From the NCBI RefSeq assembly GCF_003382285.1, contig NZ_QTJR01000001.1, positions 372,001-436,000 on the forward strand: 64,000 nucleotides of DNA, in the 5' to 3' direction. Numbering within the stretch: the stretch's first letter is position 1; each line of letters opens with the position of its first letter. A model generated the notes under the pieces. It saw nothing but the letters and a program-made list of their open reading frames with translations, was not told the origin of the DNA and did no database searches. The stretch is from Lysobacter soli (GTDB lineage Bacteria; Pseudomonadota; Gammaproteobacteria; Xanthomonadales; Xanthomonadaceae). Both the position numbers and the translations under genes were made by a program. Shown piece after piece: positions 1 through 64,000 of this stretch.

Positions 1-972
1 CTGCGCTTCGTCGAGGAAATCCAGCAGTTCCTCGAACTCGGCTTCGGTCTCGCCCGGGAAACCGACGATGAAGGTCGAGCGGATCGCGATGTCCGGCGCG
101 ATGGAGCGCCAGCGCTGGATGCGTTCGAGCGTCTTGTCGACCGAGCCCGGGCGCTTCATCAGCTTGAGCACGCGCGGGCTGGCGTGCTGGAACGGGATGT
201 CCAGGTACGGCAGCAGCTTGCCGTCGGCCATCAGCGGAATGATGTCGTCGACGTGCGGATACGGGTACACGTAGTGCAGGCGCGTCCAGATGCCGAGTTC
301 GGACAGCCCTTCGCACAGCGCCTTCATGCGCGTCTGGTACGACTTGCCGCGCCATTCGCGCTCGGCGTACTTCACGTCGACGCCGTAGGCGGAGGTGTCC
401 TGCGAGATGACCAGCAGTTCCTTCACGCCGCCCATCGCGAGCTTTTCGGCTTCCCGCAGCACCTGGTCGACCGGTCGGCTCACCTGATCGCCGCGCATCG
501 ACGGGATGATGCAGAAGCTGCAACGGTGATTGCAGCCTTCGGAAATCTTGAGGTACGCGTAGTGCTTGGGCGTGAGCTTGATGCCCGTGTCCGGAACGAG
601 GTCCAGGAACGGGTCGTGCTTCGGCGGCAGGGCCGCGTGCACGGCGGTCATCACGCTGCCGTAGTCCTGCGGGCCGCTGATCGACAGCACGCCCGGATGC
701 GCTTCGCGGATCTGCTCGGGCTTCTTGCCCAGGCACCCGGTCACGATGACCTTGCCGTTCTCCGCGATGGCCTCGCCGATCGCGTCCAGCGATTCGGCCA
801 CCGCCGAGTCGATGAAACCGCAGGTGTTGACCACCACGACGTCTGCGTCGTCGTAGGTCTGGACGATGTCGTAGCCCTCCACGCGCAGCTGGGTGAGGAT
901 GCGTTCGGAATCGACAAGCGCCTTCGGGCAACCGAGGCTGACGAAACCGACTTTGGGATTGGCAAGGGACAT
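1..972 (-). CDS. rimO: Ribosomal protein S12 methylthiotransferase RimO (N-terminal 324 residues; cut by window edge)
   Basis: Radical-SAM methylthiotransferase that adds a methylthio group to the conserved aspartate of ribosomal protein S12. The minus-strand frame runs open from ATG at 972 to the window edge. It starts [17 protein letters not shown], the typical UPF0004 N-terminal Fe-S domain with cysteines in SLGCPK, VNTCGF and VTGCLG. The radical-SAM triad CNHRCSFC follows near residue 155, then IPSMRG and [12 protein letters not shown] of the SAM barrel. The C-terminal TRAM domain lies outside the window. SLGCPK and IPSMRG point to RimO rather than MiaB. It is divergent from the hydrolase gene at 1106. 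Confidence 0.95.
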
Positions 973-1047
973 GGAGCGGACCGGCGACGATGGGACAGGC
1001 ACGGCGGCCATCCGGATGGACGGCAGGCGGCGGCGGGAGGGCTGCGG

Positions 1048-1068
1048 ATTATAGCCCCGCGCTAGAAT
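1048..1068. promoter_or_regulatory. Divergent promoter region between rimO and the hydrolase-pxp operon
   Basis: The minus strand carries a perfect TATAAT at 1053-1048, well placed for rimO. The plus strand carries TAGAAT at 1063-1068, about 38 bases before the hydrolase start. No convincing -35 box is seen for either, so the call rests on the -10 hexamers and the divergent layout. Confidence 0.4.
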
Positions 1069-1105
1069 CGGCCGGGCTCCTTTCCCCCGTTCAAGCTGAA
1101 CAGAC

Positions 1106-1774
1106 ATGGCCCACTGGACCGAACTGGACACGCCGCACGGCCCCGTGCGCGCCTGGCGCGACGAACCGGGCGGCCCGTCGCACGGCGCGGTGATCGTGCT
1201 GCAGGAGATCTTTGGCGCGAATGCGCATATCCGGGACGTCGCGGGGCGCTTCGCCGCAGCGGGCTTCGTCGCCCTCGCGCCGGCGCTGTACGACCCCGTC
1301 GCGCCGGGGATCGAACTTCCCTACGACGAAGCCGGCACCGCGCGTGGCGTGGCGCTGCGCAACGAGCTGGGCTTCGACCGCGCCATCGACATCGTCGCCG
1401 TGGCCGCCGAGACGCTCCACGCCGAGGGCCTGCGCGTAGGCGCGGTCGGCTTCTGCTGGGGCGGGAGCGTCGCGTTCCTCGCGAACACGCGGCTGGGCCT
1501 GCCCGCGGTGTCGTACTACGGCGCGCGCACCCTGCCCTTCCTCGACGAACCGCTGCGCGCGCCGATGATGTTCCACTTCGGCTCGGCCGATCACAGCATT
1601 CCCGAAGACGCCGTCGCGCAGCACCGGCAGAAGCAGCCGGCGGCGACGATCCACGTCTACGAAGGCGCCGGCCATGCGTTCAATCGCGACGTCGACAACC
1701 ACGTGTTCGACCCGCTCGCCGCCGATGTCGCGTGGCGCCGGACGATCGATTTCCTGCGGGAGAACCTGCGATGA
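1106..1774 (+). CDS. Dienelactone hydrolase family protein
   Basis: Alpha/beta hydrolase of the dienelactone hydrolase (carboxymethylenebutenolidase) family, 222 aa, cytoplasmic with no signal peptide. The catalytic triad typical of the family is visible: Cys117 in GFCWGG, Asp162 in GSADHS and His190 in GAGHAF. The N-terminal QEIFG motif also fits. The physiological substrate cannot be read from sequence, since most bacterial members act on unknown lactones or esters rather than dienelactone. Its stop overlaps the HIT gene start (ATGA), placing it first in a translationally coupled series running into the 5-oxoprolinase genes. Confidence 0.9.
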
Positions 1775-2199
1775 ACCGCACGGGCCACCACGGCGGCTGG
1801 CAGCTGCACGCGCAACTCGCGCAGGACACGCACCCGGTCGCGCACCTGGGCCTGAGCGAACTGCGCCTGATGGACGATGCGAACCATCCCTGGCTGATCC
1901 TCGTGCCGCGCGTCGCCGGCGCGGTGGAACTCATCGACCTCGACGCGACGCATCAGGCCGCGCTGCTGGCAGAGATGAACCTCGCGAGCCATGCGCTGCG
2001 TGCGCTATTCAAGCCGCACAAGCTCAACGTCGCGGCGCTGGGCAACGTCGTCTCGCAGTTGCACGTGCACGTGATCGCGCGTTTTCAGGACGACATCGCC
2101 TGGCCGCGCCCGGTGTGGGGCACGGCGACCGCGCAGCCGTACACGCCCGAAGCGCTGGTCGCGCGCATCCAGCAGTTGCAGGACGCTCTGAAGCAGTGA
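1771..2199 (+). CDS. HIT domain protein
   Basis: Histidine-triad family protein of 142 aa, expected to act as a nucleotide hydrolase or transferase. The HIT signature appears as QLHVHVIAR near residue 98. Only H-x-H-x-I is clear, so it belongs to the HIT-like group that retains two of the usual histidines in that strand. Start ATG 1771 overlaps the preceding stop as ATGA, and its own stop overlaps the GTG of pxpB. The HIT-pxpB overlap suggests one transcript, but a biochemical link to pyroglutamate use is not established. Confidence 0.88.
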   Translation: MNRTGHHGGWQLHAQLAQDTHPVAHLGLSELRLMDDANHPWLILVPRVAGAVELIDLDATHQAALLAEMNLASHALRALFKPHKLNVAALGNVVSQLHVHVIARFQDDIAWPRPVWGTATAQPYTPEALVARIQQLQDALKQ

Positions 2200-2909
2200 C
2201 CTCGCGCGCGGCCTGCGACATCGAAGCGCTGGCCGACGATGCGTGGCTGCTGCGCTTCGGCGACCGCATCGACCCGGAACTCAATGCCGCGGTGCATGCG
2301 ATGGCCGCGCGTCTGCGCGCGCTCGATCCGCCTTGGCTGCGCGACGTGGTGCCGGCGTTCGCGAGCCTGGCGGTGTTCTTCGATGCAGCCGAAGATCCGG
2401 CGCGGGTGCATGCGGCGTTGCTGGAACTGGTGGAGGACGGCGGCGCATCGGCGCTGCCCTTGCGACCACGCGACGGCGTCATCGAAATCCCCGTGCTCTA
2501 CGGCGGCGAACACGGCCCCGACCTGGAAGCGTCCGCCGCCGAACTCGGCCTGTCGCCGCGTGAGCTGGTCGTACGCCACAGCGCCGGCGATTACACGGTC
2601 GCGATGATCGGGTTCGCGCCGGGCTTCCCGTACCTGTCCGGGCTCGATCCCGCGCTCGCGTTGCCGCGCCTTGCGACGCCACGAGCCCGCGTCGCCGCAG
2701 GCAGCGTCGCGATCGGCGGGGCGCAGACCGGCATCTACCCGCGCGAAAGCCCCGGCGGATGGCGGCTGCTCGGACGCACGCCGTGGCCGTTGTTCGATCC
2801 GCGACGCGAGCCACCCACGCGATTGCAGCCGGGCGATCGCGTGCGGTTCCGCGCGATCGACGCGGAGGAATTCGCACGGCTCGCATCGCGACAGGACGCG
2901 GCGTCGTGA
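2196..2909 (+). CDS. pxpB: 5-oxoprolinase subunit PxpB (KipI family)
   Basis: Subunit B of the prokaryotic ATP-dependent 5-oxoprolinase PxpABC, which opens 5-oxo-L-proline to L-glutamate in the cytoplasm. The 237-aa product has the allophanate-hydrolase subunit 1/KipI fold signature, including IPVLYGGEHGPDL, IGFAPGFPYLSGL, the GSVAIGGAQTGIYP segment and SPGGWRLLGRTP. GTG 2196 was chosen because it overlaps the HIT stop (GTGA) and begins the recognisable N terminus; the longer open frame upstream is a shadow of the HIT gene. Older annotations call the family a kinase inhibitor, but the neighbours pxpC, pxpA and pcp support the oxoprolinase role. Confidence 0.93.
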   Translation: MTSRAACDIEALADDAWLLRFGDRIDPELNAAVHAMAARLRALDPPWLRDVVPAFASLAVFFDAAEDPARVHAALLELVEDGGASALPLRPRDGVIEIPVLYGGEHGPDLEASAAELGLSPRELVVRHSAGDYTVAMIGFAPGFPYLSGLDPALALPRLATPRARVAAGSVAIGGAQTGIYPRESPGGWRLLGRTPWPLFDPRREPPTRLQPGDRVRFRAIDAEEFARLASRQDAAS

Positions 2910-3850
2910 CGCGCCAGCTGCACGTCCTCGCGCCCGGCCTGCTGACCACCGTCCAGGACCGCGGCCGCAGTGGCTGGCGTCATCTCGGCGTTGCGCATGC
3001 GGGCGCGCTCGACGTCGACGCCGCGCGCATCGCGAACCGCCTCGTCGGCAACGACGCCGACGCGGCCGTGCTGGAATTCACCCTGCGCGGACCGACGCTG
3101 CGCTTCGACGCGCCATCGCGCATCGCGATCGTCGGCGCGTCGCCTGTCGTGCTTTTCGAAGGCGAAATCGTGCCGTCCGGTCGGCCCGTTGAACTACCCG
3201 CAGGCACGCTCGAACTCGGCGCGCTGCGCGGCGGGGCGCGCGCGTGGTTGGCGATCGACGGTGGCATCGACGTCGAGCCGGTGCTCGGGAGCCGCAGCAC
3301 CGACCTGCGTGGCGGATTCGGCGGGCTGGACGGGCGTGCGCTGGGTGCGGGCGACGTGCTGCCGATCGGCATGGGCAGCGCGCGACAGGTCGATACGCCG
3401 CACGCGCCGGCGTGGTGGATCGATCCCGCACACGACACGCACCTGCCGATCCGTTACATCCCGGGCGCGCATCCGTCCGCATCCGCCCTCGCCCGCCGAA
3501 GCTGGACCATCAGCGCCAGCAGCAACCGGCAGGGGCTGCGCCTACAGGGCGATGCGCTGCCGGCGCCCGGCGGCGATGGCGTGTCCGAACCCGTCGCACC
3601 CGGCACGATCCAGCTGCCAGCCGACGGCTGCCCCATCGTGCTGCTCGCCGACGCGCAGACCGTCGGCGGCTACGCGAAGCTCGGACACGTGATCGCCGCC
3701 GACCTGCCGCGCCTGGCGCAATGCGTTCCGGGACAGCCGCTGCACTTCGCGCCCGTCGATGCCGCGACCGCCCATCGGCTGGCTTGCGCGGCACGTGCAC
3801 GCATCGCCAGAATCGGCGTGATGATCGACGCGCGCCTGCCCGCGATCTGA
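2906..3850 (+). CDS. pxpC: 5-oxoprolinase subunit PxpC (biotin-dependent carboxyltransferase-like)
   Basis: Subunit C of PxpABC, 314 aa, of the allophanate-hydrolase subunit 2/KipA family. Recognisable features are the N-terminal PGLLTTVQDRGRSGWRHLGV block, GALDVDAARIANRLVGN, the central RYIPGAH segment, the QGLRLQGDAL-like motif and C-terminal AQTVGGYAKLGHVI. GTG 2906 overlaps the pxpB stop as GTGA. The family shares a fold with the carboxyltransferase domain of urea amidolyase, but no biotin carrier or carboxylase gene is nearby, which agrees with the 5-oxoprolinase assignment. Confidence 0.93.
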   Translation: MTRQLHVLAPGLLTTVQDRGRSGWRHLGVAHAGALDVDAARIANRLVGNDADAAVLEFTLRGPTLRFDAPSRIAIVGASPVVLFEGEIVPSGRPVELPAGTLELGALRGGARAWLAIDGGIDVEPVLGSRSTDLRGGFGGLDGRALGAGDVLPIGMGSARQVDTPHAPAWWIDPAHDTHLPIRYIPGAHPSASALARRSWTISASSNRQGLRLQGDALPAPGGDGVSEPVAPGTIQLPADGCPIVLLADAQTVGGYAKLGHVIAADLPRLAQCVPGQPLHFAPVDAATAHRLACAARARIARIGVMIDARLPAI

Positions 3851-3876
3851 ACCTTCCACTTCTTCTGGCGAACCCA

Positions 3877-4041
3877 ATGAAATCCAACATCGTCGGCGCG
3901 CTGGTGCTGGTCGTGATCGGCACCCTGTTCCTGCTCAACAACCTCGGCTTCACCGACATGAGCCTCGGCCGGCTGCTGATGACCTGGTGGCCGGCGATCC
4001 TGATCGTCGTCGGCCTCGGCATGCTGTTCAAGCGCGGCTGA
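3877..4041 (+). CDS. Small membrane protein (LiaI/DUF5668-like)
   Basis: A 54-aa protein with two hydrophobic segments: residues 5-21 (VGALVLVVIGTLFLLNN) and residues about 33-50 (WWPAILIVVGLGMLFK). The GxxFLxxNLG...WWPxxLIxxGxxxL pattern is that of the LiaI-LiaF-like transmembrane region family, whose function is mostly unknown. It sits between pxpC and pxpA with 26-bp and 17-bp gaps, so it is probably co-transcribed. It may be unrelated to pyroglutamate or may help the adjacent membrane transporter; neither can be decided here. Confidence 0.8.
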   Translation: MKSNIVGALVLVVIGTLFLLNNLGFTDMSLGRLLMTWWPAILIVVGLGMLFKRG

Positions 4042-4058
4042 GGCCGCTCGGCCGCATC

Positions 4059-4814
4059 GTGGGCGCGCGCATCGACTTCAACTGCGACCTGGGCGAAGGC
4101 TGCGGCAACGACGCAGCGATCCTCCCGCACGTGACGTCGGCGAGCATCGCCTGCGGTGGCCACGCGGGCGACGAGGCGACGATGCGCGAGACGCTTCGTC
4201 TGTGCCATCGGCACGGCGTGGCGGCCGGCGCGCATCCCTCCTACGAGGACCGCGAACACTTCGGCCGTCGCGTGCTCGACGTCGCGCCGGCTGAAATCGC
4301 ACGCATGGTGCGTGCGCAGATCGAACGGATCCGCGCGATCGCACGCGAGGAAGGCGTGACGCTCGCGCACGTCAAGCCGCACGGCGCGCTGTACAACGTC
4401 GCCGCGGATGACCGCGCGGTGGCCGATGCGGTCGCCGCCACCGTCGCCGACATCGATCCGACGCTCGCGCTTTACGCGCTGTCGGGGTCGGAGCTCGCAC
4501 GCGCCGGCCTCGATCACCGCCTGCGCGTGGCGCACGAAGTCTTCGCCGAACGCGGCTACGACGCGCGCGGCCGATTGCGACCGCGTGGCACGCCGGGCGC
4601 GGTGATCGAATCGCTCGACGAGTCGATCGTGCAGGTGCGGCGCCTTGCATTGCGAGGCGAAGTCGTCGCCGACGATGGCCGCATCGTCGCGATCCATGCC
4701 GACACGCTGTGCCTGCACGGCGACCGGCCCGACGCCGCGGAGTTCGCCCGCGCGGTACGCGAGGCGCTGGAAGCCGACGGCATCGCCGTCCGCCCGTTCG
4801 GAGCCGCCGCATGA
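4059..4814 (+). CDS. pxpA: 5-oxoprolinase subunit PxpA (LamB/YcsF family)
   Basis: Subunit A of PxpABC, 251 aa, of the LamB/YcsF family. Hallmarks are the N-terminal DFNCDLGEG, SASIACGGHAGD with its histidine near the predicted active site, AGAHPSYED, VKPHGALYN, EVFAERGYDARGRLRPR and the C-terminal IHADTLCLHGD. GTG 4059 gives VGARIDFNCDLGEG, the normal family N terminus, and lies 17 bp after the small membrane gene. Its stop overlaps the start of the DUF969 transporter gene. Together with pxpB and pxpC it completes the enzyme. Confidence 0.94.
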   Translation: MGARIDFNCDLGEGCGNDAAILPHVTSASIACGGHAGDEATMRETLRLCHRHGVAAGAHPSYEDREHFGRRVLDVAPAEIARMVRAQIERIRAIAREEGVTLAHVKPHGALYNVAADDRAVADAVAATVADIDPTLALYALSGSELARAGLDHRLRVAHEVFAERGYDARGRLRPRGTPGAVIESLDESIVQVRRLALRGEVVADDGRIVAIHADTLCLHGDRPDAAEFARAVREALEADGIAVRPFGAAA

Positions 4815-5539
4815 ACGAGGCCATCAACTACTGGCCGCTGGTCGGCGTCGCATGGGTGGTCGTCGGCTTCGTGCTGCGCGCCAATCCGGTGATCGTGGTG
4901 GTCAGCGCGGGCCTGGTGAGCGGCCTGCTCGCCGGCAAATCGATGGGCGAACTGCTCGCGCTGCTCGGCGAGAGCTTCGTGTCGAACCGTGCGCTGCTGA
5001 TGTTCGCGATGACGTTGCCGACCATCGGCCTGCTCGAACGCGCTGGCCTGCGCGAGCACGCGCTGCGCTGGATCGAACGCTGGCGCGGACTCACCCTGAC
5101 GCGCCTGCTGGCGGGTTACCTCGCCGCCCGGCAGGGCCTGAGCATGATCGGGCTGATCGACATCGCCGGCCACGCGCAGACCGTGCGGCCGCTGCTGGCG
5201 CCGATGGCCGAATCGGCGGCATCGAAGCCGAACGGGCCGACGTCGCGCGAAGACACGCAGAAGGTGTACGCGCTCGCCGCCGCCACCGACAACGTCGGCC
5301 GCTTCTTCGGCGAGGACGTCTTCCTCGCCTTCGGCGCGGTGCTGCTGATCCAGGGCTTCTACGCCGAACACGGCATACACCTGGAGCCGCTGCAGATCGC
5401 GCTGTGGGCGATCCCGACCGCGATCGCCGCCTTCGTCATCCACGCGATCCGCATCGTGTTCTTCCAGCGTGGGCTCGATCGCCGCTCCGCCGCCGCACGC
5501 GCCGCGCAACCCACGGCGGGGTCCGATGCTGTCGATTGA
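4811..5539 (+). CDS. DUF969 membrane protein, putative 5-oxoproline transporter subunit
   Basis: Integral membrane protein of 242 aa with several hydrophobic helices (around residues 7-45, 57-75, 150-175 and 190-215) and conserved blocks TLPTIGLLERAGLREHA, RQGLSMIGLIDIAGHAQ and TDNVGRFFGEDVFLAFGAV. It matches the DUF969 family, which is commonly found paired with DUF979 beside pxpABC; a role in 5-oxoproline uptake is inferred from that context. ATG 4811 overlaps the pxpA stop. The final 14 bp overlap the DUF979 gene, implying coupled synthesis of the two subunits. Confidence 0.85.
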   Translation: MNEAINYWPLVGVAWVVVGFVLRANPVIVVVSAGLVSGLLAGKSMGELLALLGESFVSNRALLMFAMTLPTIGLLERAGLREHALRWIERWRGLTLTRLLAGYLAARQGLSMIGLIDIAGHAQTVRPLLAPMAESAASKPNGPTSREDTQKVYALAAATDNVGRFFGEDVFLAFGAVLLIQGFYAEHGIHLEPLQIALWAIPTAIAAFVIHAIRIVFFQRGLDRRSAAARAAQPTAGSDAVD

Positions 5540-6491
5540 GCACTTCTACCTGCTGCTGGCGCTGTTCCTGCTCTATGCGGGACTGCGCAACCTGCGCGAG
5601 AAGCGCTTCGCGCACGCGGCATTCTGGGTCCTGATCGCCGTGCTGTTCGCCGGCGGAAAGTTCGTGCTCGATGCCGCGAAGACCGGCGACAAGATTCCCG
5701 CACAGCTTGCGGGCGCTGCAGTGATCGCACTCGCGCTGCTCGCCACGCGGATGCGGCGCGAACACATCGACGAAGCGCCGGCGGCGCAGCGACTCGCGTC
5801 GGCGATGCGACTGGGGCACCAGCTCTTCGTGCCGGCGCTGATCATTCCCGTCGTCACCGTGCTGATCGTGCTGTTCGGCGCGAAGCTGGCGATCGGCGGG
5901 ACGCCTGTCTTCGGCGAAGGCAGCATCACGCTGATCGGCCTGGCGCTGGCGTGCGTGGTCGCGACGTTCGCGGCGATCCACATCACGCGCGAGCGCCCTG
6001 CCGCCGCGCTCGGCGAAGGGCGGCGCCTGCTCGACACCATGGGCTGGGCGGCGCTGTTGCCGATCGTGCTGGCGACGCTGGGCGGCGTGTTCGCGGCCAG
6101 CGGCGTCGGCGACGCGGTGGCGTCCATCGTGTCGATGCTGATTCCGGCCGACAGCCGCCTTGCCTGCGTGCTCGCGTACGGCCTCGGGATGGTGCTGTTC
6201 ACCGTGATCATGGGCAATGCGTTCGCGGCGTTCCCGGTGATGACGGCGGGGATCGGCCTGCCGTTGCTTATCGAGCAGCACGGTGCGGCACCGGCGATCC
6301 TCGGCTCGATCGGCATGCTCACCGGCTACTGCGGCACGCTGATGACGCCGATGGCCGCCAATTTCAACCTCGTCCCGGCCGCGCTGCTCGAGCTGGACGA
6401 CCCCAACGCGGTGATCCGCGCACAGCTGCCGACGGCGATCCCGCTGCTGCTGGTGAATCTCGCCCTGATGTACTGGCTCGCCTTCCGATGA
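5526..6491 (+). CDS. DUF979 membrane protein, putative 5-oxoproline transporter subunit
   Basis: Polytopic membrane protein of 321 aa with about nine hydrophobic segments. Conserved stretches include LLYAGLRNL near the N terminus, FGAKLAIGGTPVFG, MGNAFAAFPVMTAGIG and GYCGTLMTPMAANFN. It matches DUF979, the usual partner of DUF969. Start ATG 5526 lies inside the DUF969 gene; the longer frame upstream is not needed. The MGNAFAAF and TPMAANFN segments, rich in small and polar residues within membrane regions, are candidates for the transport path. The transport assignment comes from family co-occurrence and this operon, not from a known mechanism. Confidence 0.85.
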   Translation: MLSIEHFYLLLALFLLYAGLRNLREKRFAHAAFWVLIAVLFAGGKFVLDAAKTGDKIPAQLAGAAVIALALLATRMRREHIDEAPAAQRLASAMRLGHQLFVPALIIPVVTVLIVLFGAKLAIGGTPVFGEGSITLIGLALACVVATFAAIHITRERPAAALGEGRRLLDTMGWAALLPIVLATLGGVFAASGVGDAVASIVSMLIPADSRLACVLAYGLGMVLFTVIMGNAFAAFPVMTAGIGLPLLIEQHGAAPAILGSIGMLTGYCGTLMTPMAANFNLVPAALLELDDPNAVIRAQLPTAIPLLLVNLALMYWLAFR

Positions 6492-7147
6492 ACGCCACCC
6501 CGATGCCGCATGTGCTGTTGACCGGCTTCGCGCCGTTCGGCGGCGAGTCCACGAACCCGAGCTGGGAAGCCGTGCAGGCGCTGGAGGGCGAAGTCGTCGC
6601 CGGACACCGCATCGTCGCGCGTTGCCTGCCGGTGGAATTCGACGCATCGCTGCACGCGCTGCAGCATGCGCTGGACGAACTCGTGCCGTCGCTGGTGATC
6701 TGCGTCGGACAGGCCGGCGGCCGCGCGCAGATGTCGCTGGAGCGCGTGGCGATCAACGTCATCGATGCGCGCATCCCCGACAACGCAGGCGCGCAGCCGA
6801 TCGACGAACCCGTCGCGGCGGATGGCCCGGCCGCGTATTTCACGAGTCTTCCGCTCAAGGCGATGCTGGCGGCGCTGCGCAACGCGGGCTTTCCCGCGGA
6901 GATCTCGCAGACCGCGGGCACGTACGTGTGCAACCACGTGTTCTACGCATTGATGCACGCGCTGCGCGGGCTGCCCGGCGTGCGCGGCGGCTTCGTGCAC
7001 ATCCCCTACTCGCCCGCCCAGGCCGCGCTGCATGCCGGTGCGCCAAGCCTGCCGTCGACGGTGGTCGCGCAGGCGTTGCGACTGGCGGTGGGGATCGCGC
7101 TCACGGTGGAGCACGATGTGTGGATGGGGGGCGGGGCGACGCATTGA
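6488..7147 (+). CDS. pcp: Pyrrolidone-carboxylate peptidase (pyroglutamyl peptidase I)
   Basis: Cysteine peptidase of family C15, 219 aa, that removes N-terminal pyroglutamate from peptides. The family triad is visible as Glu85 in SLERVAIN, Cys148 in GTYVCNHV and His171 in GFVHIPYSP; the N-terminal LLTGFAPFGG and NPSW motifs also match. ATG 6488 overlaps the DUF979 stop (ATGA). As the last gene of the pxp operon it supplies free 5-oxoproline to PxpABC. REP-like repeats follow directly. Confidence 0.95.
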   Translation: MNATPMPHVLLTGFAPFGGESTNPSWEAVQALEGEVVAGHRIVARCLPVEFDASLHALQHALDELVPSLVICVGQAGGRAQMSLERVAINVIDARIPDNAGAQPIDEPVAADGPAAYFTSLPLKAMLAALRNAGFPAEISQTAGTYVCNHVFYALMHALRGLPGVRGGFVHIPYSPAQAALHAGAPSLPSTVVAQALRLAVGIALTVEHDVWMGGGATH

Positions 7148-7200
7148 GGGCGCGAGCGGCTCGGTCGTCGTCCACTGCGAGCACCATCGCTACCCAGCTG

Positions 7201-7298
7201 TCATCCCCGCGAAGGCGGGGATCCAGCTTTCCCCCGTATCAAGTTCCCAGAAACCTTGCGGCGACGGATCCATGGATTCCCGCCTACGCGGGAATGAC
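7201..7298. repeat. Inverted pair of REP-like palindromes
   Basis: Unit 7201-7223 reads tcatccccgcgaaggcgggg plus atc; unit 7274-7298 is its opposite-strand relative, with core cccgcctacgcggga. Each can fold into a short GC hairpin, and the pair lies head to head about 50 bp apart between convergent pcp and the M48 gene. It belongs to the same family as the repeats at 16496, 39971, 56657 and 57013. Confidence 0.8.
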
Positions 7299-7339
7299 AG
7301 CAAAAGCCGGAACCGCTCCGGGATGCGCTCGACCGCGCA

Positions 7340-8107
7340 TCACCTCTTCCGGGCAATGTACTTCTGCAGATGCGACACGCGTTCCTGCGATGCCGGATGG
7401 TCGTCCAGGAAGGACGTCTTCGCCTTGCCGTCCTGCGACGCCAGCTTCTGCATGCCGCGCACCGAGGCGTTCGGGTCCATGCCGTGGCGACGCAGGAAAT
7501 CCACGCCGTATTCGTCCGCCTGCGTTTCGTTGGCGCGGCTGAACTTCGCGTTGACCGCGGCCTCACCGATCGCGCCGATGTCCGACGCGGCGAGCTTGCC
7601 GACCGTGCCGCCGATCGCGGCCACGCCCTTGCGCGCGGCGCTGGACAGGTACGCGGCGCGGTAATGCTCCTTGCTGTGGCCGTACTTCACGTGGCCGATT
7701 TCGTGGCCGATGACGGACATCAGCTCGGCATCGTCGGGCATCAGGTCCATGAGGCCGGCGAACACGCGCACCGAACCGTCCGGCACGGCGAAGGCGTTGA
7801 CGTCCTTCACCAGATACACCTTGAAGTTGAGCGTCAGCCCATCCTCACGCGTCATGTTCTGCGCGAGCTTCGCCAGGCGCTTCGCGTAGGCGTTGTCGGC
7901 GGGCGCGACGGGGTTTTCCTGGTCCATCTGCGCGACGGATTTCGCGCCGAGCTCGACGACCTGCGCATCGGTGAGCGCGAGGCCGGTGATCGCGGTGTTT
8001 CCCGCGTCCTTCAGACCCTGGCTGCCGAGCAGGTCCGACAGCTTGCCCGCGTGTGCGCTGCCGGCCAGGCACATCGCGCCGGCCATCGTGAGGACGAATC
8101 GTTTCAT
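7340..8107 (-). CDS. Secreted M48 family metalloprotease
   Basis: Zinc endopeptidase-like protein of 255 aa. Signal peptide MKRFVLTMAGAMCLAGSAHA probably ends at residue 20, so it acts in the periplasm. The HExxH zinc motif is HEIGH at 135-139, and the third ligand is likely the Glu of NETQADEYG. AFAVPDGSVRVFAGLM before it is typical of M48 (Ste24/HtpX-like, BepA/LoiP-related) proteins. No lipobox or TPR region is seen. ATG 8107 was preferred over 8119 because it gives a clean signal peptide. The target is unknown; related proteins do quality control of outer-membrane proteins. Confidence 0.88.
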   Translation of the reverse strand: MKRFVLTMAGAMCLAGSAHAGKLSDLLGSQGLKDAGNTAITGLALTDAQVVELGAKSVAQMDQENPVAPADNAYAKRLAKLAQNMTREDGLTLNFKVYLVKDVNAFAVPDGSVRVFAGLMDLMPDDAELMSVIGHEIGHVKYGHSKEHYRAAYLSSAARKGVAAIGGTVGKLAASDIGAIGEAAVNAKFSRANETQADEYGVDFLRRHGMDPNASVRGMQKLASQDGKAKTSFLDDHPASQERVSHLQKYIARKR

Positions 8108-8208
8108 GTCGCGTGTCATGCCATGTCTCCAGCGCGCGGGGATCGCGCGTCATGCATTGTCGATAGCGTCGTCGGCACGCCCCATCGGAAGAATCCGAAT
8201 GCCGAATG

Positions 8209-8230
8209 AAAAAGGCCCGCGTGGCGGGCC
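8209..8230 (-). terminator. Rho-independent terminator of dcd
   Basis: On the minus strand a 7-bp perfect GC stem (ggcccgc / gcgggcc, loop of three) is followed by five T. It lies about 30 bp after the dcd stop. Confidence 0.75.
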
Positions 8231-8259
8231 TTCGTTCGATGTGGCGTTCGACGCGCGGA

Positions 8260-8832
8260 TCAGGTGCGCGGCAGCGTAACGCCGGTCTGGCCCTGGTACT
8301 TGCCACCGCGATCCTTGTACGAGGTGTCGCAGACTTCGTCCGACTGGAAGAACAGCATCTGCGCGACGCCCTCGTTGGCGTAGATGCGCGCCGGCAGCGG
8401 CGTGGTGTTGCTGAATTCGAGCGTGACGTGGCCTTCCCATTCCGGCTCCAGCGGCGTCACGTTCACGATGATGCCGCAGCGCGCGTAGGTGCTCTTGCCC
8501 AGACACACGACGAGCACGTCGCGCGGGATGCGGAAGTACTCGACCGTGCGCGCCAGCGCGAAGGAATTTGGCGGGATGATGCAGACGTCGCTTTCGATGT
8601 CGACGAAGCTGCCCGAATCGAAATGCTTCGGGTCGACGATCGTGGAGTTTATGTTGGTGAACACCTTGAACTCGCGCGAGCAGCGCACGTCGTAGCCGTA
8701 GCTGGAGGTGCCGTAGCTGACGATGCGGTGGCCGTCCGCCGCGGTCTTGACCTGGCCGGGCTCGAAGGGCTCGATCATGCCGCCGGGCTGCTCGGACATG
8801 CGGCGGATCCAGCGGTCGGACTTGATGCTCAT
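8260..8832 (-). CDS. dcd: dCTP deaminase
   Basis: Converts dCTP to dUTP on the route to dTMP; 190 aa, the usual length. Family motifs are clear: SYGYDVR near residue 44, [19 protein letters not shown], and the catalytic block GKSTYARCG...[18 protein letters not shown] containing the conserved glutamate. The C-terminal QMLFF and the [14 protein letters not shown] tail match the trimeric Dcd. ATG 8832 is the only sensible start. It lies downstream of apbC with an 88-bp gap and ends in a clear terminator. Confidence 0.96.
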
Positions 8833-8920
8833 GCGGTGCGGGCGGCTCGTACGTGGGAGGGGGATTGTGTCAGCCGGGCCCGGCCGGGGCCAGAGGCCCG
8901 GCCTGCGGCCCGCCGGGAGG

Positions 8921-10003
8921 TCACACCAGCGAGGCCGACAGCGGCGTGGCCACGCGCGGGCGGCGGGCCAGTTCGATGGCCATGCGCAGCGCGGTGGCGC
9001 GGTAGGCCGCGGCGGCGGTGCTGGCAGGCGCGGACGCGACCACCGGGGCACCGGCGTCGCCCTGCTCGCGGATCGCGATTTCCAGCGGCAGGCTGCCCAG
9101 CAACGGCACGCCGTACTGCTCGGCCATCCGCTTGCCGCCGCCCTCGCCGAAGACGTGCTCGGCGTGGCCGCAGTTCGAGCACACGTGCACGGCCATGTTC
9201 TCGACCAGGCCCAGCACGGGGACGCTGACCTTCTCGAACATCTTCAGCGCCTTGCGGGCGTCGAGCGTGGCGACGTCCTGCGGCGTCGTCACGATGACCG
9301 CGCCGGCAACGGGGATCTTCTGCGCCAGCGTGAGCTGGATGTCGCCGGTGCCCGGCGGCAGGTCGACGATGAGGTAGTCCAGGTCGCCGCTGAGCGCGTG
9401 GCCCCAGCGCGTTTCGCCCAGCAGCTGCGTCAGCGCGGAGGTCGCCATCGGGCCGCGCCAGATCATCGGCGTGTCCTGGTCGACCAGCAGGCCGATCGAC
9501 ATCGCTTCAACGCCATGCGCCTGCATCGGCTCGATCGTCTTGCCGTCGGGGCTGTCGGGGCGGCCCGACAGGCCGAGCATCGTCGGAATGCTCGGGCCGT
9601 AGATGTCGGCATCGAGCACGCCCACGCGCGCGCCCTCGCCCGCCAGTGCGAGCGCGAGGTTCACCGCGGTCGTCGACTTGCCCACGCCCCCCTTGCCCGA
9701 ACCGATCGCGATGAGGTTGCGAACGTTCGGGAGCGGCGAGACGTTGGGCTGCACCGCATGCGAGACGATGCGCGGATGCAGGTCCAGCCGCGTCAGCGCG
9801 AGGCGTTCATCGGCGAGCACGCGTTGCACCTGTGCGTCGAGCCACGGACGCAATGACGCGCACGGAAAGCCCGAGAGAATTTCCACCACCGCGCGGCCTT
9901 CGGCGACGACGACGCGAACGCGCACGTTTGCGTCTAGAAGCGTGACGTCCACGTCGGGAATGGAAAGCGCACCGATGCGCTGCTGCAGAAGTTCTTCGAT
10001 CAC
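8921..10003 (-). CDS. apbC: Iron-sulfur cluster carrier protein ApbC (Mrp family)
   Basis: P-loop ATPase that carries Fe-S clusters to target apoproteins, 360 aa. An N-terminal DUF59/MIP18-like domain (about residues 1-75) precedes the deviant Walker [17 protein letters not shown]. Also visible are [14 protein letters not shown], the CSNCGH cluster-binding CxxC, and [15 protein letters not shown] at 10003 gives [11 protein letters not shown], the usual N terminus; a further ATG at 10072 would add 23 unlike residues. It diverges from the TonB-dependent receptor gene. Confidence 0.93.
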
Positions 10004-10170
10004 GTAACAACCTTTCAGTTTCGACTGATGCGACGGCGCGGAAAAACCCGACCGTAGTGGCGCGAATCGCATGGTACGGTCCCGTCACCTCGCCAGACGT
10101 GCCTCGTCTGGCCGGTACGCCGGACGCGTCCTTTTCGATCCACTTCAAGTCCGTTCAGGGGATCCACCCG

Positions 10171-13020
10171 ATGCCAGTATCCAACAATCGGCTGCGCCGC
10201 AGCCGGCTGAGTGCCGCCTTGTGCCTCGTTTTTGCCTTGTCCGTCGTCCAGAACGCCCAGGCCGCCCGGGCTGCGGCCGCTCAGGAGTCCGCTTCCACGG
10301 CCACCGACCTAGACGCGGTCACCGTTACCGGATCGCTGATTCCGCAGACGCAGCTGGAGAACTTCACGCCGGTCACCGTTGTTTCCGCGGAGGACATCCA
10401 GGCGCGGGGCTTCACCAGCGTCGCCGACGTGTTGCAGCAGTCCTCCTTCCAGACCGGTGGGCTCCAGGGCGGGCAGACGTCCGCCTCGTTCACGCAAGGC
10501 GCCGAAGCCGCCGGCATGTTCGGTCTGGATCCGGGCTACACGAAGTACCTGATCGACGGCCGCCCGATGGCGAATTATCCGGCGCTGTACAACGGCTCGG
10601 ACACCTTCAACAACATCAGCGGCATCCCCGTCGATCTGGTGGATCGGATCGAGATCCTGCCCGGCGGCCAGTCGTCGCTGTACGGCTCCGATGCCATCGC
10701 CGGCGTGGTGAACGTGATCCTGAAGAAGCATGCCGACGGTCTGTCGCTCAACGTGCGCGGCGGCATGTTCAGCGAGGGCGGCGGCGACAGCCTGCGCGTG
10801 ACCGCGTCCGAGGGCTTCGGCAGCGCCGACGGACGTTTCAACCTCGCCGCGGGCCTGCAGTACGAAACGCGCGATCCGATCTGGGGCCATCAGCGCGCAC
10901 TGACGCGCGAATTCAACGTCGACGGCTACACCGCGCAGACCGCCAGCCGCGATTACCTGATCACCAATGGTTCCGCGCGAAATACGTATGTGTTCGCAGA
11001 TCCGTCCCGATGCGCGAACGTCGGGGGCCAATTCGACGGAAGCGAGCAGCTGAGCTCGCGCGCCGGTCTCGGCCAGTACTGCGGTTCGTTCCTGACGCCG
11101 GGCTACCGCACGATCCGCAACGGCAAGGACGCCTTGCAGGGCTATGCGCACGCGACCTTCGACGTGAACGACAACGTGCAACTCTACGGCGACCTGCTCG
11201 CCAGCCACGAGGACGTCGATTACGCCACCGGCTCCAGCTACACGTGGTGGGGCACTGGCGCTAAATACGGCTACTTCTACGATCCCGACCGCAAGGCGTT
11301 GCTGAACCTGCAGCGCGCGTTCTCGCCGGAAGACATCGGCGGGCTCGGGTTCGCCGACATCATGAATACCGACCGCAACCGCTCGTGGCAGCTCACGCTG
11401 GGCGCGCAGGGGCGCTTTGGTGCGAGTGCGTGGGACTGGGATGTCGGCGTCACCTCGACGCGGTACGAGCTGACCGAACACCGGTTCGCACGCTTCGCCG
11501 ACGCGATCGACGCGTATTTCGTCTCGCACGTGCTCGGGCCGCAGCTGGGCGTCAATCGCGGCTATCCCGTGTTCCGGCCGGACTACGCGGCATTCTATTC
11601 GCCGATGTCGCCGTCGGATTTCGCGAGTTTCACTGGCTATGTCGACACGCGCAGCGAGACGAAGGACGACACGCTGCGTGCGCAGTTCACGAATGCCTCG
11701 CTGTTCCCGCTACCGGGCGGCGAGGCGGGACTGGCGGTCGTGGTCGAAGGCGGAAAGCAGGGTTGGGACTACACACCCGATGCCCGCCTGTTGCAGGACC
11801 CGGTGACGTTGAAGTCCGGCGTCTGGGGGCAGACGTCGGTCAGCGGTTCGGGCGATCGCGACCGCTACGCGGTGACGGGCGAGCTGCGGCTGCCCTTGTG
11901 GAATCCGCTGACGGTGACATTGTCAGGTCGCTACGACGCCTTCGATGTCGGCGGGCAGACGATCGACAAGCCGACCTACAGCCTCGGCGTCGAGTATCGA
12001 CCGGTCGAAAGCATCCTGCTGCGCGGCAAGTACGGCACGGCGTTCCGTGCGCCGACGCTGTCGGACGTCTTCCAGGGCCTGAGCGGCTTCTACGGTTCGA
12101 ACACCGACTACTACCGTTGTTCGCTCGACGGTTACGTGCCCGGAAACACCACCGGCTGCGCCTACGACAACACGCGGTACTTCGGCCAGCAGTCGGGCAA
12201 TCCGGAACTGCGGCCGATCGAGGCCGACGTGTGGAACGCCGGCGTCGTGTACGCGCCGGCCAGCAACTTCTCGCTGTCGGTCGACTATTTCCGCTGGGAC
12301 ATCCGCGACGAGGTCGACCAGCTCAGCGCCGATCAGTTGCTGCTGGCCGAATACTTCTGCCGCACCGGCCAGGCCAACACGGCGTCGGCCGGTTGCGACA
12401 ACGCGCTGGCGTGGGTGACGCGCGGGCCGAACGACGAAATCACGCGCCTGTACACGCCCAAGGTCAACGTGTCGCAGCAGATGCTGGGGGCGCTTACCGT
12501 CAGCCTGAACTACGTGCTCGACCTTGCGCGCTGGGGCTCGCTCGCGTTCGCCGGCAACTACACGAACAACCTCGAGCACACCGTCACGCCGTTGCCGGGC
12601 GACGAGCCGGTGGACCTGTTGCGCGATCCCTACGCGATGTGGCTGTACGACGCCTACGCAAAAACCCGCGCCGACGCGTCGCTCGCGTGGAGCCTGGGAC
12701 GCTGGACGACGACGGCGTACGCCAACCGGATCGGCAGCACGCCCAACTACCTGGCCTATACCTCCGATTCGTGGGACTACCAGACCAATGGCCAGCACGC
12801 CGGCCGGTGGGCGCCGTACACGACCTGGAACCTGAGCTTCAACTACGACGCGACGGACTTCCTGCGGCTGTCGCTGCTGGTGAACAACGTGCTGGACAAG
12901 ATGCCCGACGCGCAGGCCGCCACCTATCCGGGCACGACGGCGACTCCGTACAACAGCGGGCTATACAACCCCTACGGTCGTTCGATGTACCTGGAAATGC
13001 GCTACCGCTTCGGCCAGTAG
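10171..13020 (+). CDS. TonB-dependent outer-membrane receptor
   Basis: Outer-membrane, energy-coupled receptor of 949 aa. A signal peptide spans residues 1-31 (ends VVQNAQA). A likely TonB box is DAVTVTG near residue 49, and a plug domain runs to about residue 190 with VTVVSAEDIQARGF, DGRPM and LPGGQSSLYGSDAIAGVVNVILKK. The C-terminal barrel holds GKYGTAFRAPTLSDVF and LSLLVNNVLDKMP. The N terminus lacks an STN domain, so it is not a FecA-type signalling transducer. The ligand is unknown: no siderophore, cobalamin or glycan genes are adjacent. ATG 10171 is chosen for the signal peptide. Confidence 0.92.
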   Translation: MPVSNNRLRRSRLSAALCLVFALSVVQNAQAARAAAAQESASTATDLDAVTVTGSLIPQTQLENFTPVTVVSAEDIQARGFTSVADVLQQSSFQTGGLQGGQTSASFTQGAEAAGMFGLDPGYTKYLIDGRPMANYPALYNGSDTFNNISGIPVDLVDRIEILPGGQSSLYGSDAIAGVVNVILKKHADGLSLNVRGGMFSEGGGDSLRVTASEGFGSADGRFNLAAGLQYETRDPIWGHQRALTREFNVDGYTAQTASRDYLITNGSARNTYVFADPSRCANVGGQFDGSEQLSSRAGLGQYCGSFLTPGYRTIRNGKDALQGYAHATFDVNDNVQLYGDLLASHEDVDYATGSSYTWWGTGAKYGYFYDPDRKALLNLQRAFSPEDIGGLGFADIMNTDRNRSWQLTLGAQGRFGASAWDWDVGVTSTRYELTEHRFARFADAIDAYFVSHVLGPQLGVNRGYPVFRPDYAAFYSPMSPSDFASFTGYVDTRSETKDDTLRAQFTNASLFPLPGGEAGLAVVVEGGKQGWDYTPDARLLQDPVTLKSGVWGQTSVSGSGDRDRYAVTGELRLPLWNPLTVTLSGRYDAFDVGGQTIDKPTYSLGVEYRPVESILLRGKYGTAFRAPTLSDVFQGLSGFYGSNTDYYRCSLDGYVPGNTTGCAYDNTRYFGQQSGNPELRPIEADVWNAGVVYAPASNFSLSVDYFRWDIRDEVDQLSADQLLLAEYFCRTGQANTASAGCDNALAWVTRGPNDEITRLYTPKVNVSQQMLGALTVSLNYVLDLARWGSLAFAGNYTNNLEHTVTPLPGDEPVDLLRDPYAMWLYDAYAKTRADASLAWSLGRWTTTAYANRIGSTPNYLAYTSDSWDYQTNGQHAGRWAPYTTWNLSFNYDATDFLRLSLLVNNVLDKMPDAQAATYPGTTATPYNSGLYNPYGRSMYLEMRYRFGQ

Positions 13021-13095
13021 CGCATTCCCTTCGCGAGCCCCGGCCCTGCCACGCCGCGGGGCCGGCCGGCTCATGGAAAGGCGTGCGCGCCGCCG

Positions 13096-13124
13096 CTTCC
13101 GTACGCCATCGGATGCGGTATAAC
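13096..13124 (+). promoter_or_regulatory. Possible promoter of the DUF2147 gene
   Basis: TATAAC at 13119-13124 is a good -10 match, 31 bp before the start codon. The best -35 candidate, cttccg at 13096 with 17-bp spacing, is weak. Confidence 0.35.
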
Positions 13125-13155
13125 TGCTCGGAATTCGATCCCTGGGAGGGGACAC

Positions 13156-13605
13156 ATGCGTACCAAGCTGCTCGCTCTTCTGTTGCTGGCCCTGCCGCTG
13201 GGCGCCTTCGCCCAGAACGCGTCCACCCAAAGCTCGCCGGTCGGTCACTGGACCACCATCGACGACAAGACGCAGAAGCCCAAGTCCGTCGTGGAGATCT
13301 ACGAAGCGAAGGACGGCAGCCTCGCCGGCCGCGTGACGGAGATCCTGCAGTCCGACCGCGGCCCGAACCCGGTCTGCGACAAGTGCTCCGGCGACCGCAA
13401 GGGCAAGCCGGTCAAGGGCATGGTGATCCTGTGGGGCATCAAGCAGAAGGGCGAGACCTGGGAAGGCGGCCAGATCCTCGATCCGGCCAGCGGCAAGATC
13501 TACTCGGTGAAGGTCACGCCGGTGGAGAACGGCAAGAAGCTGGAAGTCCGCGGTTTCATGGGCTTCTCGCTGTTGGGCCGCACGCAGACGTGGAATCGTC
13601 GCTGA
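13156..13605 (+). CDS. Secreted DUF2147 protein
   Basis: Exported 149-aa protein with signal peptide MRTKLLALLLLALPLGAFAQ. The mature part begins PVGHWTTIDDKTQKPKSVVEIYE and has the DUF2147 pattern: a CDKCSGDRKGKPVKGM loop, WGGxIxDPxxGKxY (here GGQILDPASGKIYSVKV) and the C-terminal RGFMGFSLLGRTQTW. The fold is a lipocalin-like small barrel and the function of the family is unknown. It is a single gene with its own possible promoter and a strong terminator. Confidence 0.9.
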   Translation: MRTKLLALLLLALPLGAFAQNASTQSSPVGHWTTIDDKTQKPKSVVEIYEAKDGSLAGRVTEILQSDRGPNPVCDKCSGDRKGKPVKGMVILWGIKQKGETWEGGQILDPASGKIYSVKVTPVENGKKLEVRGFMGFSLLGRTQTWNRR

Positions 13606-13630
13606 GCCCTTCCGCCAAGGCTTGATCAGG

Positions 13631-13661
13631 ACGCCCCGGACCGCCGGGGCGTTCTGCTTTT
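13631..13661 (+). terminator. Rho-independent terminator after the DUF2147 gene
   Basis: A 9-bp perfect stem (acgccccgg / ccggggcgt, three-base loop) is followed by tctgctttt. It lies 25 bp after the stop codon. Confidence 0.8.
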
Positions 13662-13787
13662 GAGGCCTAGGCAAGCCGAAGGCGGCGCTCCGCGCTGCCC
13701 ATCCTTAACGTTTATCCGCGTGCGCTTCATTGGCCCAGGCCTGCGACGGCCACGAAGCCGATACGCCGCGGGGCTTCGCGGAGCCCA

Positions 13788-13796
13788 TGCGATAAT
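13788..13796 (+). promoter_or_regulatory. Possible extended -10 promoter of metG
   Basis: TGCGATAAT is an extended -10 sequence (TGN plus GATAAT) located 29 bp before the metG start. No clear -35 box is seen. Confidence 0.35.
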
Positions 13797-13825
13797 CCCC
13801 GGCTCACTTCGCTTTCCGGTTCGCC

Positions 13826-15898
13826 ATGTCCCGCGAGTTCGTCGTTTCCTGCGCCCTGCCCTACGCCAACGGGCAGCTGCACCTGGGCCATCTGGTCGGC
13901 TATACCCAGGCCGACATCTGGTGCCGCGCCCAGCGCATGGCCGGCCACAAGGCCTGGTACGTGTGCGCCGACGACACCCACGGCACGCCGATCATGCTCG
14001 CCGCCGAGAAAGCCGGGCAGTCGCCGGAAGCCTTCATCGCCGGGATCCAGCAGAGCCACGAGCGCGACTTCGCCGATTTCGGCGTCGCCTTCGACCATTA
14101 CGATTCGACCAACTCCGAGCGCAACCGCGTCCTGACCGAGGCGATCTACGCCAAGCTCGACAACAACGGCCACATCTCGCGTCGCTCGGTCGCGCAGCTG
14201 TTCGACCCGGTCAAGGGCATGTTCCTGCCCGACCGCTACGTGAAGGGCATCTGCCCCAACTGCGGCACGCCGGACCAGTACGGCGACAACTGCGAGAACT
14301 GCGGCGCCACGTATTCGCCGACGGAACTGAAGGAACCGCGTTCGGTCGTCAGCGGCGCGACGCCGGAGCTGCGCGAGTCCGAGCACTTCTTCTTCGAGGT
14401 CGGCCAGTTCGAAGGCTTCCTGCGGCAATGGCTGGCCGGCGACGTCGCCCTGCCCGGCGTGAAGGCCAAGCTGCAGGAATGGCTGGATGCCGAAGGCGGC
14501 CTGCGTGCGTGGGACATCTCTCGCGACGCGCCGTATTTTGGCTTCCAGATCCCGGGCCATCCGGGCAAGTACCTGTACGTCTGGCTGGACGCGCCGATCG
14601 GCTACCTGTCGAGCTTCCAGGCGCTGTGCGAACGAGAGGGCCTGGACTTCTGGTCGTACCTGCGCCGCGACAGCCCGGCCGAGCTGCACCACTTCATCGG
14701 CAAGGACATCGTCAACTTCCACGGACTCTTCTGGCCGGCGGTGCTGCACGGCGCGGGTTTCCGGGCGCCGACGCGCCTGCACGTCAACGGGTACCTGACC
14801 GTCGACGGCGCCAAGATGTCGAAGTCGCGCGGCACCTTCGTCATGGCGCGCACCTACCTTGACGCGGGCCTTCACCCCGAAGCGCTGCGTTACTACTACG
14901 CGACCAAGACCACCGGCGGCGTCGACGACCTCGACCTCAACCTCGCCGATTTCGTCGCGCGCGTGAACGCGGACCTGGTCGGCAAGTTCGTGAACCTCGC
15001 CAGCCGATGCGCCGGTTTCATCGAGAAGCGCTTCGACGGCCGCCTCGCGGACGCGCTGCCCGATGCCGCGCAGTACGCGCGCTTCGTCGAACAGCTCGAA
15101 CCGATCGCGCAGGCCTACGCGCGCAACGAGGCCGCCACCGCGCTGCGCCTGACGATGGCGCTGGCCGACGAAGCCAACAAGTACATCGACGAGCACAAGC
15201 CGTGGGTGCTGGCCAAGCAGGACGGCGCCGACGCGCAGTTGCAGGCCGTCTGCACGCAGGGCCTGAATCTGTTCCGCGTGCTGAACACCGCGCTCAAGCC
15301 CGTGCTGCCGCGCGTCACCGCGCAGGCCGAGGACTTCCTCGCAGCGAAGGTCGCGAACTGGAGCGAGCTCGCCGCGCCGCTGCTCGCCCATCGCATCAAC
15401 GCCTACGCCCCGCTCTTCACCCGAATCGACCCGAAACAGATCGACGCCATGATCGAAGCCTCCAAGGACTCGCTGCAGTCCGCTCCGAAGAACGAGTCCG
15501 AAACCAAGGCCGAAGCCAAGCCCGCCAAGCCGGCCGCGGCGCCCGCGCCATCCACCAATGAGACCGCCACCATCGGCATCGACGACTTCGCGAAGCTCGA
15601 CCTGCGCGTGGGCAAGGTCGTTGCGTGCGAATTCGTCGAGGGCTCCGACAAGCTGCTGCGTTTTGAACTCGATGCCGGCGAGCTGGGCACGCGCCAGATC
15701 TTCTCGGGCATCCGTGGCTCCTATGGCGAACCGGAAAAGCTCGTCGGCCGCAGCGTGGTGTTCATCGCCAACCTCGCGCCGCGCAAGATGCGCTTCGGCA
15801 TCAGCGAGGGCATGATCCTGTCGGCCGGTTTCGACGGCGACTCGCTGCACCTGCTCGACGCCGACGCCGGCGTGCAGCCCGGCGCACCGGTTCGCTGA
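13826..15898 (+). CDS. metG: Methionyl-tRNA synthetase
   Basis: Charges tRNA-Met with methionine; 690 aa, the long dimeric form. The class I HIGH motif appears as HLGHL in [11 protein letters not shown]. Zinc-knuckle cysteines are in [29 protein letters not shown] matches, and KMSKSRGT is the KMSKS loop. After an Ala/Lys/Pro linker (about residues 553-582) comes the C-terminal EMAP/Trbp111 tRNA-binding domain, with DLRVGKV and [15 protein letters not shown]. The long minus-strand frame opposite this gene is a codon-bias shadow. Confidence 0.98.
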
Positions 15899-15975
15899 TC
15901 GGTCTTGAGCCCTCTTCCAAAAAGAGAGGGCCAGGGCTGCGCCACCTTCTTTCGAAGAGGGAAGGACGAAACATC

Positions 15976-16383
15976 ATGATCCCCGACCTCGTCGAACGCC
16001 TCGACCGCCTGCTCCCGCAAACGCAATGCGGGCAGTGCGGTTATGCGGGTTGCCGGCCGTACGCGGAGGCGCTGGCGCGCGGCGAAGCCGATGTCGACCA
16101 CTGCCCGCCTGGCGGCGACGAGGGGGCGCGTGCGCTCGCGCACCTGCTGGATGTTCCGGCCAAACCGTTCGACCGCACGCGCGGCGAGCACAAGCCGCCG
16201 CAGGTCGCGCTGATTGTCGAAGCCGACTGCATCGGCTGCACCAAATGCATCCAGGCGTGCCCGGTCGACGCGATCGTCGGCGGCTCGAAGCACATGCACA
16301 CCGTCATCGATCCGCTCTGCACCGGCTGCGAACTGTGCGTGCCCGCGTGCCCGGTGGATTGCATCGTGATGGTGGCGGCGTAA
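15976..16383 (+). CDS. RnfB-like iron-sulfur protein, orphan and lacking the membrane anchor
   Basis: A 135-aa ferredoxin-type protein. Residues 18-43 carry the RnfB/Fes-domain pattern [15 protein letters not shown] with a further Cys in DHCPPGG. Residues 83-130 carry two 4Fe-4S motifs, [12 protein letters not shown] and [12 protein letters not shown]. Full RnfB/RsxB has an N-terminal hydrophobic helix, which is absent here, and no other rnf/rsx genes lie nearby. A soluble electron carrier is therefore likelier than a complex subunit. It follows metG by 77 bp. Confidence 0.85.
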
Positions 16384-16419
16384 CCGCGCATCACCCCGTC
16401 GGGGTTGCCGCTTCTTTGC

Positions 16420-16504
16420 GTCATTCCCGCGGCCGCTTTCTTGCTGTCATTCCCGCGACCGCTTTTTGCCGTCATTCCCAACCGCTTTTCTTGCCGTCAT
16501 TCCC
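16420..16504 (+). repeat. Four tandem 25-26 bp units with gtcattccc core
   Basis: gtcattccc recurs at 16420, 16446, 16471 and 16496, each followed by a ccgctttyttgcy-like tail. The spacing of 26, 25 and 25 bp is nearly exact. The last unit runs into a complete REP-like palindrome. This looks like an expanded half-palindrome array. Confidence 0.75.
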
Positions 16505-16630
16505 GCGCAGGCGGGAATCCATCTTCCAGCGATGTTCCGTTATCCGAAGGCCACTGCATCGCTGTCGTTCGACGGAACGCGTCGAGCGTGACGCGACTGA
16601 TGCATGGATTCCCGCCTTCGCGGGAATGAC
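16496..16630. repeat. Inverted pair of REP-like palindromes
   Basis: gtcattcccgcgcaggcggg at 16496 and its inverted partner ggattcccgccttcgcggga at 16606 (ending with atgac) flank about 85 bp of unique sequence, between the RnfB-like gene and the convergent TraB gene. Confidence 0.8.
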
Positions 16631-16642
16631 GGCAAACAGCGC

Positions 16643-17704
16643 CTACTTCGTCGAAGAGTTCACCGACGAGTTTGCCGACGTGTTGCCCGGCGCGCCCTGC
16701 GGCGCATCAGCCTCCGGCGCACACACCGAACACACACGCTCCACCGTATAGCCCTTCGCGCGCAGTTTCTCGACCAGACCGTCCTCGCCCAGCAGGTGCA
16801 GCGCGCCGACGACGACCATCGTGTCGCCCTTCTTCTGGCCGTCGAGCATCTGCTGGATCTGCGGCACCCAGGCGTCGTTGCGTTCGACGTTGACGATGCG
16901 ATAGGTCTCGGGCGTCTTCTCGCGCATCTCCTCGCGCGTGAGCGTGTCCAGCTTCGCGAGGTCGCCGTCACGCCAGGCGTTGTGCAGGTCGCTGAGCATG
17001 CCCGGCATTTCGGTGGGCTTGTCTAGGAATTCCTTCAGCGACTTCACCTGCTCGTCCATCGGCGTGGAATCGAGCACGCCCAGTTGCAGGTCGATCGATT
17101 CCAGCCCGCCGGTCGCCTTGTTGCCGGCGATGGCCTGCTGCATCAGCACCTGGTCCAGGCCCTTGTCGGGGCGGAAACCCATCTGCTGCGACACGCCGAG
17201 CATCAGCGAGAGGTTCACGAACCACGGCTCGTACGCGTCGAATTGGGCGATCGACGCGCCGCGCTGGGCGAGGATGCGGTTGAACTTCTCGCGCATCGCC
17301 GGCGGCAGCACCTGGCTCAGCGTGCGGCCGTCGGCGTAGCCGGCGGCGGCGAGGAATTTCTGCCCCATCGCCGGATCGAGCATCTGCTCCGGCGGCACTT
17401 CGAAGACGATCCTGTCGGCGCCGGCGAAGGCCTGGTCGATGTCGCCGGAAATCGGATAGTCGTCGGCCTTCAACAGGTGGAACGAACCAAGCAGGTAGAC
17501 CGAGTTGTCGCGATCGGACACCTTCCACAGCAGCGGCACCGGCGGCGGGCGCGTCGCGGCAGGCGGCGCACTCGCGGCCTGCGGCTCAGCTTGCGACGGC
17601 GTGGCCTGCGCCGGCGAACGCGCCTGCTCGACGGCGAGCGCCACCGACATCAGGCCTACGGCAGCGGCGAGCGAAAGGCACAGCAGCTTGAAGCGACGAC
17701 GCAT
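16643..17704 (-). CDS. TraB/GumN family protein
   Basis: Exported 353-aa protein. It has an N-terminal hydrophobic signal (residues 8-25), a Pro/Ala/Gln-rich linker to about residue 55, then the TraB/GumN domain. Visible motifs are LLWKVSDRDNSVYLLGSFHLL, the paired GSFHLL and VVGALHLLGEDGLVEKL segments with conserved His, DRIVFEVPPEQ and NxxWVPQI. GumN homologues in Xanthomonas lie at the end of the gum cluster; the family is proposed to be metalloprotease-like (Tiki-related), without a known substrate. It lies 16 bp after the DUF1684 gene, at the end of the mutL transcript. ATG 17704 gives the signal peptide. Confidence 0.87.
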   Translation of the reverse strand: MRRRFKLLCLSLAAAVGLMSVALAVEQARSPAQATPSQAEPQAASAPPAATRPPPVPLLWKVSDRDNSVYLLGSFHLLKADDYPISGDIDQAFAGADRIVFEVPPEQMLDPAMGQKFLAAAGYADGRTLSQVLPPAMREKFNRILAQRGASIAQFDAYEPWFVNLSLMLGVSQQMGFRPDKGLDQVLMQQAIAGNKATGGLESIDLQLGVLDSTPMDEQVKSLKEFLDKPTEMPGMLSDLHNAWRDGDLAKLDTLTREEMREKTPETYRIVNVERNDAWVPQIQQMLDGQKKGDTMVVVGALHLLGEDGLVEKLRAKGYTVERVCSVCAPEADAPQGAPGNTSANSSVNSSTK

Positions 17705-17720
17705 TGGTCGGAGGTCCGGA

Positions 17721-18665
17721 TCAGTTGGCGGAGTGGGCGTAGGTCTTTTCGCCGGCCTGGATCGCCACGTCCAGCCGGTTTTCCGGCGGCGGCAGCGGGC
17801 AGGTCGCGAAGGGCGTGAAGGCGCACGGCGGGTTGCGCGACTGGTTGAAGTCGAGCACCACCTTGCCGCCGACGCCCGGCTTGGCGACGTCGAGGAACCG
17901 ACCCGCCGGATAGCTGCCGTGCCCGCTGGTGCGGTCGGCGAAGACGAGGAACAGCGTTTCCTCGCCTTCGTCCAGGGCTTCGATGCGGAACGTCTTGCCC
18001 TCGCGCTCGAACTCGATCGCGCCCGGGTTCGGCACCGCATCGGTGGTGCCGATGATGTTGGCGATCTCCAGCGTCTTGCCCGCCGGGTGCGGCACGAAGC
18101 GGCCTTCCACGCGCCAGTCGGCGCTGGTCGGCCAGTATTCGACGCCGCGGAAACCGGTGCGAGTCGGGGCATCGGCGTGCTTAACGCGCAGCAGGTAGCG
18201 GTCGCCGCGCTTGATCACGGTCGCCAGCCCCTTGCCGTCGTCGAAACCGATGACGCTGGGTCCGGTCGGTGCGTCGTCGGCGCGCAGGATGGCTTCACTG
18301 GTGAACGGCTGGCCGTCGAGCGTGATCGCCGCGCCCTTCTCGGGCACGAAGCGAACGCGGTTCTGGCTCACGTCGATCATGCCCAGGTGCGACGGCCCGA
18401 CCGCGAGCTTGATGCCGTTGCCGGCCGAGGAGCCGATGTAATGCGAGCCCGGATCGATCCAGTGCAGGCCGACCAGGCTGGTCCACCCGTCGGGCTTGGT
18501 GAGTTCGGTGACGCGCAACTGGCGCACCATGTCGAGTTCCTGCTGGAACGCGGCGCGCTCGGCCTTGGCCTGCTCGGCGCTTGCGGCGTCGTCCTGCTTC
18601 GGCCCGCAGGCCGTGATGGCACCCAGCATCATGAAGATCAGTGCCCCTTTCGCGACTGAAGCCAT
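17721..18665 (-). CDS. DUF1684 lipoprotein
   Basis: A 314-aa predicted lipoprotein: the signal peptide ends in the lipobox GAITAC, giving a lipidated Cys at residue 20. The mature domain has DUF1684 marks: a WTSLVGLHWIDPGSHYIGSS opening, YRGVEYWP-like FRGVEYWPTS, and the C-terminal LDFNQSRNPPCAFTPFATCPLPPPEN. Many family members carry this NPPCAFTP segment; function is unknown. The start codon abuts the mutL stop with no gap, so it is probably translated from the mutL mRNA. Confidence 0.9.
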   Translation of the reverse strand: MASVAKGALIFMMLGAITACGPKQDDAASAEQAKAERAAFQQELDMVRQLRVTELTKPDGWTSLVGLHWIDPGSHYIGSSAGNGIKLAVGPSHLGMIDVSQNRVRFVPEKGAAITLDGQPFTSEAILRADDAPTGPSVIGFDDGKGLATVIKRGDRYLLRVKHADAPTRTGFRGVEYWPTSADWRVEGRFVPHPAGKTLEIANIIGTTDAVPNPGAIEFEREGKTFRIEALDEGEETLFLVFADRTSGHGSYPAGRFLDVAKPGVGGKVVLDFNQSRNPPCAFTPFATCPLPPPENRLDVAIQAGEKTYAHSAN

Positions 18666-20504
18666 TCAACGTCCTCGCAGGAACCAGCGGTCGATGTCGG
18701 GCAGCGTGAAGCGCGCCCAGGTGGGACGGCCATGATTGCACTGGCCGGAGCGTTCGGTGATTTCCATCTCGCGCAGCAGGGCGTTCATCTCGGGCAGAGT
18801 GAGACGGCGGTTGGCGCGGACGGCGCCGTGGCAGGCCATGGTCGCGAGCAGCTCGTCGCGCGCCGCGGCGACGCGCAGCGTTTCGCCGTGCTCGCGCAGG
18901 TCGGCCAGCACGTCGCGCAGCAACGCTTCGACGTCGCCATGCGCGAGCAGCGCCGGCACCGAACGCAACGTCAGCGACTGCGGACCGCTGCGGGTGACTT
19001 CGAAACCGAGCTCGGCCAGCGTCTGCGCCTCGCGCTCGGCGACCTCGGCTTCGCGCTCCGACACCGCCAGCGTCGCCGGCACCAGCAGCGGCTGCGTGCG
19101 CAGGCCTTCGCCGTCGTGCGCGGTCTTGAGCTTCTCGTAGCCGATGCGCTCGTGCGCGGCGTGCATGTCGACGACGATCAGCCCTTCGGCGCTTTCGGCC
19201 AGGATGTAGATGCCGTGCAGCTGCGCGATGGCATAGCCGAGCGGCGGCAGCGTGGCGTCGTCGCTGTGCGGCAATGCGGCGGGTTGGGGGTTCTGCGCGA
19301 ACGACGGCGCAACCGCGGTGGCCGCTCCGCCGCCGCCGTAGAGCGCCGCGTAACCCGCGCGCGTATCCGCCACCTGCATCGGCAGCGGCGATTGCGAGGC
19401 GCGATCGAGATACGTGTAGGCAGGCGCGCCCGCGCTGCCGTAGCCGTCGAACGTTGGCGCCGCTAGCGCATCGTTCGCAGGCATCCCCGCCACGCCCGCT
19501 ACCGTGCCGGCGCGCGTTTCCGCGAGCGCGTTCTGCAGCGTGCGGTAGACGAAGTCGTGGATCAGGCGTGCGTCGCGGAACCGCACTTCGTGCTTGGCCG
19601 GATGCACGTTGACGTCGACGCGCCGCGGATCGAGTTCGAGGAACAGCACGTACGCCGGCTGGCGGCCGTGGAAGAGCACGTCGGCATAGGCCTGCTTGAT
19701 CGCGTGCGCGATGCTGCGGTCGCGCACCGCACGGCCGTTGACGTAGAGGTACTGCTGGTCGGCGCTTGCGCGGTTGTACGCCGGCTGCGCGATCCAGCCG
19801 TGCAGCCGCAAGCCGGCACCTTCGTGTTCGATGCGCAGCGCGTTGCGCGCGAATTCCTCGCCGAGCGCTTCATGCAGGCGCACTTCCGACAGCAGATCGC
19901 CCTCGCCTTTCCAGCGTCGCGACGGCTTGCCGTTGTGCGAGACGCGCAGTTCTACGTCGGGGCGCGCGAGCGCGAGCTGGCGCAGCCATTCCTCGATGTG
20001 GCCAAGCTCGGTGCGTTCGGCCTTCAGGAACTTGCGCCGCGCCGGCACGTTGAAGAAGAGGTCGCGCACTTCGACGGTCGTACCCTGCGGATGCGACTTC
20101 GGTATGACCTCGCCGAGCCGGCCGCCGTCGATTTCCAGCGTCGCCGCGCGATCGCTGCCGTCGCGGCGCGAGGTGAGCGCGAATCGGCTGACGGAGGCGA
20201 TCGACGGCAATGCTTCACCGCGGAAGCCGAGCGTCGCCACGCCTTCCAGGTCGTCGAGCGAGGCGATCTTGCTGGTCGCGTGGCGCGACACCGCCAGCGG
20301 CAATTGGTCGGGCTCGATGCCCTTGCCGTCGTCGCGGATGCGGATCAGGCGGACGCCGCCTTCTTCCAGGTCGATGTCGATGCGCCGGGCGCCGGCGTCG
20401 AGCGCGTTTTCGACGAGCTCCTTCACCACCGAAGCGGGACGCTCGATGACCTCGCCGGCGGCGATCTGGTTGATGAGGGTGTCGGGGAGCTGGCGGATCG
20501 TCAC
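18666..20504 (-). CDS. mutL: DNA mismatch repair protein MutL
   Basis: Mismatch-repair ATPase of 612 aa linking MutS to strand incision. The N-terminal GHKL ATPase is complete: [32 protein letters not shown] and [10 protein letters not shown] variable linker spans about residues 330-420, followed by the C-terminal dimerisation domain. That domain has [12 protein letters not shown], a close match to the DQHA(X)2E(X)4E endonuclease signature, suggesting MutL itself nicks DNA, as in organisms without MutH. It is followed without a gap by the DUF1684 gene and preceded by the amidase terminator. Confidence 0.97.
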
Positions 20505-20600
20505 GGCTTGGCGATGCGGCCCGGCATCGTCGAGGGAATCGCGTTCATCATAGCCGACGCGGCGGCCGGTCTGGCCGATTGCGCAAACGATCGCGCAAAC

Positions 20601-20625
20601 GAAAACGCCCGGGAATGCCCGGGCG
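20601..20625 (-). terminator. Rho-independent terminator between amidase and mutL
   Basis: On the minus strand an 8-bp perfect stem (cgcccggg / cccgggcg, loop catt) is followed by ttttcgttt. It lies about 23 bp after the amidase stop, so mutL may need its own promoter within the remaining 100 bp. Confidence 0.8.
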
Positions 20626-20648
20626 CCGTCTGGAGTGTCGCGGGGCGA

Positions 20649-22325
20649 TCAGAGGCTGCCGCCGCTCGCCTCGCCGGTCGCGTACTGCGCATCCGCGCGC
20701 GCCGCGTAGAGGGTGCCCGGGGGCGGCTGGCGGGTGAAGTAGGTGTTGACACCGTCCAGCACCGCACGCGCGAGCTTGCTCTGGTGCGCGGGGTCGTTGA
20801 GGCGCTTTTCCTCTTCCGGGTTCGAGATGAAGGCCGTCTCGACCAGCATCGCCGGCATGTCGGAGGTGCGCAGCACGGCGAAGTTGGCGCGCTCGATGTT
20901 CGGCTTGTGGTTCGCGCCGACGCGCTTGAGACCGTCCAGCACCTGCCCCGCGGCATCTTCGGACGCCTTCATGTGGCCGCTCTGGGTGAGGTCGAGCAGC
21001 ACCGAGGCAAGCGTGTTGCTCGTCTGCTCAAGCCGCACACCACCGATCAGGTCGGATGCGTTTTCCTTGTCGGCCAGCCAGCGGGCGCGCTGCGACGACG
21101 CGCCCTTCAGCGAGAGCACGTAGACCGACGAACCCCGCGCGGCGCGGTTTTCGGCGGCGTCGGCGTGGATGGAGATGAACATGTCCGCCTTCGCCGCCCG
21201 CGCCAGCTGCGCGCGACGCGGCAGCGGGATGAACACGTCGGTGTCGCGGGTGAGATAGGCCTTCAGGCCCGGCGTCGCGTTGACCTGACGGGCGAGCTCG
21301 CGGGCGATGGCCAGCGTGGCGTCCTTCTCGCGCTTGCCCGACGGCCCAATGGCACCCGGATCCTGGCCGCCGTGACCGGCGTCGATCGCGATGACCAGCG
21401 GACGCATGCCGCGACCGCGCATCACGTCCTTCATCGTCTTGACCGGTGCCTGCGCTGCGGGCGTTCCGGCGCTGGCGGAGGTCGCGGCGGTCGAACCGGG
21501 CATCGGCGTCGGCACGCCGGTGGCGATGCGGGTCGGAACACCGGTGGCGATCGTCGTCGCGACCGGCGGTTTCGCGGCGACCGCAGCGGGAGCGCTCGGA
21601 GCCGACGCCGTCGAAGTGGCCTCCGGCGTCGACGCCGGCAGCATCGGCGTGGCGCTCGGCATCGCCGAGGGCGGCACGGTCGCAGCGGCGACGTTCGCGG
21701 CGGGCGTGGGTACGGAAGGCGCAGTCGTCGCGGGCGCGGCCGGGGTGGTTTCGTTGCGCGCGACGATCTCGGAGATCAGGCGCGTCGTCGCAGCCGAGGA
21801 AGCGGCCGGATCGAACTTCTGCGCTATCGGCGTGGCGGCCGCAGCGGTGTCGGTGGTCGGAGCGGCCGGCACGGCGGGCGTAGTCGTCGCCACAGCGGGC
21901 GCGGACGGTGCGGGCGTCGACCCGTCGCCCGGCCATTCGAGCACCAAGCGCGGGCCGTCGCCGGCCTGCTCGATGCGCGGCTTCAGCACAGCGACCGGCT
22001 GGGCCAGGTCGAACACGATGCGGGCGGTGCCGGGCGACGGTTCGCCGGTGCGGACCGACTTCACCACGCCGCTGGCCGACGGCAGGCGGAAACCGCGCGC
22101 CAGCGACGAGGCAGGAAGGTCGATGACGAGACGGTCGGGCCCCTTGAGGCTGATGACCTTGAAGTCGGCGGCGCGATCGAGGGCGATCTCGGCACGGGTG
22201 CCGGTGGCACCGTCGCGCAGCTCCAAGCCCTTGATTTCACTGGCGTGCGCCAGATTCCAGGCAACCGCCGCGAGCAGCGCAAGGCCGAGCAGACATTTCT
22301 GGACGGTGGCGGCGGTTACGCGCAT
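20649..22325 (-). CDS. N-acetylmuramoyl-L-alanine amidase (AMIN + Amidase_3)
   Basis: Periplasmic zinc amidase of 558 aa that cleaves the peptidoglycan stem peptide during cell separation (AmiB/AmiC type). An N-terminal signal (about residues 1-29) is followed by an AMIN domain with FKVISLKGPDRLVIDLP and PGTARIVFDL. An unusually long Ala/Thr/Pro linker spans about residues 135-310. The Amidase_3 domain has the zinc residues in IDAGHGGQDPGA and ISIHADAA, and the catalytic Glu in VETAFISNPEEE. It sits in the common tsaE-amidase-mutL order, 87 bp after tsaE. Confidence 0.94.
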   Translation of the reverse strand: MRVTAATVQKCLLGLALLAAVAWNLAHASEIKGLELRDGATGTRAEIALDRAADFKVISLKGPDRLVIDLPASSLARGFRLPSASGVVKSVRTGEPSPGTARIVFDLAQPVAVLKPRIEQAGDGPRLVLEWPGDGSTPAPSAPAVATTTPAVPAAPTTDTAAAATPIAQKFDPAASSAATTRLISEIVARNETTPAAPATTAPSVPTPAANVAAATVPPSAMPSATPMLPASTPEATSTASAPSAPAAVAAKPPVATTIATGVPTRIATGVPTPMPGSTAATSASAGTPAAQAPVKTMKDVMRGRGMRPLVIAIDAGHGGQDPGAIGPSGKREKDATLAIARELARQVNATPGLKAYLTRDTDVFIPLPRRAQLARAAKADMFISIHADAAENRAARGSSVYVLSLKGASSQRARWLADKENASDLIGGVRLEQTSNTLASVLLDLTQSGHMKASEDAAGQVLDGLKRVGANHKPNIERANFAVLRTSDMPAMLVETAFISNPEEEKRLNDPAHQSKLARAVLDGVNTYFTRQPPPGTLYAARADAQYATGEASGGSL

Positions 22326-22412
22326 GGACCGTAGTCAAGCACCGCAAAATTAATTTTGCAAGCACTTTTCCCTTACGAATCCGGGACCTGCCGGTCTTTC
22401 CTGCAAATCCGT

Positions 22413-22886
22413 TCAGGAGTCGGACGCAACCTCGTGCCCGGTCGACACCCGCCCGAGCCAGCTGTCGCCGACCGGCGAGCCCGACCGAAGCCGGGCGATC
22501 CGCCCCGGCCCGCGCATCGACATCTCGATGGTGAGGTCGGGGACCGGCAGCGCGCCGGCGCCCCGCTCCGGCCATTCGACGAGCCACAGCCGCACGTCCG
22601 CACTGTCCAGGCCGAGGAACTCGAGTTCGCCCGGATCGGCGATGCGATACAGGTCCAGGTGCCAGGCTTCGCCATCGGGGAGCGGGTATCGCTCGACCAG
22701 CGTGTACGTCGGGCTGCGGATCGCGCCCTGCACACCGAGCGCGCGCAGCAGTGCGCGCGCGATCGTCGACTTGCCCGCGCCAAGATCGCCATGCAGATGC
22801 ACGACGGCCTGCGCGGGACGCGTCATCGCCAGTCGCGCGCCGAGCGCATCGGTGGCATCGACATCGGGCAACCACAGTTCGGTCAT
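22413..22886 (-). CDS. tsaE: tRNA threonylcarbamoyladenosine biosynthesis ATPase TsaE
   Basis: P-loop ATPase of 157 aa that acts with TsaB and TsaD in making t6A37 of ANN-decoding tRNAs. Walker A is GDLGAGKST near residue 33. SPTYTLVERY, HLDLYRIADPGELEFLGLD and LVEWPERG are the family blocks. ATG 22886 overlaps the nnr stop region (nnr ends at 22883), indicating coupling. An earlier ATG at 22922 would add 12 residues from within nnr and is less likely. Confidence 0.94.
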   Translation of the reverse strand: MTELWLPDVDATDALGARLAMTRPAQAVVHLHGDLGAGKSTIARALLRALGVQGAIRSPTYTLVERYPLPDGEAWHLDLYRIADPGELEFLGLDSADVRLWLVEWPERGAGALPVPDLTIEMSMRGPGRIARLRSGSPVGDSWLGRVSTGHEVASDS

Positions 22887-24385
22887 CGCTTCGCTTCCTG
22901 GTTCGAGAAGTGGCGCAGCCACGGCATCAGGTCGCTCGGCAGCAGCCCGCGCTCACCGCCATCGTGCGCGGCGGCATCGCCGGCCGACGAATGCAGCAGC
23001 GCGCCGCATGCCGCGGCGTCGAACGCCTTCATGCCCTGCGCGCGCAACGCGGCGATGACGCCGCTGAGCACGTCGCCCATGCCGCCCACCGCCATGCCGG
23101 GATTGCCGGCGGCGATGACGCGAGGCGTCTCGTGCGCGGACATCACGATCGTGCCCGCGCCCTTGAGCACGACCACGCACGCATAGCGCTCGCACAACGC
23201 GCGCGCCGCGGCGAAACGGTTGCGTTGAATATCCGCGGTGGTGGTGTCGAGCAGGCGCGCCGCTTCGCCCGGATGCGGCGTGATCACCGCATCGGCCGGC
23301 AATGCGAACGGACGCGTCGCCAGCAGATTCAACGCATCGGCGTCGAGCAGCAGCGGCTTTCCGCTGGCGATCGCGCGTTCGTACAACGGAAGGCCCCAGT
23401 CGCCCCGACCAAGCCCCGGACCGAGCGCCACCGCATCTGCGCGATCGAGTGCTGCGTGCAGCGCCTCGATGTCGCCGACGTCATGGACCATCGCTTCGGG
23501 CAGGCGTGCGAGCAAGGGCGCGACATGGCGCTCGCGCGTGGCGACTTCGACCAGTCCCGCGCCGCTGCGCAACGCGGCTTCGGCGCACAGCATGATCGCG
23601 CCGCCGCTGCCGTGGTCGCCGCCGATGCACAGCACGCGACCGTTGCGACCCTTGTGGCTGTCGCGCGGCCGCGGCGCGAGCCAACGCGCGAGGTCAGTCG
23701 CAGCCAGGCGTTCGGCGATGGCGACGACGCCGTCGAAATCGACGGCGTCGAGTTCAAGCGGGGCGAGCGACAACGCGCCGGCATGATCGAGCGCGGCGCC
23801 CGTGCGCAGCCCCGCCTTCGACGCGATGAATTCGATCGTGTGCGTCGCGATCACCGCCGCCCCGGGAGCAGAACCACTGTCTGCGTCGACACCGCTGGGC
23901 ACGTCGAGCGCGAATACCGGCGCACCATGCGCATTGATCGCGGCGATGACCGCCCGCGTGGCCGCATCCGGTTCGCGCGAGAAGCCGATGCCGAACAGCG
24001 CATCGACGATCAGATCGCATGGCGGCAGGCGCTGATCGAACTCGACGATCGAGCCGCCCACGACGGCGAACTCGTCGGCAGCGCGACGCGCGAGCCCGGC
24101 GCGCGGTGCGTGTTCAGGCAGATGCAAGACGCGCACGTCGCGACCTGAGTCTTTTGCGTGGCGCGCGAGCACGTAGCCGTCGCCGCCGTTGTTGCCCGGC
24201 CCGCACACGACCGCGATCCGCATCGCCTGCGGCCAGCGTGCCAGCACGTCGCGCCACGCGGCCGCGCCGGCGCGTCGCATCAATTCGAAGCCGTCGCCCA
24301 GCCGCTGCGCCGCGCGCGACTCCAGCTGCCGCAGCGCCGCGGCGTCGTAGAGCGCGTGAACGAACGGAGCGGCGTCGTGGGGCAT
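22883..24385 (-). CDS. nnr: Bifunctional NAD(P)H-hydrate epimerase/dehydratase
   Basis: Repairs damaged NADHX/NADPHX. The 500-aa protein fuses the epimerase (YjeF_N, residues about 1-215) with the ADP/ATP-dependent dehydratase (YjeF_C, about 225-490). Epimerase marks are CGPGNNGGDGYVLARH and LDVPSGVDADSG. Dehydratase marks are KGRNGRVLCIGGDHGSGGA, the LGPGLGR-like ALGPGLGRGDWG, VITPHPGEAARLL and NPGMAVGGMGDVLSGVIA. It is first of the nnr-tsaE-amidase-mutL series and diverges from queG with 25 bp between start codons. Confidence 0.95.
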   Translation of the reverse strand: MPHDAAPFVHALYDAAALRQLESRAAQRLGDGFELMRRAGAAAWRDVLARWPQAMRIAVVCGPGNNGGDGYVLARHAKDSGRDVRVLHLPEHAPRAGLARRAADEFAVVGGSIVEFDQRLPPCDLIVDALFGIGFSREPDAATRAVIAAINAHGAPVFALDVPSGVDADSGSAPGAAVIATHTIEFIASKAGLRTGAALDHAGALSLAPLELDAVDFDGVVAIAERLAATDLARWLAPRPRDSHKGRNGRVLCIGGDHGSGGAIMLCAEAALRSGAGLVEVATRERHVAPLLARLPEAMVHDVGDIEALHAALDRADAVALGPGLGRGDWGLPLYERAIASGKPLLLDADALNLLATRPFALPADAVITPHPGEAARLLDTTTADIQRNRFAAARALCERYACVVVLKGAGTIVMSAHETPRVIAAGNPGMAVGGMGDVLSGVIAALRAQGMKAFDAAACGALLHSSAGDAAAHDGGERGLLPSDLMPWLRHFSNQEAKR

Positions 24386-24395
24386 CGCGCGATTC

Positions 24396-24401
24396 TATAC
24401 T
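24396..24401 (+). promoter_or_regulatory. -10-like hexamer directly upstream of queG
   Basis: TATACT lies only 9 bp before the GTG start of queG, and no Shine-Dalgarno sequence is visible between them. If used, transcription would begin within a few bases of the start codon. Confidence 0.35.
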
Positions 24402-24410
24402 TGCGATGCC

Positions 24411-25508
24411 GTGAACCCCTCCGTATTCCCCGCCCCCCTGCCCGACTCCGCGCCCGACTACGGCGCGCTCGCGGCGCGCGTGCGCGAACTGGCGCGCGAG
24501 TTCGGCTTCCAGCGCTGCGGCATCACCGGCGTGGAACTCGGCGAGGACGAAGCGTATCTGCGCGAATGGCTTGCGCAGGGCCTCTACGGATCGATGGACT
24601 GGATGGCGCGCCACGGCGATCTGCGCGCGCGCCCGGACGAACTGCATCCCGGCACGGTGCGCGTGATTTCGGTCGGCCTGGATTACGGGCGCGACAGCGA
24701 CGAAGCCTGGGCGACGCTGGACGACAGCGAACGCGCCTACGTCGCGCGCTACGCGCTGGGCCGCGACTACCACAAGCTGATGCGCCAGCGCCTGCAGCGC
24801 CTGGCCGACCGCATCGCCGAGGTCGTCGGTCCGTTCGGGCATCGCGTGTTCGTCGATTCGGCGCCGGTGCTCGAACGCGCGCTCGCGCGTAACGCAGGAC
24901 TGGGCTGGATCGGCAAGCACACGTGCCTGATCGACAAGGACGGCGGTTCGTTCTTCTTCCTCGGCGAGATCTATGTCGATCTGCCCCTGCCCGTCGACGT
25001 GCCGGCGAGCGCGCACTGCGGCACCTGCCGACGCTGCATCGACGTGTGCCCGACGCAGGCGATCGTCGCGCCGTACCGGCTCGATGCGCGGCGCTGCATC
25101 GCGTATCTCACGATCGAACACGAAGGCGCGATTCCCGAAGACCTGCGCGCACCGATCGGCAACCGCATCTTCGGATGCGACGACTGCCAGCTGATCTGCC
25201 CCTGGAACAAGTTCGCCCAACGCACGGACGAGCCGGATTTCCGCGTGCGCAACGACCTGGACAAGGCGACGCTGGTCGATCTTTTCGCGTGGAGCGAGGA
25301 GGAATTCCTCCAGCGCACCGAGGGTTCCGCGATACGGCGCAGCGGCCACGAGCGCTGGCTGCGCAACATCGCCGTCGCGCTGGGGAATGCGCGTTCGACA
25401 CCGGACGTGATCGGCGCGCTGCGTGCGCGCCGCGAGTCCGCCAGCCCGATGGTGCGCGAGCACATCGAGTGGGCACTGCGCCGACATGGAGCAGACGACG
25501 CAGCGTGA
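24411..25508 (+). CDS. queG: Epoxyqueuosine reductase
   Basis: Cobalamin- and Fe-S-dependent enzyme of 365 aa that reduces epoxyqueuosine to queuosine in tRNA. The N-terminal domain has GFQRCGITGVELGEDEAYLREWL and YGSMDWMARH. The cobalamin-binding part has VFVDSAPVLERALARNAGLGWIGKH. Two 4Fe-4S motifs are CGTCRRCIDVCPTQAI and CDDCQLICPWN. The GTG start at 24411 fits the normal N terminus. It is convergent with pgi; an 11-bp palindrome overlaps its stop codon. Confidence 0.96.
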   Translation: MNPSVFPAPLPDSAPDYGALAARVRELAREFGFQRCGITGVELGEDEAYLREWLAQGLYGSMDWMARHGDLRARPDELHPGTVRVISVGLDYGRDSDEAWATLDDSERAYVARYALGRDYHKLMRQRLQRLADRIAEVVGPFGHRVFVDSAPVLERALARNAGLGWIGKHTCLIDKDGGSFFFLGEIYVDLPLPVDVPASAHCGTCRRCIDVCPTQAIVAPYRLDARRCIAYLTIEHEGAIPEDLRAPIGNRIFGCDDCQLICPWNKFAQRTDEPDFRVRNDLDKATLVDLFAWSEEEFLQRTEGSAIRRSGHERWLRNIAVALGNARSTPDVIGALRARRESASPMVREHIEWALRRHGADDAA

Positions 25509-25521
25509 TGCACGCTGCGTC
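25497..25521. terminator. Palindrome between convergent queG and pgi
   Basis: A perfect 11-bp stem gacgcagcgtg / cacgctgcgtc with a three-base loop begins inside the queG stop region and ends 9 bp before the pgi stop. There is no long T run, so it is a probable bidirectional terminator or RNA-stability hairpin. Confidence 0.55.
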
Positions 25522-25529
25522 GCGTTGAT

Positions 25530-27041
25530 TCACCCGCGCAACTGTTCGAGCAGAGCGCGCGTCACCGGATCGTCGGCCTGCGCCTTGCCTTCCAGCGCCG
25601 GAAGCAGACGGCTCGCGACCTGCTTGCCGAGTTCCACGCCGAACTGGTCGAAGGCGTTGATGCCCCACACCAGCGACTGCAGGTACACGCTGTGTTCGTA
25701 CAGCGCGAGCAGCGCGCCGAAGGAATACGGCGTCAGCGCATCGAGCAGCAGCGTCGTCGTCGGACGACCACCGGCGTACGCGCGATGCGGATCGTCGCTG
25801 GACTGGCCGTTGGCGAACGCCTCGGTCTGCGCGAGCAGGTTCGCGTGCAGCGCGCGATGGTTCTGCGGATACGGCGCGTCGGCACGCACCACCCCGATGA
25901 AATCGGCCGGCACGATCGACGTGCCCTGGTGCAGCGCCTGGAAGAAGCTGTGCTGCGTGTCGGTACCGGCGCCGCCCCACCACACGGGCACGGTTTCGAC
26001 ATCGACGGGCGAACCGTCGGTGCGTACGGATTTGCCGAGGCTTTCCATCACCAGCTGCTGCAGGTAATTCGACAGCAGCTTCAGGCGTTCGTCGTACGGC
26101 AGCACCGCGTGCGTCGAGTAACCCAGCCCGTTGCGGTTCCACACGCTGGTGAGCGCGTGCCACACCGCAAGATTCTTTTCGACCGGCGTCTTCAGGACGT
26201 GCGCGTCCATCTCGGCGGCGCCGTCGAGCATCTGCTCGAACGCGTCCATGCCGATGGCCAGCGCGATCGGGAAACCGACCGCCGACCACAACGAATAGCG
26301 CCCACCGACCCAGTCCCACATCGGCAGGATGCGTTCGGCGGGAATCGAGAACGCCTGAGCCGCGCGCTCGACGTTCGCCGACACGGCGTAAAGGCGCTCG
26401 GTGCCGCCCAGCCAGTCGCGCAGGATCGCGCCGTTGAGCAGCGTCTCCTGCGTGCCGAAGGTCTTGGAGATCAGCACCGCCGCGGTGCGCGCCGGATCGA
26501 GTCCGGCCAGCACGCGCTGTGCGGCGTGGCCGTCGACGTTGCTGAGGAAATGCACGCGGAAACGGCCGGGCTTCGGGCCGCTCAGCGCATCCACGGCCAG
26601 ACGCGGGCCGAGGTCGGAGCCGCCGATGCCGACGCTCACGATGTCGGTGATCTCGCTCTTGGCGAGCGAATCGACCAGCGCGCGCATCTGCTTGCGCGCG
26701 TCCAGTGCCTGCGCGTGCGCGGCTTTGGCGACCGGCGCGTCGGACAGATCGCTGCGCAGCGACGTGTGCAGCACGCTGCGGCCTTCGGTGAGGTTGATCT
26801 TCTCGCCGTCGAACAGCGCCTTCAGGCGCGCCGGCGCATCGACCGATTGGGCGAGCGCGAACAGCGCGGCCAGCGCTTCACGGTCGTAGTGCTGGCGGGC
26901 GAAGTTCGCGTAGATCGGGCCCACGCGCAGGGCGAAATCCTGCGCGCGTGCCGCGTCGTCGGCGATCAGCTTCGCCAACGGGGTTTGCTGGATGCGCCCG
27001 GCCTGGGCGCGCAGTTGGCTCAGACGGGAAGCGGCATCCAT
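25530..27041 (-). CDS. pgi: Glucose-6-phosphate isomerase
   Basis: Interconverts glucose-6-phosphate and fructose-6-phosphate; 503 aa. Sugar-phosphate isomerase motifs are present: [48 protein letters not shown], the [14 protein letters not shown] block and [19 protein letters not shown] 27041 lies 6 bp after the panD stop, so it is read with the pan genes. It also supplies sugar phosphates for polysaccharide building, though that link is general. Confidence 0.97.
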
Positions 27042-27047
27042 GGGCGG

Positions 27048-27428
27048 TCAGGCCGCCTGTGCCGGCATCGAACGGTTGGTATGCGTCAGCGCGTTGTCGC
27101 GGTCCACGTACACCAGCGTCGGCTTGTACTTGGCTGCCTCGGCCTCCTCGCACACGCCATAGGCGCAGATGATGACCAGATCGCCCGGCTGCGCGCAGTG
27201 CGCGGCGGCGCCGTTCACCGAGATCACGCCACTGCCCTCTTCGCCGCGGATGGCGTAGGTGACGAAGCGCTGGCCGTTGTTCACGTTGTAGATGTGGATC
27301 TGCTCGTATTCGCGGATGCCGGAAATGTCGAGCAGGCGGCCGTCGATCGCGCACGAGCCTTCGTAATGCAGCTCGGCGTGGGTCACCGTCGCGCGGTGGA
27401 TCTTGGCCTTGAGGATGTTCAGTTGCAT
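27048..27428 (-). CDS. panD: Aspartate 1-decarboxylase
   Basis: Makes beta-alanine for pantothenate; 126 aa. It is synthesised as a pro-enzyme and self-cleaves between Gly24 and Ser25 in YEGSCAID to form the pyruvoyl cofactor. The usual [17 protein letters not shown] terminus, [12 protein letters not shown] and [10 protein letters not shown] are present. ATG 27428 is chosen over 27449 for this standard start. A gap of 148 bp separates it from panC, while pgi follows closely. Confidence 0.97.
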
Positions 27429-27576
27429 GGATTTCGGCTCCGGCCGCAACGCGGACGCGCTCGGCGTGCAAGGGATTTGGGCAAGTCTAGCAGCGCATGG
27501 CGCGGTGCAACATCATCCGGCCCGCCGGATTGGCGGCGGCGCTGGAACGCTCCGGATCGTGCACGCGGTCGCGCGT

Positions 27577-28425
27577 TCAGGCGGTGAATTCGAGGTTGTC
27601 GATCAGGCGTGTGCGCCCGAGCCGCGCGGCGATCAGCGCGACCATGGAACCGGTTTCACCGGTTGCCGGCACCGTCAGGTCGGGCCGGCGCAGGACGGCG
27701 TAGTCCGGGTCGAAACCGGCCTCGACCAGGCGCTGCGACGCACCGGCCTCAACGGCTTCGCGCGGCTCGCCAGCGCGGACGGCGTCGGCCATCGCCGCCA
27801 GGCAGCGGCTGATCTGCGCCGCCTGCGCGCGTTCGTCGGCCGAGAGGTACTGGTTGCGCGAGCTCATCGCCAGTCCGTTCGCTTCTCGAACGATGTCGGC
27901 GCCGACGATCTCGATCGGGAACGCGAGGTCGCGGACCATGTAACGCACGACGGCGAGCTGCTGGTAATCCTTGCGGCCGAACACCGCGACGTCCGGCTGC
28001 ACCTGGTTGAACAGTCGCGACACGACGGTCGCAACACCGTCGAAATGGCCGGGACGGGACGCGCCCTCCAGCGTGGCCGTGACGTTCGGCACCTGCACGC
28101 GCACGGTCGCCTCGACGCCGTACGGGTACATCGCCTCCACCGACGGCAGCCAGAGCGCGTCGCAGCCGGCCGCTTCCAGGCCGCGCGCGTCGGCGTCGGG
28201 CGTGCGCGGATAGCGGGCGAAATCCTCGTTCGGACCGAACTGCGTTGGATTGACGAAAACGCTGGCGACCACGCGATCGGCATGCGTGCGCGCGAGTTTC
28301 ACCAGCGAGAAGTGGCCGTCGTGCAGGTTGCCCATCGTCGGCACGAAAGCGACGCGCAGGCCATCGCGCTTCCAGCTGCGCACGCGCTCGCGCAGCGCGT
28401 CGAGTTCGGTGAAGGTGTCGATCAT
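27577..28425 (-). CDS. panC: Pantothenate synthetase
   Basis: ATP-dependent ligation of pantoate and beta-alanine; 282 aa. The HIGH-type motif lies in FVPTMGNLHDGHFSLV. NPTQFGPNEDFARYPRT, FGRKDYQQLAVV and SSRNQYLS are typical. It starts 27 bp after the panB stop. The C terminus (RLGRTRLIDNLEF) is complete. Confidence 0.97.
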   Translation of the reverse strand: MIDTFTELDALRERVRSWKRDGLRVAFVPTMGNLHDGHFSLVKLARTHADRVVASVFVNPTQFGPNEDFARYPRTPDADARGLEAAGCDALWLPSVEAMYPYGVEATVRVQVPNVTATLEGASRPGHFDGVATVVSRLFNQVQPDVAVFGRKDYQQLAVVRYMVRDLAFPIEIVGADIVREANGLAMSSRNQYLSADERAQAAQISRCLAAMADAVRAGEPREAVEAGASQRLVEAGFDPDYAVLRRPDLTVPATGETGSMVALIAARLGRTRLIDNLEFTA

Positions 28426-28452
28426 CGTGTTCGGATCAGGAAGCGGAGCGGA

Positions 28453-29289
28453 TCAGGCGTACGAATGTTCGGCGTCGGGGAACGAACCGTCGCGCACCGC
28501 CTTTGCGTAGGCGGCGAATGCACCGGCAACCGAGCCGCCTTCGGCGAGGAAATCCTTCACGAAGCGCGGCCGGCGATGGCCGGAATTGACGCCCAGCAGA
28601 TCGTGCAGCACCAGCACCTGGCCGTCGCATTGCGGGCCGGCGCCGATGCCGATGGTGGGAATGTCGAGATCGGCGGTGATCGATGCAGCGACCGGCGTGG
28701 GCACGCATTCGAGCACCAGCAGCGTGGCGCCGGCGTCCTGCACGGCGCGGGCGTCTTCGCGGAGGCGCCTGGCGGCGACCTCATCGCGACCCTGCACCTT
28801 GTAGCCGCCCAGGCGCAACACCGATTGCGGCGTGAGGCCCAGGTGCGCGCAGACCGGGATCTCGCGATCGACGAGGAACCGGATGACCTCAAGCTTGTGC
28901 GCGGCGCCTTCGAGCTTGACCATCGCCGCCCCTGCCTGCAGCAGGCGGATCGACGCGTCGAGCGCGCGCTCCGGTGTGGCATCGGCACCGAACGGCAGGT
29001 CGGCGATCAGCAGCGTCTTGTCCAGTCCGCGCGCGACGCAGGCCGTGTGGTACGCGACGTCGGCGGTGGTCACCGGGATCGTGCTGTCGTGTCCCTGCAT
29101 CACCATGCCGAGCGAATCGCCGACCAGCACCAGGTCGATGCCGACGTCCTCCATCGTGCGCGCGAAGCCCGCGTCGTAGCAGGTCAGCATGACCAGCTTG
29201 CGGCCGTCGCGCTTGGCCTGCGCGAGCGCGGGCACGGTCCACGCCTTCTCGGCGGCACGGGACGACTCGTTCGGAGTTCCGCTGTACAT
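28453..29289 (-). CDS. panB: 3-methyl-2-oxobutanoate hydroxymethyltransferase
   Basis: First committed step to pantoate, transferring a hydroxymethyl group from methylene-THF to alpha-ketoisovalerate; 278 aa. Conserved segments are [30 protein letters not shown], the [15 protein letters not shown] block, [25 protein letters not shown] and [20 protein letters not shown]. It follows folK by 28 bp within the pcnB-folK-panB-panC series. Confidence 0.97.
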
Positions 29290-29317
29290 GGGCAGCTTCT
29301 ATCGCCGGCGCGAACGC

Positions 29318-29848
29318 TCAGGCGGGATCGAGGGGGTCCGCATACGTTACCCCCTCGACCTGCGCCGGTGCCATCCTCGCCAGCGCCTGCGCGGCGGTGC
29401 CGACGCCGGGGATGTCCACGTCCGGCGCGATTTCGGCCAGCGGCACCAGCACGAAGGCGCGCTCGTGAAGGCGTGGATGCGGCACGTGCAGGCCGGGCGC
29501 GTCGATTCGTTCGTGCCCGTACAGGAGCAGGTCGAGGTCCAGCGTCCGCGGGCCCCAGCGATCGCTGCCGTCTTCCAGCCGATGGCGGCCGGCGTGGCGC
29601 TCGATTTCGAGCAGGTCGTCCAGCAACTGCCGCGGCGCGCGGCGCGTATGCAGCAGCGCGACGGCGTTGATGAAATCCGGCTGGTCGGTCACGCCCCACG
29701 CGGCGGTGCGATACAGCTTCGACGCGATCGCCACGCGCGTGTCGGGCAGCGCATCGAGCGAGCGCAACGCAGCCTTCAACGTGGCGAGGCTGTCGCCCAG
29801 ATTGCTGCCCAAGCCGATGAAGGCCCGGTTTTCAGGCGTTTGGCTCAT
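29318..29848 (-). CDS. folK: 2-amino-4-hydroxy-6-hydroxymethyldihydropteridine pyrophosphokinase
   Basis: Pyrophosphorylates the pterin in folate synthesis; 176 aa. Motifs are AFIGLGSNLGDS at the N terminus, AWGVTDQPDFINAV, the GPRTLDLDLLLYG signature and VPHPRLHERAFVL. Its ATG at 29848 overlaps the pcnB stop as ATGA. The much longer open frame upstream is a shadow inside pcnB. Confidence 0.96.
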   Translation of the reverse strand: MSQTPENRAFIGLGSNLGDSLATLKAALRSLDALPDTRVAIASKLYRTAAWGVTDQPDFINAVALLHTRRAPRQLLDDLLEIERHAGRHRLEDGSDRWGPRTLDLDLLLYGHERIDAPGLHVPHPRLHERAFVLVPLAEIAPDVDIPGVGTAAQALARMAPAQVEGVTYADPLDPA

Positions 29849-31170
29849 TCGCCGCCGTGGGCGGTCTTGCGACGACGACGGCGGCGCTTGCGCGGCGCAT
29901 CGCCTTCTTCGCTCGACTCGGCGTCGCGATGCGCGTCTGCCGCGGCCAACGCGTGCGCGGGGTCGGTCTGCGCCTCGCGCCAGAACGCCACGTCGTCGGC
30001 GTGCTCCTCGGAAGCCGCCATGCGCAGGTTGAGGAAATCGAACGCCGCACGGAAGCGCGGATGCGCAAGCGTGCGGAACACCCGCTTGCGCTGGCGCTGC
30101 GAGAAGCGCGACTGCAGCAGCCAGATTTCCTGCATCGGCAGCGAGAAACGACGCGGCAGCGCGATGGTTTCCAACTGGTGCACGGTGACACGATCGGCCG
30201 CGCGACGCTGCGCTTCGGCTGCGTGCACGCCCTGCGCCTGCAGCGTGATCAGCGCGCGGCAATACGCCGGCCACAGCAGCAGTGCGAAGAGGAACGCCGG
30301 CGACACCGGCTCGTCGTTCGCCACGCGTGTGTCGGTGCCCTTCAGGCCTTCCAGCAGCATGCGGCGCAGCGCACCGCTGCGATTGGACTTCAGCGCGGCA
30401 GCGGTTTCCGGCAGCAGCGCCGGCAGCAGGCCGTGGCGCTCTAGGCCGAGGAAACTCTTCACGGCATGACCGGAGAGGAACAGCTTCAGGCATTCCTCGA
30501 ACAGGCGCGCCGGCGCGGCTTCGCGCAGCAGCGGCGCCAGTTGCGCGATCGGCTTGGCCGTTTCCGTTTCGATCTCGAAATCGAGCTTCGCCGCCAGGCG
30601 CACCGCGCGCAGCATGCGTACGGGATCTTCGCGATAGCGCGTTTCCGGATCGCCGATCAGGCGCATCAAACGGTTGCGCACATCATCGAAACCGCCGGTG
30701 TAATCGCGCACCGAGAAATCCTCGATCGCGTAGTACAGCGCGTTGGCGGTGAAATCGCGACGGACCGCGTCGTCCTCGATCGAACCGTACACGTTGTCGC
30801 GCAGGACGCGGCCGCCTTCGTGCAGCTCGCGGTCGCCGCTGCCGTCGTCGCTGTTGGCGCGGAACGTCGCGACTTCGATGATCTCGCGCCCGTAGACGAC
30901 GTGCGCCAGGCGGAAGCGGCGCCCGATGAGGCGGCAGTTGCGGAACAGGCCCTTGACCTCTTCCGGCGTCGCGTTGGTGGCGACGTCGAAGTCCTTCGGA
31001 TGGCCGCCGATGAGCAGGTCCCGCACGGCGCCGCCGACGAGGTAGGCCTCGAAACCTCCTTCGCGCAGGCGATAAAGCACGCGCAGGGCATTGGGGCTGA
31101 TGTCGCGCCGCGAGACGTTGTGCTGGTCGCGCGGGATGATCTGCAATTGGGTTCGGATATGAGGTTGCAT
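29845..31170 (-). CDS. pcnB: Poly(A) polymerase I
   Basis: Adds poly(A) tails to RNA 3' ends for decay; 441 aa. The class II nucleotidyltransferase core is clear: YLVGGAVRDLLIGGHPKDFDVATNATPEEV, RRDFTANALYYAI and RLIGDPETRYREDPVRMLRAVRLAAKL. The C terminus is very basic (KRRRRRRKTAHGG) as in PcnB rather than CCA-adding enzymes, which supports the assignment. ATG 31170 begins MQPHIRTQLQIIPRDQHNVSR. It is first gene of the folK-panBC series. Confidence 0.95.
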   Translation of the reverse strand: MQPHIRTQLQIIPRDQHNVSRRDISPNALRVLYRLREGGFEAYLVGGAVRDLLIGGHPKDFDVATNATPEEVKGLFRNCRLIGRRFRLAHVVYGREIIEVATFRANSDDGSGDRELHEGGRVLRDNVYGSIEDDAVRRDFTANALYYAIEDFSVRDYTGGFDDVRNRLMRLIGDPETRYREDPVRMLRAVRLAAKLDFEIETETAKPIAQLAPLLREAAPARLFEECLKLFLSGHAVKSFLGLERHGLLPALLPETAAALKSNRSGALRRMLLEGLKGTDTRVANDEPVSPAFLFALLLWPAYCRALITLQAQGVHAAEAQRRAADRVTVHQLETIALPRRFSLPMQEIWLLQSRFSQRQRKRVFRTLAHPRFRAAFDFLNLRMAASEEHADDVAFWREAQTDPAHALAAADAHRDAESSEEGDAPRKRRRRRRKTAHGGE

Positions 31171-31207
31171 CAGGCGGGCGTGCCGCGGATCCTTGGAAAG
31201 ATGGCCG

Positions 31208-31236
31208 TTGCCGCCGGCAACAGCGGCGCATATACT
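31208..31236 (+). promoter_or_regulatory. Sigma-70 promoter of tRNA-Glu
   Basis: TTGCCG at 31208-31213 and TATACT at 31231-31236 are separated by 17 bp. The GC-rich stretch just after the -10 box is typical of stringently controlled stable-RNA promoters. The tRNA begins about 43 bp beyond the expected transcription start. Confidence 0.75.
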
Positions 31237-31285
31237 AGCAAGCCGCGTAACGTTGAGAGCCTGCGCGGGGTTCACCGCTCCACAT

Positions 31286-31361
31286 GCTCCCATCGTCTAG
31301 AGGCCTAGGACACCGCCCTCTCAAGGCAGTAACACGGGTTCGAATCCCGTTGGGAGTACCA
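31286..31361 (+). tRNA. tRNA-Glu (anticodon CTC)
   Basis: The 76-base sequence folds as a tRNA. The acceptor gctccca pairs with tgggagt, with a G-T closing pair at position 1. The D arm is tctagaggcctagga, the anticodon loop ctCTCaa, and the T arm acgggttcgaatcccgt. CCA is encoded. It closely follows the layout of enterobacterial tRNA-Glu, but with CTC rather than TTC, so it reads GAG. Confidence 0.95.
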
Positions 31362-31532
31362 ATTCCTGAAGCCCGCGCAGCGATGCGCGGGCTTTTTCTT
31401 TGGCCTCGCCGGGCCCATCCGCCAAGCCCGGCTTGGGGCTCGTCACCCCGAATCGCTAGACTATCGCGATGCCCCGGCGCGCCTTCACGGCGCCCCTGTT
31501 CCAAGGCACCACTTTCACGGAAGCCCCGAGCC

Positions 31533-31856
31533 ATGCCCTTCGTCGTCACCGAGAACTGCATCAAGTGCAAGTACACCGACTGCGTGGAGGTGTGCCCGGT
31601 CGACTGTTTCCATGAGGGCCCGAACTTCCTGGTGATCGATCCGGACGAGTGCATCGACTGCACCCTGTGCGAGCCGGAGTGCCCGATCAACGCGATCTAC
31701 CCCGAGGATGACGTCCCGGCCGGCCAGGAAGGCTACGTGGCGCTCAATGCCGAACTTTCGAAGGCTTGGCCGGTTATCACCACCCGCAAGGACCCGCTGC
31801 CGGACGCCAAGGAATGGGAAGGCAAGCCAGGCAAGCTGGACCTGCTGGAGCGCTGA
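31533..31856 (+). CDS. fdxA: 7Fe ferredoxin FdxA
   Basis: Small soluble electron carrier of 107 aa. N-terminal Cys motifs [18 protein letters not shown] bind one 3Fe-4S and part of a 4Fe-4S cluster, and [12 protein letters not shown] completes the 4Fe-4S site. The VVTENCIKC start and the C-terminal [19 protein letters not shown] tail are those of the Azotobacter-type 7Fe ferredoxin common in proteobacteria. ATG 31533 is the family start. It is a single gene with a terminator. Confidence 0.96.
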
Positions 31857-31906
31857 AAGCCCGCGGTCGGGCCCAGCTCCACCGGGCCGGCTGCGAAGCG
31901 GAAAAG

Positions 31907-31933
31907 AAAACGGGCGCCGAAGCGCCCGTTTTT
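31907..31933. terminator. Bidirectional terminator between fdxA and the BamC-like gene
   Basis: The perfect stem cgggcgc / gcgcccg is flanked by an A-rich run on one side (aaaa) and ttttt on the other. It can end transcription from fdxA (plus) and from the lipoprotein gene (minus). Confidence 0.85.
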
Positions 31934-31952
31934 CGTTCCGGCGACTGGCGCC

Positions 31953-32453
31953 TTACTGCGCGCCGAGGGCGGTGCGCAGCGTATCGATGAGCTTCTTCGG
32001 CGCCGCACCGGTGGCCGGCAGGCCGCGCGGGTCGACCGCCGACACGTACGAGCCGGCCGACGCGCCGGCCACGCGAACGAGGAAGTTGGCGCCCTCGTAG
32101 CTGACGTCATACACGCCCAGCGCTTCGGCGCGGCTGGTGATCGTCACGCCCTGCACCGCGGCCAACGCTTCGCCGACTTTCGCGAACGCTTCCTCGCGAC
32201 CGGTCGCCAGGCCGAAACCGCCCGACGCCTGGCCCGATTCCACCGACTGGCGCGCGGCGGCGGACGGGACGTTCACGGCGGTGTCGGTGCGCGGCAGGTC
32301 GAGGTCCGGCGGGACTTCCAGCGGGCGCGTTTCCGGGCTCTGCGCGTAGAGGTCGCTGCCCTTGCGGAACCAGCTGCAGCCGGAGCCGAGCGCGACACCT
32401 ACCAGCAACAGGCCGGCCACGGCGGCGCGGGCGATCGAAACGTTGGGACGCAT
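31953..32453 (-). CDS. BamC-like (NlpB/lipoprotein-34) outer-membrane lipoprotein
   Basis: A 166-aa lipoprotein with lipobox LGSGC near residue 26. It is followed by SWFRKGSDLYAQSPETRPLEVPPDLDLPRTD, a pattern resembling the unstructured N-terminal arm of BamC that contacts BamD. The remaining roughly 90 residues form one small domain, whereas enterobacterial BamC has two helix-grip domains, so this is a short form. It lies 19 bp after dapA, the same pairing seen for nlpB/bamC elsewhere. Function in outer-membrane protein assembly is inferred. Confidence 0.75.
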   Translation of the reverse strand: MRPNVSIARAAVAGLLLVGVALGSGCSWFRKGSDLYAQSPETRPLEVPPDLDLPRTDTAVNVPSAAARQSVESGQASGGFGLATGREEAFAKVGEALAAVQGVTITSRAEALGVYDVSYEGANFLVRVAGASAGSYVSAVDPRGLPATGAAPKKLIDTLRTALGAQ

Positions 32454-32471
32454 GTAAGTCTCCTGCAGGGT

Positions 32472-33443
32472 TCAGGCCACGAGCGATTCGTGGCTTTCCA
32501 GTTCGAGTTCGGCGACCAGCGCGGCGATCGTCGCGGCAGTACCGGCATGTGCTGCCGAGAGCGGCAGCAGCGGCAGTCGAAGCCCGTGGCCGATGCCCTG
32601 TCGCGCCAGCAGCGCCTTGACGGGGATCGGGTTGGGCTCGACGCCGAGGAAGTCGTACGTCGTCTGCAGGCGCGCATCGAGTGCGAGCGCGGCGTCGCGC
32701 TGGCCCGCGCGCGCCAGGTCGGCAAGGCGTCGGAACGCACGCGGCACGACGTTCGAGGCGACGGAAATCACGCCATCGGCACCGGCGAACATCGCGCGGC
32801 ACGCGGTCGGATCGTCGCCGCTGAGGATCGCGAATTCCTCGCTGCGCAGTTCGAGCAGCGCGGCCATGCGCTCGGGCTCGCTGCGCGCTTCCTTGATGCC
32901 GACGATGCGCGGATGCGACACCAGTTCGGCCACCGTTTCCGGAAGCAGGTCGCCGCCGGTGCGACCGGGCACGTTGTAGAGGACGACCGGCAGCGCGCCG
33001 TCGTCGGCAATGGCGCGGTAATGCGCGATCAGGCCGGCCTGCGTCGGACGCACGTAAGGCGGGGTCACGACCAGCGCCGCGTCGGCGCCGAGCGCGGCGA
33101 CGCGACGGGTGAGTTCGATGGTCTTGGCGGTATTCGACAGGCCGGTGCCGGCCAGCACCGGGATGCGTCCTGCCACGCGTTCGACCGCGGTGCGCAGCAG
33201 CGTGTCGTACTCGGCGTCGAACAGTGCCGCCGCTTCGCCGGTGGAGCCGGCGACGACGACGCCCTGGGTGCCTGCGGCGAGTTGCCCGTCGAGCAGTCGG
33301 TTCCAGGCGTCGAGGTCGATTTCGCCGGACGCGGTGAAAGGCGTCGCCAGCGCGGTGATGCTGCCGGAAAGTCGCAAGGTCTTCGGTTCCGAGGGGCCGC
33401 GTTTGCAGGAATCCGCGCGGGCTGCGCGGGGGTTGGATGACAT
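32472..33443 (-). CDS. dapA: 4-hydroxy-tetrahydrodipicolinate synthase
   Basis: Condenses pyruvate and aspartate semialdehyde on the lysine/diaminopimelate path. Signature elements are [25 protein letters not shown], the catalytic Tyr in [10 protein letters not shown] and the Schiff-base Lys in IVGIKEA. The frame opens at ATG 33443 (323 aa), but the first 20 or so residues are unlike the family. A TTG just before [12 protein letters not shown] would give the usual length, so the true start may be about 33380. The BamC-like gene follows closely. Confidence 0.93.
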
Positions 33444-33499
33444 CGTCTCGGCGCGGTTCGAACGGCGTCGAGCGCGCGCGCAGCGCTTCCAGATGTTAC

Positions 33500-33529
33500 T
33501 TGCGGCGCGAAAGCGTGGGCAAGTATGCT
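33500..33529 (+). promoter_or_regulatory. Probable promoter of gcvR
   Basis: TTGCGG at 33500 and TATGCT at 33524 are spaced by 18 bp, about 70 bp before the proposed TTG start of gcvR. Its position also argues against a more upstream start for that gene. Confidence 0.5.
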
Positions 33530-33601
33530 CCCGCCAAGCACGGGCCCCTCACGGGCCACCATTCAGTATCCGAGCCCAGGCTCACCAGGACAGGCGCCGC
33601 C

Positions 33602-34162
33602 TTGACCGATTCCGCTTCCCGGCCGTCGCCGAACGAAAACCACCTCCTGATCAACGCCTACACGACGCATCCGGAGTCGCCGCTGCTGTCGGTGACGCGT
33701 CGTATCGCCGATTCGGGGTGCAATCTCGTCGACGCGCGCCTGGCCACCGTCGGCCGCGACGTGTCGGTCACGACGCTCGCGGTGGGTTCGTGGGATTCGG
33801 TCGCCAAGCTCGAAGCCATGCTCACGCGCCTGGAGCGCGAGGAAGGCCTGAAACTGGTGTGGTATCGCACCGGCGCCAAGCAGGTGCAGTCCAGCCTGCT
33901 GCCGTACGTGGTGGAAGTGGTTGCCGCCGACAAGCCGGGCATCCTGTTCCAGCTGGCCGATTTCTTCGACCGCCAGGGCATCACCATCGAAAGCCTGCAT
34001 TCGTCGCGTTACCGCGCGATGCAGACCGGCGCCGAGATGTTCTCGGCCCAGATCACCATCGGCGTGCCTTCCAGCATGCACATCGCCGCGCTGCGCGACG
34101 ACTTCCTCGAGTTCTGCGACCACCTCAACCTCGACGCGATCATGGACCCGATGAAGTTCTGA
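33602..34162 (+). CDS. gcvR: GcvR-type ACT-domain regulator
   Basis: Protein of 186 aa with two ACT domains, similar to the glycine-cleavage repressor GcvR, which works by binding GcvA. The first ACT region starts NHLLINAYTTHPESPLLSVTRRIADSGCNLVDARLATVG. The second starts YVVEVVAADKPGILFQLADFFDRQGITIESLHSSRY. No DNA-binding domain is present. TTG 33602 is chosen because the conserved part starts soon after it, a caggaca-like purine stretch precedes it, and a promoter lies just upstream. It is 31 bp before bcp. Confidence 0.8.
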   Translation: MTDSASRPSPNENHLLINAYTTHPESPLLSVTRRIADSGCNLVDARLATVGRDVSVTTLAVGSWDSVAKLEAMLTRLEREEGLKLVWYRTGAKQVQSSLLPYVVEVVAADKPGILFQLADFFDRQGITIESLHSSRYRAMQTGAEMFSAQITIGVPSSMHIAALRDDFLEFCDHLNLDAIMDPMKF

Positions 34163-34193
34163 TCGCCCGCGCGAACGGAACCTGCAAAAGACG

Positions 34194-34679
34194 ATGCCCC
34201 TCGACACCGGCGACCGAATCCCGAAGAACGTCTCCACCCTGCCCCTGGCGCTGTCCAGCGGCGAGACCGCGCATCTGAAGGACTACGAAGGCGGCTGGCT
34301 GGTCCTGTACTTCTATCCGAAGGACAGCACGCCCGGCTGCACGACCGAAGGCATCGACTTCAATGCGCTGCTGCCGAAGTTCACCAAGCTCGGCGCGACC
34401 GTGCTGGGCGTGTCGCGCGATTCGATCAAGTCGCACCAGAACTTCTGCGCGAAGCAGGGTTTCAAGTTCGACCTGGTGAGCGACCGCGACGAAGCGCTCT
34501 GCAACGCTTTCGACGTGATCAAGCCCAAGAAGCTCTACGGCCGCGAATACGTCGGCGTCGAGCGCAGTACGTTCCTCATCGATCCCAAGGGCGTCATCGC
34601 CCAGTCATGGCGGCCGGTGAAAGTGCCGGGCCATGCGCAAGCCGTCCTCGACGCGCTCAAGGAACACGCAACGCAGTGA
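34194..34679 (+). CDS. bcp: Thioredoxin-dependent peroxiredoxin (Bcp/PrxQ)
   Basis: Reduces peroxides using thioredoxin; 161 aa. The peroxidatic Cys49 sits in YPKDSTPGCTTEG. There is no Cys five residues later as in E. coli Bcp; instead Cys85 in HQNFCAKQGF is placed like the resolving cysteine of the Xanthomonas PrxQ described with a Cys48-Cys84 pair. The C-terminal RSTFLIDPKGVIAQSWRPVKVPGHA is typical. It lies immediately after gcvR. Confidence 0.94.
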   Translation: MPLDTGDRIPKNVSTLPLALSSGETAHLKDYEGGWLVLYFYPKDSTPGCTTEGIDFNALLPKFTKLGATVLGVSRDSIKSHQNFCAKQGFKFDLVSDRDEALCNAFDVIKPKKLYGREYVGVERSTFLIDPKGVIAQSWRPVKVPGHAQAVLDALKEHATQ

Positions 34680-34857
34680 CCCCCTTCGTGCACACGCAAC
34701 GCCGCCGTCCCGCATCGCGGGCCACGGCAGCGTCGCCGTGCGCGAAAGGCGCGCAACTTGCATGCGGTCGCGCAGTCAGGTTTCCCGCCGCGCGAAGCAG
34801 TACACCACGCAACAGCCTCCCGTTTTCCAGGCAGTCCCACCCGCTCCGGAGTGTTCG

Positions 34858-36255
34858 ATGACCAGAAGCAAGCGGATCTACGTGCTCGACACCAACGTCC
34901 TCATGCACGACCCGACCGCGCTGTTCAAATTCGAGGAACACGATGTCTTCCTGCCCATGCAGGTCATCGAGGAACTCGACAACGCCAAGAAAGGCACCTC
35001 CGAAGCCAGCCGCAACGCGCGCCAGGTCAGCCGCTTCCTCAACGAACTGATCGAAGCCGGCGGTTCCGACAAGATCTCCGAAGGCATCCCGCTCAACCGT
35101 CCGCAGGGCCTGCAGCTGCGCGGCGCGCAGAGCATCGGCCGCCTTCGCTTCCAGACGCGCGATTTCGATTCGGGCAAGCGCTTCGGCGCCGTGATTCCCG
35201 ACAACCACATCCTGGGTTCGATCCTCGCGCTGAAGGAAGCCGAGCCCGGCGTGCCGGTGGTCTTCATCTCGAAAGACGTCAACCTGCGCATCAAGGCGTC
35301 GATCGCCGGCATCGTGTCGGAGGATTACGAGAACGATCGCGCGCTCGACGACTTCAGCCTGCTGTACACCGGCGCGACCGCGCTGCCGGAGGATTTCTGG
35401 CAGCGCTACGGCAAGGACCTGAAGTCCTGGACCGAGAAGGGCCGCACGTTCTACGAGATCCACCGCCGTGACGAGGACGACTTCCATCCGAACCAGTTCC
35501 TGTACCTGCCGGGCGACGAGGAATCGGAACTGAAGGTCGCACGCGTCAACGACGAGAAGGTGGTGCTGCAGATCGTCGACGACTACCGCCACCACCAGCA
35601 TGCCGTGTGGGGAATCGCCGCGCGCAACCGCGAACAGAACTTCGCGCTCAACGCGCTGATGGATCCGGAAATCGACTTCGTCACGCTGCTCGGCACCGCC
35701 GGCACCGGCAAGACGCTGCTCGCGCTCGCCGCGGGCCTGGCGCAGACGATGGACCAGCAGCGCTATCGCGAAATCATCATGACCCGCGCGACGGTGAGCG
35801 TCGGCGAGGACATCGGCTTCCTGCCGGGCACGGAGGAGGAAAAGATGACGCCGTGGATGGGCGCGCTGACCGACAACCTGGAAGTGCTCACGCACAACCA
35901 GGAAGGCGGCAGCTGGGGCCGCGCGGCCACCAACGACCTGCTCGCCAGCCGCATCAAGATCCGTTCGATGAACTTCATGCGCGGCCGCACGTTCCTCAGC
36001 CGCTGGCTGATCTTGGACGAAGCGCAGAACCTCACGCCCAAGCAGATGAAGACGCTGATCACGCGCGCCGGCCCCGGGACGAAGATCGTGTGCCTGGGCA
36101 ACGTCGAACAGATCGACACGCCGTACCTCACCGAAACCACGTCGGGCCTGACCTACGCGGTCGACCGCTTCAAGAACTGGGACCACAGCGCGCACATCAC
36201 GCTGCGTCGCGGCGAGCGCTCGCGCCTGGCCGATTACGCTTCAGAAGTGCTGTAA
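34858..36255 (+). CDS. PIN domain-PhoH family ATPase
   Basis: A 465-aa fusion of an N-terminal PIN nuclease-like domain (residues 1-140; acidic residues in [24 protein letters not shown] and SIGRL...DNHILGSIL) with a C-terminal PhoH P-loop domain. The P-loop domain has [15 protein letters not shown] as Walker [47 protein letters not shown] as Walker B, and [17 protein letters not shown]. This is the PhoH2/YlaK-like form with proposed RNA helicase and ribonuclease activity. ATG 34858 begins the PIN core; an upstream in-frame extension is low-complexity and unlikely. Confidence 0.92.
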
Positions 36256-36270
36256 CACCATGCCGTGAAG

Positions 36271-36296
36271 CCCCTCTCCCGCGAGCGGGAGAGGGG
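36271..36296. terminator. 12-bp palindrome after the phoH-like gene
   Basis: cccctctcccgc pairs perfectly with gcgggagagggg across a two-base centre, 16 bp after the stop codon and followed by ttggggtgagg. It resembles palindromes dispersed in xanthomonad genomes and may act as a terminator, although the T run is short. Confidence 0.5.
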
Positions 36297-36332
36297 TTGG
36301 GGTGAGGCCGTCCCAGCAGGCACACTGTCGCC

Positions 36333-37154
36333 ATGAACGACACCGCCCTGCCCCCCTGTGCCCTCACCATCGCCGGCTCCGATTCCGGCGGCGGCGCGGG
36401 TATCCAGGCCGACCTGAAGACCTTCGCCGCACACCGCGTGCACGGGCTCAGCGCGATCGCCGCACTCACCGCGCAGCACACGCGCGCCGTTACTGCCGTG
36501 CACGTGCCCGATGTCGCGTTCCTGCGCGCGCAGATCGACGCATGCTTCGACGATTTCACCATCGGCGCGGTGAAACTCGGCATGCTGGCCAACGCCGAGG
36601 TGATCCTCGCCGTCGCCGATGCGCTCGAACACCACAAACCGAAGCATGTCGTGCTCGATCCGGTGATGGTCTCGACGTCCGGCGCGCGCCTGCTCGAACC
36701 CGGCGCGCTCGATGCCTTGCGTACGCGCCTGCTGCCGATGGCGACGCTGGTGACGCCGAACCTGCCGGAAGCCGAACTGCTGATCGGCGAACGCATCGAG
36801 GACGTGGACGCCATGCACGGCGCGATCGACGCATTGCACGCGCTCGGCACGAAGGCGGTGCTGCTGAAAGGCGGCCATCTGCCGGTGGAGGCCGCACGCG
36901 ATGAGGTCGTCGACCTGTTCGCCGATGGCAACGGCGTGCATCCGATGTCGCATGCGCGGCTGAAGATCGACGCGCACGGCACGGGGTGCACGCTCGCTTC
37001 GGCGGTCGCGGCGAACCTGTGCCTTGGCCGCGACCTGCGCGACGCGAGCATCGCCGCCACCGATTACGTGCACGCCGCCCTGCTTCGAGGCTATCGCCCG
37101 GGCCGTGGCGACGTGCTGGTGCTCGATCATTTCGGAGCCGCGCCGCATGGATGA
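36333..37154 (+). CDS. thiD: Bifunctional hydroxymethylpyrimidine kinase/phosphomethylpyrimidine kinase
   Basis: Phosphorylates HMP and HMP-P for thiamine synthesis; 273 aa. Ribokinase-fold marks are [30 protein letters not shown], the [10 protein letters not shown] block, [21 protein letters not shown] and the anion-hole [14 protein letters not shown]. No TPP riboswitch could be recognised in the short upstream gap. The last 8 bp overlap the alpha/beta hydrolase gene. Confidence 0.96.
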
Positions 37155-38001
37155 CGCAACGCCGCACGATATCCGCGCGTGCGAACTGGACGCGCAGGCC
37201 GACGACGGTCACCGCTACGAGCTGATCGCACGCATTCCCGCCGCACCGCGCGCGAGTCTGCTGTGGCTGCCGGCGATGGGCATCGGCGCGAAGCACTACG
37301 TGCCGTTCGCCGACGCGCTCGCGCGGCGCGGCATCGCGGTGTTCCTTCACGAATGGCGCGGCGCCGGATCGAGCAGCGTGCGCGCGAGCCGCGACACCGA
37401 CTGGGGCTATCGCGAACTGCTCACGCTCGACATTCCCGCCAGCGAAGCGGTGATCGCCCAGCACGTGGCCGAGGTGCCGCGCATCGTGGGCGGCCACAGT
37501 CTCGGCGGGCAGTTGGCCTGCTGCCGGCTCGGCCTGTCGCCGGAAAGCGCGCAGCGCCTGTGGCTGGTCGGCAGCGGCGCGCCGTACTGGCGCGCGTTCC
37601 CGGCGCGCACCGCGTGGTGGTTGCCGATGGTCTACCGGTTCCTTCCGTGGCTTGCCGATTTCCACGGCGTACTGCCCGGTCGTCGCATCGGCTTCGGCGG
37701 GCAGGAAGCGAGGGGCGTGATCCGCGACTGGAGCCGCAGCGGCCTGTCAGGCCGCTATGCCGCCGCCGGCGTGGATGTCGACCTGGAAGCGGCGATGGCC
37801 GCGCTCACGCTGGACGCGCATGCCGTCGCGCTCGCGCGGGACTGGCTCGGACCCGTGTCGTCGCTGCGCTTCCTGCTGTCGAAACTGCGCCGCGTCGAAC
37901 CGCGCATCGACGTACTCGACGCTGCCGCGCTGGGCACGCGCGCCGACCACTACGCCTGGATGAAGCAGCCCGCTGCGGTGGTCGACGCCCTGCTGCGCTG
38001 A
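37147..38001 (+). CDS. Alpha/beta fold hydrolase
   Basis: A 284-aa hydrolase of the serine type with the nucleophile elbow GHSLGGQ near residue 117. The N-terminal part LLWLPAMGIGAKHYVPFADALARRGIAVFLHEWRG and the LGTRADHYAWMKQP tail resemble bacterial hydrolases annotated as putative esterases. A His near the C terminus (DHYAW) is the likely triad member. ATG 37147 overlaps the thiD stop region. The substrate is unknown and no pathway link to thiamine is evident. Confidence 0.87.
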   Translation: MDDATPHDIRACELDAQADDGHRYELIARIPAAPRASLLWLPAMGIGAKHYVPFADALARRGIAVFLHEWRGAGSSSVRASRDTDWGYRELLTLDIPASEAVIAQHVAEVPRIVGGHSLGGQLACCRLGLSPESAQRLWLVGSGAPYWRAFPARTAWWLPMVYRFLPWLADFHGVLPGRRIGFGGQEARGVIRDWSRSGLSGRYAAAGVDVDLEAAMAALTLDAHAVALARDWLGPVSSLRFLLSKLRRVEPRIDVLDAAALGTRADHYAWMKQPAAVVDALLR

Positions 38002-38154
38002 CCGTTCGTCCGGCCCGCGACCGAAGCGACCCCGACCTTCCGTTAACCGGAGTGAGGCCCCTCCCCCGCCGAGAGGAGGCGGCCGGAACCCGGCCGTGCG
38101 CCGGGAACAACACGCGGTTCCGCCGGAAGGCGGCACAACGGGGGGCGAGATCGC

Positions 38155-39948
38155 ATGGGCGGATGGGTTTCCAGGGCACCGGCCGCATGGATCGCGGTGA
38201 AACTGGTGCTGATCGGCGCCTATCTGCTGGGCACCAACCGCCTGCTTGCCGAGCGCGTGGCCCACATCGGGCTGCAACCCGGCCTGGCGGTGTTCGCCGC
38301 GGTCTGGCTGTTGTGCATCGTGACAATGCTGGTACTCGCGTTCCATGCGCGCACGCCCGCGCGTGTCGTGTGGAGCGCGATCTTCTTCCTCGGCAGCACC
38401 TTCACGCTGTCCCACGCGCTGATCGTCTCGCGCCACCTGGGCCTGATCGAATTCGAACAGTTGCTGGGCCTCATCGGCTTCGCGCACAACCTCAAGGGCT
38501 TCCACGACGCGCAGATCCTGCAGGCGGTGGCGTGGTCTGCATTGGGCGTCATCGCGATCAACCTGCCGCCGTGGCTCGCACCACCGAACTCGCCGTCGCT
38601 GCTGCGCTGGCCGCAGCGCAATCCTGGTCTGCTGCAGTTGCTTCCGGTGGTGGCGATCGGGGCGATCCTGTACCTGCGCGGTGGCGAAGGCTCCAACGGA
38701 TTCCCAGGGCAGTACACGACGGCCGCGTTCGCCGGCGTGCTGGGCGCGGAGAAAGTGCTTGCGCCGCCCGCGCCCGAACGCGAGGACATCGCGCTGCCGC
38801 ACCTGGGCCAGCGGCCGTTCCGCCACATCGTGCTGGTGATGGACGAAAGCGTGCGCGGCGATTACGTCGACCTCAACGTCGAGGACGGCGTGGAAACCGG
38901 ACTGCGCCCGCTCGGCACCGCGCTGGCGAACTTCGGCATCGCCGCATCGACGGCCAATTGCTCCGCGACGTCAAACGCCAGCGTGCGCTATGGCGTCACG
39001 CGCGACAGCTACCTCAAGGACCTGCAGCTCAATCCGTCGTTCTGGCGTTACGCGGCTCGCGCCGGCTACCGCACGGTCTACATCGATGCGCAGCGCCACG
39101 ACGGCAAGCTGCAGAACTTCATGGATCCGCGCGAAGTCGGCGAGATCGACGAGTTCGTGCAGGTCGGTACGGCGTTCGCGCCGGACGCGAAGGACATCGA
39201 GGCCGGCCGCCTGCTCAACCGCGTGCTGCTGCGCGAACGTCCAAGCTTCACCTACGTCAACAAGATGGGCTGCCACTTTCCGTACGAAGGAAAGTACCCG
39301 ACCGCGAACACGCTGTATTCGCCGACGATGTCGCGCGCATTCGTGTCGAAGGAAACCGACGACGGCTCCGGTTACCGGCAGGCCGAGAACGCCGAACAAC
39401 GCTGGCGACAGGTGAACAGCTACCGCAACTGCCTGGCCTGGAACACGCGCGGTTTCTTCCGCGAGGCGCTTGCAAACGTGGACCTGAGCGACACGCTCAT
39501 CGTCTACACCGCCGACCACGGCCAGAATTTCCACGAAGACGGCAGCCCGGGCGAGCAGACGCATTGCACGATCGGCACCGCATCGCCCGGCGAAGGCCGC
39601 ATTCCGCTGGCGACGATCACGCGCAACGCCGAACTCTCGCCGCTGCTGCGCGACGCGGCGCGCCGCAACCACGACCGCGGCAGCGCCTTCAACGTGTACC
39701 CGACGCTGCTTGCCCTGATGGGCTACGGCCCGCCGGCTGCGGGCGCGAACTTCGAAGCGGACCTGCTCGGCACGCTGCCCGAAGACAACACGCGCTTCCT
39801 TTCCACCTACTTCGTGCGCTTCGGCCGCGAACCGGTGTGGAATTCCATCGGCCGCACGACGCAGCTGCGCGATGGGTTGCAGCGCGTCCTGGCGGATGAC
39901 CGGCACGCGTCGAGCGAGGATTCGGGGGCAGCGAGCGGGGCGCCGTAG
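38155..39948 (+). CDS. Sulfatase-fold inner-membrane transferase (EptA/PEtn transferase-like)
   Basis: A 597-aa protein with about five transmembrane helices in residues 10-190, then an alkaline-phosphatase/sulfatase catalytic domain. Visible motifs are HIVLVMDESVRGDYV at the metal site, a possible nucleophile region STANCSATSNASVRYG, YVNKMGCHFPYEGKYP and YTADHGQNFHEDG with the metal-binding Asp and His. This layout is that of phosphoethanolamine or phosphoglycerol transferases acting on the periplasmic side. The exact acceptor (lipid A, periplasmic glucan or other) cannot be told. It is a single gene flanked by REP repeats. Confidence 0.82.
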   Translation: MGGWVSRAPAAWIAVKLVLIGAYLLGTNRLLAERVAHIGLQPGLAVFAAVWLLCIVTMLVLAFHARTPARVVWSAIFFLGSTFTLSHALIVSRHLGLIEFEQLLGLIGFAHNLKGFHDAQILQAVAWSALGVIAINLPPWLAPPNSPSLLRWPQRNPGLLQLLPVVAIGAILYLRGGEGSNGFPGQYTTAAFAGVLGAEKVLAPPAPEREDIALPHLGQRPFRHIVLVMDESVRGDYVDLNVEDGVETGLRPLGTALANFGIAASTANCSATSNASVRYGVTRDSYLKDLQLNPSFWRYAARAGYRTVYIDAQRHDGKLQNFMDPREVGEIDEFVQVGTAFAPDAKDIEAGRLLNRVLLRERPSFTYVNKMGCHFPYEGKYPTANTLYSPTMSRAFVSKETDDGSGYRQAENAEQRWRQVNSYRNCLAWNTRGFFREALANVDLSDTLIVYTADHGQNFHEDGSPGEQTHCTIGTASPGEGRIPLATITRNAELSPLLRDAARRNHDRGSAFNVYPTLLALMGYGPPAAGANFEADLLGTLPEDNTRFLSTYFVRFGREPVWNSIGRTTQLRDGLQRVLADDRHASSEDSGAASGAP

Positions 39949-39970
39949 CTGTCACCGCAGCTTTCGGGCC

Positions 39971-40140
39971 GTCATCCCCGCGAAGGCGGGGATCCATGCG
40001 TGGCGGCCTCACCGCTTCCGAAGGGCGTGATCCATTTGAAAGATGGATTCCCGCCTTCGCGGGAATGACGGCATTAGGTCACGCGCCTTCGGAAGTCCTG
40101 ATACCTCGTGCAGATGGATCCCCGCCTACGCGGGAACGAC
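39971..40140. repeat. Three REP-like palindromes
   Basis: One unit at 39971-39995 (gtcatccccgcgaaggcggg...) is followed by two in the opposite orientation at 40045-40069 and 40116-40140. They fill the gap between the convergent membrane transferase and galE. Confidence 0.8.
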
Positions 40141-40168
40141 GGCTGAAGGCCTTGGCGGTTTCGCCGCC

Positions 40169-41254
40169 TCAAACCGCATCCACTGCGCGTGCCGCCGCGA
40201 TGCGCGGCCTGCGTCCGCGCGTCGCCGATTCGCGCCGCGTGATCGTCCGATAGCCATCCGGATTCATCGACTGCCAGCGCCACGCATCGCGGCACATCGC
40301 GTCGACGTCGTGTTCCGCGCGCCAGCCGAGCACTTCGTGCGCGAGCGATGGATCGGCGTAGACGGACGCCGCATCGCCCGCGCGGCGTTCGACGATGTCG
40401 TAGGCGATGCGGCGGCCGCTCGCGCGCTCGAACGCATGCACGAGTTCAAGCACGCTCACGCCGCGGCCGGTGCCGAGGTTGACGGTGAGGCTGCGGTCGG
40501 TGCGCGCCATGGTTTCCAGCGCATCCACGTGCGCGCGCGCGAGGTCGACGACGTGGATGTAGTCGCGGACGCCGGTGCCGTCGGGCGTCGGGTAGTCGCC
40601 GCCGAACACGCGCAGCTTCTCGCGCGCGCCGACCGCGACCTGGCAGATGTAGGGCATCAGGTTGGTCGGTTCGCCGCAGGGATCCTCGCCGATCATGCCC
40701 GACGCATGCGCGCCCACCGGGTTGAAGTAGCGCAGGTTCGCGGCGCGGAACGCCGGATCAGCCGTGCACAGGTCTTCGATCAGCTGCTCGGCCACCAGCT
40801 TGGTGCGGCCGTACGGGTTCATCACCGAAAGTGCCGCGTCCTCGCGCACCGGCACCTGCGCCGGTTCGCCGTACACGGTGGCCGACGAGCTGAACACCAG
40901 CCGCCGCACGCCCGCGTCCTGCATCGCCTGCAACAGCACGATGGTGCCGCTGATGTTGTTGTCGAAATAGTCCAGCGGGCGCCGGCAGGAATCGCCGACG
41001 GCCTTCAACGCGGCGAAGTGCAGTACCGCGTCAAAGCGGTACGTGGCGAACAGCGCCGTCAGCGCGACGCGATCGCGCATGTCCACGCGATGCACGGGCA
41101 CCGGCACGCCGGCGAGTCGACGCAGGCGCGGCACCACGCGCGGCGAGGAGTTCACGCCGCTGTCGGCGATCACGACCTGGTGGCCGCGATCGATGAGGCT
41201 CAGGCACGTGTGGCTGCCGATGTAGCCGGCGCCTCCGCAGACGAGGATTCGCAT
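40169..41254 (-). CDS. galE: UDP-glucose 4-epimerase
   Basis: NAD-dependent extended SDR enzyme of 361 aa interconverting UDP-glucose and UDP-galactose. The Rossmann motif is GGAGYIGSH; ALKAVGDS, FSSSATVYGEP with the catalytic Ser/Thr, NPYGRTK holding the Tyr and Lys, and LRYFNPVGAH follow. The C-terminal tail after residue 335 is Arg-rich and beyond the usual end. It diverges from the exopolysaccharide operon and probably supplies UDP-galactose for it. ATG 41254 starts the nucleotide-binding fold exactly. Confidence 0.94.
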   Translation of the reverse strand: MRILVCGGAGYIGSHTCLSLIDRGHQVVIADSGVNSSPRVVPRLRRLAGVPVPVHRVDMRDRVALTALFATYRFDAVLHFAALKAVGDSCRRPLDYFDNNISGTIVLLQAMQDAGVRRLVFSSSATVYGEPAQVPVREDAALSVMNPYGRTKLVAEQLIEDLCTADPAFRAANLRYFNPVGAHASGMIGEDPCGEPTNLMPYICQVAVGAREKLRVFGGDYPTPDGTGVRDYIHVVDLARAHVDALETMARTDRSLTVNLGTGRGVSVLELVHAFERASGRRIAYDIVERRAGDAASVYADPSLAHEVLGWRAEHDVDAMCRDAWRWQSMNPDGYRTITRRESATRGRRPRIAAARAVDAV

Positions 41255-41534
41255 GAAGATGCAGACTCCGGAACAAACGCCTTCACAGGACGACGCGCCG
41301 CGGTCGCAAGCGGGCCGCAGCGCACACGCCGCCTGCGATCCGGCGGCCCCCCGGACGCCGATCCTCGGCCGTCCTGATCGAATCCAACGCAATGCGCGGC
41401 CCATTCCGGCACCCGTGTCCGGCGGCGGGCGAACCGCCTGGCGTGATGCATCGAAGACCCGCCGACCCGCAGGCGCTGGCCGGAAATCCGCCCCCGCACC
41501 GTTCGCTCATGACGAATGCAAGGGGGTTGTCCGT
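41255..41534 (+). promoter_or_regulatory. Intergenic leader between galE and the exopolysaccharide operon
   Basis: This 280-bp divergent gap must hold the promoters for both galE and the operon. No clear -35/-10 pair was found by eye. A strong Shine-Dalgarno sequence, aaggggg at 41520-41526, precedes the operon's first start codon. Confidence 0.4.
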
Positions 41535-42164
41535 ATGCGCACGTTCCGCTTCACCGCCGTCGCCGCCGTCTTCGGCGCAATGCTCTTCCTCTCCGCCTGT
41601 GCGTCTTCCGGCCGTGGCGCCATCGCGCCGCCGCCGGCCGAATCCGAGAACCTGGTGGACGCCTACCAGATCGGCATCGACGACATCGTGCAGGTCTCCG
41701 TCTGGCGCAATCCGGAACTGGGCATCACCGTGCCGGTCCGCCCGGACGGCAAGATTTCCGTGCCGCTGGTGGGCGACGTGTCCGCGGGCGGTCGCACGCC
41801 CAACGAGGTCGCCAAGGAGATCCAGCAACGCCTGGGCGCGTTCGTGCGCGATCCGCAGGTGGCGGTGATCCTCACCGACCTGCGCAGCCACGAATACCTC
41901 TCCCGCGTCCGCGTCACCGGCGCCGTGCGGCAGCCGATCTCGATCCCGTTCCGCCAAGGCATGACGGTGCTCGACGCTGTGCTCGCCGCCGGCGGCGTGA
42001 CCGAGTTCGCCGCGCCGGCGAAGTCCGACCTGTACCGCAAGTCCGGCGACAGCACGCGCAGTTACGCCGTGCGGCTGGACCACATCCTGGAAGACGGCGA
42101 CCTGACGACCAACTTCAAGGTGGCGCCGGGCGACGTCATCACCGTTCCGGAACGCACGCTGTGA
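41535..42164 (+). CDS. Polysaccharide export lipoprotein (Wza/GumB/EpsE-like)
   Basis: A 209-aa outer-membrane export protein. The signal peptide ends in lipobox FLSAC (Cys near residue 22). A Poly_export domain holds YQIGIDDIVQVSVWRNPEL and VRPDGKISVPLVGDV, and a SLBB-like domain holds RVRVTGAVRQPISIPFRQGMTVLDAVLAAGG. The C terminus ends VAPGDVITVPERTL without the long helical barrel of E. coli Wza, as in the short form found in exosortase-A loci. It is first of a coupled series: its stop overlaps the next start (GTGA). Confidence 0.92.
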   Translation: MRTFRFTAVAAVFGAMLFLSACASSGRGAIAPPPAESENLVDAYQIGIDDIVQVSVWRNPELGITVPVRPDGKISVPLVGDVSAGGRTPNEVAKEIQQRLGAFVRDPQVAVILTDLRSHEYLSRVRVTGAVRQPISIPFRQGMTVLDAVLAAGGVTEFAAPAKSDLYRKSGDSTRSYAVRLDHILEDGDLTTNFKVAPGDVITVPERTL

Positions 42165-43768
42165 ACGGCGCGTCGACGGAACTGACGATCCCGGAGGCCC
42201 GTCCTTCCGCGATCGCGGCGATGGTGCCGGTGGCGTTCGAGGAATGGCGTCGCCGTCCCGTGCTGCTGGCGGGCGTGTTCACCGCCATCGCGCTGGCCGC
42301 GCTGGTCTTCGGCATGTTGCTGCCGAAGAAATACAACTCGCAGACGACGATCCTGGTCGAGGAAAGCAACATCATCAAGCCGCTGATGGAAGGCCGTGCC
42401 GTGCCGACCAGCGTGGTGAGCCGCGCGGCCATCACGCGCGAGGTCGCCTTCAGCCGCAAGACGATGGAGGACATCCTCAGGACCGGCGGCTGGATGGCGA
42501 AGAACCCCACGCCGCTGCAGCAGGACCAGATCATCGAGCTGATCACCGGCCGCACGATCATCTCCAACCCGCGCGACAACCTGATCCGCGTGTCGTACAC
42601 CGACACCGATCCGGCGCGCGCGCATGCGGTGACCAAGCGCTTCGCCGAGCTGATCATCCAGGAAAGCCTGGCGACGAAGGAGCGCGAGAGCCGCGACGCG
42701 TACGACTTCATCGATTCGCAGGTGCGCGCGTACCACAAGAAGCTCATCGACGCCGAGTCGAAGCTGGAGGCCTACCGCAAGTCCAATCCGGACGCGCGCC
42801 CGGGCATCGACGGCGACGTGAACTCGCGTATCGCCGAGCTGCGCCGCATGGTCGACACCTCGCGCATGGAGCTGATGGACCTGCAATCGCAGGGAAATGC
42901 GCTGCAGGGCCAGCTCAACGGCGAGAACGAGGTGAACCTGGTGCAGACGCGTTCGGGCCAGCTGCTCGCGCGCATGGCCGAACTGGAAGCCGAACACGAC
43001 AAGCTGCTGATGAACTACACCGAGCAGCATCCGGACGTGGTCCGCGTGCAGCACCAGATCCGCGACCTGGAAGAAGAAGTGCGTCGCGAGGACGCGCGCC
43101 AGGCAGCGCTGAAGAGCGCGCCGCCCTCGCCCGCGCAGCCCGGCACGCTCGGTGGTACCGCGCTCGGCGGCGTCGCTTCGTTCAACCCGCTGTACGGCGA
43201 GCTCAAGAGCAAGACGGCCGAGAACCGCCGCCAGGCCGCCGCGGTGCAGTCGCGCATCAACACCAGCCAGGCGCTGCTCGATCAGGAACTCGCGCGCAGC
43301 CGCCACATCGCCGCGTCCGAAAGCACGATGGCGGAGCTCTCGCGCGACTACGAAGTCAACCGCGACCTCTACCAGGACCTGCTCAAGCGCCGCGAAAACG
43401 CGCGCGTTTCGATGAGCCTGGACGCCGAGCAGCGCGGCCTGAGCTTCCGCGTGCAGGAACCGGCGAGCTATCCGCTGCGCGGCGTCGGCCTGCGGCTGGT
43501 CCACGTCGCCAGCGCCGGCCTCGGTGCCGCCGCACTCGCACCGCTCCTGTTGCTGTTCGGCTTCGTGCGCCTCGACCCGCGCGTGCGTTCGCCTTACCAG
43601 ATCGAGACCGCATCGGCGCTGCCGGTGCTCGGCAGCGTCCCGCGCTACCAGACCGCGCCGTCGCGCCGGCTGGGCACGCGCCGGTTCGTGATCGCCGCGA
43701 TGATCTTCCTGGTGGTGCCGCTCGTGTACGGCGTGGTCCTCGCCCTGAAAATGGTGAACCTGCAATGA
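42161..43768 (+). CDS. Polysaccharide chain-length determinant (Wzc N-terminal-like, exosortase-A locus type)
   Basis: Inner-membrane co-polymerase of 535 aa. A first transmembrane segment spans about residues 33-53, and a long periplasmic coiled-coil part follows (about 150-430) with IDSQVRAYHKKLIDAESKLEAYRKSNPD and YTEQHPDVVRVQHQIRDLEEEV. A second hydrophobic stretch lies near residues 448-468 and a third near 510-530. The PxxP-like segment RVQEPASYPLRG precedes the second. The extra third C-terminal membrane segment matches the form found in exosortase-A clusters. No kinase domain is fused; the kinase-like partner is the next gene. GTG 42161. Confidence 0.88.
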   Translation: MNGASTELTIPEARPSAIAAMVPVAFEEWRRRPVLLAGVFTAIALAALVFGMLLPKKYNSQTTILVEESNIIKPLMEGRAVPTSVVSRAAITREVAFSRKTMEDILRTGGWMAKNPTPLQQDQIIELITGRTIISNPRDNLIRVSYTDTDPARAHAVTKRFAELIIQESLATKERESRDAYDFIDSQVRAYHKKLIDAESKLEAYRKSNPDARPGIDGDVNSRIAELRRMVDTSRMELMDLQSQGNALQGQLNGENEVNLVQTRSGQLLARMAELEAEHDKLLMNYTEQHPDVVRVQHQIRDLEEEVRREDARQAALKSAPPSPAQPGTLGGTALGGVASFNPLYGELKSKTAENRRQAAAVQSRINTSQALLDQELARSRHIAASESTMAELSRDYEVNRDLYQDLLKRRENARVSMSLDAEQRGLSFRVQEPASYPLRGVGLRLVHVASAGLGAAALAPLLLLFGFVRLDPRVRSPYQIETASALPVLGSVPRYQTAPSRRLGTRRFVIAAMIFLVVPLVYGVVLALKMVNLQ

Positions 43769-44532
43769 CTCTTCCGTCCGAAGCCGTCCTGGGAACCGAA
43801 TCCGAACGCACCGACGCCGGGCGCGACACCGCGCCCGAACCCGACCTGCGTCCCGCGATCACCCGCACCTCCGGCGTCGAGCTGCTCACGCCGACGCAGC
43901 TGGAAGACCGCGCGATCATCCATCGCGGCGGCGTGTCGCGCCCGGAAGTGGATGCGTTCCGCGAACTGCGCACGCGCCTGCTCGCCGCCGTCGAAGGCAG
44001 CTTCGTCGCGCTGGTCGCGCCGGTCAGCAGCGGAAGCGGCGGCAGCTTCGTGGCGCGCAACCTGGCCACGGCCATGGCGTTCGACGAAACCAAGAGCGCG
44101 CTGCTAGTCGACTGCGACGTGCGCCATCCCTCGCAGGCGCGCACGATGAAGATCGAGACGGAAAACGGCGGCCTGGTCGAATACCTGGAAGACGCCGACG
44201 CCGACCTGTCGGACGTGATCTACGAGACCGGCGTGAACGGACTTCGCCTGATTCCCGCCGGCACGACGCGCGAGATCGGCGCGGAGTACTTCTCGTCGGT
44301 GCGCATGCGCCTGCTGCTGGATTCGATCCGCAGCCGGCATCCGAACTGCTACGTGTTCCTCGACGGGCCGCCGGTTCGCGGCACGCCGGACGCACGCATC
44401 CTGGCCGACATCGCCGACGTGGTGATCCTCGTCGCCGGCTACGGCCGCGACACGGCGGCGACGATCGCGCAGGCCGCGGCGAACTTCGATCCGGCCAAGT
44501 TCGCCGGCGTGGTCTTCAACGAAGGCGTCTGA
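43765..44532 (+). CDS. CpsD/CapB-like P-loop protein with degenerate Walker A
   Basis: A 255-aa cytoplasmic protein of the bacterial tyrosine-kinase (BY-kinase) fold that normally partners the chain-length protein. EVDAFRELRTRLL near residue 65 is the family's oligomerisation segment. The Walker A position reads SSGSGGSFVARNLA (88-101), where the lysine of GKS/T is missing. Walker A' LLVDCDVRHPS (113-123) and Walker B YVFLDGPP (196-203) are kept. The C terminus ends FNEGV without a tyrosine cluster. It probably binds nucleotide poorly or works as a non-kinase regulator. ATG overlaps the upstream stop. Confidence 0.85.
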   Translation: MTLPSEAVLGTESERTDAGRDTAPEPDLRPAITRTSGVELLTPTQLEDRAIIHRGGVSRPEVDAFRELRTRLLAAVEGSFVALVAPVSSGSGGSFVARNLATAMAFDETKSALLVDCDVRHPSQARTMKIETENGGLVEYLEDADADLSDVIYETGVNGLRLIPAGTTREIGAEYFSSVRMRLLLDSIRSRHPNCYVFLDGPPVRGTPDARILADIADVVILVAGYGRDTAATIAQAAANFDPAKFAGVVFNEGV

Positions 44533-44583
44533 GCGCGGCATCGCCCGTACGTCCCGACCGAACGTTCGCCCAGGGGAGATTCA

Positions 44584-45948
44584 ATGGCCAGCGGAAGACT
44601 CCAACCGGTCGCGGGCCCGTCCCGTCGATCCGCGCTCTGCATCGCCCTGCTGGCCACGTTGCCGGCGGCGGTGCCGGTCGCGCGCGCGGCGCAGATCAAC
44701 TACTCCATCGGCGGACGCGTCGAGCACAGCGACAACATCGCGCTGACGCAGACCAACCCGATGGAAGAAAGCACGCTGGCCACCGACGTCGCCTTCGACG
44801 TCACCCAGACCGGCCGAAACACCACCTTCGTCGCCAACGGCGGCGTGGAGTACCTCTACTACACGGGCGGCCTGTTCGACGACGACGTGCGCGCCTCGCT
44901 GGTGGGCCAGTTCAACTGGAACACCTGGCAGGACCGCATGAAGGTGATCATCGAGGACTACGCGAACTACGAGCCCATCGACGTGCTGTCGCCGGATGCG
45001 CCGGGCAACCAGCAGCAGGTGAACGTCTTCGTCGCCGGCACGCAGTTCAACCTGCGCCCGGGCGATGCCACGCGCGTGCGGCTGGACCTCCGCTACAACA
45101 ACTACTGGGCCGAAGAGAACGACGACTTCAACGGCGACCGCTACAACGCCGCATTCACGCTCTGGCAGGAACCCAGTTCGACCACGCGCATCGGCTTCAC
45201 CGTCGAAGGCAGCGAAGTGCAGTACGACCAGGTCAGCCTGGACACGCTCGGCGCGGACTATCGCCGTTTGGACAGCTACGTCACCTGGAACCGGAACCTG
45301 GCGAACATCGACCTCGAAGTCCGCGCCGGCTATTCGTGGGTCGAATTGACCGACTACAACACCAAGGACGACGCGCCGCTGTTCCGAACGGTGCTGACGT
45401 GGCGCCCGACCTCGCGCAGCACCCTCGACATGGGCGTGTACTACCAGTTCTCCGACGCCGCGCAGGAACTGATGACCGACGTCACCGATCCCACCGGCGT
45501 GCCGGCGAACCCGGCGCCCGGCGGCGCGCCCTCGCCCGACCCGAGCGACGTCACGATCGGCCCGGACCTGTACCGCCAGCGCCGCATCGACATCGGCTAT
45601 CGCTACAACGGCGAGCGCTTCGACGCGACGATCCGTCCGTACTACGAGGACAACGACTACATCGATCCCACCGCGCAGAGCGAAGGCAACTACGGCATCG
45701 GCGTGGGCATGAGCTGGTCGATCACGCCGTCGCTCTTCCTCACCGGATCGATGTCGGCCGGCGTGCGCAGCTTCGACAGTTTCGACCGCGACGACGACGA
45801 CTTCTCCGTCTACATCGGCCTGACCAAGATCCTCACCCGGCACTGGAGCATGGGATTCGACCTGCGCCACCAGGAACGCGACAGCAACGCCAACGAAGCC
45901 AGCTATGACGAGAATGCCGCCATCTTCAGCGTTCGCTATACCCGCTGA
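44584..45948 (+). CDS. Outer-membrane beta-barrel protein of the exopolysaccharide locus
   Basis: A 454-aa protein with a long signal peptide (residues 1-35, ending ARA). The mature part is made of alternating strands rich in Tyr, Trp and Asp (for example YSIGGRVEHSDNIAL, RVRLDLRYNNYWAEENDDF and WSMGFDLRHQERDSN). It ends FSVRYTR. This resembles the outer-membrane beta-barrel proteins found in exosortase-A/PEP-CTERM polysaccharide loci. Its job is not proven; passage or anchoring of the polymer is likely. The 3' end overlaps the next gene by 44 bp. Confidence 0.83.
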   Translation: MASGRLQPVAGPSRRSALCIALLATLPAAVPVARAAQINYSIGGRVEHSDNIALTQTNPMEESTLATDVAFDVTQTGRNTTFVANGGVEYLYYTGGLFDDDVRASLVGQFNWNTWQDRMKVIIEDYANYEPIDVLSPDAPGNQQQVNVFVAGTQFNLRPGDATRVRLDLRYNNYWAEENDDFNGDRYNAAFTLWQEPSSTTRIGFTVEGSEVQYDQVSLDTLGADYRRLDSYVTWNRNLANIDLEVRAGYSWVELTDYNTKDDAPLFRTVLTWRPTSRSTLDMGVYYQFSDAAQELMTDVTDPTGVPANPAPGGAPSPDPSDVTIGPDLYRQRRIDIGYRYNGERFDATIRPYYEDNDYIDPTAQSEGNYGIGVGMSWSITPSLFLTGSMSAGVRSFDSFDRDDDDFSVYIGLTKILTRHWSMGFDLRHQERDSNANEASYDENAAIFSVRYTR

Positions 45949-47119
45949 GCCGACCGCCACCGCGCGCGTCGCGGACCGGCGGATCCGGCTGCTGCTGGTG
46001 ACCGACACGCCCGTGCTCGCGCCGGGCGGCAGCGAACGTTTCCTGCAGAACCTCGCCACGCGCCTGCCCGCTGATGCGTACCGCATCACGCTGGTGCAGC
46101 TGCACGAGCAGGACATGCCGGGCAACCACGGCCGTCATCTGCTGACGCAGCCCCATCTGCGCATGATGTCGCTGCCGGTACACGCCGTGTACGACCGCTC
46201 GGGGCTTCGCGCGTATCGCGAACTGTCGTCAATGCTGCGCCGGGAGCGCTTTGACGTGGTGCAGTCGCAGCACGAGAAGGCCGACGTGCTCAACGCGCTG
46301 CTGCCGCGCCTGCCCGGCACGGTGTACATCTCGAACCGGCGCGACATGGGCTTCAAGAAGAGCCCCAAGCTGCAGCACGCATTCCGCTGGCTCAACCCGC
46401 GTTTCGACACCGTGGTCGCGCCGGCGCGCCAGATCCTGTCGGGCCTGGCGCAATGCGAGCGCCTCGACCCGCTGCGCATGACGTGGATTCCCAACGGCGT
46501 GGACACGCGCCACTACGCACCGGCCCCGTTGCAGCGCCGGCTCGACGCACGCGCCGTGCTCGGGCTGGATGCGGACGCGATCGTGTTCGGCTGCGTGGCG
46601 CGCATCACGCCGGTGAAGCGTCATGTCGACCTGCTGGAGGCGTTCGCCAGCATGCGCCGGCACGTGCCCCAAGCGCGGTTGCTGCTCGTCGGCGATGGCC
46701 CGGGACTGCCGGAAATCCAGGCGAAGATCGCCGAACTGGGCCTTGGCGAGGAGGTGCTCCTGCTCAGTTTCCGCGACGATGTCGCCGACCTGCTGCCTGC
46801 AATGGACGCGCTGGTGCTGTGTTCGTCGAGCGAAGGCATGTCCAACGCCATCCTCGAAGCGATGGCGTGCGGATTGCCGGTGGTCGCGACCGCCGTCGGC
46901 GGGAACCTGCATCTGGTGCAGCACGAACAGACCGGCCTGCTGGTGCCGCCGCTGGATCCAATCTCGCTGGCCGCGTCGCTGCAATGGCTGGCGCAGTCGC
47001 CGCACGCGCGACGTCGCATGGGGCTCGCGGCGCGGTCCCGCATCGAACGCGAGTTCTCGCTGGACTCGATGGTGCTCGCGTTCGACCGCCTCTATCACCG
47101 CCTGCTGGGGCGCGAGTGA
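45905..47119 (+). CDS. Glycosyltransferase family 4 protein
   Basis: GT-B glycosyltransferase of 404 aa. The N-terminal domain contains LLLVTDTPVLAPGGSERFLQNLATRL; the C-terminal GT4 domain has VARITPVKRHVDLLEAFA, LLLVGDGPGLPEI and the EX7E motif in SSSEGMSNAILEAMACGLPVVATAVGG. The donor sugar is unknown. ATG 45905 lies within the end of the barrel gene; ATG 45914 is an alternative. Either way the frames overlap, suggesting coupling. Confidence 0.9.
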   Translation: MTRMPPSSAFAIPAEPTATARVADRRIRLLLVTDTPVLAPGGSERFLQNLATRLPADAYRITLVQLHEQDMPGNHGRHLLTQPHLRMMSLPVHAVYDRSGLRAYRELSSMLRRERFDVVQSQHEKADVLNALLPRLPGTVYISNRRDMGFKKSPKLQHAFRWLNPRFDTVVAPARQILSGLAQCERLDPLRMTWIPNGVDTRHYAPAPLQRRLDARAVLGLDADAIVFGCVARITPVKRHVDLLEAFASMRRHVPQARLLLVGDGPGLPEIQAKIAELGLGEEVLLLSFRDDVADLLPAMDALVLCSSSEGMSNAILEAMACGLPVVATAVGGNLHLVQHEQTGLLVPPLDPISLAASLQWLAQSPHARRRMGLAARSRIEREFSLDSMVLAFDRLYHRLLGRE

Positions 47120-47126
47120 GCGCGCC

Positions 47127-48296
47127 ATGAGCCAGTCGCGCCCGTTCGCGTTGCAGGTGCGCTCCAGCGCGGGGCTCTACGGCGCCGACCGGGTCGTGCT
47201 CGCGCTCAACCGCGCGCTCGATCGCGGCGGCGCTCGTGGTCGCCTGCTGAGCATCAACAACTACCGCATGCACGAACAGGCGTTGCACGACGTCGCCTCG
47301 TCGAGCGGGCAGGATGCCGTGCTGCTGCCCTGCCGCGGGCGGGTGGATGCCGCGACGATTGGTGCGCTGTCGGCCCAGATCGGCGCCGCGCGTGGCCGCA
47401 CCGGCACGCCGCCGGTGGTGCACGTGCACGATTACAAGAGCGCGTTCTACGCGTGGCTGGCGACGCGTCGCGAACATCATTCCGGACAGCCCGCCCCCCT
47501 GGTAGCGACGCTTCACGGCTGGGTCGAAGGATCGACCGCGCTGCGCCTCTACACGCGGCTGGAACTCGCCCTGCTCCGCCGTTTCGACGCGCTGGTCGTG
47601 GTCGCCGCGGAACAGATCGACCGCCTAGCCCGCGCCGGCGTGCCGCGTTCGCGCATCCGCCACGTCGACAACGGCATCGAATGCCCGGTGCGCGACGAGG
47701 CCGCCGCGTCGGCCCTGCGCGCGCAACTGCGCATCGCGCCGGACGCGCATGTGTTCTCCGCCGTCGCGCGCCTGTCGAGCGAGAAGAACCTCGCGATGCT
47801 GCTGCGCGCGTTCGCGCCGGTGGCGTCGCGTCATCCGCATGCGGTGCTGATGATCGTCGGTGACGGTCCGGAGCGCGAATCGCTCGAGACGCTCGCGGGC
47901 GATCTTGCCCTGAATGGGCGCGTCCGTTTCCTCGGCATGCGCCACGACATGCCCGCGATCTACACGCTGACCGACCACCTCGTGCTGCCGTCGCTCACCG
48001 AAGGCATGCCGCTCGTGGTGCTCGAAGCGATGGCCTGCGAGGTGCCGGTGATCGCCAGCGCCGTCGGCGACATCCCGCGCCTGCTCGAACACAGCGCGCA
48101 CGGGCGCACGGTACCGCCGGGCGATGCGGAGGCATTGGAGTCCGCACTGGAAGCCGCCGTCACCACGCCCCGCGCGCGCGACATCGCCGCTCGCGACTTC
48201 GTTCGCGAGCGCCACAGCGCACAGGCGATGGCCGCCGCGTACGTCACGCTGTATCGCGAACTGCTGGAGGCACGCCATGCGCGGCGCGCATCCTGA
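47127..48296 (+). CDS. Glycosyltransferase family 4 protein
   Basis: GT-B glycosyltransferase of 389 aa. The N-terminal half has ALQVRSSAGLYGADRVVLALNRAL and VVHVHDYKSAFYAWLA. The C-terminal half has VARLSSEKNLAMLLRAFAPV, LMIVGDGPERESLE and the nucleotide-sugar motif PSLTEGMPLVVLEAMACEVPVIASAVGDIP. It begins 7 bp after the preceding glycosyltransferase, and its end overlaps the ligase gene by 20 bp. Acceptor and donor are unknown. Confidence 0.9.
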   Translation: MSQSRPFALQVRSSAGLYGADRVVLALNRALDRGGARGRLLSINNYRMHEQALHDVASSSGQDAVLLPCRGRVDAATIGALSAQIGAARGRTGTPPVVHVHDYKSAFYAWLATRREHHSGQPAPLVATLHGWVEGSTALRLYTRLELALLRRFDALVVVAAEQIDRLARAGVPRSRIRHVDNGIECPVRDEAAASALRAQLRIAPDAHVFSAVARLSSEKNLAMLLRAFAPVASRHPHAVLMIVGDGPERESLETLAGDLALNGRVRFLGMRHDMPAIYTLTDHLVLPSLTEGMPLVVLEAMACEVPVIASAVGDIPRLLEHSAHGRTVPPGDAEALESALEAAVTTPRARDIAARDFVRERHSAQAMAAAYVTLYRELLEARHARRAS

Positions 48297-49635
48297 CGCC
48301 GGCGGTTCGCGCTTCCCGCTCGCGGCCAGGGCGCTGCGCGGCGCGATGCCGGCGGGCACGCGCACGCGGCTTCCCGTGGTGCCGGGTTCGACCGCTGCGG
48401 CGCAGCCGACCGCGCGCGCAACGACGCGTGCGCCGCGCAACTGGGCGCTCTACCTGTTCCTGATCCTGCTTCCGCTGCAGAACATCACCGCCGGCTACCT
48501 GCCCAACATCGGCGGGGGTTTCAACTTCCTCAACGTGATGTTCCTGATCTCGCTGTTCACGGCGATGGCGCAGGGCGGCAAGCTCGCGCCGAACGAGCCC
48601 GTCAACACGTGGACGACGGTGTACGCGGTTTACATGACGCTGTCGCTGCTGGTCGGCTTCCACTTCGTGGACGACCCGACCAACCACTTCAACCAGCTCA
48701 AGGACCACATGGTCGGGCTGTTCGTGGTGTACGTGGTGCAGATGAGCGTGCGCGACTGGAATGGCGTGCGCATGGTGGTGTTCGCCACGCTGCTGCCGCT
48801 GCCGTACATCGCGAAGGTCGTATGGAACCAGCATCGCAGCGTCGCCAGCACGCACTACACCGACGACCTGCGCATCAGCGGAACCTTCGCACTCCTGGGC
48901 GCCAACGAATTCGCCGCGTTCTGCGTGACGGTCGCCGTGGTGTTGTTCGCATTGCTGCTCGCGTGCCGGTTGTCGCGCAAGTGGAAGATCGTGCTGATGG
49001 GCGGTATCGCCTGCATGATCCTCGGCGTGCTCTACGCGTACTCACGCACTGCGTACATCAGCCTGATCATGGGCATGGTGGTGGTGATCATGGTCTGGCG
49101 CGGCCGGTTGAAGCTGATCCTGCCGCTGTGCCTTGCGGTGGTGATCGCGCCGGCGGTGCTGCCCAAGTCGGTGGTCGAGCGCTTCGACAGCACCACGGTG
49201 GAGGAAGGCAAGCGCGACGAGAGCACCGAGTTGCGCATCGAGTACTGGAAGATCGCGTGGGCCAACTTCCTGCGCAATCCCGTCGTGGGAACGGGCTACC
49301 ACACCTTCCACCATCGCGAGATCAACCCCTACGGCCGCGACACGCACAACCTCTACATCCGCACGCTCAGCGAAGGCGGCGTGTTCGGCGCGATCACGCT
49401 GCTGGGCATCCTGCTGGCGGTGTTGCGAACGGCGATGCGCGAGGTCCGCGAGGCGCGGACCGGAACCTGGCGATACGCGCTGGCGCTGGGAATGATGGGC
49501 GCGTGGGTGTCGATGGTCATCGCCAACCTGTTTGGCGACCGTTTCACGTATTACCCGGTAATCGCCTACTTCTGGGCCTACATGGGCCTGGTCATGAAGG
49601 CGCGCCACCTGCCGCCGGAGGATTCCTCACGATGA
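48277..49635 (+). CDS. O-antigen ligase/polymerase-like membrane protein
   Basis: A 452-aa polytopic membrane protein with about ten hydrophobic segments. The Wzy_C (O-antigen ligase) pattern includes FALLGANEFAAFCVTVAV, YAYSRTAYISLIMGMV, LRIEYWKIAWANFLRNPVVGTGYHTFHHRE and DTHNLYIRTLSEGGVFG. The RXXY and conserved His parts fit WaaL/Wzy-like enzymes, and similar proteins are annotated as putative O-glycosylation ligases of exosortase-A loci. The N-terminal 50 residues are Ala/Arg-rich and cytoplasmic. Whether it polymerises the repeat unit or attaches glycan is open. Confidence 0.87.
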   Translation: MRGAHPDAGGSRFPLAARALRGAMPAGTRTRLPVVPGSTAAAQPTARATTRAPRNWALYLFLILLPLQNITAGYLPNIGGGFNFLNVMFLISLFTAMAQGGKLAPNEPVNTWTTVYAVYMTLSLLVGFHFVDDPTNHFNQLKDHMVGLFVVYVVQMSVRDWNGVRMVVFATLLPLPYIAKVVWNQHRSVASTHYTDDLRISGTFALLGANEFAAFCVTVAVVLFALLLACRLSRKWKIVLMGGIACMILGVLYAYSRTAYISLIMGMVVVIMVWRGRLKLILPLCLAVVIAPAVLPKSVVERFDSTTVEEGKRDESTELRIEYWKIAWANFLRNPVVGTGYHTFHHREINPYGRDTHNLYIRTLSEGGVFGAITLLGILLAVLRTAMREVREARTGTWRYALALGMMGAWVSMVIANLFGDRFTYYPVIAYFWAYMGLVMKARHLPPEDSSR

Positions 49636-50669
49636 CCGCCCTGTTTCGCGCCTGGCTGCGCTACTCGCTCGCGCTGTGCAGCCATTACAGCGGGCTGGAC
49701 GGCCTGTACCGCCGCCTCAGCGGTGCGGGGCTGGTCATCCTGATGCTGCATCGCCTGCGCGACGACCACGACCCGTTCCCGCTCAGCGTCTCGCGCCGGC
49801 AGCTGCGGCAGATGCTGGCGTGGCTGCGGTCGAGCGGCGCACTGGTCGGGCTCGACGACGGCCTGCGCGCGCTTTCGCCGGAACGCGCGCAAAAGATCCA
49901 TTACGCGCTCACTTTCGACGATGGCTACCGCGACAACCTAGGCCTGATCGACGCGAACCTCGGCGGCCCGGTGCCGGCCGTGGTGTACGTCGCGACCGGC
50001 CATATCGGCGGCGAGCCGATCTGGGCCTATCGCCTCGTGCATGCGGTGGAATCGCGCAGCCGCGACCAGATCGACCTGGGCGGCCTTGGACTGGGTCATT
50101 TCGACCTGTCGCTGCGCGACGACCGCAATCGCCTGTACCAGCTCCTGCCGCCGCGCCTGAAGACGCTGGAGCCGGCCGAACTGGAAGCCTGGATCGACCA
50201 CGTCTGCGAACAGGCGCGCCCTCGCCCGCTACCGCATGAAGACCGCGAAATGCTCGACTGGGGCGACGTCCGCCGCCTGGCCGATGGCGGCGTCGAAATC
50301 GGCGGCCACACCTGCAGCCACGCGATCCTGAGCCGGCTCGACGATGCCGCGGCGAGCGAGGAGATCGGATTGTCGAGCGCGAGCATCGCCGCCGAACTCG
50401 GCCACGCGCCACGGCACTTCGCCTATCCGAACGGCGGCCGCGACGATTTCAGCGACCGCGACGTGCGCCTGGTGCGCGATGCGGGCTTCGCTACGGCGAC
50501 GACATCGATCGAGGGCGTGAACCGACCCGGCGCCGATCCGTACCGCCTGCTCCGCTTCAACGTGCACGAAGAACGCTTCCAGTCGCCGTCGGGACGCCTG
50601 TCGAAGGCGCTGTTCTTCAGCGAAACGAGCGGGATGCTCGGCTGGTTGCGCGGACTGCGCGCGGCATGA
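49632..50669 (+). CDS. Polysaccharide deacetylase family protein
   Basis: Carbohydrate esterase 4 (NodB fold) protein of 345 aa. The metal and catalytic motif is ALTFDDGYRDN (about residues 96-106); the zinc-binding H-x3-H lies in IGGHTCSHAILSRL, and FAYPNGGRDDFS follows. A 70-residue insert between the strands (GHIGGEPIWAYRLVHAVE...) is longer than in simple CE4 enzymes. No signal peptide is clear, apart from a hydrophobic N-terminal stretch. It probably N-deacetylates an exopolysaccharide sugar. ATG overlaps the ligase stop. Confidence 0.88.
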   Translation: MTALFRAWLRYSLALCSHYSGLDGLYRRLSGAGLVILMLHRLRDDHDPFPLSVSRRQLRQMLAWLRSSGALVGLDDGLRALSPERAQKIHYALTFDDGYRDNLGLIDANLGGPVPAVVYVATGHIGGEPIWAYRLVHAVESRSRDQIDLGGLGLGHFDLSLRDDRNRLYQLLPPRLKTLEPAELEAWIDHVCEQARPRPLPHEDREMLDWGDVRRLADGGVEIGGHTCSHAILSRLDDAAASEEIGLSSASIAAELGHAPRHFAYPNGGRDDFSDRDVRLVRDAGFATATTSIEGVNRPGADPYRLLRFNVHEERFQSPSGRLSKALFFSETSGMLGWLRGLRAA

Positions 50670-50693
50670 CATCGCAATCGTGAGGGCACCGTC

Positions 50694-51458
50694 ATGGGAA
50701 CGCTGCCGATCCTGATGTACCACGGCCTGCATCGCGAGGAATCCTCGCGCGGCCGCTTCGATCCCGTCTACAGCGTGCATCCGGAGATGTTCGCGCGGCA
50801 GTTGGACTGGCTGGTGCAGCAGGGCCATCGCGCGCCGCTGCTCGAAGACGCGCTGTCGAGCGCGAATGGCACGCGCGACGTGATCATCACCTTCGACGAT
50901 GGCGATGTGTCCAACGTCGAGATCGCGATGCCGTTGCTGCTCGAACGCGGCCTGCGCGCGGAGTTCTTCGTCACCACCGATTTCATCGGCCAGTGCGGCA
51001 TGCTCGCGCCGGACGACATCCGCCGGCTAGCCGCCAACGGCATGGGCATCGGCTCGCACGGTCGGACGCACTCGTTCCTGTCCGATCTCGATGTCGCCGA
51101 CCTCACGGCGGAACTCGACGACAGCCGCTGCCGGCTGCAACAGATCTGCGGCCGGCCGATCGACTCGCTCGCACTGCCCGGCGGACGCGGTGGCGAACGC
51201 GAGTTGCTCGCCGCGCAACAGCTCGGCTACCGGCACCTGCTCGGGTCCGTGCCCGGGCCGAACAAACGCCGGCGTTCCGATACGTGGCTGCAGCGTCTTC
51301 CCGTCACGCGCAACCTCTCGCTCGACGATTTCGCCGCGCTGGTGCACTGGCGCGGCTTGCCCGCACGCTGGATGCAGGCGCGGCATGCCGCGCTCGCGCT
51401 GCCCAAGCGCGTGCTCGGCAACGACGGTTACCAGCGCCTGCGCGAGCGCCTGCTGTGA
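50694..51458 (+). CDS. Polysaccharide deacetylase family protein (second copy)
   Basis: CE4 protein of 254 aa, shorter and unlike the neighbour. Motifs are ILMYHGLH, IITFDDGDVSN, SHGRTHSFLSDLD (H-x3-H zinc ligands) and ALPGGRGGERE. No signal peptide is seen. The arrangement resembles the small deacetylases of exosortase-A polysaccharide loci. It lies 24 bp after the first deacetylase, and its stop overlaps the next start (GTGA). Confidence 0.88.
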   Translation: MGTLPILMYHGLHREESSRGRFDPVYSVHPEMFARQLDWLVQQGHRAPLLEDALSSANGTRDVIITFDDGDVSNVEIAMPLLLERGLRAEFFVTTDFIGQCGMLAPDDIRRLAANGMGIGSHGRTHSFLSDLDVADLTAELDDSRCRLQQICGRPIDSLALPGGRGGERELLAAQQLGYRHLLGSVPGPNKRRRSDTWLQRLPVTRNLSLDDFAALVHWRGLPARWMQARHAALALPKRVLGNDGYQRLRERLL

Positions 51459-52588
51459 ACGCCGCGGTCCTCTTCTGGCTGTGCATCGCGCTGGTCGCGT
51501 GGGCGTACGCGGGCTATCCGCTGCTGGCGGCCCTGCTCGCGCGCCGCTACGGGCATGCGCCGTTCCAGAACGACGCGGATTGCGAACACGTCACCGTCGT
51601 CGTCGCAGCCTTCGACGAGGAGGCGCGCATCGCCGCGCGTGTGCGCGACATCCTCGAGCAGGACTACCCGGCCGATCGCCTGCAAGTGCTCGTCGTCAGC
51701 GACGGCAGTCGCGACGGCACCGCTCGCGCCGCGGCGAACATCGACGACGAGCGCGTGCGCGTGCTCGATCTTCCGCACAACGTCGGCAAGGCCGCTGCGC
51801 TCACCCTCGCGCTGCACCAGGTCGATACGCCACTGGTGGCGTTTACCGACGTGCGCCAGCGCTTCTCGCCGGGCGCGCTGCGTACGTTGTGCGCGCCGTT
51901 CGCCGATCCATCCGTCGGCGCAGTGAGCGGCGAGCTGGTGATCGCCGCCGCCGACCATGGCACCGGCGAAGGCGTCGGCCTTTACTGGCGCATGGAGAAG
52001 CGCCTGCGTTCGGACGAAGCGCGCCTGGGCTGGCTGCACGGCGTCAGCGGCTCGATCCACGCACTGCGCCGCGCGTTGTTCGTGGCGATTCCCGCCGGCA
52101 CCGTGCTCGACGACATGTGGATGCCGCTGCAGGTGCTGCGATCCGGCCATCGCGTGTGGATGGCGCGCGAGGCGCTCGCGTTCGATCGCGCCAGCCACAG
52201 CGTCGACGAGGAATTCCAGCGCAAGCTGCGCACGCTCGCCGGGAACTGGCAGCTGATCAGGCGGCTGCCGTGGCTGGCCAATCCGTTCGCCAACCCCGTC
52301 TTCTTCGCGTGGTTCTCGCACAAGTTCCTGCGCCTGCTGGTGCCGTGGGCGCTGCTGGTCGCGCTGGCGGCGAGTGCGTTCGCGGGTGGCGCGCTGTATC
52401 GCACGTTGTTCGGCCTGCAATTGCTCGCCTACGCCGGCGCGCTCGGCGGACTGGTGGTGCCGCGCATCGCCGCGCGCCTGCCGCTGCTGCCGGCGGCAAG
52501 CAGCTTCGTGATGCTGAACTTCGCCGCGCTGCTGTCGTTGCCCGCTTCGCTGGCGATGGACCCGTCGCGGTTGTGGAAGAAGCACTGA
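51455..52588 (+). CDS. Membrane glycosyltransferase family 2 protein
   Basis: GT-A enzyme of 377 aa with an N-terminal membrane helix (residues 4-24). The GT2 catalytic domain has VTVVVAAFDEEARIAARV, VLVVSDGSRDGTA, VAFTDVRQRFSPGAL for the DXD-like region, and GSIHALRR. Two or three C-terminal hydrophobic segments follow (about 275-365), as in processive or polyprenyl-linked transferases. The QXXRW-like motif is not obvious: QRKLRTLAGNWQL occupies that place. GTG 51455 is coupled to the upstream stop. Confidence 0.9.
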   Translation: MNAAVLFWLCIALVAWAYAGYPLLAALLARRYGHAPFQNDADCEHVTVVVAAFDEEARIAARVRDILEQDYPADRLQVLVVSDGSRDGTARAAANIDDERVRVLDLPHNVGKAAALTLALHQVDTPLVAFTDVRQRFSPGALRTLCAPFADPSVGAVSGELVIAAADHGTGEGVGLYWRMEKRLRSDEARLGWLHGVSGSIHALRRALFVAIPAGTVLDDMWMPLQVLRSGHRVWMAREALAFDRASHSVDEEFQRKLRTLAGNWQLIRRLPWLANPFANPVFFAWFSHKFLRLLVPWALLVALAASAFAGGALYRTLFGLQLLAYAGALGGLVVPRIAARLPLLPAASSFVMLNFAALLSLPASLAMDPSRLWKKH

Positions 52589-53835
52589 TGGCCCGCATCC
52601 TCGCATTGACCAGCCGCCTCCCCTTCCCGCCGCGCGAGGGCCACCAGCTGCGCGCCTGGCACGTGCTGCGCGCGCTCGCGTCGAAGCACGAGGTCACGCT
52701 GCTGAGCTTCCAGCGCAACGACGACCTTCCCGCCGAAGCCGGCCCGCTGCATGCAGCGATGACGCGCGTGGAGACCTTCCGCATTCCGGCCGAACGTTCG
52801 CGCGGCGCGCTCGCACGCGCCGCCCTTCGCGGCACGCTGACGCCGACACCTTTCCTCGTCGCCAAGTACGACTCGGCCGCGCTGCGCGAGCGCCTGCGCG
52901 CACTCGCGCGCGATGCCGACCTCGTCCACTTCGACATGCTGCCGTTGATCGCACACGCGGACTGCGTGCCCGAAGGCGTGCCCGTCACGCTCAACGCGCA
53001 CAACGTCGAACACCGCCTGCTCGCCACACGCGCACGCATCGAGACGCGCGGATGGGCGCGGCGTTTCCTCGGCAGCCAGGTCGGCAAGCTCGAAGCCTTC
53101 GAGCGCCGCGCCTGCGAGCGCGCCGATGCGGTGCTGGCGTGTTCCGATGTCGATGCGCAGGGCCTGCGCGATCTGGTGCCCGACTGCAACGTGCACGTGG
53201 TCGCCAACGGCGTCGATCTGGAGACCAACCATCCTGCCGCGCACGCGCCGGATCCGGACCGGCTGGTGTTCGTCGGCCAGATGGGCTGGTTCCCCAATCG
53301 CGACGGCGTGGACTGGTTCCTGCGCGATGTTTTCCCCCGCATCCTCGCGCGCCGGCCCGGCACGCGTTTCGAGCTGGTCGGCAAGGCCGACGGTTTCGAG
53401 ATACCCGAAGCGGTGCGCGCGAACGTGGACCTCGCCGGTTTCGTCGACGATCTGCGTCCGCACGTGCACGACGCGTCGGTCTATGTCGTGCCGTTGCGCG
53501 CAGGCAGCGGCACGCGCCTGAAGGTGCTGGAGGCGATGGCGCTGGGCAAGGCGATCGTCACCACCAGCATCGGCAGCGAAGGCATCGCGCTTCGACACGA
53601 TCGTAGTGCGCTGTATGCCGACGATGCGCAGCCCTTCGCCGATGCCGTGCTGTCGTTGCTGGATTCGCCCGTACGCGTGGCGGAACTAGGCATCGAGGCG
53701 CGACGACTGGCCGAGGACGAGTACGGCTGGGAGGCCATCGGCGCACGCCTGCTGCGTGCGTACGAGCCGCTGCTCAACGGCAACGTGCGACCGGTGCGCA
53801 CGGCGTTGGCGGATCTGGGGGCTATCGAGGCGTAG
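52588..53835 (+). CDS. Glycosyltransferase, exosortase-A locus type (TIGR03087-like)
   Basis: GT-B protein of 415 aa. The N terminus ALTSRLPFPPREGHQLRAWHVLRAL and VTLNAHNVEHRLL are strongly reminiscent of the PEP-CTERM/XrtA-associated glycosyltransferase family. The C-terminal part has FVGQMGWFPNRDGVDWFLRDVFPRIL and PLRAGSGTRLKVLEAMALGKAIVTTSIGSEGI. It starts within the stop of the preceding gene (TGATG). Its 3' end overlaps the convergent YdcF-like gene by 14 bp. Confidence 0.88.
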   Translation: MARILALTSRLPFPPREGHQLRAWHVLRALASKHEVTLLSFQRNDDLPAEAGPLHAAMTRVETFRIPAERSRGALARAALRGTLTPTPFLVAKYDSAALRERLRALARDADLVHFDMLPLIAHADCVPEGVPVTLNAHNVEHRLLATRARIETRGWARRFLGSQVGKLEAFERRACERADAVLACSDVDAQGLRDLVPDCNVHVVANGVDLETNHPAAHAPDPDRLVFVGQMGWFPNRDGVDWFLRDVFPRILARRPGTRFELVGKADGFEIPEAVRANVDLAGFVDDLRPHVHDASVYVVPLRAGSGTRLKVLEAMALGKAIVTTSIGSEGIALRHDRSALYADDAQPFADAVLSLLDSPVRVAELGIEARRLAEDEYGWEAIGARLLRAYEPLLNGNVRPVRTALADLGAIEA

Positions 53836-54574
53836 TCGTGGGCTCTCGACGCGCCCGCCACCGGTAGCTCGCCTCGCCCAGCAGCTCGTACAACGCGATC
53901 TGCGTCTTCTGCATCGCCGACAGCTGCGGCAGGAAGTAGCCGACGCTTCCCATCGGGACATACAGCGAATCGCTCGCGACCATGCACGGCGTGAAGCCCG
54001 CTGCCTCGAACGCCACGAGCGCGCGCGGCAGGTGCGTCGCCGAACTCACCACGCGCACCCGCGGCGGCAGCGATCCGCGCAGCGCCATCGCGCTTTCCCA
54101 TGTGTTGGCCGACTGCGTCTCCTCGTGCAGCCGCTGCGCGGGAACGCCCCAGTCCTGCGCGAGCCGCCCGAGCACCGCCGCCTCGCTGATCGAGAACGGA
54201 CCGCCGCCGGCGATCGTCATCGGCACCGGCGCGCCGCGTCGCCACAGTTCGACGCCGCCACGCAGGCGGCGCCAGCTCGATGGCGTCAGCGCGATGTAGT
54301 CGTCCTGCGCGCGGGGCTCGTCCTCCAGGCCGCCGGCCAGGACCACGATGGGCGCTGACGCATCGTTCGCGCCGCAACGTGCGGATGCGGGCACGCGGGC
54401 CTCGACCGCGCGGATCAGCAGGTTCGCGCCGAGCGGCGTGCACAGCAGCACGATAGTCAGCCCTGCCACGATCAACGCCACGCGCCACCACGCACGTGCG
54501 CGCCGCCATGTCAGCCACGCCGCGGCCATCCACAGCAGGGCCCAGGTCATCGGCGAGAGCAGGAGGTGGCTCAT
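53822..54574 (-). CDS. YdcF/ElyC (DUF218)-like membrane protein
   Basis: A 250-aa protein with two N-terminal transmembrane helices (about residues 7-25 and 33-53) and a DUF218 domain: IVVLAGGLEDEPRA, IAGGGPFSISEAAVL, EETQSANTWESAMAL, RVVSSATHLPRALVAFEAAGF and a C-terminal ALYELLGEASYRW. ElyC in E. coli affects lipid-carrier-dependent envelope synthesis, so a link to polysaccharide carrier use is plausible. It is the only minus-strand gene within the locus. ATG 54574 starts the first helix; ATG 54592 or 54658 are possible. Confidence 0.85.
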   Translation of the reverse strand: MSHLLLSPMTWALLWMAAAWLTWRRARAWWRVALIVAGLTIVLLCTPLGANLLIRAVEARVPASARCGANDASAPIVVLAGGLEDEPRAQDDYIALTPSSWRRLRGGVELWRRGAPVPMTIAGGGPFSISEAAVLGRLAQDWGVPAQRLHEETQSANTWESAMALRGSLPPRVRVVSSATHLPRALVAFEAAGFTPCMVASDSLYVPMGSVGYFLPQLSAMQKTQIALYELLGEASYRWRARREPTTTPR

Positions 54575-54693
54575 GGCGCCGCAGTCTTGCATGAACAGGC
54601 CACGCGCGCGAGAAGGCCGCACGCAGCCGCGCAACGCGTTCTTCACGGTAGCGGGCACGCGCGCCCGTCCCCTTCCCCGCGCCGGAACACGTC

Positions 54694-56535
54694 ATGGCCA
54701 TCCTGCGGCTTCGCCTTCCTTTCGTCCTGCTGCTTTCCTGCGCGATCGCGCCATGGGCGATGCCGTCGACTGCTTCGGCAACGACGTACTACGTACGCAC
54801 CGATGGCGGTACCGACGAGCAATGCAACGGCCGCGCCGACGCGGCATATCCCGGCAGCGGCAACAACGTCGATTGCGCGTGGAGCCATCCGAACTACGCG
54901 CTGCCGACCAACGATCGCCCGAGAATCGACGGCGGCGACACGCTGATCATCGGACCGGGCGAATACATGATCGGCTGGGAGTCGCCGGGGCTCTCGACGA
55001 AGAGCACGCGCTGCGACCGCTCCTCGCCGTACGACTGCTATCCCGCGTCGCCGCCGAGCGGTACCGCGCAGCAACGCACGCGCATCCTCGGCGCCGGCCA
55101 TGACTCCGGCTGCAAGGCGCCGCCGAAGCTGTGGGGCACCAACCGCGTGGACCTGGTGTTCAACCTGCAGGACGCCGACAACGTCGAAGTCGGCTGCCTG
55201 GAGATCACCGACAAGAGCGACTGCGTGGAATTCCACGCGAACGACGACGTGCGCTGCGAGCGCGACGCGCCGCCGTTCGGGCAATGGGCATCGATAGGCA
55301 TCGGCGCGAAACGCTCGAGGAACGTCTGGCTGCACGACCTGAACATCCACGGATTGTCGGGTCGCGGCGTGATGGCCGGCGGGCTACGCGACTGGACCAT
55401 CGAACGCGTGCGCATCCACGCCAACGGCTGGGCGGGCTGGGACGGCGACGTCGGCGAAGGCGAAAGCTCGAACGACGGCGACATCGTGTTCCGCAACGTG
55501 GAAATCGCGTGGAACGGCTGCGCCGAACGCTGGCAGACCGGCGAGCCCTACGCGTGCTGGGCGCAGGAGGAAGGCGGCTACGGCGACGGCCTGGGCACCG
55601 GCAAGACCGATGGCCATTGGCTGGTCGAGGACTCGCGCATCCACCACAACACGTCCGACGGCCTCGATCTGCTGTACACCGACGAATCGAAGACGGCGAC
55701 GGTCGTCGTGCGTCGCGTGTACGCCGCCGCGAACGCCGGCAACCAGGTGAAAACCGCGGGCAACGCGCTGGTCGAGAACTCGGTGATCGTCGGCCAGTGC
55801 GCGTACTTCCACAAGAAATACGACATGAGCGACGGCGACATGTGCCGCGCGTACGGCAACGCGCTATCGATCGGCGTGGGGCCGAAGCAGACCGCGACCG
55901 TGCGGCACAACACCATCACTGGCGAAGGCGACTGCCTGATCCTCACCGCCGGCGGCAACGCGACCTCGCGCGTGGACATCTACAACAACGCGCTGATCGG
56001 CCAGAAGGACGTCACCGCCAGCGACGGCGACATGCGCAGCTGCGCGCATTACGCCGACGACAGCACGGCGGTGGTGAGCTTCGCGGGAAACGCGTTCTGG
56101 AACGTCAAGGACGACATGTGCCCGCCCGGCAACGTGTGCGGACGCGAACCGAAGATCGCCAGCAGCGACATGGCGACGTTCGATCCCGCGCCTCTGGCCG
56201 GCAGCCCGCTGATCGACCATGCGACGCAGAACACGAGCGTGACGTCGGACTTCCTGCGGCAGTCGCGACCGATGGGTGCGGCGGCGGACATTGGCGCAGT
56301 CGAGTATCAGGGCGGAACTGCGGCTGCCGTGCCTGGTGCGGGCGCGGCGCCGGACGCGTCGAAGGCCGCCTCGTCGAATGCGAGCGACGGATCGGCCATC
56401 GACGGCACGTCGTCGGGTGCCGTGACGCCGACGCAGTCTTCGGGCTGGATGATCGGGACGATCGCGGTGGCGTCGCTGCTCACCGCCGGCGTGGCAGCGG
56501 CGCTGCGGAAGCATCGGGGGCGGAAGGTGGGGTGA
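54694..56535 (+). CDS. Secreted Cys-rich right-handed beta-helix protein with C-terminal membrane tail
   Basis: A 613-aa exported protein. The signal peptide ends near residue 30 (STASA). YYVRTDGG and DTLIIGPGEY open a right-handed parallel beta-helix rich in Asn/Asp/Gly turns (WLHDLNIHGLSG, VENSVIVG, VRHNTITGEG and VDIYNNALIG). It contains some 18 cysteines. After a Ser/Ala-rich spacer (about 545-580) come SSGWMIG, a membrane segment of about 19 residues and a basic tail RKHRGRK, a layout like C-terminal sorting tags. The fold suggests a polysaccharide lyase, epimerase or binding role. No catalytic residues can be assigned. Confidence 0.8.
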   Translation: MAILRLRLPFVLLLSCAIAPWAMPSTASATTYYVRTDGGTDEQCNGRADAAYPGSGNNVDCAWSHPNYALPTNDRPRIDGGDTLIIGPGEYMIGWESPGLSTKSTRCDRSSPYDCYPASPPSGTAQQRTRILGAGHDSGCKAPPKLWGTNRVDLVFNLQDADNVEVGCLEITDKSDCVEFHANDDVRCERDAPPFGQWASIGIGAKRSRNVWLHDLNIHGLSGRGVMAGGLRDWTIERVRIHANGWAGWDGDVGEGESSNDGDIVFRNVEIAWNGCAERWQTGEPYACWAQEEGGYGDGLGTGKTDGHWLVEDSRIHHNTSDGLDLLYTDESKTATVVVRRVYAAANAGNQVKTAGNALVENSVIVGQCAYFHKKYDMSDGDMCRAYGNALSIGVGPKQTATVRHNTITGEGDCLILTAGGNATSRVDIYNNALIGQKDVTASDGDMRSCAHYADDSTAVVSFAGNAFWNVKDDMCPPGNVCGREPKIASSDMATFDPAPLAGSPLIDHATQNTSVTSDFLRQSRPMGAAADIGAVEYQGGTAAAVPGAGAAPDASKAASSNASDGSAIDGTSSGAVTPTQSSGWMIGTIAVASLLTAGVAAALRKHRGRKVG

Positions 56536-56656
56536 GGGTTGCCCCTCTCGTCGATTCGTCGTCCACGCATCTGCAATTCAACGCCGTCAATCTCGACGGC
56601 GGCCGACGCGCACGCTCGCCACGCCGGGCTCTTCGGGCGCGACGACCCACATCACC

Positions 56657-56681
56657 GTCATCCCGGCAATGGCCGGGACCC
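56657..56681. repeat. REP-like palindrome
   Basis: gtcatcccggcaatggccgg plus gaccc is a diverged member of the same palindrome family. The gene-free stretch 56536-57201 also holds two palindromes (56794-56871, 56928-56955) and further REP units (57013-57147); otherwise no gene is seen in it. Confidence 0.65.
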
Positions 56682-56793
56682 AGCCCGCAACCTGCGGGCA
56701 CTCTCGTCCCAAGTGGTCGGCGCCGGGCTCGCGCTTTTGCTTCTGCCTTACGCCTTTGATCTTCCAGCGACTTAAAGCGAGCCGAGCACCGGA

Positions 56794-56871
56794 GGCAATC
56801 AGGGGCGAAGAGTCGCCCACTGTCTGAGCGGAGCGAAGCGCAGCGAGTTTGGGCGACGTCCCCTGATTGCC
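56794..56871. repeat. Long nested inverted repeat
   Basis: Outer arms ggcaatcagggg (56794-56805) and cccctgattgcc (56860-56871) are perfect complements. Inner arms tcgccca (56813) and tgggcga (56850) add a second stem. Together they form a 78-base hairpin enclosing gagcggagcgaagcgcagcg. The same words recur nowhere else in this window. Confidence 0.8.
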
Positions 56872-56927
56872 GAGGAGCGCAGGGCACCGCCGCGTAGCGG
56901 CGGCTCGCGTCAGGAGCGGATGGTTTT

Positions 56928-56955
56928 GGTTACTTTTGCCGAAACAAAAGTAACC
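56928..56955. repeat. Perfect 11-bp stem-loop
   Basis: ggttacttttg and caaaagtaacc flank the loop ccgaaa. It is AT-richer than its surroundings and lacks a trailing T run on either strand. It lies between the 78-base hairpin and a REP cluster. Confidence 0.75.
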
Positions 56956-57012
56956 CGCTCGTTCACGAGCGGAAGCTGTTGATCTTGCTTCCGCGTTGCC
57001 CGCGTGAGTTCC

Positions 57013-57147
57013 GTTCCCGCGGGAATGACGGTCCACTGCTGGAGCAAAATGGATTCCAGCTTTCGCTGGAATGACGGTGAGGCGGGCTACCGGGACGAAA
57101 GTACCCGAACGTCACGGGCCTGGGTCCCGGCTTTCGCCGGGATGACG
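57013..57147. repeat. Cluster of three REP-like palindromes
   Basis: Units at 57013 (ttcccgcgggaatgacgg), 57050 (ggattccagctttcgctgga) and 57121 (gtcccggctttcgccgggat) are all in the same orientation, just downstream of the convergent flippase gene. Confidence 0.75.
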
Positions 57148-57201
57148 GATAAAGCGTTTCGCCGGCGTGGGAATGCCGAAAGCCCCGACAACCCGCAACG
57201 C

Positions 57202-58698
57202 CTACCCCACCGCCCCTTCGCCAATCCGCCGCTCGACCGCACGCAACTTCGGATACAGCATCGCCCGCAGGCGCCCATCGAGCGCCAGCAGCACCAGCAG
57301 ATACGGCATGCCGATCAGCATTCCGCCGACGAGCATCCGCTGCCATCCCGGACGCAGCGACAGCTGCACCGTGACCCATCCGCCGAGCAGCGCGGCGATC
57401 GCGGCGAAAACGACCGTGGTCAGCGTCTTCGCATCCGGGAACTGTCGCAGTGAACGATCCACCATCACGCAGGCCGCCAGGCTCGACACCGCCGAACTCA
57501 CCAGCGTCGCGTACGCCGCGCCCATCACGCCGTACGCCGGGATCCAGAACCAGTTCAGCGCTGCGTTGACCGCCACCGCCAGGCACATCAGTGCCAACAC
57601 GGTTTTCGTGCGGCGCTCCAGCACGAGGCCGAAGCCGCACACCAGCATCACCGGCAGGATCGCGTTCATCGCGCCCATCAGTTCGAACACGGGGCCCGAT
57701 TGCGCCTTGCCCGCGCCGCTGAGCGCGATGATCAGGTCCGTGCCCAGCGTCCACAGCAGGATGGCGACGCCGATCGCGGCATAGGTCATCGGCATCAGCA
57801 TCGTGCGCTTGAGCGCGCGCACGGCCGCCGCGCCGTCGGTGGTGAACACGCGGTTCGCGGCGGGCGTGAACGACTCGAACACGGTGAGGTTCATGAACAT
57901 GTGCACCTGCATCGCCAGCGCCGCGCCGACGCTGTAGATGCCGACCACCGCGAAGTCGCCCGACAGGTTCTTGAGCATGATGCGGTCGACCGACACCAGC
58001 GCGACAGCGAGGATCTCCGTTGCCACCAGCGGCATGCCGTAGGCGAACGACTGGCGCAGTTCCGCCGCATCCATGCGGCTGCGCGCGAAATGCAGGTTGC
58101 GGCGCGCCCAGCCGAAGTAGAAGGCCATGCCGACCACCACGGCGAGCAGCTTTCCGCCATACGCCGCCGCCGCGGTGTGCTGCACCGCCAGCACCGCGCC
58201 CAGCATCAGTGCCAGTTGCAGCCAACGCCAGGCGACGCGCGTGAGCATCACCGTGCGCGACTGTTCCGTCACGCGCAGCACGGTTTCGACGAGGCTGGAA
58301 TACACCAGCATCGGCGTCATCACCAGCGCCATCCAGAACACGGGCGAATGACCATCGCCGGTGACGTAGCCGTGCACGATCACCACCGCACCGACGAACG
58401 CCCACAACGCGAGCGAGCCGATCATCGGCAGGTAGAACAGGTTCGTGGCGAACGAACGCATGCGCTCCTCGTCGCCACCGTGCGGATAGAAGCGCTGGAT
58501 CGAATGCTGCGCGCCGAGCTTGGCGACGGCCACCGCCATCAGCACCCAGGTTTCGTAGTAGCCGAGGATGCCGTACTGCGTGTTGTCCAGCAGCCGCGTG
58601 AGCAGCGGGAACGACACGAGCCCCGCCATCATCACCAGCAGGTTGGCGGTGGAGTAGCGCAGGTAATGCCGGGCCAGACCGGGGGTGCCGTTGCTCAT
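57202..58698 (-). CDS. Oligosaccharide flippase (Wzx/MATE-like)
   Basis: A 498-aa polytopic inner-membrane protein with 12-14 predicted helices. The N terminus HYLRYSTANLLVMMAGLVSFPLLTRLLDNTQYGILGYYETW is typical of Wzx-type polysaccharide or lipid-linked oligosaccharide exporters, and FVPAYGVMGAAYATL-like text occurs late (IPAYGVMGAAYATLVS). It starts 1 bp beyond the stop of the preceding hydrolase gene, so it is the last gene of the NRPS operon. It probably flips a lipid-linked glycan or glycopeptide made by this region. Confidence 0.88.
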   Translation of the reverse strand: MSNGTPGLARHYLRYSTANLLVMMAGLVSFPLLTRLLDNTQYGILGYYETWVLMAVAVAKLGAQHSIQRFYPHGGDEERMRSFATNLFYLPMIGSLALWAFVGAVVIVHGYVTGDGHSPVFWMALVMTPMLVYSSLVETVLRVTEQSRTVMLTRVAWRWLQLALMLGAVLAVQHTAAAAYGGKLLAVVVGMAFYFGWARRNLHFARSRMDAAELRQSFAYGMPLVATEILAVALVSVDRIMLKNLSGDFAVVGIYSVGAALAMQVHMFMNLTVFESFTPAANRVFTTDGAAAVRALKRTMLMPMTYAAIGVAILLWTLGTDLIIALSGAGKAQSGPVFELMGAMNAILPVMLVCGFGLVLERRTKTVLALMCLAVAVNAALNWFWIPAYGVMGAAYATLVSSAVSSLAACVMVDRSLRQFPDAKTLTTVVFAAIAALLGGWVTVQLSLRPGWQRMLVGGMLIGMPYLLVLLALDGRLRAMLYPKLRAVERRIGEGAVG

Positions 58699-58699
58699 T

Positions 58700-59581
58700 T
58701 CAGGGCGTCCGCGCGCCGAATTCGGCCTGCATCCACGCGGCGATGCGCTTGAACAGCACGCCGCGATGCTTGCGAAGGAAGAAGGTGTGGTCGTATTCGC
58801 GCCAGAACTCCAGGCTCACCTGCTTCTCCTGCGCGGCGCGCCCGAGGCTCGCGGCCAGCTGCGCGCGATGGTTGAAATAGTGGTACGCGCCACCGGTGAA
58901 GACGAACAGCAGGCGAACGTCGCGCGCGACCATCTCCGAGAGCATGCCGCGTGCCTGCCCGCGTTCGGGCCAGTCGCGGAAATCCGACAGCGACGGCGCG
59001 GGATTGCGGCGCGACATCAGGAAACGCAGCACCTTTCCGACGTCGAACAATCGCGGCACGACATGCCGAACCCAGAAGCCCGGCGTCGGATACGCCACAC
59101 CGTCCAGCAGGATCGCCCCGGCCACGCGCGCATCGACGGCGCCGACATGGAACGCGTCGTCGGCGCCCGAGCACAGGCCGCAGAGGACGAAGCGCTCCGC
59201 ACCGGTTTCGTGCGCGAGCACGCGCATCGCGGCGTCGATCTCGCGCTGGCGACGCTCGCCCGCGGCCTTGCCCGGCAGCGCGCTGTCGCCGAGGCCGGAC
59301 TGGTCGAAACGAAATACCGCGAAACCCAGCGCCGCGAGCATGCGCGCGAGTTCCACGTGCATGCGGAACGGACCCGTATGGCGCGTGAGCCCTGCGTTGA
59401 GCAACAGCACGCCGACCTTCGCCACGTCGCCGTGCGGCCGCGTGACCACGCCGACGAGGCCTTCGCCGAATCCATGCGCGGTCTCGACGAACGCGTCGTG
59501 CGCGTGCGTCGCCGCGTGAGTGTGCGACCGCGCGACCTCCGTGCGGCCTTCCAGCGCCTTCTCGTCGAGTTGCAGGTTCAC
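58700..59581 (-). CDS. Alpha/beta hydrolase resembling exosortase-A-associated hydrolase
   Basis: A 293-aa alpha/beta hydrolase. The opening GLVGVVTRPHGDVAKVGVLLLNAGLTRHTGPFRMHVELARML and VFRFDQSGLGDS are like the short hydrolases of exosortase-A polysaccharide loci. The presumed nucleophile elbow is LCGLCSGADDA, where a Cys or Ser occupies the centre instead of GxSxG. A late His is in YDHTFFLRKHRG. GTG 59581 overlaps the stop of the next hydrolase (GTGA). The substrate is unknown; deacylation or thioester editing for the adjacent NRPS is a guess. Confidence 0.82.
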   Translation of the reverse strand: MNLQLDEKALEGRTEVARSHTHAATHAHDAFVETAHGFGEGLVGVVTRPHGDVAKVGVLLLNAGLTRHTGPFRMHVELARMLAALGFAVFRFDQSGLGDSALPGKAAGERRQREIDAAMRVLAHETGAERFVLCGLCSGADDAFHVGAVDARVAGAILLDGVAYPTPGFWVRHVVPRLFDVGKVLRFLMSRRNPAPSLSDFRDWPERGQARGMLSEMVARDVRLLFVFTGGAYHYFNHRAQLAASLGRAAQEKQVSLEFWREYDHTFFLRKHRGVLFKRIAAWMQAEFGARTP

Positions 59582-60387
59582 CACGGCACCTGTGCGGTCA
59601 TGCGCTGCGCGAGCTGGGCGACCGCGCGACGCGGGAATACCTGGCCGCCGAAACGCGACGGCACGTTCCATTCGGGACGCTCGCCTTCGTCGAGCAGCAC
59701 CGCTTCCACCGACACGCCGCCAGCGCGTTGCTCGCGGGCGAAGCGATCGAGCTCCTCGTCCATTTCCCACACCGCCATGCGCACGCGGCTGCCGCGCGGC
59801 AGCTTCAAGTGCGCGGCATCGAGTGCGGACAATGCGTCGAGCAACGCGTCGGTGGCGCCGAAGCCGAGCAGCTCGCCTTCGTCGGATTCGTGCGTGACGT
59901 TCACGTAGCGGCCGCTGCCATGCAGTTGCTGACGATGTTGCCCTCTCCACGAGGCCACGAGCGTCGCGCCGACCAGTTGCGGATCCCACAGCACGACTTC
60001 GACCGGATCGACGCGGCGTTCCAGCGCGGCGAGCAGCGGCAACGCCGCGCTTCGCAGCGCGAGGAACTGCACGCTGTCCACTTCACCCCGGTGCAGCAGT
60101 TCGGTCGATGCACGTTCCAGGTCGTCGAGCATGCCCGGCAGGCTGAGCTCGATGTCCTGCCCGCCCGAATCGCCGGTGCCATACCAGTCGAACGTCAGCG
60201 CGGGAATGCCGTACTGCCCCACCGTCTGCGCGAGCGACCACAGCGCACGATGGCTGCGGATGCCATCCTGCAGCAGTGGCGCGCACAGCAGCAGCGCCTG
60301 GTTCGATTCCGGATTCGCGTCCTCGCGTCCGTGCAACAGGCCGAACAGGTTGCGTCCGGGTGCACCGAAAAAGAACGGCGCGCTCAT
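59578..60387 (-). CDS. Alpha/beta hydrolase-like protein resembling the second exosortase-A-associated hydrolase
   Basis: A 269-aa protein. The N terminus APFFFGAPGRNLFGLLHG, then LLLCAPLLQDGIRSHRAL and ALTFDWYGTGDSGG, is alpha/beta-hydrolase-like. The nucleophile elbow region reads FLALRSAALPLL, which lacks a clear GxSxG, so catalysis is doubtful. ATG 60387 overlaps the NRPS stop (ATGA). It pairs with the next hydrolase, as these two families do in exosortase-A loci. It might be a non-catalytic partner or a diverged thioesterase. Confidence 0.8.
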   Translation of the reverse strand: MSAPFFFGAPGRNLFGLLHGREDANPESNQALLLCAPLLQDGIRSHRALWSLAQTVGQYGIPALTFDWYGTGDSGGQDIELSLPGMLDDLERASTELLHRGEVDSVQFLALRSAALPLLAALERRVDPVEVVLWDPQLVGATLVASWRGQHRQQLHGSGRYVNVTHESDEGELLGFGATDALLDALSALDAAHLKLPRGSRVRMAVWEMDEELDRFAREQRAGGVSVEAVLLDEGERPEWNVPSRFGGQVFPRRAVAQLAQRMTAQVPW

Positions 60388-63300
60388 TCGACCGTCCCCG
60401 GCGTGCGCAGCAGGCGCTTCATCGTGCGTGCCATGCGCGACCCCATGCCGCTGCGTTCCTCGCGCGCAATGTTCATCGGCAGGTCCGCGGCGATCTGCGC
60501 CAGGTTCGTCGCCGCCAGCCGCATCAGCTGGATGCGCACGCCGGTGTCCTTCGCCACGCGGCTGGACATCTGCACCGCGAGCATCGAGTTGCCGCCAAGG
60601 TCGAAGAAGTTGTCCTGCGCGCGCACGTCGACGCCGAGCAGTTCCTTCCACAACTCGCGCAGGTAGATCGCGCGCGGGTCGTGGTCGGCAACGGCATCGT
60701 TGTCCGACGCATCCGCCTTCTCCACCGAAGGCGCGGGTTCGCCGCGCCCCTGCGCGCTCAGGATTGCCGCGGCGAGCTTCGCCACCAGCGCCGGCGATTC
60801 GATCATGCCCTGGTGGTCGCCCGGAATCGGCACGACATGCACGTTGCCGCACATCGCTTCCCAGCCAAGCTTCGGCTTGGCGCTGAGCTCCGGCGGCTGG
60901 TTGTCGGCGCGGAACAGCACGATGCCACCGGCATACGGCTTGACGAAGTACTTCACGTACGCACGCATGTGCGTGGCTTCGAGCTCGGCGTAGCGCACGT
61001 TGTGTGGCAGTTCCTCACCCGCGTCGCGTGCCTGCTGCGCCTGCTGGCGAAGCTTCGACGCCTGCAGGCGCCCGCCGACGACGCCGCCGAGCGTCGCGAT
61101 GCGCTCGCCCAGCGTCTGCCCCTGCATGCGGCGATGCAGCCGCCGCACGCGACCGGAGAGGCCGCTCTGCGCCTGCGCGCGATAGCGGATGCCGAACTCC
61201 GCCGAGGTATCGACCAGGCCGAGCATGCCGACGGTTTCGCCGGCGGCCATCAGTTGCTGGGCCATCTCGAAGGCGATGATGCCGCCCATCGAGCCGCCGG
61301 CCACGTGATACGGGCCGTGCGGCTGCACGCTGCGGATCTCGCGCACGTAGCGTTCGGCCATCTTCTCGACGCTGTCCAGCGGTGCGGTGCGGCCGTCCAG
61401 GCCGAGCGCCTGCAGGCCGTAGACCGGGATGCCGGCGGGCATCGCCTCGGCGAGCGGACGGTAGTTCAGCACGTTGCCGCCCACCGCATGCACGAGGAAC
61501 AGCGGCGCGCCTTCGCCGTGCGGGCGGATCGGCACCAGCGGCGCCCACGGATCCGGACGTGCGTCGTCGCCATGCGCGTGGATGTCGTTGCTCACGCGCT
61601 GGTACTCGCGCGCCAGCGCACGCACCGTGCGCGCGGTGAGCAGCGTGGCCAACGGCAGGTTGACGCCGGTCTGCTTGTTGAAGCGATGGAACATCTGCAC
61701 GGCCTGCAGCGAATGCCCGCCGAGCGAAAAGAAATCATCGTCCGCGCCGATGTCCGGCTTGCGTAGCAGGTCGCGCCAGATCTCGAGCAGCTGCAGGCCG
61801 GGTTCGTCCAGTGGCTCGTCGGTCTGTTCGGCCGTCGCGGCCGCGGGCTCCGCTTGCGCGTCTCCCGCTGGTTCGGGCGTGCGACCGAAGCGCAGCGGCT
61901 GACCGTCGTCGAACTGCGTGATCTGCTCGAGCGTGAGCGAGGGATCGCGACCGAGCGCCTTCAGTACCGCGACGTAGCGATCGCGCAGCAGCGCCGCGGT
62001 TTCGTCCAGGAAGATGTCGGCGTTGTAGATGAAGCCGCCCGACAGGCCCGTGTCCTGTTCGACGAACCACAGGCCCAGGTCCTGCGTGGATGCAGTCTGG
62101 AACACCGGATAGCGCTCGTGCGTGAGCGGTCCCCATTCGCACATGCGCTGGCGGATGTCCTGGAACGAGAACAGCGCGTGATACAGCACCGCGCCGCCTT
62201 CCCGGCTGCGCACGCTCAGCTCGCGCACCAGGTCTTCGAGCCGGATGTCCGGATGCGCGAAGCTGTCCAGCACGACGTCCTTCACCTGCTTCACGGCCTG
62301 CGCGAAAGTCATCGATGGATCGATCTCCATGCGCAGCGGCAGCAGGCTGGTGAAGTAGCCCATCAGGTTCTCGACTTCGGCCGTGTTGCGCCCGCGCACC
62401 GGCGTGCCGACGATCAGCTCGCGCAGGTTCGACGTGCGGCTGATCAGCGCGAAGTACGCGGTGAGCAGCACCATGTACAGCGTCGCGTCGACCTTGCGCG
62501 CGGTCTCGTGCAGCGCCGCGGTCACGTCGCTGGCGACGGTGATGCGATGCGTGACGCCGCGCCCCGACATGCCCGGGCGACGCGGCAGGTCGGTCGGGAG
62601 CGCTTCGATCGCGTGGCCGACGCCGCCCAGCCGCTCGCGCCAGAACGCCAGCTGCTTGGCGTATTCCGGGCCTTGCAGCCAGTCGCGGTGCCACGCGGAG
62701 AAATCCGCGTACGTCACCGTCAGTTCCGGCAGCTTCGGCTCGCGCTTCCCCAGCTGCGCGGCGTAGAGCTCGGCCATGTCGGTGTACATCAGGTCGAACG
62801 ACCAGCCGTCCCAGATCAGGTGATGCGTCATGAAGAACCACACGTGCTCTTCCGGCCCGAGGCGGAACAGCCGCGAGCGGATCAGCGGCGCGCGATCGAG
62901 TTCGAACGGCGTCTGGATGAGCGCGTCCATGCGGCGGGAGACTTCTGCCTCGCGCTCGTCTTTCGGGAGATGGCTCACGTCGACGACGTCGGTGATGTCG
63001 ACATCGACCACGTCGTGCACGATCTGCATCGGCTCGCCGTCGATGAGGCCAATGGTCGTGCGCAGCACGCTCTGGCGCTGGATCATCGCGTTCAGCGCGG
63101 CCTGGAACGCATCCAGCTCCAGCGGTCCGCGCAGACGATGCGCGCTGGGCGTGTTGTAGGTGATCTGGCCGGGGTTGAACTGTTCGAGCAGGTACAGCCG
63201 CTCCTGCATGACCGACATCGGCCCGCGCGTGCGATCGGTGAGCGGCTTGATCGGCTCGCGCGCAGGCAGCGCCTCGCCGTCCATGCCCTGCACCATCCGC

Positions 63301-64000
63301 GCAAGCTTGGCGACGGTCGGGCCGTCGAACAGCGCACGCAGCGACAGCGTGATCCCCAGTTCCTTGTTGATGCGCGAGGTCAGCTGCGCGGCGAGCAGCG
63401 AATGCCCGCCTAGCGAGAAGAAATCATCGTCGACGCCGACTTCCGCGACGCCAAGGACTTTCGCCATGGCATCGGCGATCGTGCGTTCCAGCGCATTGCG
63501 CGGCGCGACGCGTTCGCCGGCCAGCTTCACGGTCAGGTCGGGCGCAGGCAGCGATTTGCGGTCGATCTTGCCGTTGGGCAGCAGCGGGATCGCATCGAGG
63601 AACAGGATGTGCTGCGGGATCATGTAATCGGGCAGCGACCCCTTGAGGTACGACACGAGCGCCGCTTCGTCGAGTGCACCGCCCTCGCCCACCACATACG
63701 CCACCAGACGCACGTCGCCGGGGCGATCCTCGCGCGCGACCACGACCGCGCGCGCGACCTGCGCATGCGCCGCAAGCAGCGCTTCGATCTCGCCCAGTTC
63801 GATGCGATAACCGCGCACCTTCACCTGGAAATCCAGGCGTCCCTGGTGTTCGAGCACGCCGTCCTGGCGCCAGCGGCCGCGATCGCCCGTGCGATACAGC
63901 AGCGCGCCCTTCGACGCCGCGAAGGGATCTGCCACGAAGCGCTCGGCCGTGAGCTCCGCGCGATCGAGATAGCCCAGCGTCACGCCTTCGCCGCCGATCC
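60384..64000 (-). CDS. Nonribosomal peptide synthetase, C-terminal part (A-T-C-T-TE-T); 5' end outside window
   Basis: Open to the right edge; about 1205 residues are visible. Order from the N side: end of an adenylation domain (GGEGVTLGYL, YRTGDRGRW, GRLDFQVKVRGYRIELGEIE, NGKIDRKSLP); carrier T1 (DDFFSLGGHSLLAAQ, Ser near 63401); a condensation domain with HHLIWDGWS (near 62820); carrier T2 (DDFFSLGGHSLQAVQ, Ser near 61711); a thioesterase with GGSMGG (near 61290) and a His in PGDHQGM; and a last carrier T3 (DNFFDLGGNSMLAVQ, Ser near 60585). No adenylation domain follows the condensation domain, and a carrier after the thioesterase is unusual. It is first of a coupled operon with two hydrolases and a flippase. 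The product is unknown. Confidence 0.93.
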   Translation of the reverse strand, partial: IGGEGVTLGYLDRAELTAERFVADPFAASKGALLYRTGDRGRWRQDGVLEHQGRLDFQVKVRGYRIELGEIEALLAAHAQVARAVVVAREDRPGDVRLVAYVVGEGGALDEAALVSYLKGSLPDYMIPQHILFLDAIPLLPNGKIDRKSLPAPDLTVKLAGERVAPRNALERTIADAMAKVLGVAEVGVDDDFFSLGGHSLLAAQLTSRINKELGITLSLRALFDGPTVAKLARMVQGMDGEALPAREPIKPLTDRTRGPMSVMQERLYLLEQFNPGQITYNTPSAHRLRGPLELDAFQAALNAMIQRQSVLRTTIGLIDGEPMQIVHDVVDVDITDVVDVSHLPKDEREAEVSRRMDALIQTPFELDRAPLIRSRLFRLGPEEHVWFFMTHHLIWDGWSFDLMYTDMAELYAAQLGKREPKLPELTVTYADFSAWHRDWLQGPEYAKQLAFWRERLGGVGHAIEALPTDLPRRPGMSGRGVTHRITVASDVTAALHETARKVDATLYMVLLTAYFALISRTSNLRELIVGTPVRGRNTAEVENLMGYFTSLLPLRMEIDPSMTFAQAVKQVKDVVLDSFAHPDIRLEDLVRELSVRSREGGAVLYHALFSFQDIRQRMCEWGPLTHERYPVFQTASTQDLGLWFVEQDTGLSGGFIYNADIFLDETAALLRDRYVAVLKALGRDPSLTLEQITQFDDGQPLRFGRTPEPAGDAQAEPAAATAEQTDEPLDEPGLQLLEIWRDLLRKPDIGADDDFFSLGGHSLQAVQMFHRFNKQTGVNLPLATLLTARTVRALAREYQRVSNDIHAHGDDARPDPWAPLVPIRPHGEGAPLFLVHAVGGNVLNYRPLAEAMPAGIPVYGLQALGLDGRTAPLDSVEKMAERYVREIRSVQPHGPYHVAGGSMGGIIAFEMAQQLMAAGETVGMLGLVDTSAEFGIRYRAQAQSGLSGRVRRLHRRMQGQTLGERIATLGGVVGGRLQASKLRQQAQQARDAGEELPHNVRYAELEATHMRAYVKYFVKPYAGGIVLFRADNQPPELSAKPKLGWEAMCGNVHVVPIPGDHQGMIESPALVAKLAAAILSAQGRGEPAPSVEKADASDNDAVADHDPRAIYLRELWKELLGVDVRAQDNFFDLGGNSMLAVQMSSRVAKDTGVRIQLMRLAATNLAQIAADLPMNIAREERSGMGSRMARTMKRLLRTPGTVE

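Follow-up and report, generated by a model that had tools for sequence, protein, structure and literature searches.

Exopolysaccharide (EPS) loci of the exosortase-A type carry a recurrent set of genes, for a ligase, a carrier and two proteins of the alpha/beta-hydrolase fold, to which, to our knowledge, no function has been assigned. The question of what this set does is raised by a locus of Lysobacter soli in which genes for two such hydrolases are found between an NRPS gene and a flippase gene. The sequence considered here, referred to as the window, is a stretch of 64,000 nucleotides from this genome. Its initial annotation proposed that an amino acid or short peptide is activated, joined to a lipid-linked sugar or lipid, and exported with the polymer. 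No publication on such a system was found in the open-access literature, as judged by titles and the opening parts of abstracts. An analysis of the operon, its surroundings and its relatives is presented here.

Organization of the operon and of the surrounding EPS locus

The four minus-strand genes described initially are the 3′ part of a translationally coupled operon of five, namely nrpsA, nrpsB, hyd1, hyd2 and the flippase gene (Table 1). Their junctions are as annotated, with ATGA between the NRPS gene and hyd1, GTGA between hyd1 and hyd2 (the hyd2 start codon being the GTG at 59581) and TGA-A-ATG between hyd2 and the flippase gene, which closes the operon after a gap of 1 bp. The nrpsB gene is cut by the window edge, with its ATG at C1:438491 (window position 66491). 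Inspection of the sequence past 64000 revealed one further megasynthase gene upstream, nrpsA, a frame of 2448 codons (C1:438488-445834, likely ATG at 445789) that overlaps nrpsB by another ATGA. The flippase scores 70.8 bits on PF01943 (cut-off 28.2; profile search) and is also HfsF-like, below cut-off.

The operon is nested in an exosortase-A-type EPS locus without an exosortase. On one flank lie an initiating sugar transferase (TIGR03013) and a PPTase, on the other the Wza/Wzz/outer-membrane genes, and TIGR03013, TIGR03027, TIGR03007 and TIGR03016 are all over cut-off at the locus. The operon faces the EPS genes, as had been noted, the plus-strand genes on that side reaching 56535. No exporter besides the Wzx-type flippase was found in the locus genes that were scanned. 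For the exosortase XrtA, TIGR03109 gave 0/1 in the L. soli genome, a profile that no control genome passed either, and PF09721 gave no match in the same genome (G000). Matches to PF09721 occur in 92 of 299 genomes of the order Lysobacterales, only 5 of them full-length and strong and none of these 5 among the 51 genomes with the megasynthase (see below), four of which (G016, G034, G237 and G261) have a short weak match. Dependence on an exosortase is thus ruled out. PEP-CTERM targets, searched with TIGR02595, gave 0 matches in the L. soli genome and likewise 0 in the controls.

Table 1. Genes of the EPS locus and of the operon within the window
Feature	Position	Strand	Remarks
NAD-dependent epimerase-like gene	40169..41404	-	Edge of EPS locus
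Wza-like EPS export protein	41253..42164	+	TIGR03027 over cut-off; open frame, true start probably later
EPS chain-length determinant	42161..43768	+	TIGR03007 over cut-off; presumed start; open frame 41516-43768
EPS autokinase/ATPase	43765..44532	+	TIGR03018-like, below cut-off; presumed start, from ATGA overlap; scanned within frame 42244-44532
Outer-membrane protein	44584..45948	+	TIGR03016 over cut-off
Glycosyltransferase	45905..47119	+	TIGR03088-like, below cut-off
Second GT4 glycosyltransferase	46623..48296 (open frame)	+	Domains in residues 187-548; true start estimated at ~47130
Wzy/O-antigen-ligase-type polymerase	48124..49635	+	PF04932; TIGR03097-like, below cut-off
Two polysaccharide-deacetylase genes	49635-50669, 50694-51458	+	Profile search
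Two glycosyltransferases	51428..53835	+	GT2-like; TIGR03087-like GT4, below cut-off
Beta-helix protein, choice-of-anchor Q domain	54694..56535	+	Also in some related loci
Wzx-like flippase	57202..58698	-	PF01943 match
hyd2	58700..59581	-	Alpha/beta-hydrolase fold, TIGR03100-like, Cys137 and His265; proposed acyl/peptidyl transferase
hyd1	59578..60387	-	Alpha/beta-hydrolase fold, TIGR03101-like, Arg112 at nucleophile elbow
nrpsB, 3′ part	60384..64000	-	C-terminal 1204 codons: end of A2, T2, C2, T3, TE, T4

A hybrid assembly line

Profile searches gave the domain order A-T-KS-AT-ACP-aminotransferase (AMT) for nrpsA and C-A-T-C-T-TE-T for nrpsB. All the domains of a hybrid PKS-NRPS assembly line (A, T, KS, AT, ACP, AMT, C and TE) have their core catalytic motifs, as has the PPTase, and the 3′ part of nrpsB contains the active-site motifs HHLIWDG, LGGHS (twice), GGSMG and LGGNS. 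The enzyme had been annotated as an NRPS, and Condensation, AMP-binding, PP-binding and Thioesterase domains were indeed matched; however, since KS, AT and aminotransferase are encoded in the upstream gene, the system is a PKS-NRPS with an aminotransferase, and a plain NRPS is ruled out.

The specificity code of A2, DILQLGVVWK, is Gly-like. A Val-type A1 pocket occurs in 53 of 70 related synthases, and Pro-type A1 pockets exist as well. The code of the L. soli A1 domain, DILIIGGIMK, recurs in just 3 of these 70. The domain architecture is conserved across 80 named loci, kept from 244 (alignment A1, a set of sequences and not the domain, took 12 of 30 loci). The TE of the L. soli nrpsB has its Ser and His motifs, and the T3-TE segment is an insertion in this lineage. 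Among 72 nrpsB frames reaching their end (74 less 2 truncated; split 28/20/24 counted by eye), a TE is present in only 6, so that the other synthases need another release enzyme.

Two hydrolase-fold proteins and their carrier

In profile searches, hyd1 scores 57.0 bits on TIGR03101 (curated cut-off 202.75) and hyd2 72.3 bits on TIGR03100 (curated cut-off 168.45). The initial comparison with the hydrolases of exosortase-A loci therefore holds as a likeness to these two families but falls below their curated cut-offs. In hyd2, the nucleophile Cys137 and His265 are invariant (51/51 aligned). In hyd1, an Arg (Arg112) stands at the nucleophile position in 52 of the 53 aligned sequences, and no His is conserved at 80%. 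These alignments (A2 for hyd2, A3 for hyd1) comprise 51 and 53 rows, including the window’s own, chosen from 65 and 73 non-redundant sequences among the 82 and 83 found. Predicted models place Cys137 of hyd2 and Arg112 of hyd1 at the strand-helix turn of the nucleophile elbow, and the matches listed for a Foldseek search with the hyd2 structure (best 50) are generic esterases, lipases and peptidases of the alpha/beta-hydrolase fold. Judged by their residues, the two ‘hydrolases’ look more like a Cys-transferase and a nucleophile-less partner than like hydrolases. The elbow Arg of hyd1, the elbow Cys of hyd2, the adjacency of the genes and the upstream carrier are shared between the L. soli pair and the TIGR03101/TIGR03100 hydrolases, as features observed in this analysis and not as the curators’ family definition.

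Of the 29 hyd1 genes of the named set, 28 are preceded by a carrier at a distance of at most 450 bp, four times in the same open frame. It is directly upstream of TIGR03101 in all 10 exosortase-A genomes tested, taken from the 14 over the TIGR03101 cut-off. Each of these 14 passes the TIGR03098 cut-off as well, and in 9 the two matches share a contig. The pairing of the hydrolases with a ligase (14/14, TIGR03098) and a free carrier (10/10 tested) in exosortase-A loci, on which the initial annotation had relied, was therefore recovered. Six exosortase-A stretches of 12-20 kb have the hyd pair with ligase and carrier only, and no C or KS domain. An NRPS-derived carrier profile and a motif scan missed these free carriers, which were found by a looser motif listing and PF00550; in a carrier tree (20 of 80 loci, few columns) they could not be placed. 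The synthase had seemed to take the place of ligase and carrier; this is only partly true, and strict replacement of the ligase is ruled out, since in 10 of the 51 megasynthase genomes a protein resembling the ligase is retained (E<=1e-90, though under the cut-off of TIGR03098).

Linkage of the operon to EPS across genomes

The megasynthase aminotransferase (at least 540 bits) was found in 51 of the 299 genomes, and hyd2 (at least 100 bits) and TIGR03007 are both present in all 51, scoring per genome being limited to the best few candidates. The 540-bit line was set after viewing the list and excludes five genomes (460-341 bits), two with hyd2 and TIGR03007 (G012 and G035) and three without a hyd2 match (G189, G291 and G272). 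Five genomes have hyd2 and no strong aminotransferase; in each of the three inspected (G136, G185 and G258), hyd1 is immediately preceded by an NRPS. Since the co-occurrence spans related genomes, Fisher p-values overstate the association.

In the 47 genomes with both genes on one contig, the aminotransferase is at most 60 kb from TIGR03007 in 42 (median of the 47, 31 kb), 79 and 91 kb away in two and 401 and 467 kb away in two more; in four genomes, megasynthase and TIGR03007 are on different contigs. Where the distance exceeds 400 kb, the hyd pair stays at the EPS core. Of the 68 named loci with full flank, just 27 have the pair within 10 kb downstream of the aminotransferase. The 32 genomes in which hyd2 is ~3 kb from TIGR03007 rather than beside the megasynthase all belong to family f12, which we take to be Rhodanobacteraceae, and the space before hyd1 is too short for a carrier in the three inspected (neighbourhoods were inspected in ten of the 59 genomes with hyd2).

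The order megasynthase, hyd1, hyd2 recurs in other genera, which argues that the arrangement is not chance. Outside the order, A-T-KS-AT-T-AMT | C-A-T-hyd1 | hyd2 (L200) and A-T-C-A-T-hyd1 | hyd2 (L201) were found (vertical bars separating genes). The initial annotation had named beforehand what would make the link to the polysaccharide a matter of chance (a long lipopeptide cluster, its own exporters, no co-occurrence), and the outcome of the examination goes against a chance link. Altogether, with the operon lying within an EPS locus and the EPS chain-length gene and hyd2 present in 51/51 megasynthase genomes, the linkage to EPS is strong, and co-occurrence across the order rules out a chance neighbourhood.

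A proposed tailoring arm for EPS

The carrier, hyd1 and hyd2 are best read as an acyl/peptidyl-transfer module that would add an amino-acid-derived group to an EPS precursor. We give about even chances to the operon being a tailoring arm of the EPS pathway, in which the assembly-line product is moved by these three onto the precursor. The nearby PPTase would prime the carriers and the first A domain would load an amino acid. The KS and malonyl-type AT, observed with their catalytic residues, would extend it by one C2 unit to a gamma-amino-beta-keto thioester, whose beta-keto group would be aminated by the embedded aminotransferase to yield a 3,4-diamino acyl chain. Module 2 would add Gly, as its pocket code suggests, and a second residue, which would be Gly in synthases with an intact last A domain, would be added or held by the terminal C and T. 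The finished chain would then sit on T4, the last carrier; in many relatives this carrier is fused to hyd1 or encoded immediately ahead of it. At T4, hyd1 (elbow Arg, no conserved His) may dock or position the carrier, while Cys137 of hyd2 would accept the chain, His265 acting as the base, for transfer to an amino or hydroxyl group of the lipid-linked EPS repeat unit. The T3-TE inserted in the L. soli lineage may provide a different route for releasing or transferring the chain. The operon’s flippase would then move the decorated unit across the membrane, Wzy polymerize it and Wzz/Wza-type proteins export it, roles known from these families. The predicted product is a cationic, peptide-polyketide-decorated EPS.

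A free small molecule (a beta-amino or diamino peptide-polyketide), secreted and merely sharing the EPS locus, for instance as a matrix-bound signal or metallophore, is unlikely. The PKS-NRPS layout with a PPTase is a typical one, the TE of the L. soli synthase could release one, and two genomes have the megasynthase more than 400 kb from TIGR03007. Nevertheless, hyd2 and TIGR03007 accompany the megasynthase throughout, most synthases have no TE, the flippase is the only exporter among the locus genes scanned, and the hyd pair also occurs in exosortase-A loci where, over six stretches of 12-20 kb, only ligase and carrier were found.

Attachment of the chain to a lipid or protein (e.g. the priming lipid or the beta-helix protein) instead of the EPS sugar, with the flippase exporting the conjugate, is less probable still. 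The PKSs of the rkp/wcb clusters have a lipid-anchor role. That type I PKS genes occur in these capsule clusters (PMC3908369, as far as the part of that source considered here goes) is in favor of it, as is the position of the flippase gene at the end of the operon. The flippase had been counted among the partners and is Wzx-like by PF01943, but just 10 of the 68 loci with full downstream flank have it there, near the megasynthase, and an EPS locus of this type requires a flippase anyway.

A role for hyd1 and hyd2 as editing (type II) thioesterases that only clear misprimed carriers, with release by other means, is improbable: alpha/beta-hydrolase folds do adjoin NRPS genes and type II thioesterases commonly edit, LgnA both shuttling aminoacyl groups and editing (PMC8748450, in the part considered), but the nucleophile is an invariant Cys and not Ser, the partner has Arg, most synthases are without a TE, the pair remains with the EPS core in the two genomes where the megasynthase is more than 400 kb away, and hyd1 is fused to the terminal carrier in some genomes.

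The tailoring reading can be widened. Somewhat below even odds, in our view, a carrier and a two-protein transferase (hyd1 Arg, hyd2 Cys) form a general module that transfers acyl or peptidyl chains from a carrier to EPS precursors, with suppliers ranging from ligase and free carrier (exosortase-A loci) to full PKS-NRPSs (Lysobacterales). If so, there would be a class of polysaccharides bearing nonribosomal peptide-polyketide groups, here of the 3,4-diamino acyl-glycine type, and the orphan exosortase-A hydrolases would gain a function. An amino-acid-based product passed to a polysaccharide would be an undescribed mode of decorating the bacterial coat and, if true, nonribosomal chemistry would routinely decorate a matrix polymer (51 of the 299 genomes sampled), extending natural-product and polysaccharide biology and suggesting a means of attaching designed groups to polysaccharides. 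The exosortase-A hydrolase set is now tied to readable assembly lines with a predictable product, whereby the question of its function becomes testable.

Comparison with known systems

The closest counterpart is the exosortase A (XrtA/PEP-CTERM) EPS locus, with which the L. soli locus shares the backbone over cut-off (TIGR03013, 03027, 03007 and 03016), the order carrier-hyd1-hyd2 and the Arg/Cys motifs. It differs by the absence of a detected exosortase in the genome, by hydrolases below curated cut-offs and by a PKS-NRPS standing where ligase and free carrier stand there. Mycosubtilin MycA and microcystin McyE are hybrid PKS-NRPSs with an embedded class III aminotransferase; the likeness lies in KS-AT-ACP-AMT followed by C-A-T, the difference in the amino-acid-type A domain that precedes KS here and in the genes being part of an EPS locus.

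In the Dlt system, an adenylation domain and a carrier supply an amino acid to a cell-surface polymer (D-alanylation of teichoic acids), with one amino acid and membrane acyltransferases. An A domain and carrier feeding a surface polymer would be common to both systems, but here an assembly line and alpha/beta-hydrolase-fold proteins would do so; on DltA the L. soli A domains reach 266 and 285.5 bits, below its cut-off of 476 and thus outside the Dlt type, and no DltB-like family was found among the locus genes scanned.

CmaE and SyrC act through a Cys nucleophile. In the parts of the sources considered, CmaE, SyrC and CysB are stand-alone transferases shifting aminoacyl groups from carrier to carrier (PMC7966384, PMC8748450), likened here by role and not by sequence; they move single residues between carriers, whereas here a protein pair would act at the last carrier, with a sugar as the probable acceptor. 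Finally, RkpA/WcbR, type I PKSs of rhizobial and Burkholderia capsule clusters (PMC3908369), resemble the present system by a type I PKS gene within a polysaccharide cluster. No NRPS, aminotransferase or hyd1/hyd2 is described for them in the part of that source considered, whereas in L. soli the KS-AT is preceded by an amino-acid-type A domain.

Operon and surrounding locus

The four genes named in the initial annotation of the window, part of a 3.95-Mb genome (nrpsB, the TIGR03101-like and TIGR03100-like alpha/beta-hydrolase-fold genes hyd1 and hyd2, and a Wzx-like flippase gene), together with their junctions, were all present on re-reading of the sequence, and the operon was enlarged by one further upstream gene, nrpsA. 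The domain order is A-T-KS-AT-ACP-aminotransferase in nrpsA and C-A-T-C-T-TE-T in nrpsB (TE, thioesterase), and the domains carry catalytic motifs, including the aminotransferase lysine motif and an HAFH motif in AT that we take to be malonyl-type. Among the matches listed, the nearest named ones for the aminotransferase domain come from Lysobacter arvi and L. changpingensis (97%).

The plus-strand genes form an EPS locus of exosortase-A type, with Wza-like (TIGR03027), Wzz-like (TIGR03007) and outer-membrane (TIGR03016) proteins over family cut-offs, a kinase (TIGR03018) and two glycosyltransferases (TIGR03088 and TIGR03087) below them, a Wzy-type polymerase and two deacetylases. The far side of nrpsA holds a DnaJ-domain gene, an initiating sugar transferase (TIGR03013, 537 bits versus a cut-off of 393), a 4′-phosphopantetheinyl transferase (PPTase) and a UDP-glucose/GDP-mannose dehydrogenase-family gene. 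Since EPS-type genes occupy both flanks, the operon is embedded in the EPS locus rather than adjacent to it. Family profile searches of the genome found no exosortase. A beta-helix protein possibly binds or modifies the EPS; in some relatives, homologues of it are encoded close to the hydrolases or flippase, with two copies in L214, L216 and G282 (L, loci collected from relatives; G, genomes of a 299-genome order sample).

Features of the operon and its surroundings (C1, genome contig; window = C1:372001-436000)
Feature	Coordinates	Strand	Remarks
nrpsA	C1: likely ATG 445789, stop 438488	-	immediately upstream of nrpsB, ATGA overlap
nrpsB	C1: start 438491	-	sequence read beyond window
Small DnaJ-domain gene	C1:446232-446924 (L001:18232-18924)	opposite to nrpsA	between nrpsA and sugar transferase
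EPS genes	window 41253-53835	+	exosortase-A type
Beta-helix protein gene	window 54694-56535		choice-of-anchor Q domain, C-terminal hydrophobic tail
REP-like inverted repeats	window 39968-40143 and 56655-57148		GTCATCCC...GGGATGAC type, both edges of left EPS gene block

Synthase architecture and adenylation pockets

Across relatives, nrpsA is nearly uniform, the exceptions being cut contigs and one split frame. In L127 (Rhodocyclaceae MAG, about 4628-11500) it is spread over three open frames, through frame breaks or assembly errors. Of the 72 nrpsB frames that are complete to the stop, 28 have an intact terminal A domain, 20 have one that lacks core motifs and 24 have none; in those 20 of 72 synthases the domain is decaying or repurposed. 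Core-motif loss was seen in L114-L117, L120, L122, L123, L125, L126, L137 and L139, among others. A TE occurs in six of the 72 frames (L085, L086, L087, L104, L128 and L163). In a carrier tree built on few columns, T4, the last carrier of the window's nrpsB, belongs to a 17-member group of terminal carriers (support 94/94), a group outside which those of L118 and L127 fall. Its third carrier, T3, clusters with carriers that precede a TE (99/89), and on this grouping T3-TE looks like an insert.

Pocket positions were set by motif, and codes are presumed to denote the amino acids named. The A1 pockets of nrpsA (n = 70) are Val-type in 53, Pro-type in nine, Thr-type in two and other in three; the code of the window's genome, DILIIGGIMK, recurs in 3/70, without amino-acid assignment. 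The A2 pockets of nrpsB (n = 73) comprise 46 Gly-type (DILQ....WK), 21 DI[LM]Q.G.VY-type, three Ser-type and three others, and of 48 terminal A pockets, 28 are Gly-type and 20 could not be read.

Distribution and co-occurrence

Scoring the best few candidates per genome, hyd2 was matched in 59 of 299 order genomes (at least 100 bits in 56) and the embedded aminotransferase in 56 (at least 540 bits in 51). All 51 strong-aminotransferase genomes have both hyd2 and TIGR03007; among the other 248, hyd2 reaches 100 bits in five and TIGR03007 occurs in 24, counts that are not independent events because the genomes are related. Aminotransferase and TIGR03007 share one contig in 47 genomes (median distance 31 kb, at most 60 kb in 42) and are on separate contigs in four. 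Larger distances are 79 kb (G293), 91 kb (G100) and 3.1 Mb (G290). In G290 one gene sits close to each end of a 3,148,097-base contig, so that a circular contig would leave about 22 kb between them. The megasynthases of G221 and G232 are 401 and 467 kb away from TIGR03007, yet hyd2 is 3 kb from it.

The named-relative set (80 loci kept of 244) covers Lysobacter, Pseudoxanthomonas, Luteimonas, Rhodanobacter, Dyella, Luteibacter and Frateuria and a few Burkholderiales/Rhodocyclaceae MAGs. Within 10 kb upstream, the 67 loci with full flank contain a sugar transferase in 40, a PPTase in 23, a DnaJ-gene homologue at the same place in 37 and at least one of the three in 51; downstream, hyd1 and hyd2 are found in 27 of 68 full-flank loci and a flippase in ten.

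The hydrolase pair and its carrier

In all 51 aligned hyd2 sequences (12 from loci found with TIGR03101, eight of these over its cut-off), the nucleophile-elbow residue is Cys and a His is conserved close to the C-terminus. Hyd1 has Arg at the elbow position in 52 of 53, an alignment with no His conserved at 80%. In predicted models (mean pLDDT 88.2 for hyd2, 93.4 for hyd1), Cys137 of hyd2 and Arg112 of hyd1 lie at a strand-to-helix turn. Where TIGR03101 is over cut-off, the Arg motif is found in 14/14 loci and the Cys motif in at least 10 of 13 partner genes, with one more in the alignment.

In the named set, 28 of the 29 hyd1 genes have a carrier domain no more than 450 bp upstream, four of them in one open frame with it; the exception is L127, where a PPTase-like gene intervenes. 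The second set gives 11/20, again with four in one frame; its nine others are six exosortase loci with carriers missed by the profile and three fused hyd1-hyd2 frames. A PF00550 search placed a carrier just upstream of TIGR03101 in 10/10 exosortase-A genomes tested. In loci from outside the order, the pair comes after A-T-KS-AT-T-AMT / C-A-T (L200), A-T-C-A-T (L201) or A-T alone (L203, L205), the last carrier sharing one open frame with hyd1 in all four. In L203 and L205, the A-T-hyd1 and hyd2 genes adjoin a separate aminotransferase-like gene and may represent a reduced form of the same chemistry. In L204 and L206, one open frame spans hyd1 and hyd2, and profile searches found no NRPS domain within the 20-kb stretch. 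In 32 genomes of family f12, taken from matching contigs to be Rhodanobacteraceae, hyd2 instead lies about 3 kb from TIGR03007; in the three examined (G120, G244, G252) hyd1 starts at most 30 bases from the outer-membrane gene and thus has no adjoining carrier.

Proposed route and comparison with known systems

Gene content, order, conservation, catalytic motifs and co-occurrence are observed, and suggest a route in which an amino acid, malonate and transamination would yield a 3,4-diamino acyl unit, to which Gly would be added. The chain would be parked on T4, taken by hyd2 on its Cys and passed, with hyd1, to an EPS precursor for export by the flippase and EPS machinery; the TE of the window's nrpsB may offer another way of release. 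The initial interpretation is partly supported: a functional link of the operon to EPS is very probable, and EPS decoration by the hydrolase pair has about an even chance.

The EPS backbone is of a known kind, as are the domains of the assembly line, whose setting was not found described: in the mostly open-access literature searched, and judged by listings, neither an NRPS nor a PKS-NRPS is described within an EPS locus of exosortase type. Passages of the sources cited offer precedents for stand-alone enzymes of carrier-bound aminoacyl transfer (CysB, SyrC and CmaE; PMC7966384, PMC8748450) and for PKS in capsule clusters (rkpA/wcbR; PMC3908369). Compared with TIGR03100 and TIGR03101, hyd2 and hyd1 score below the curated cut-offs, yet motifs and gene order are common to both.
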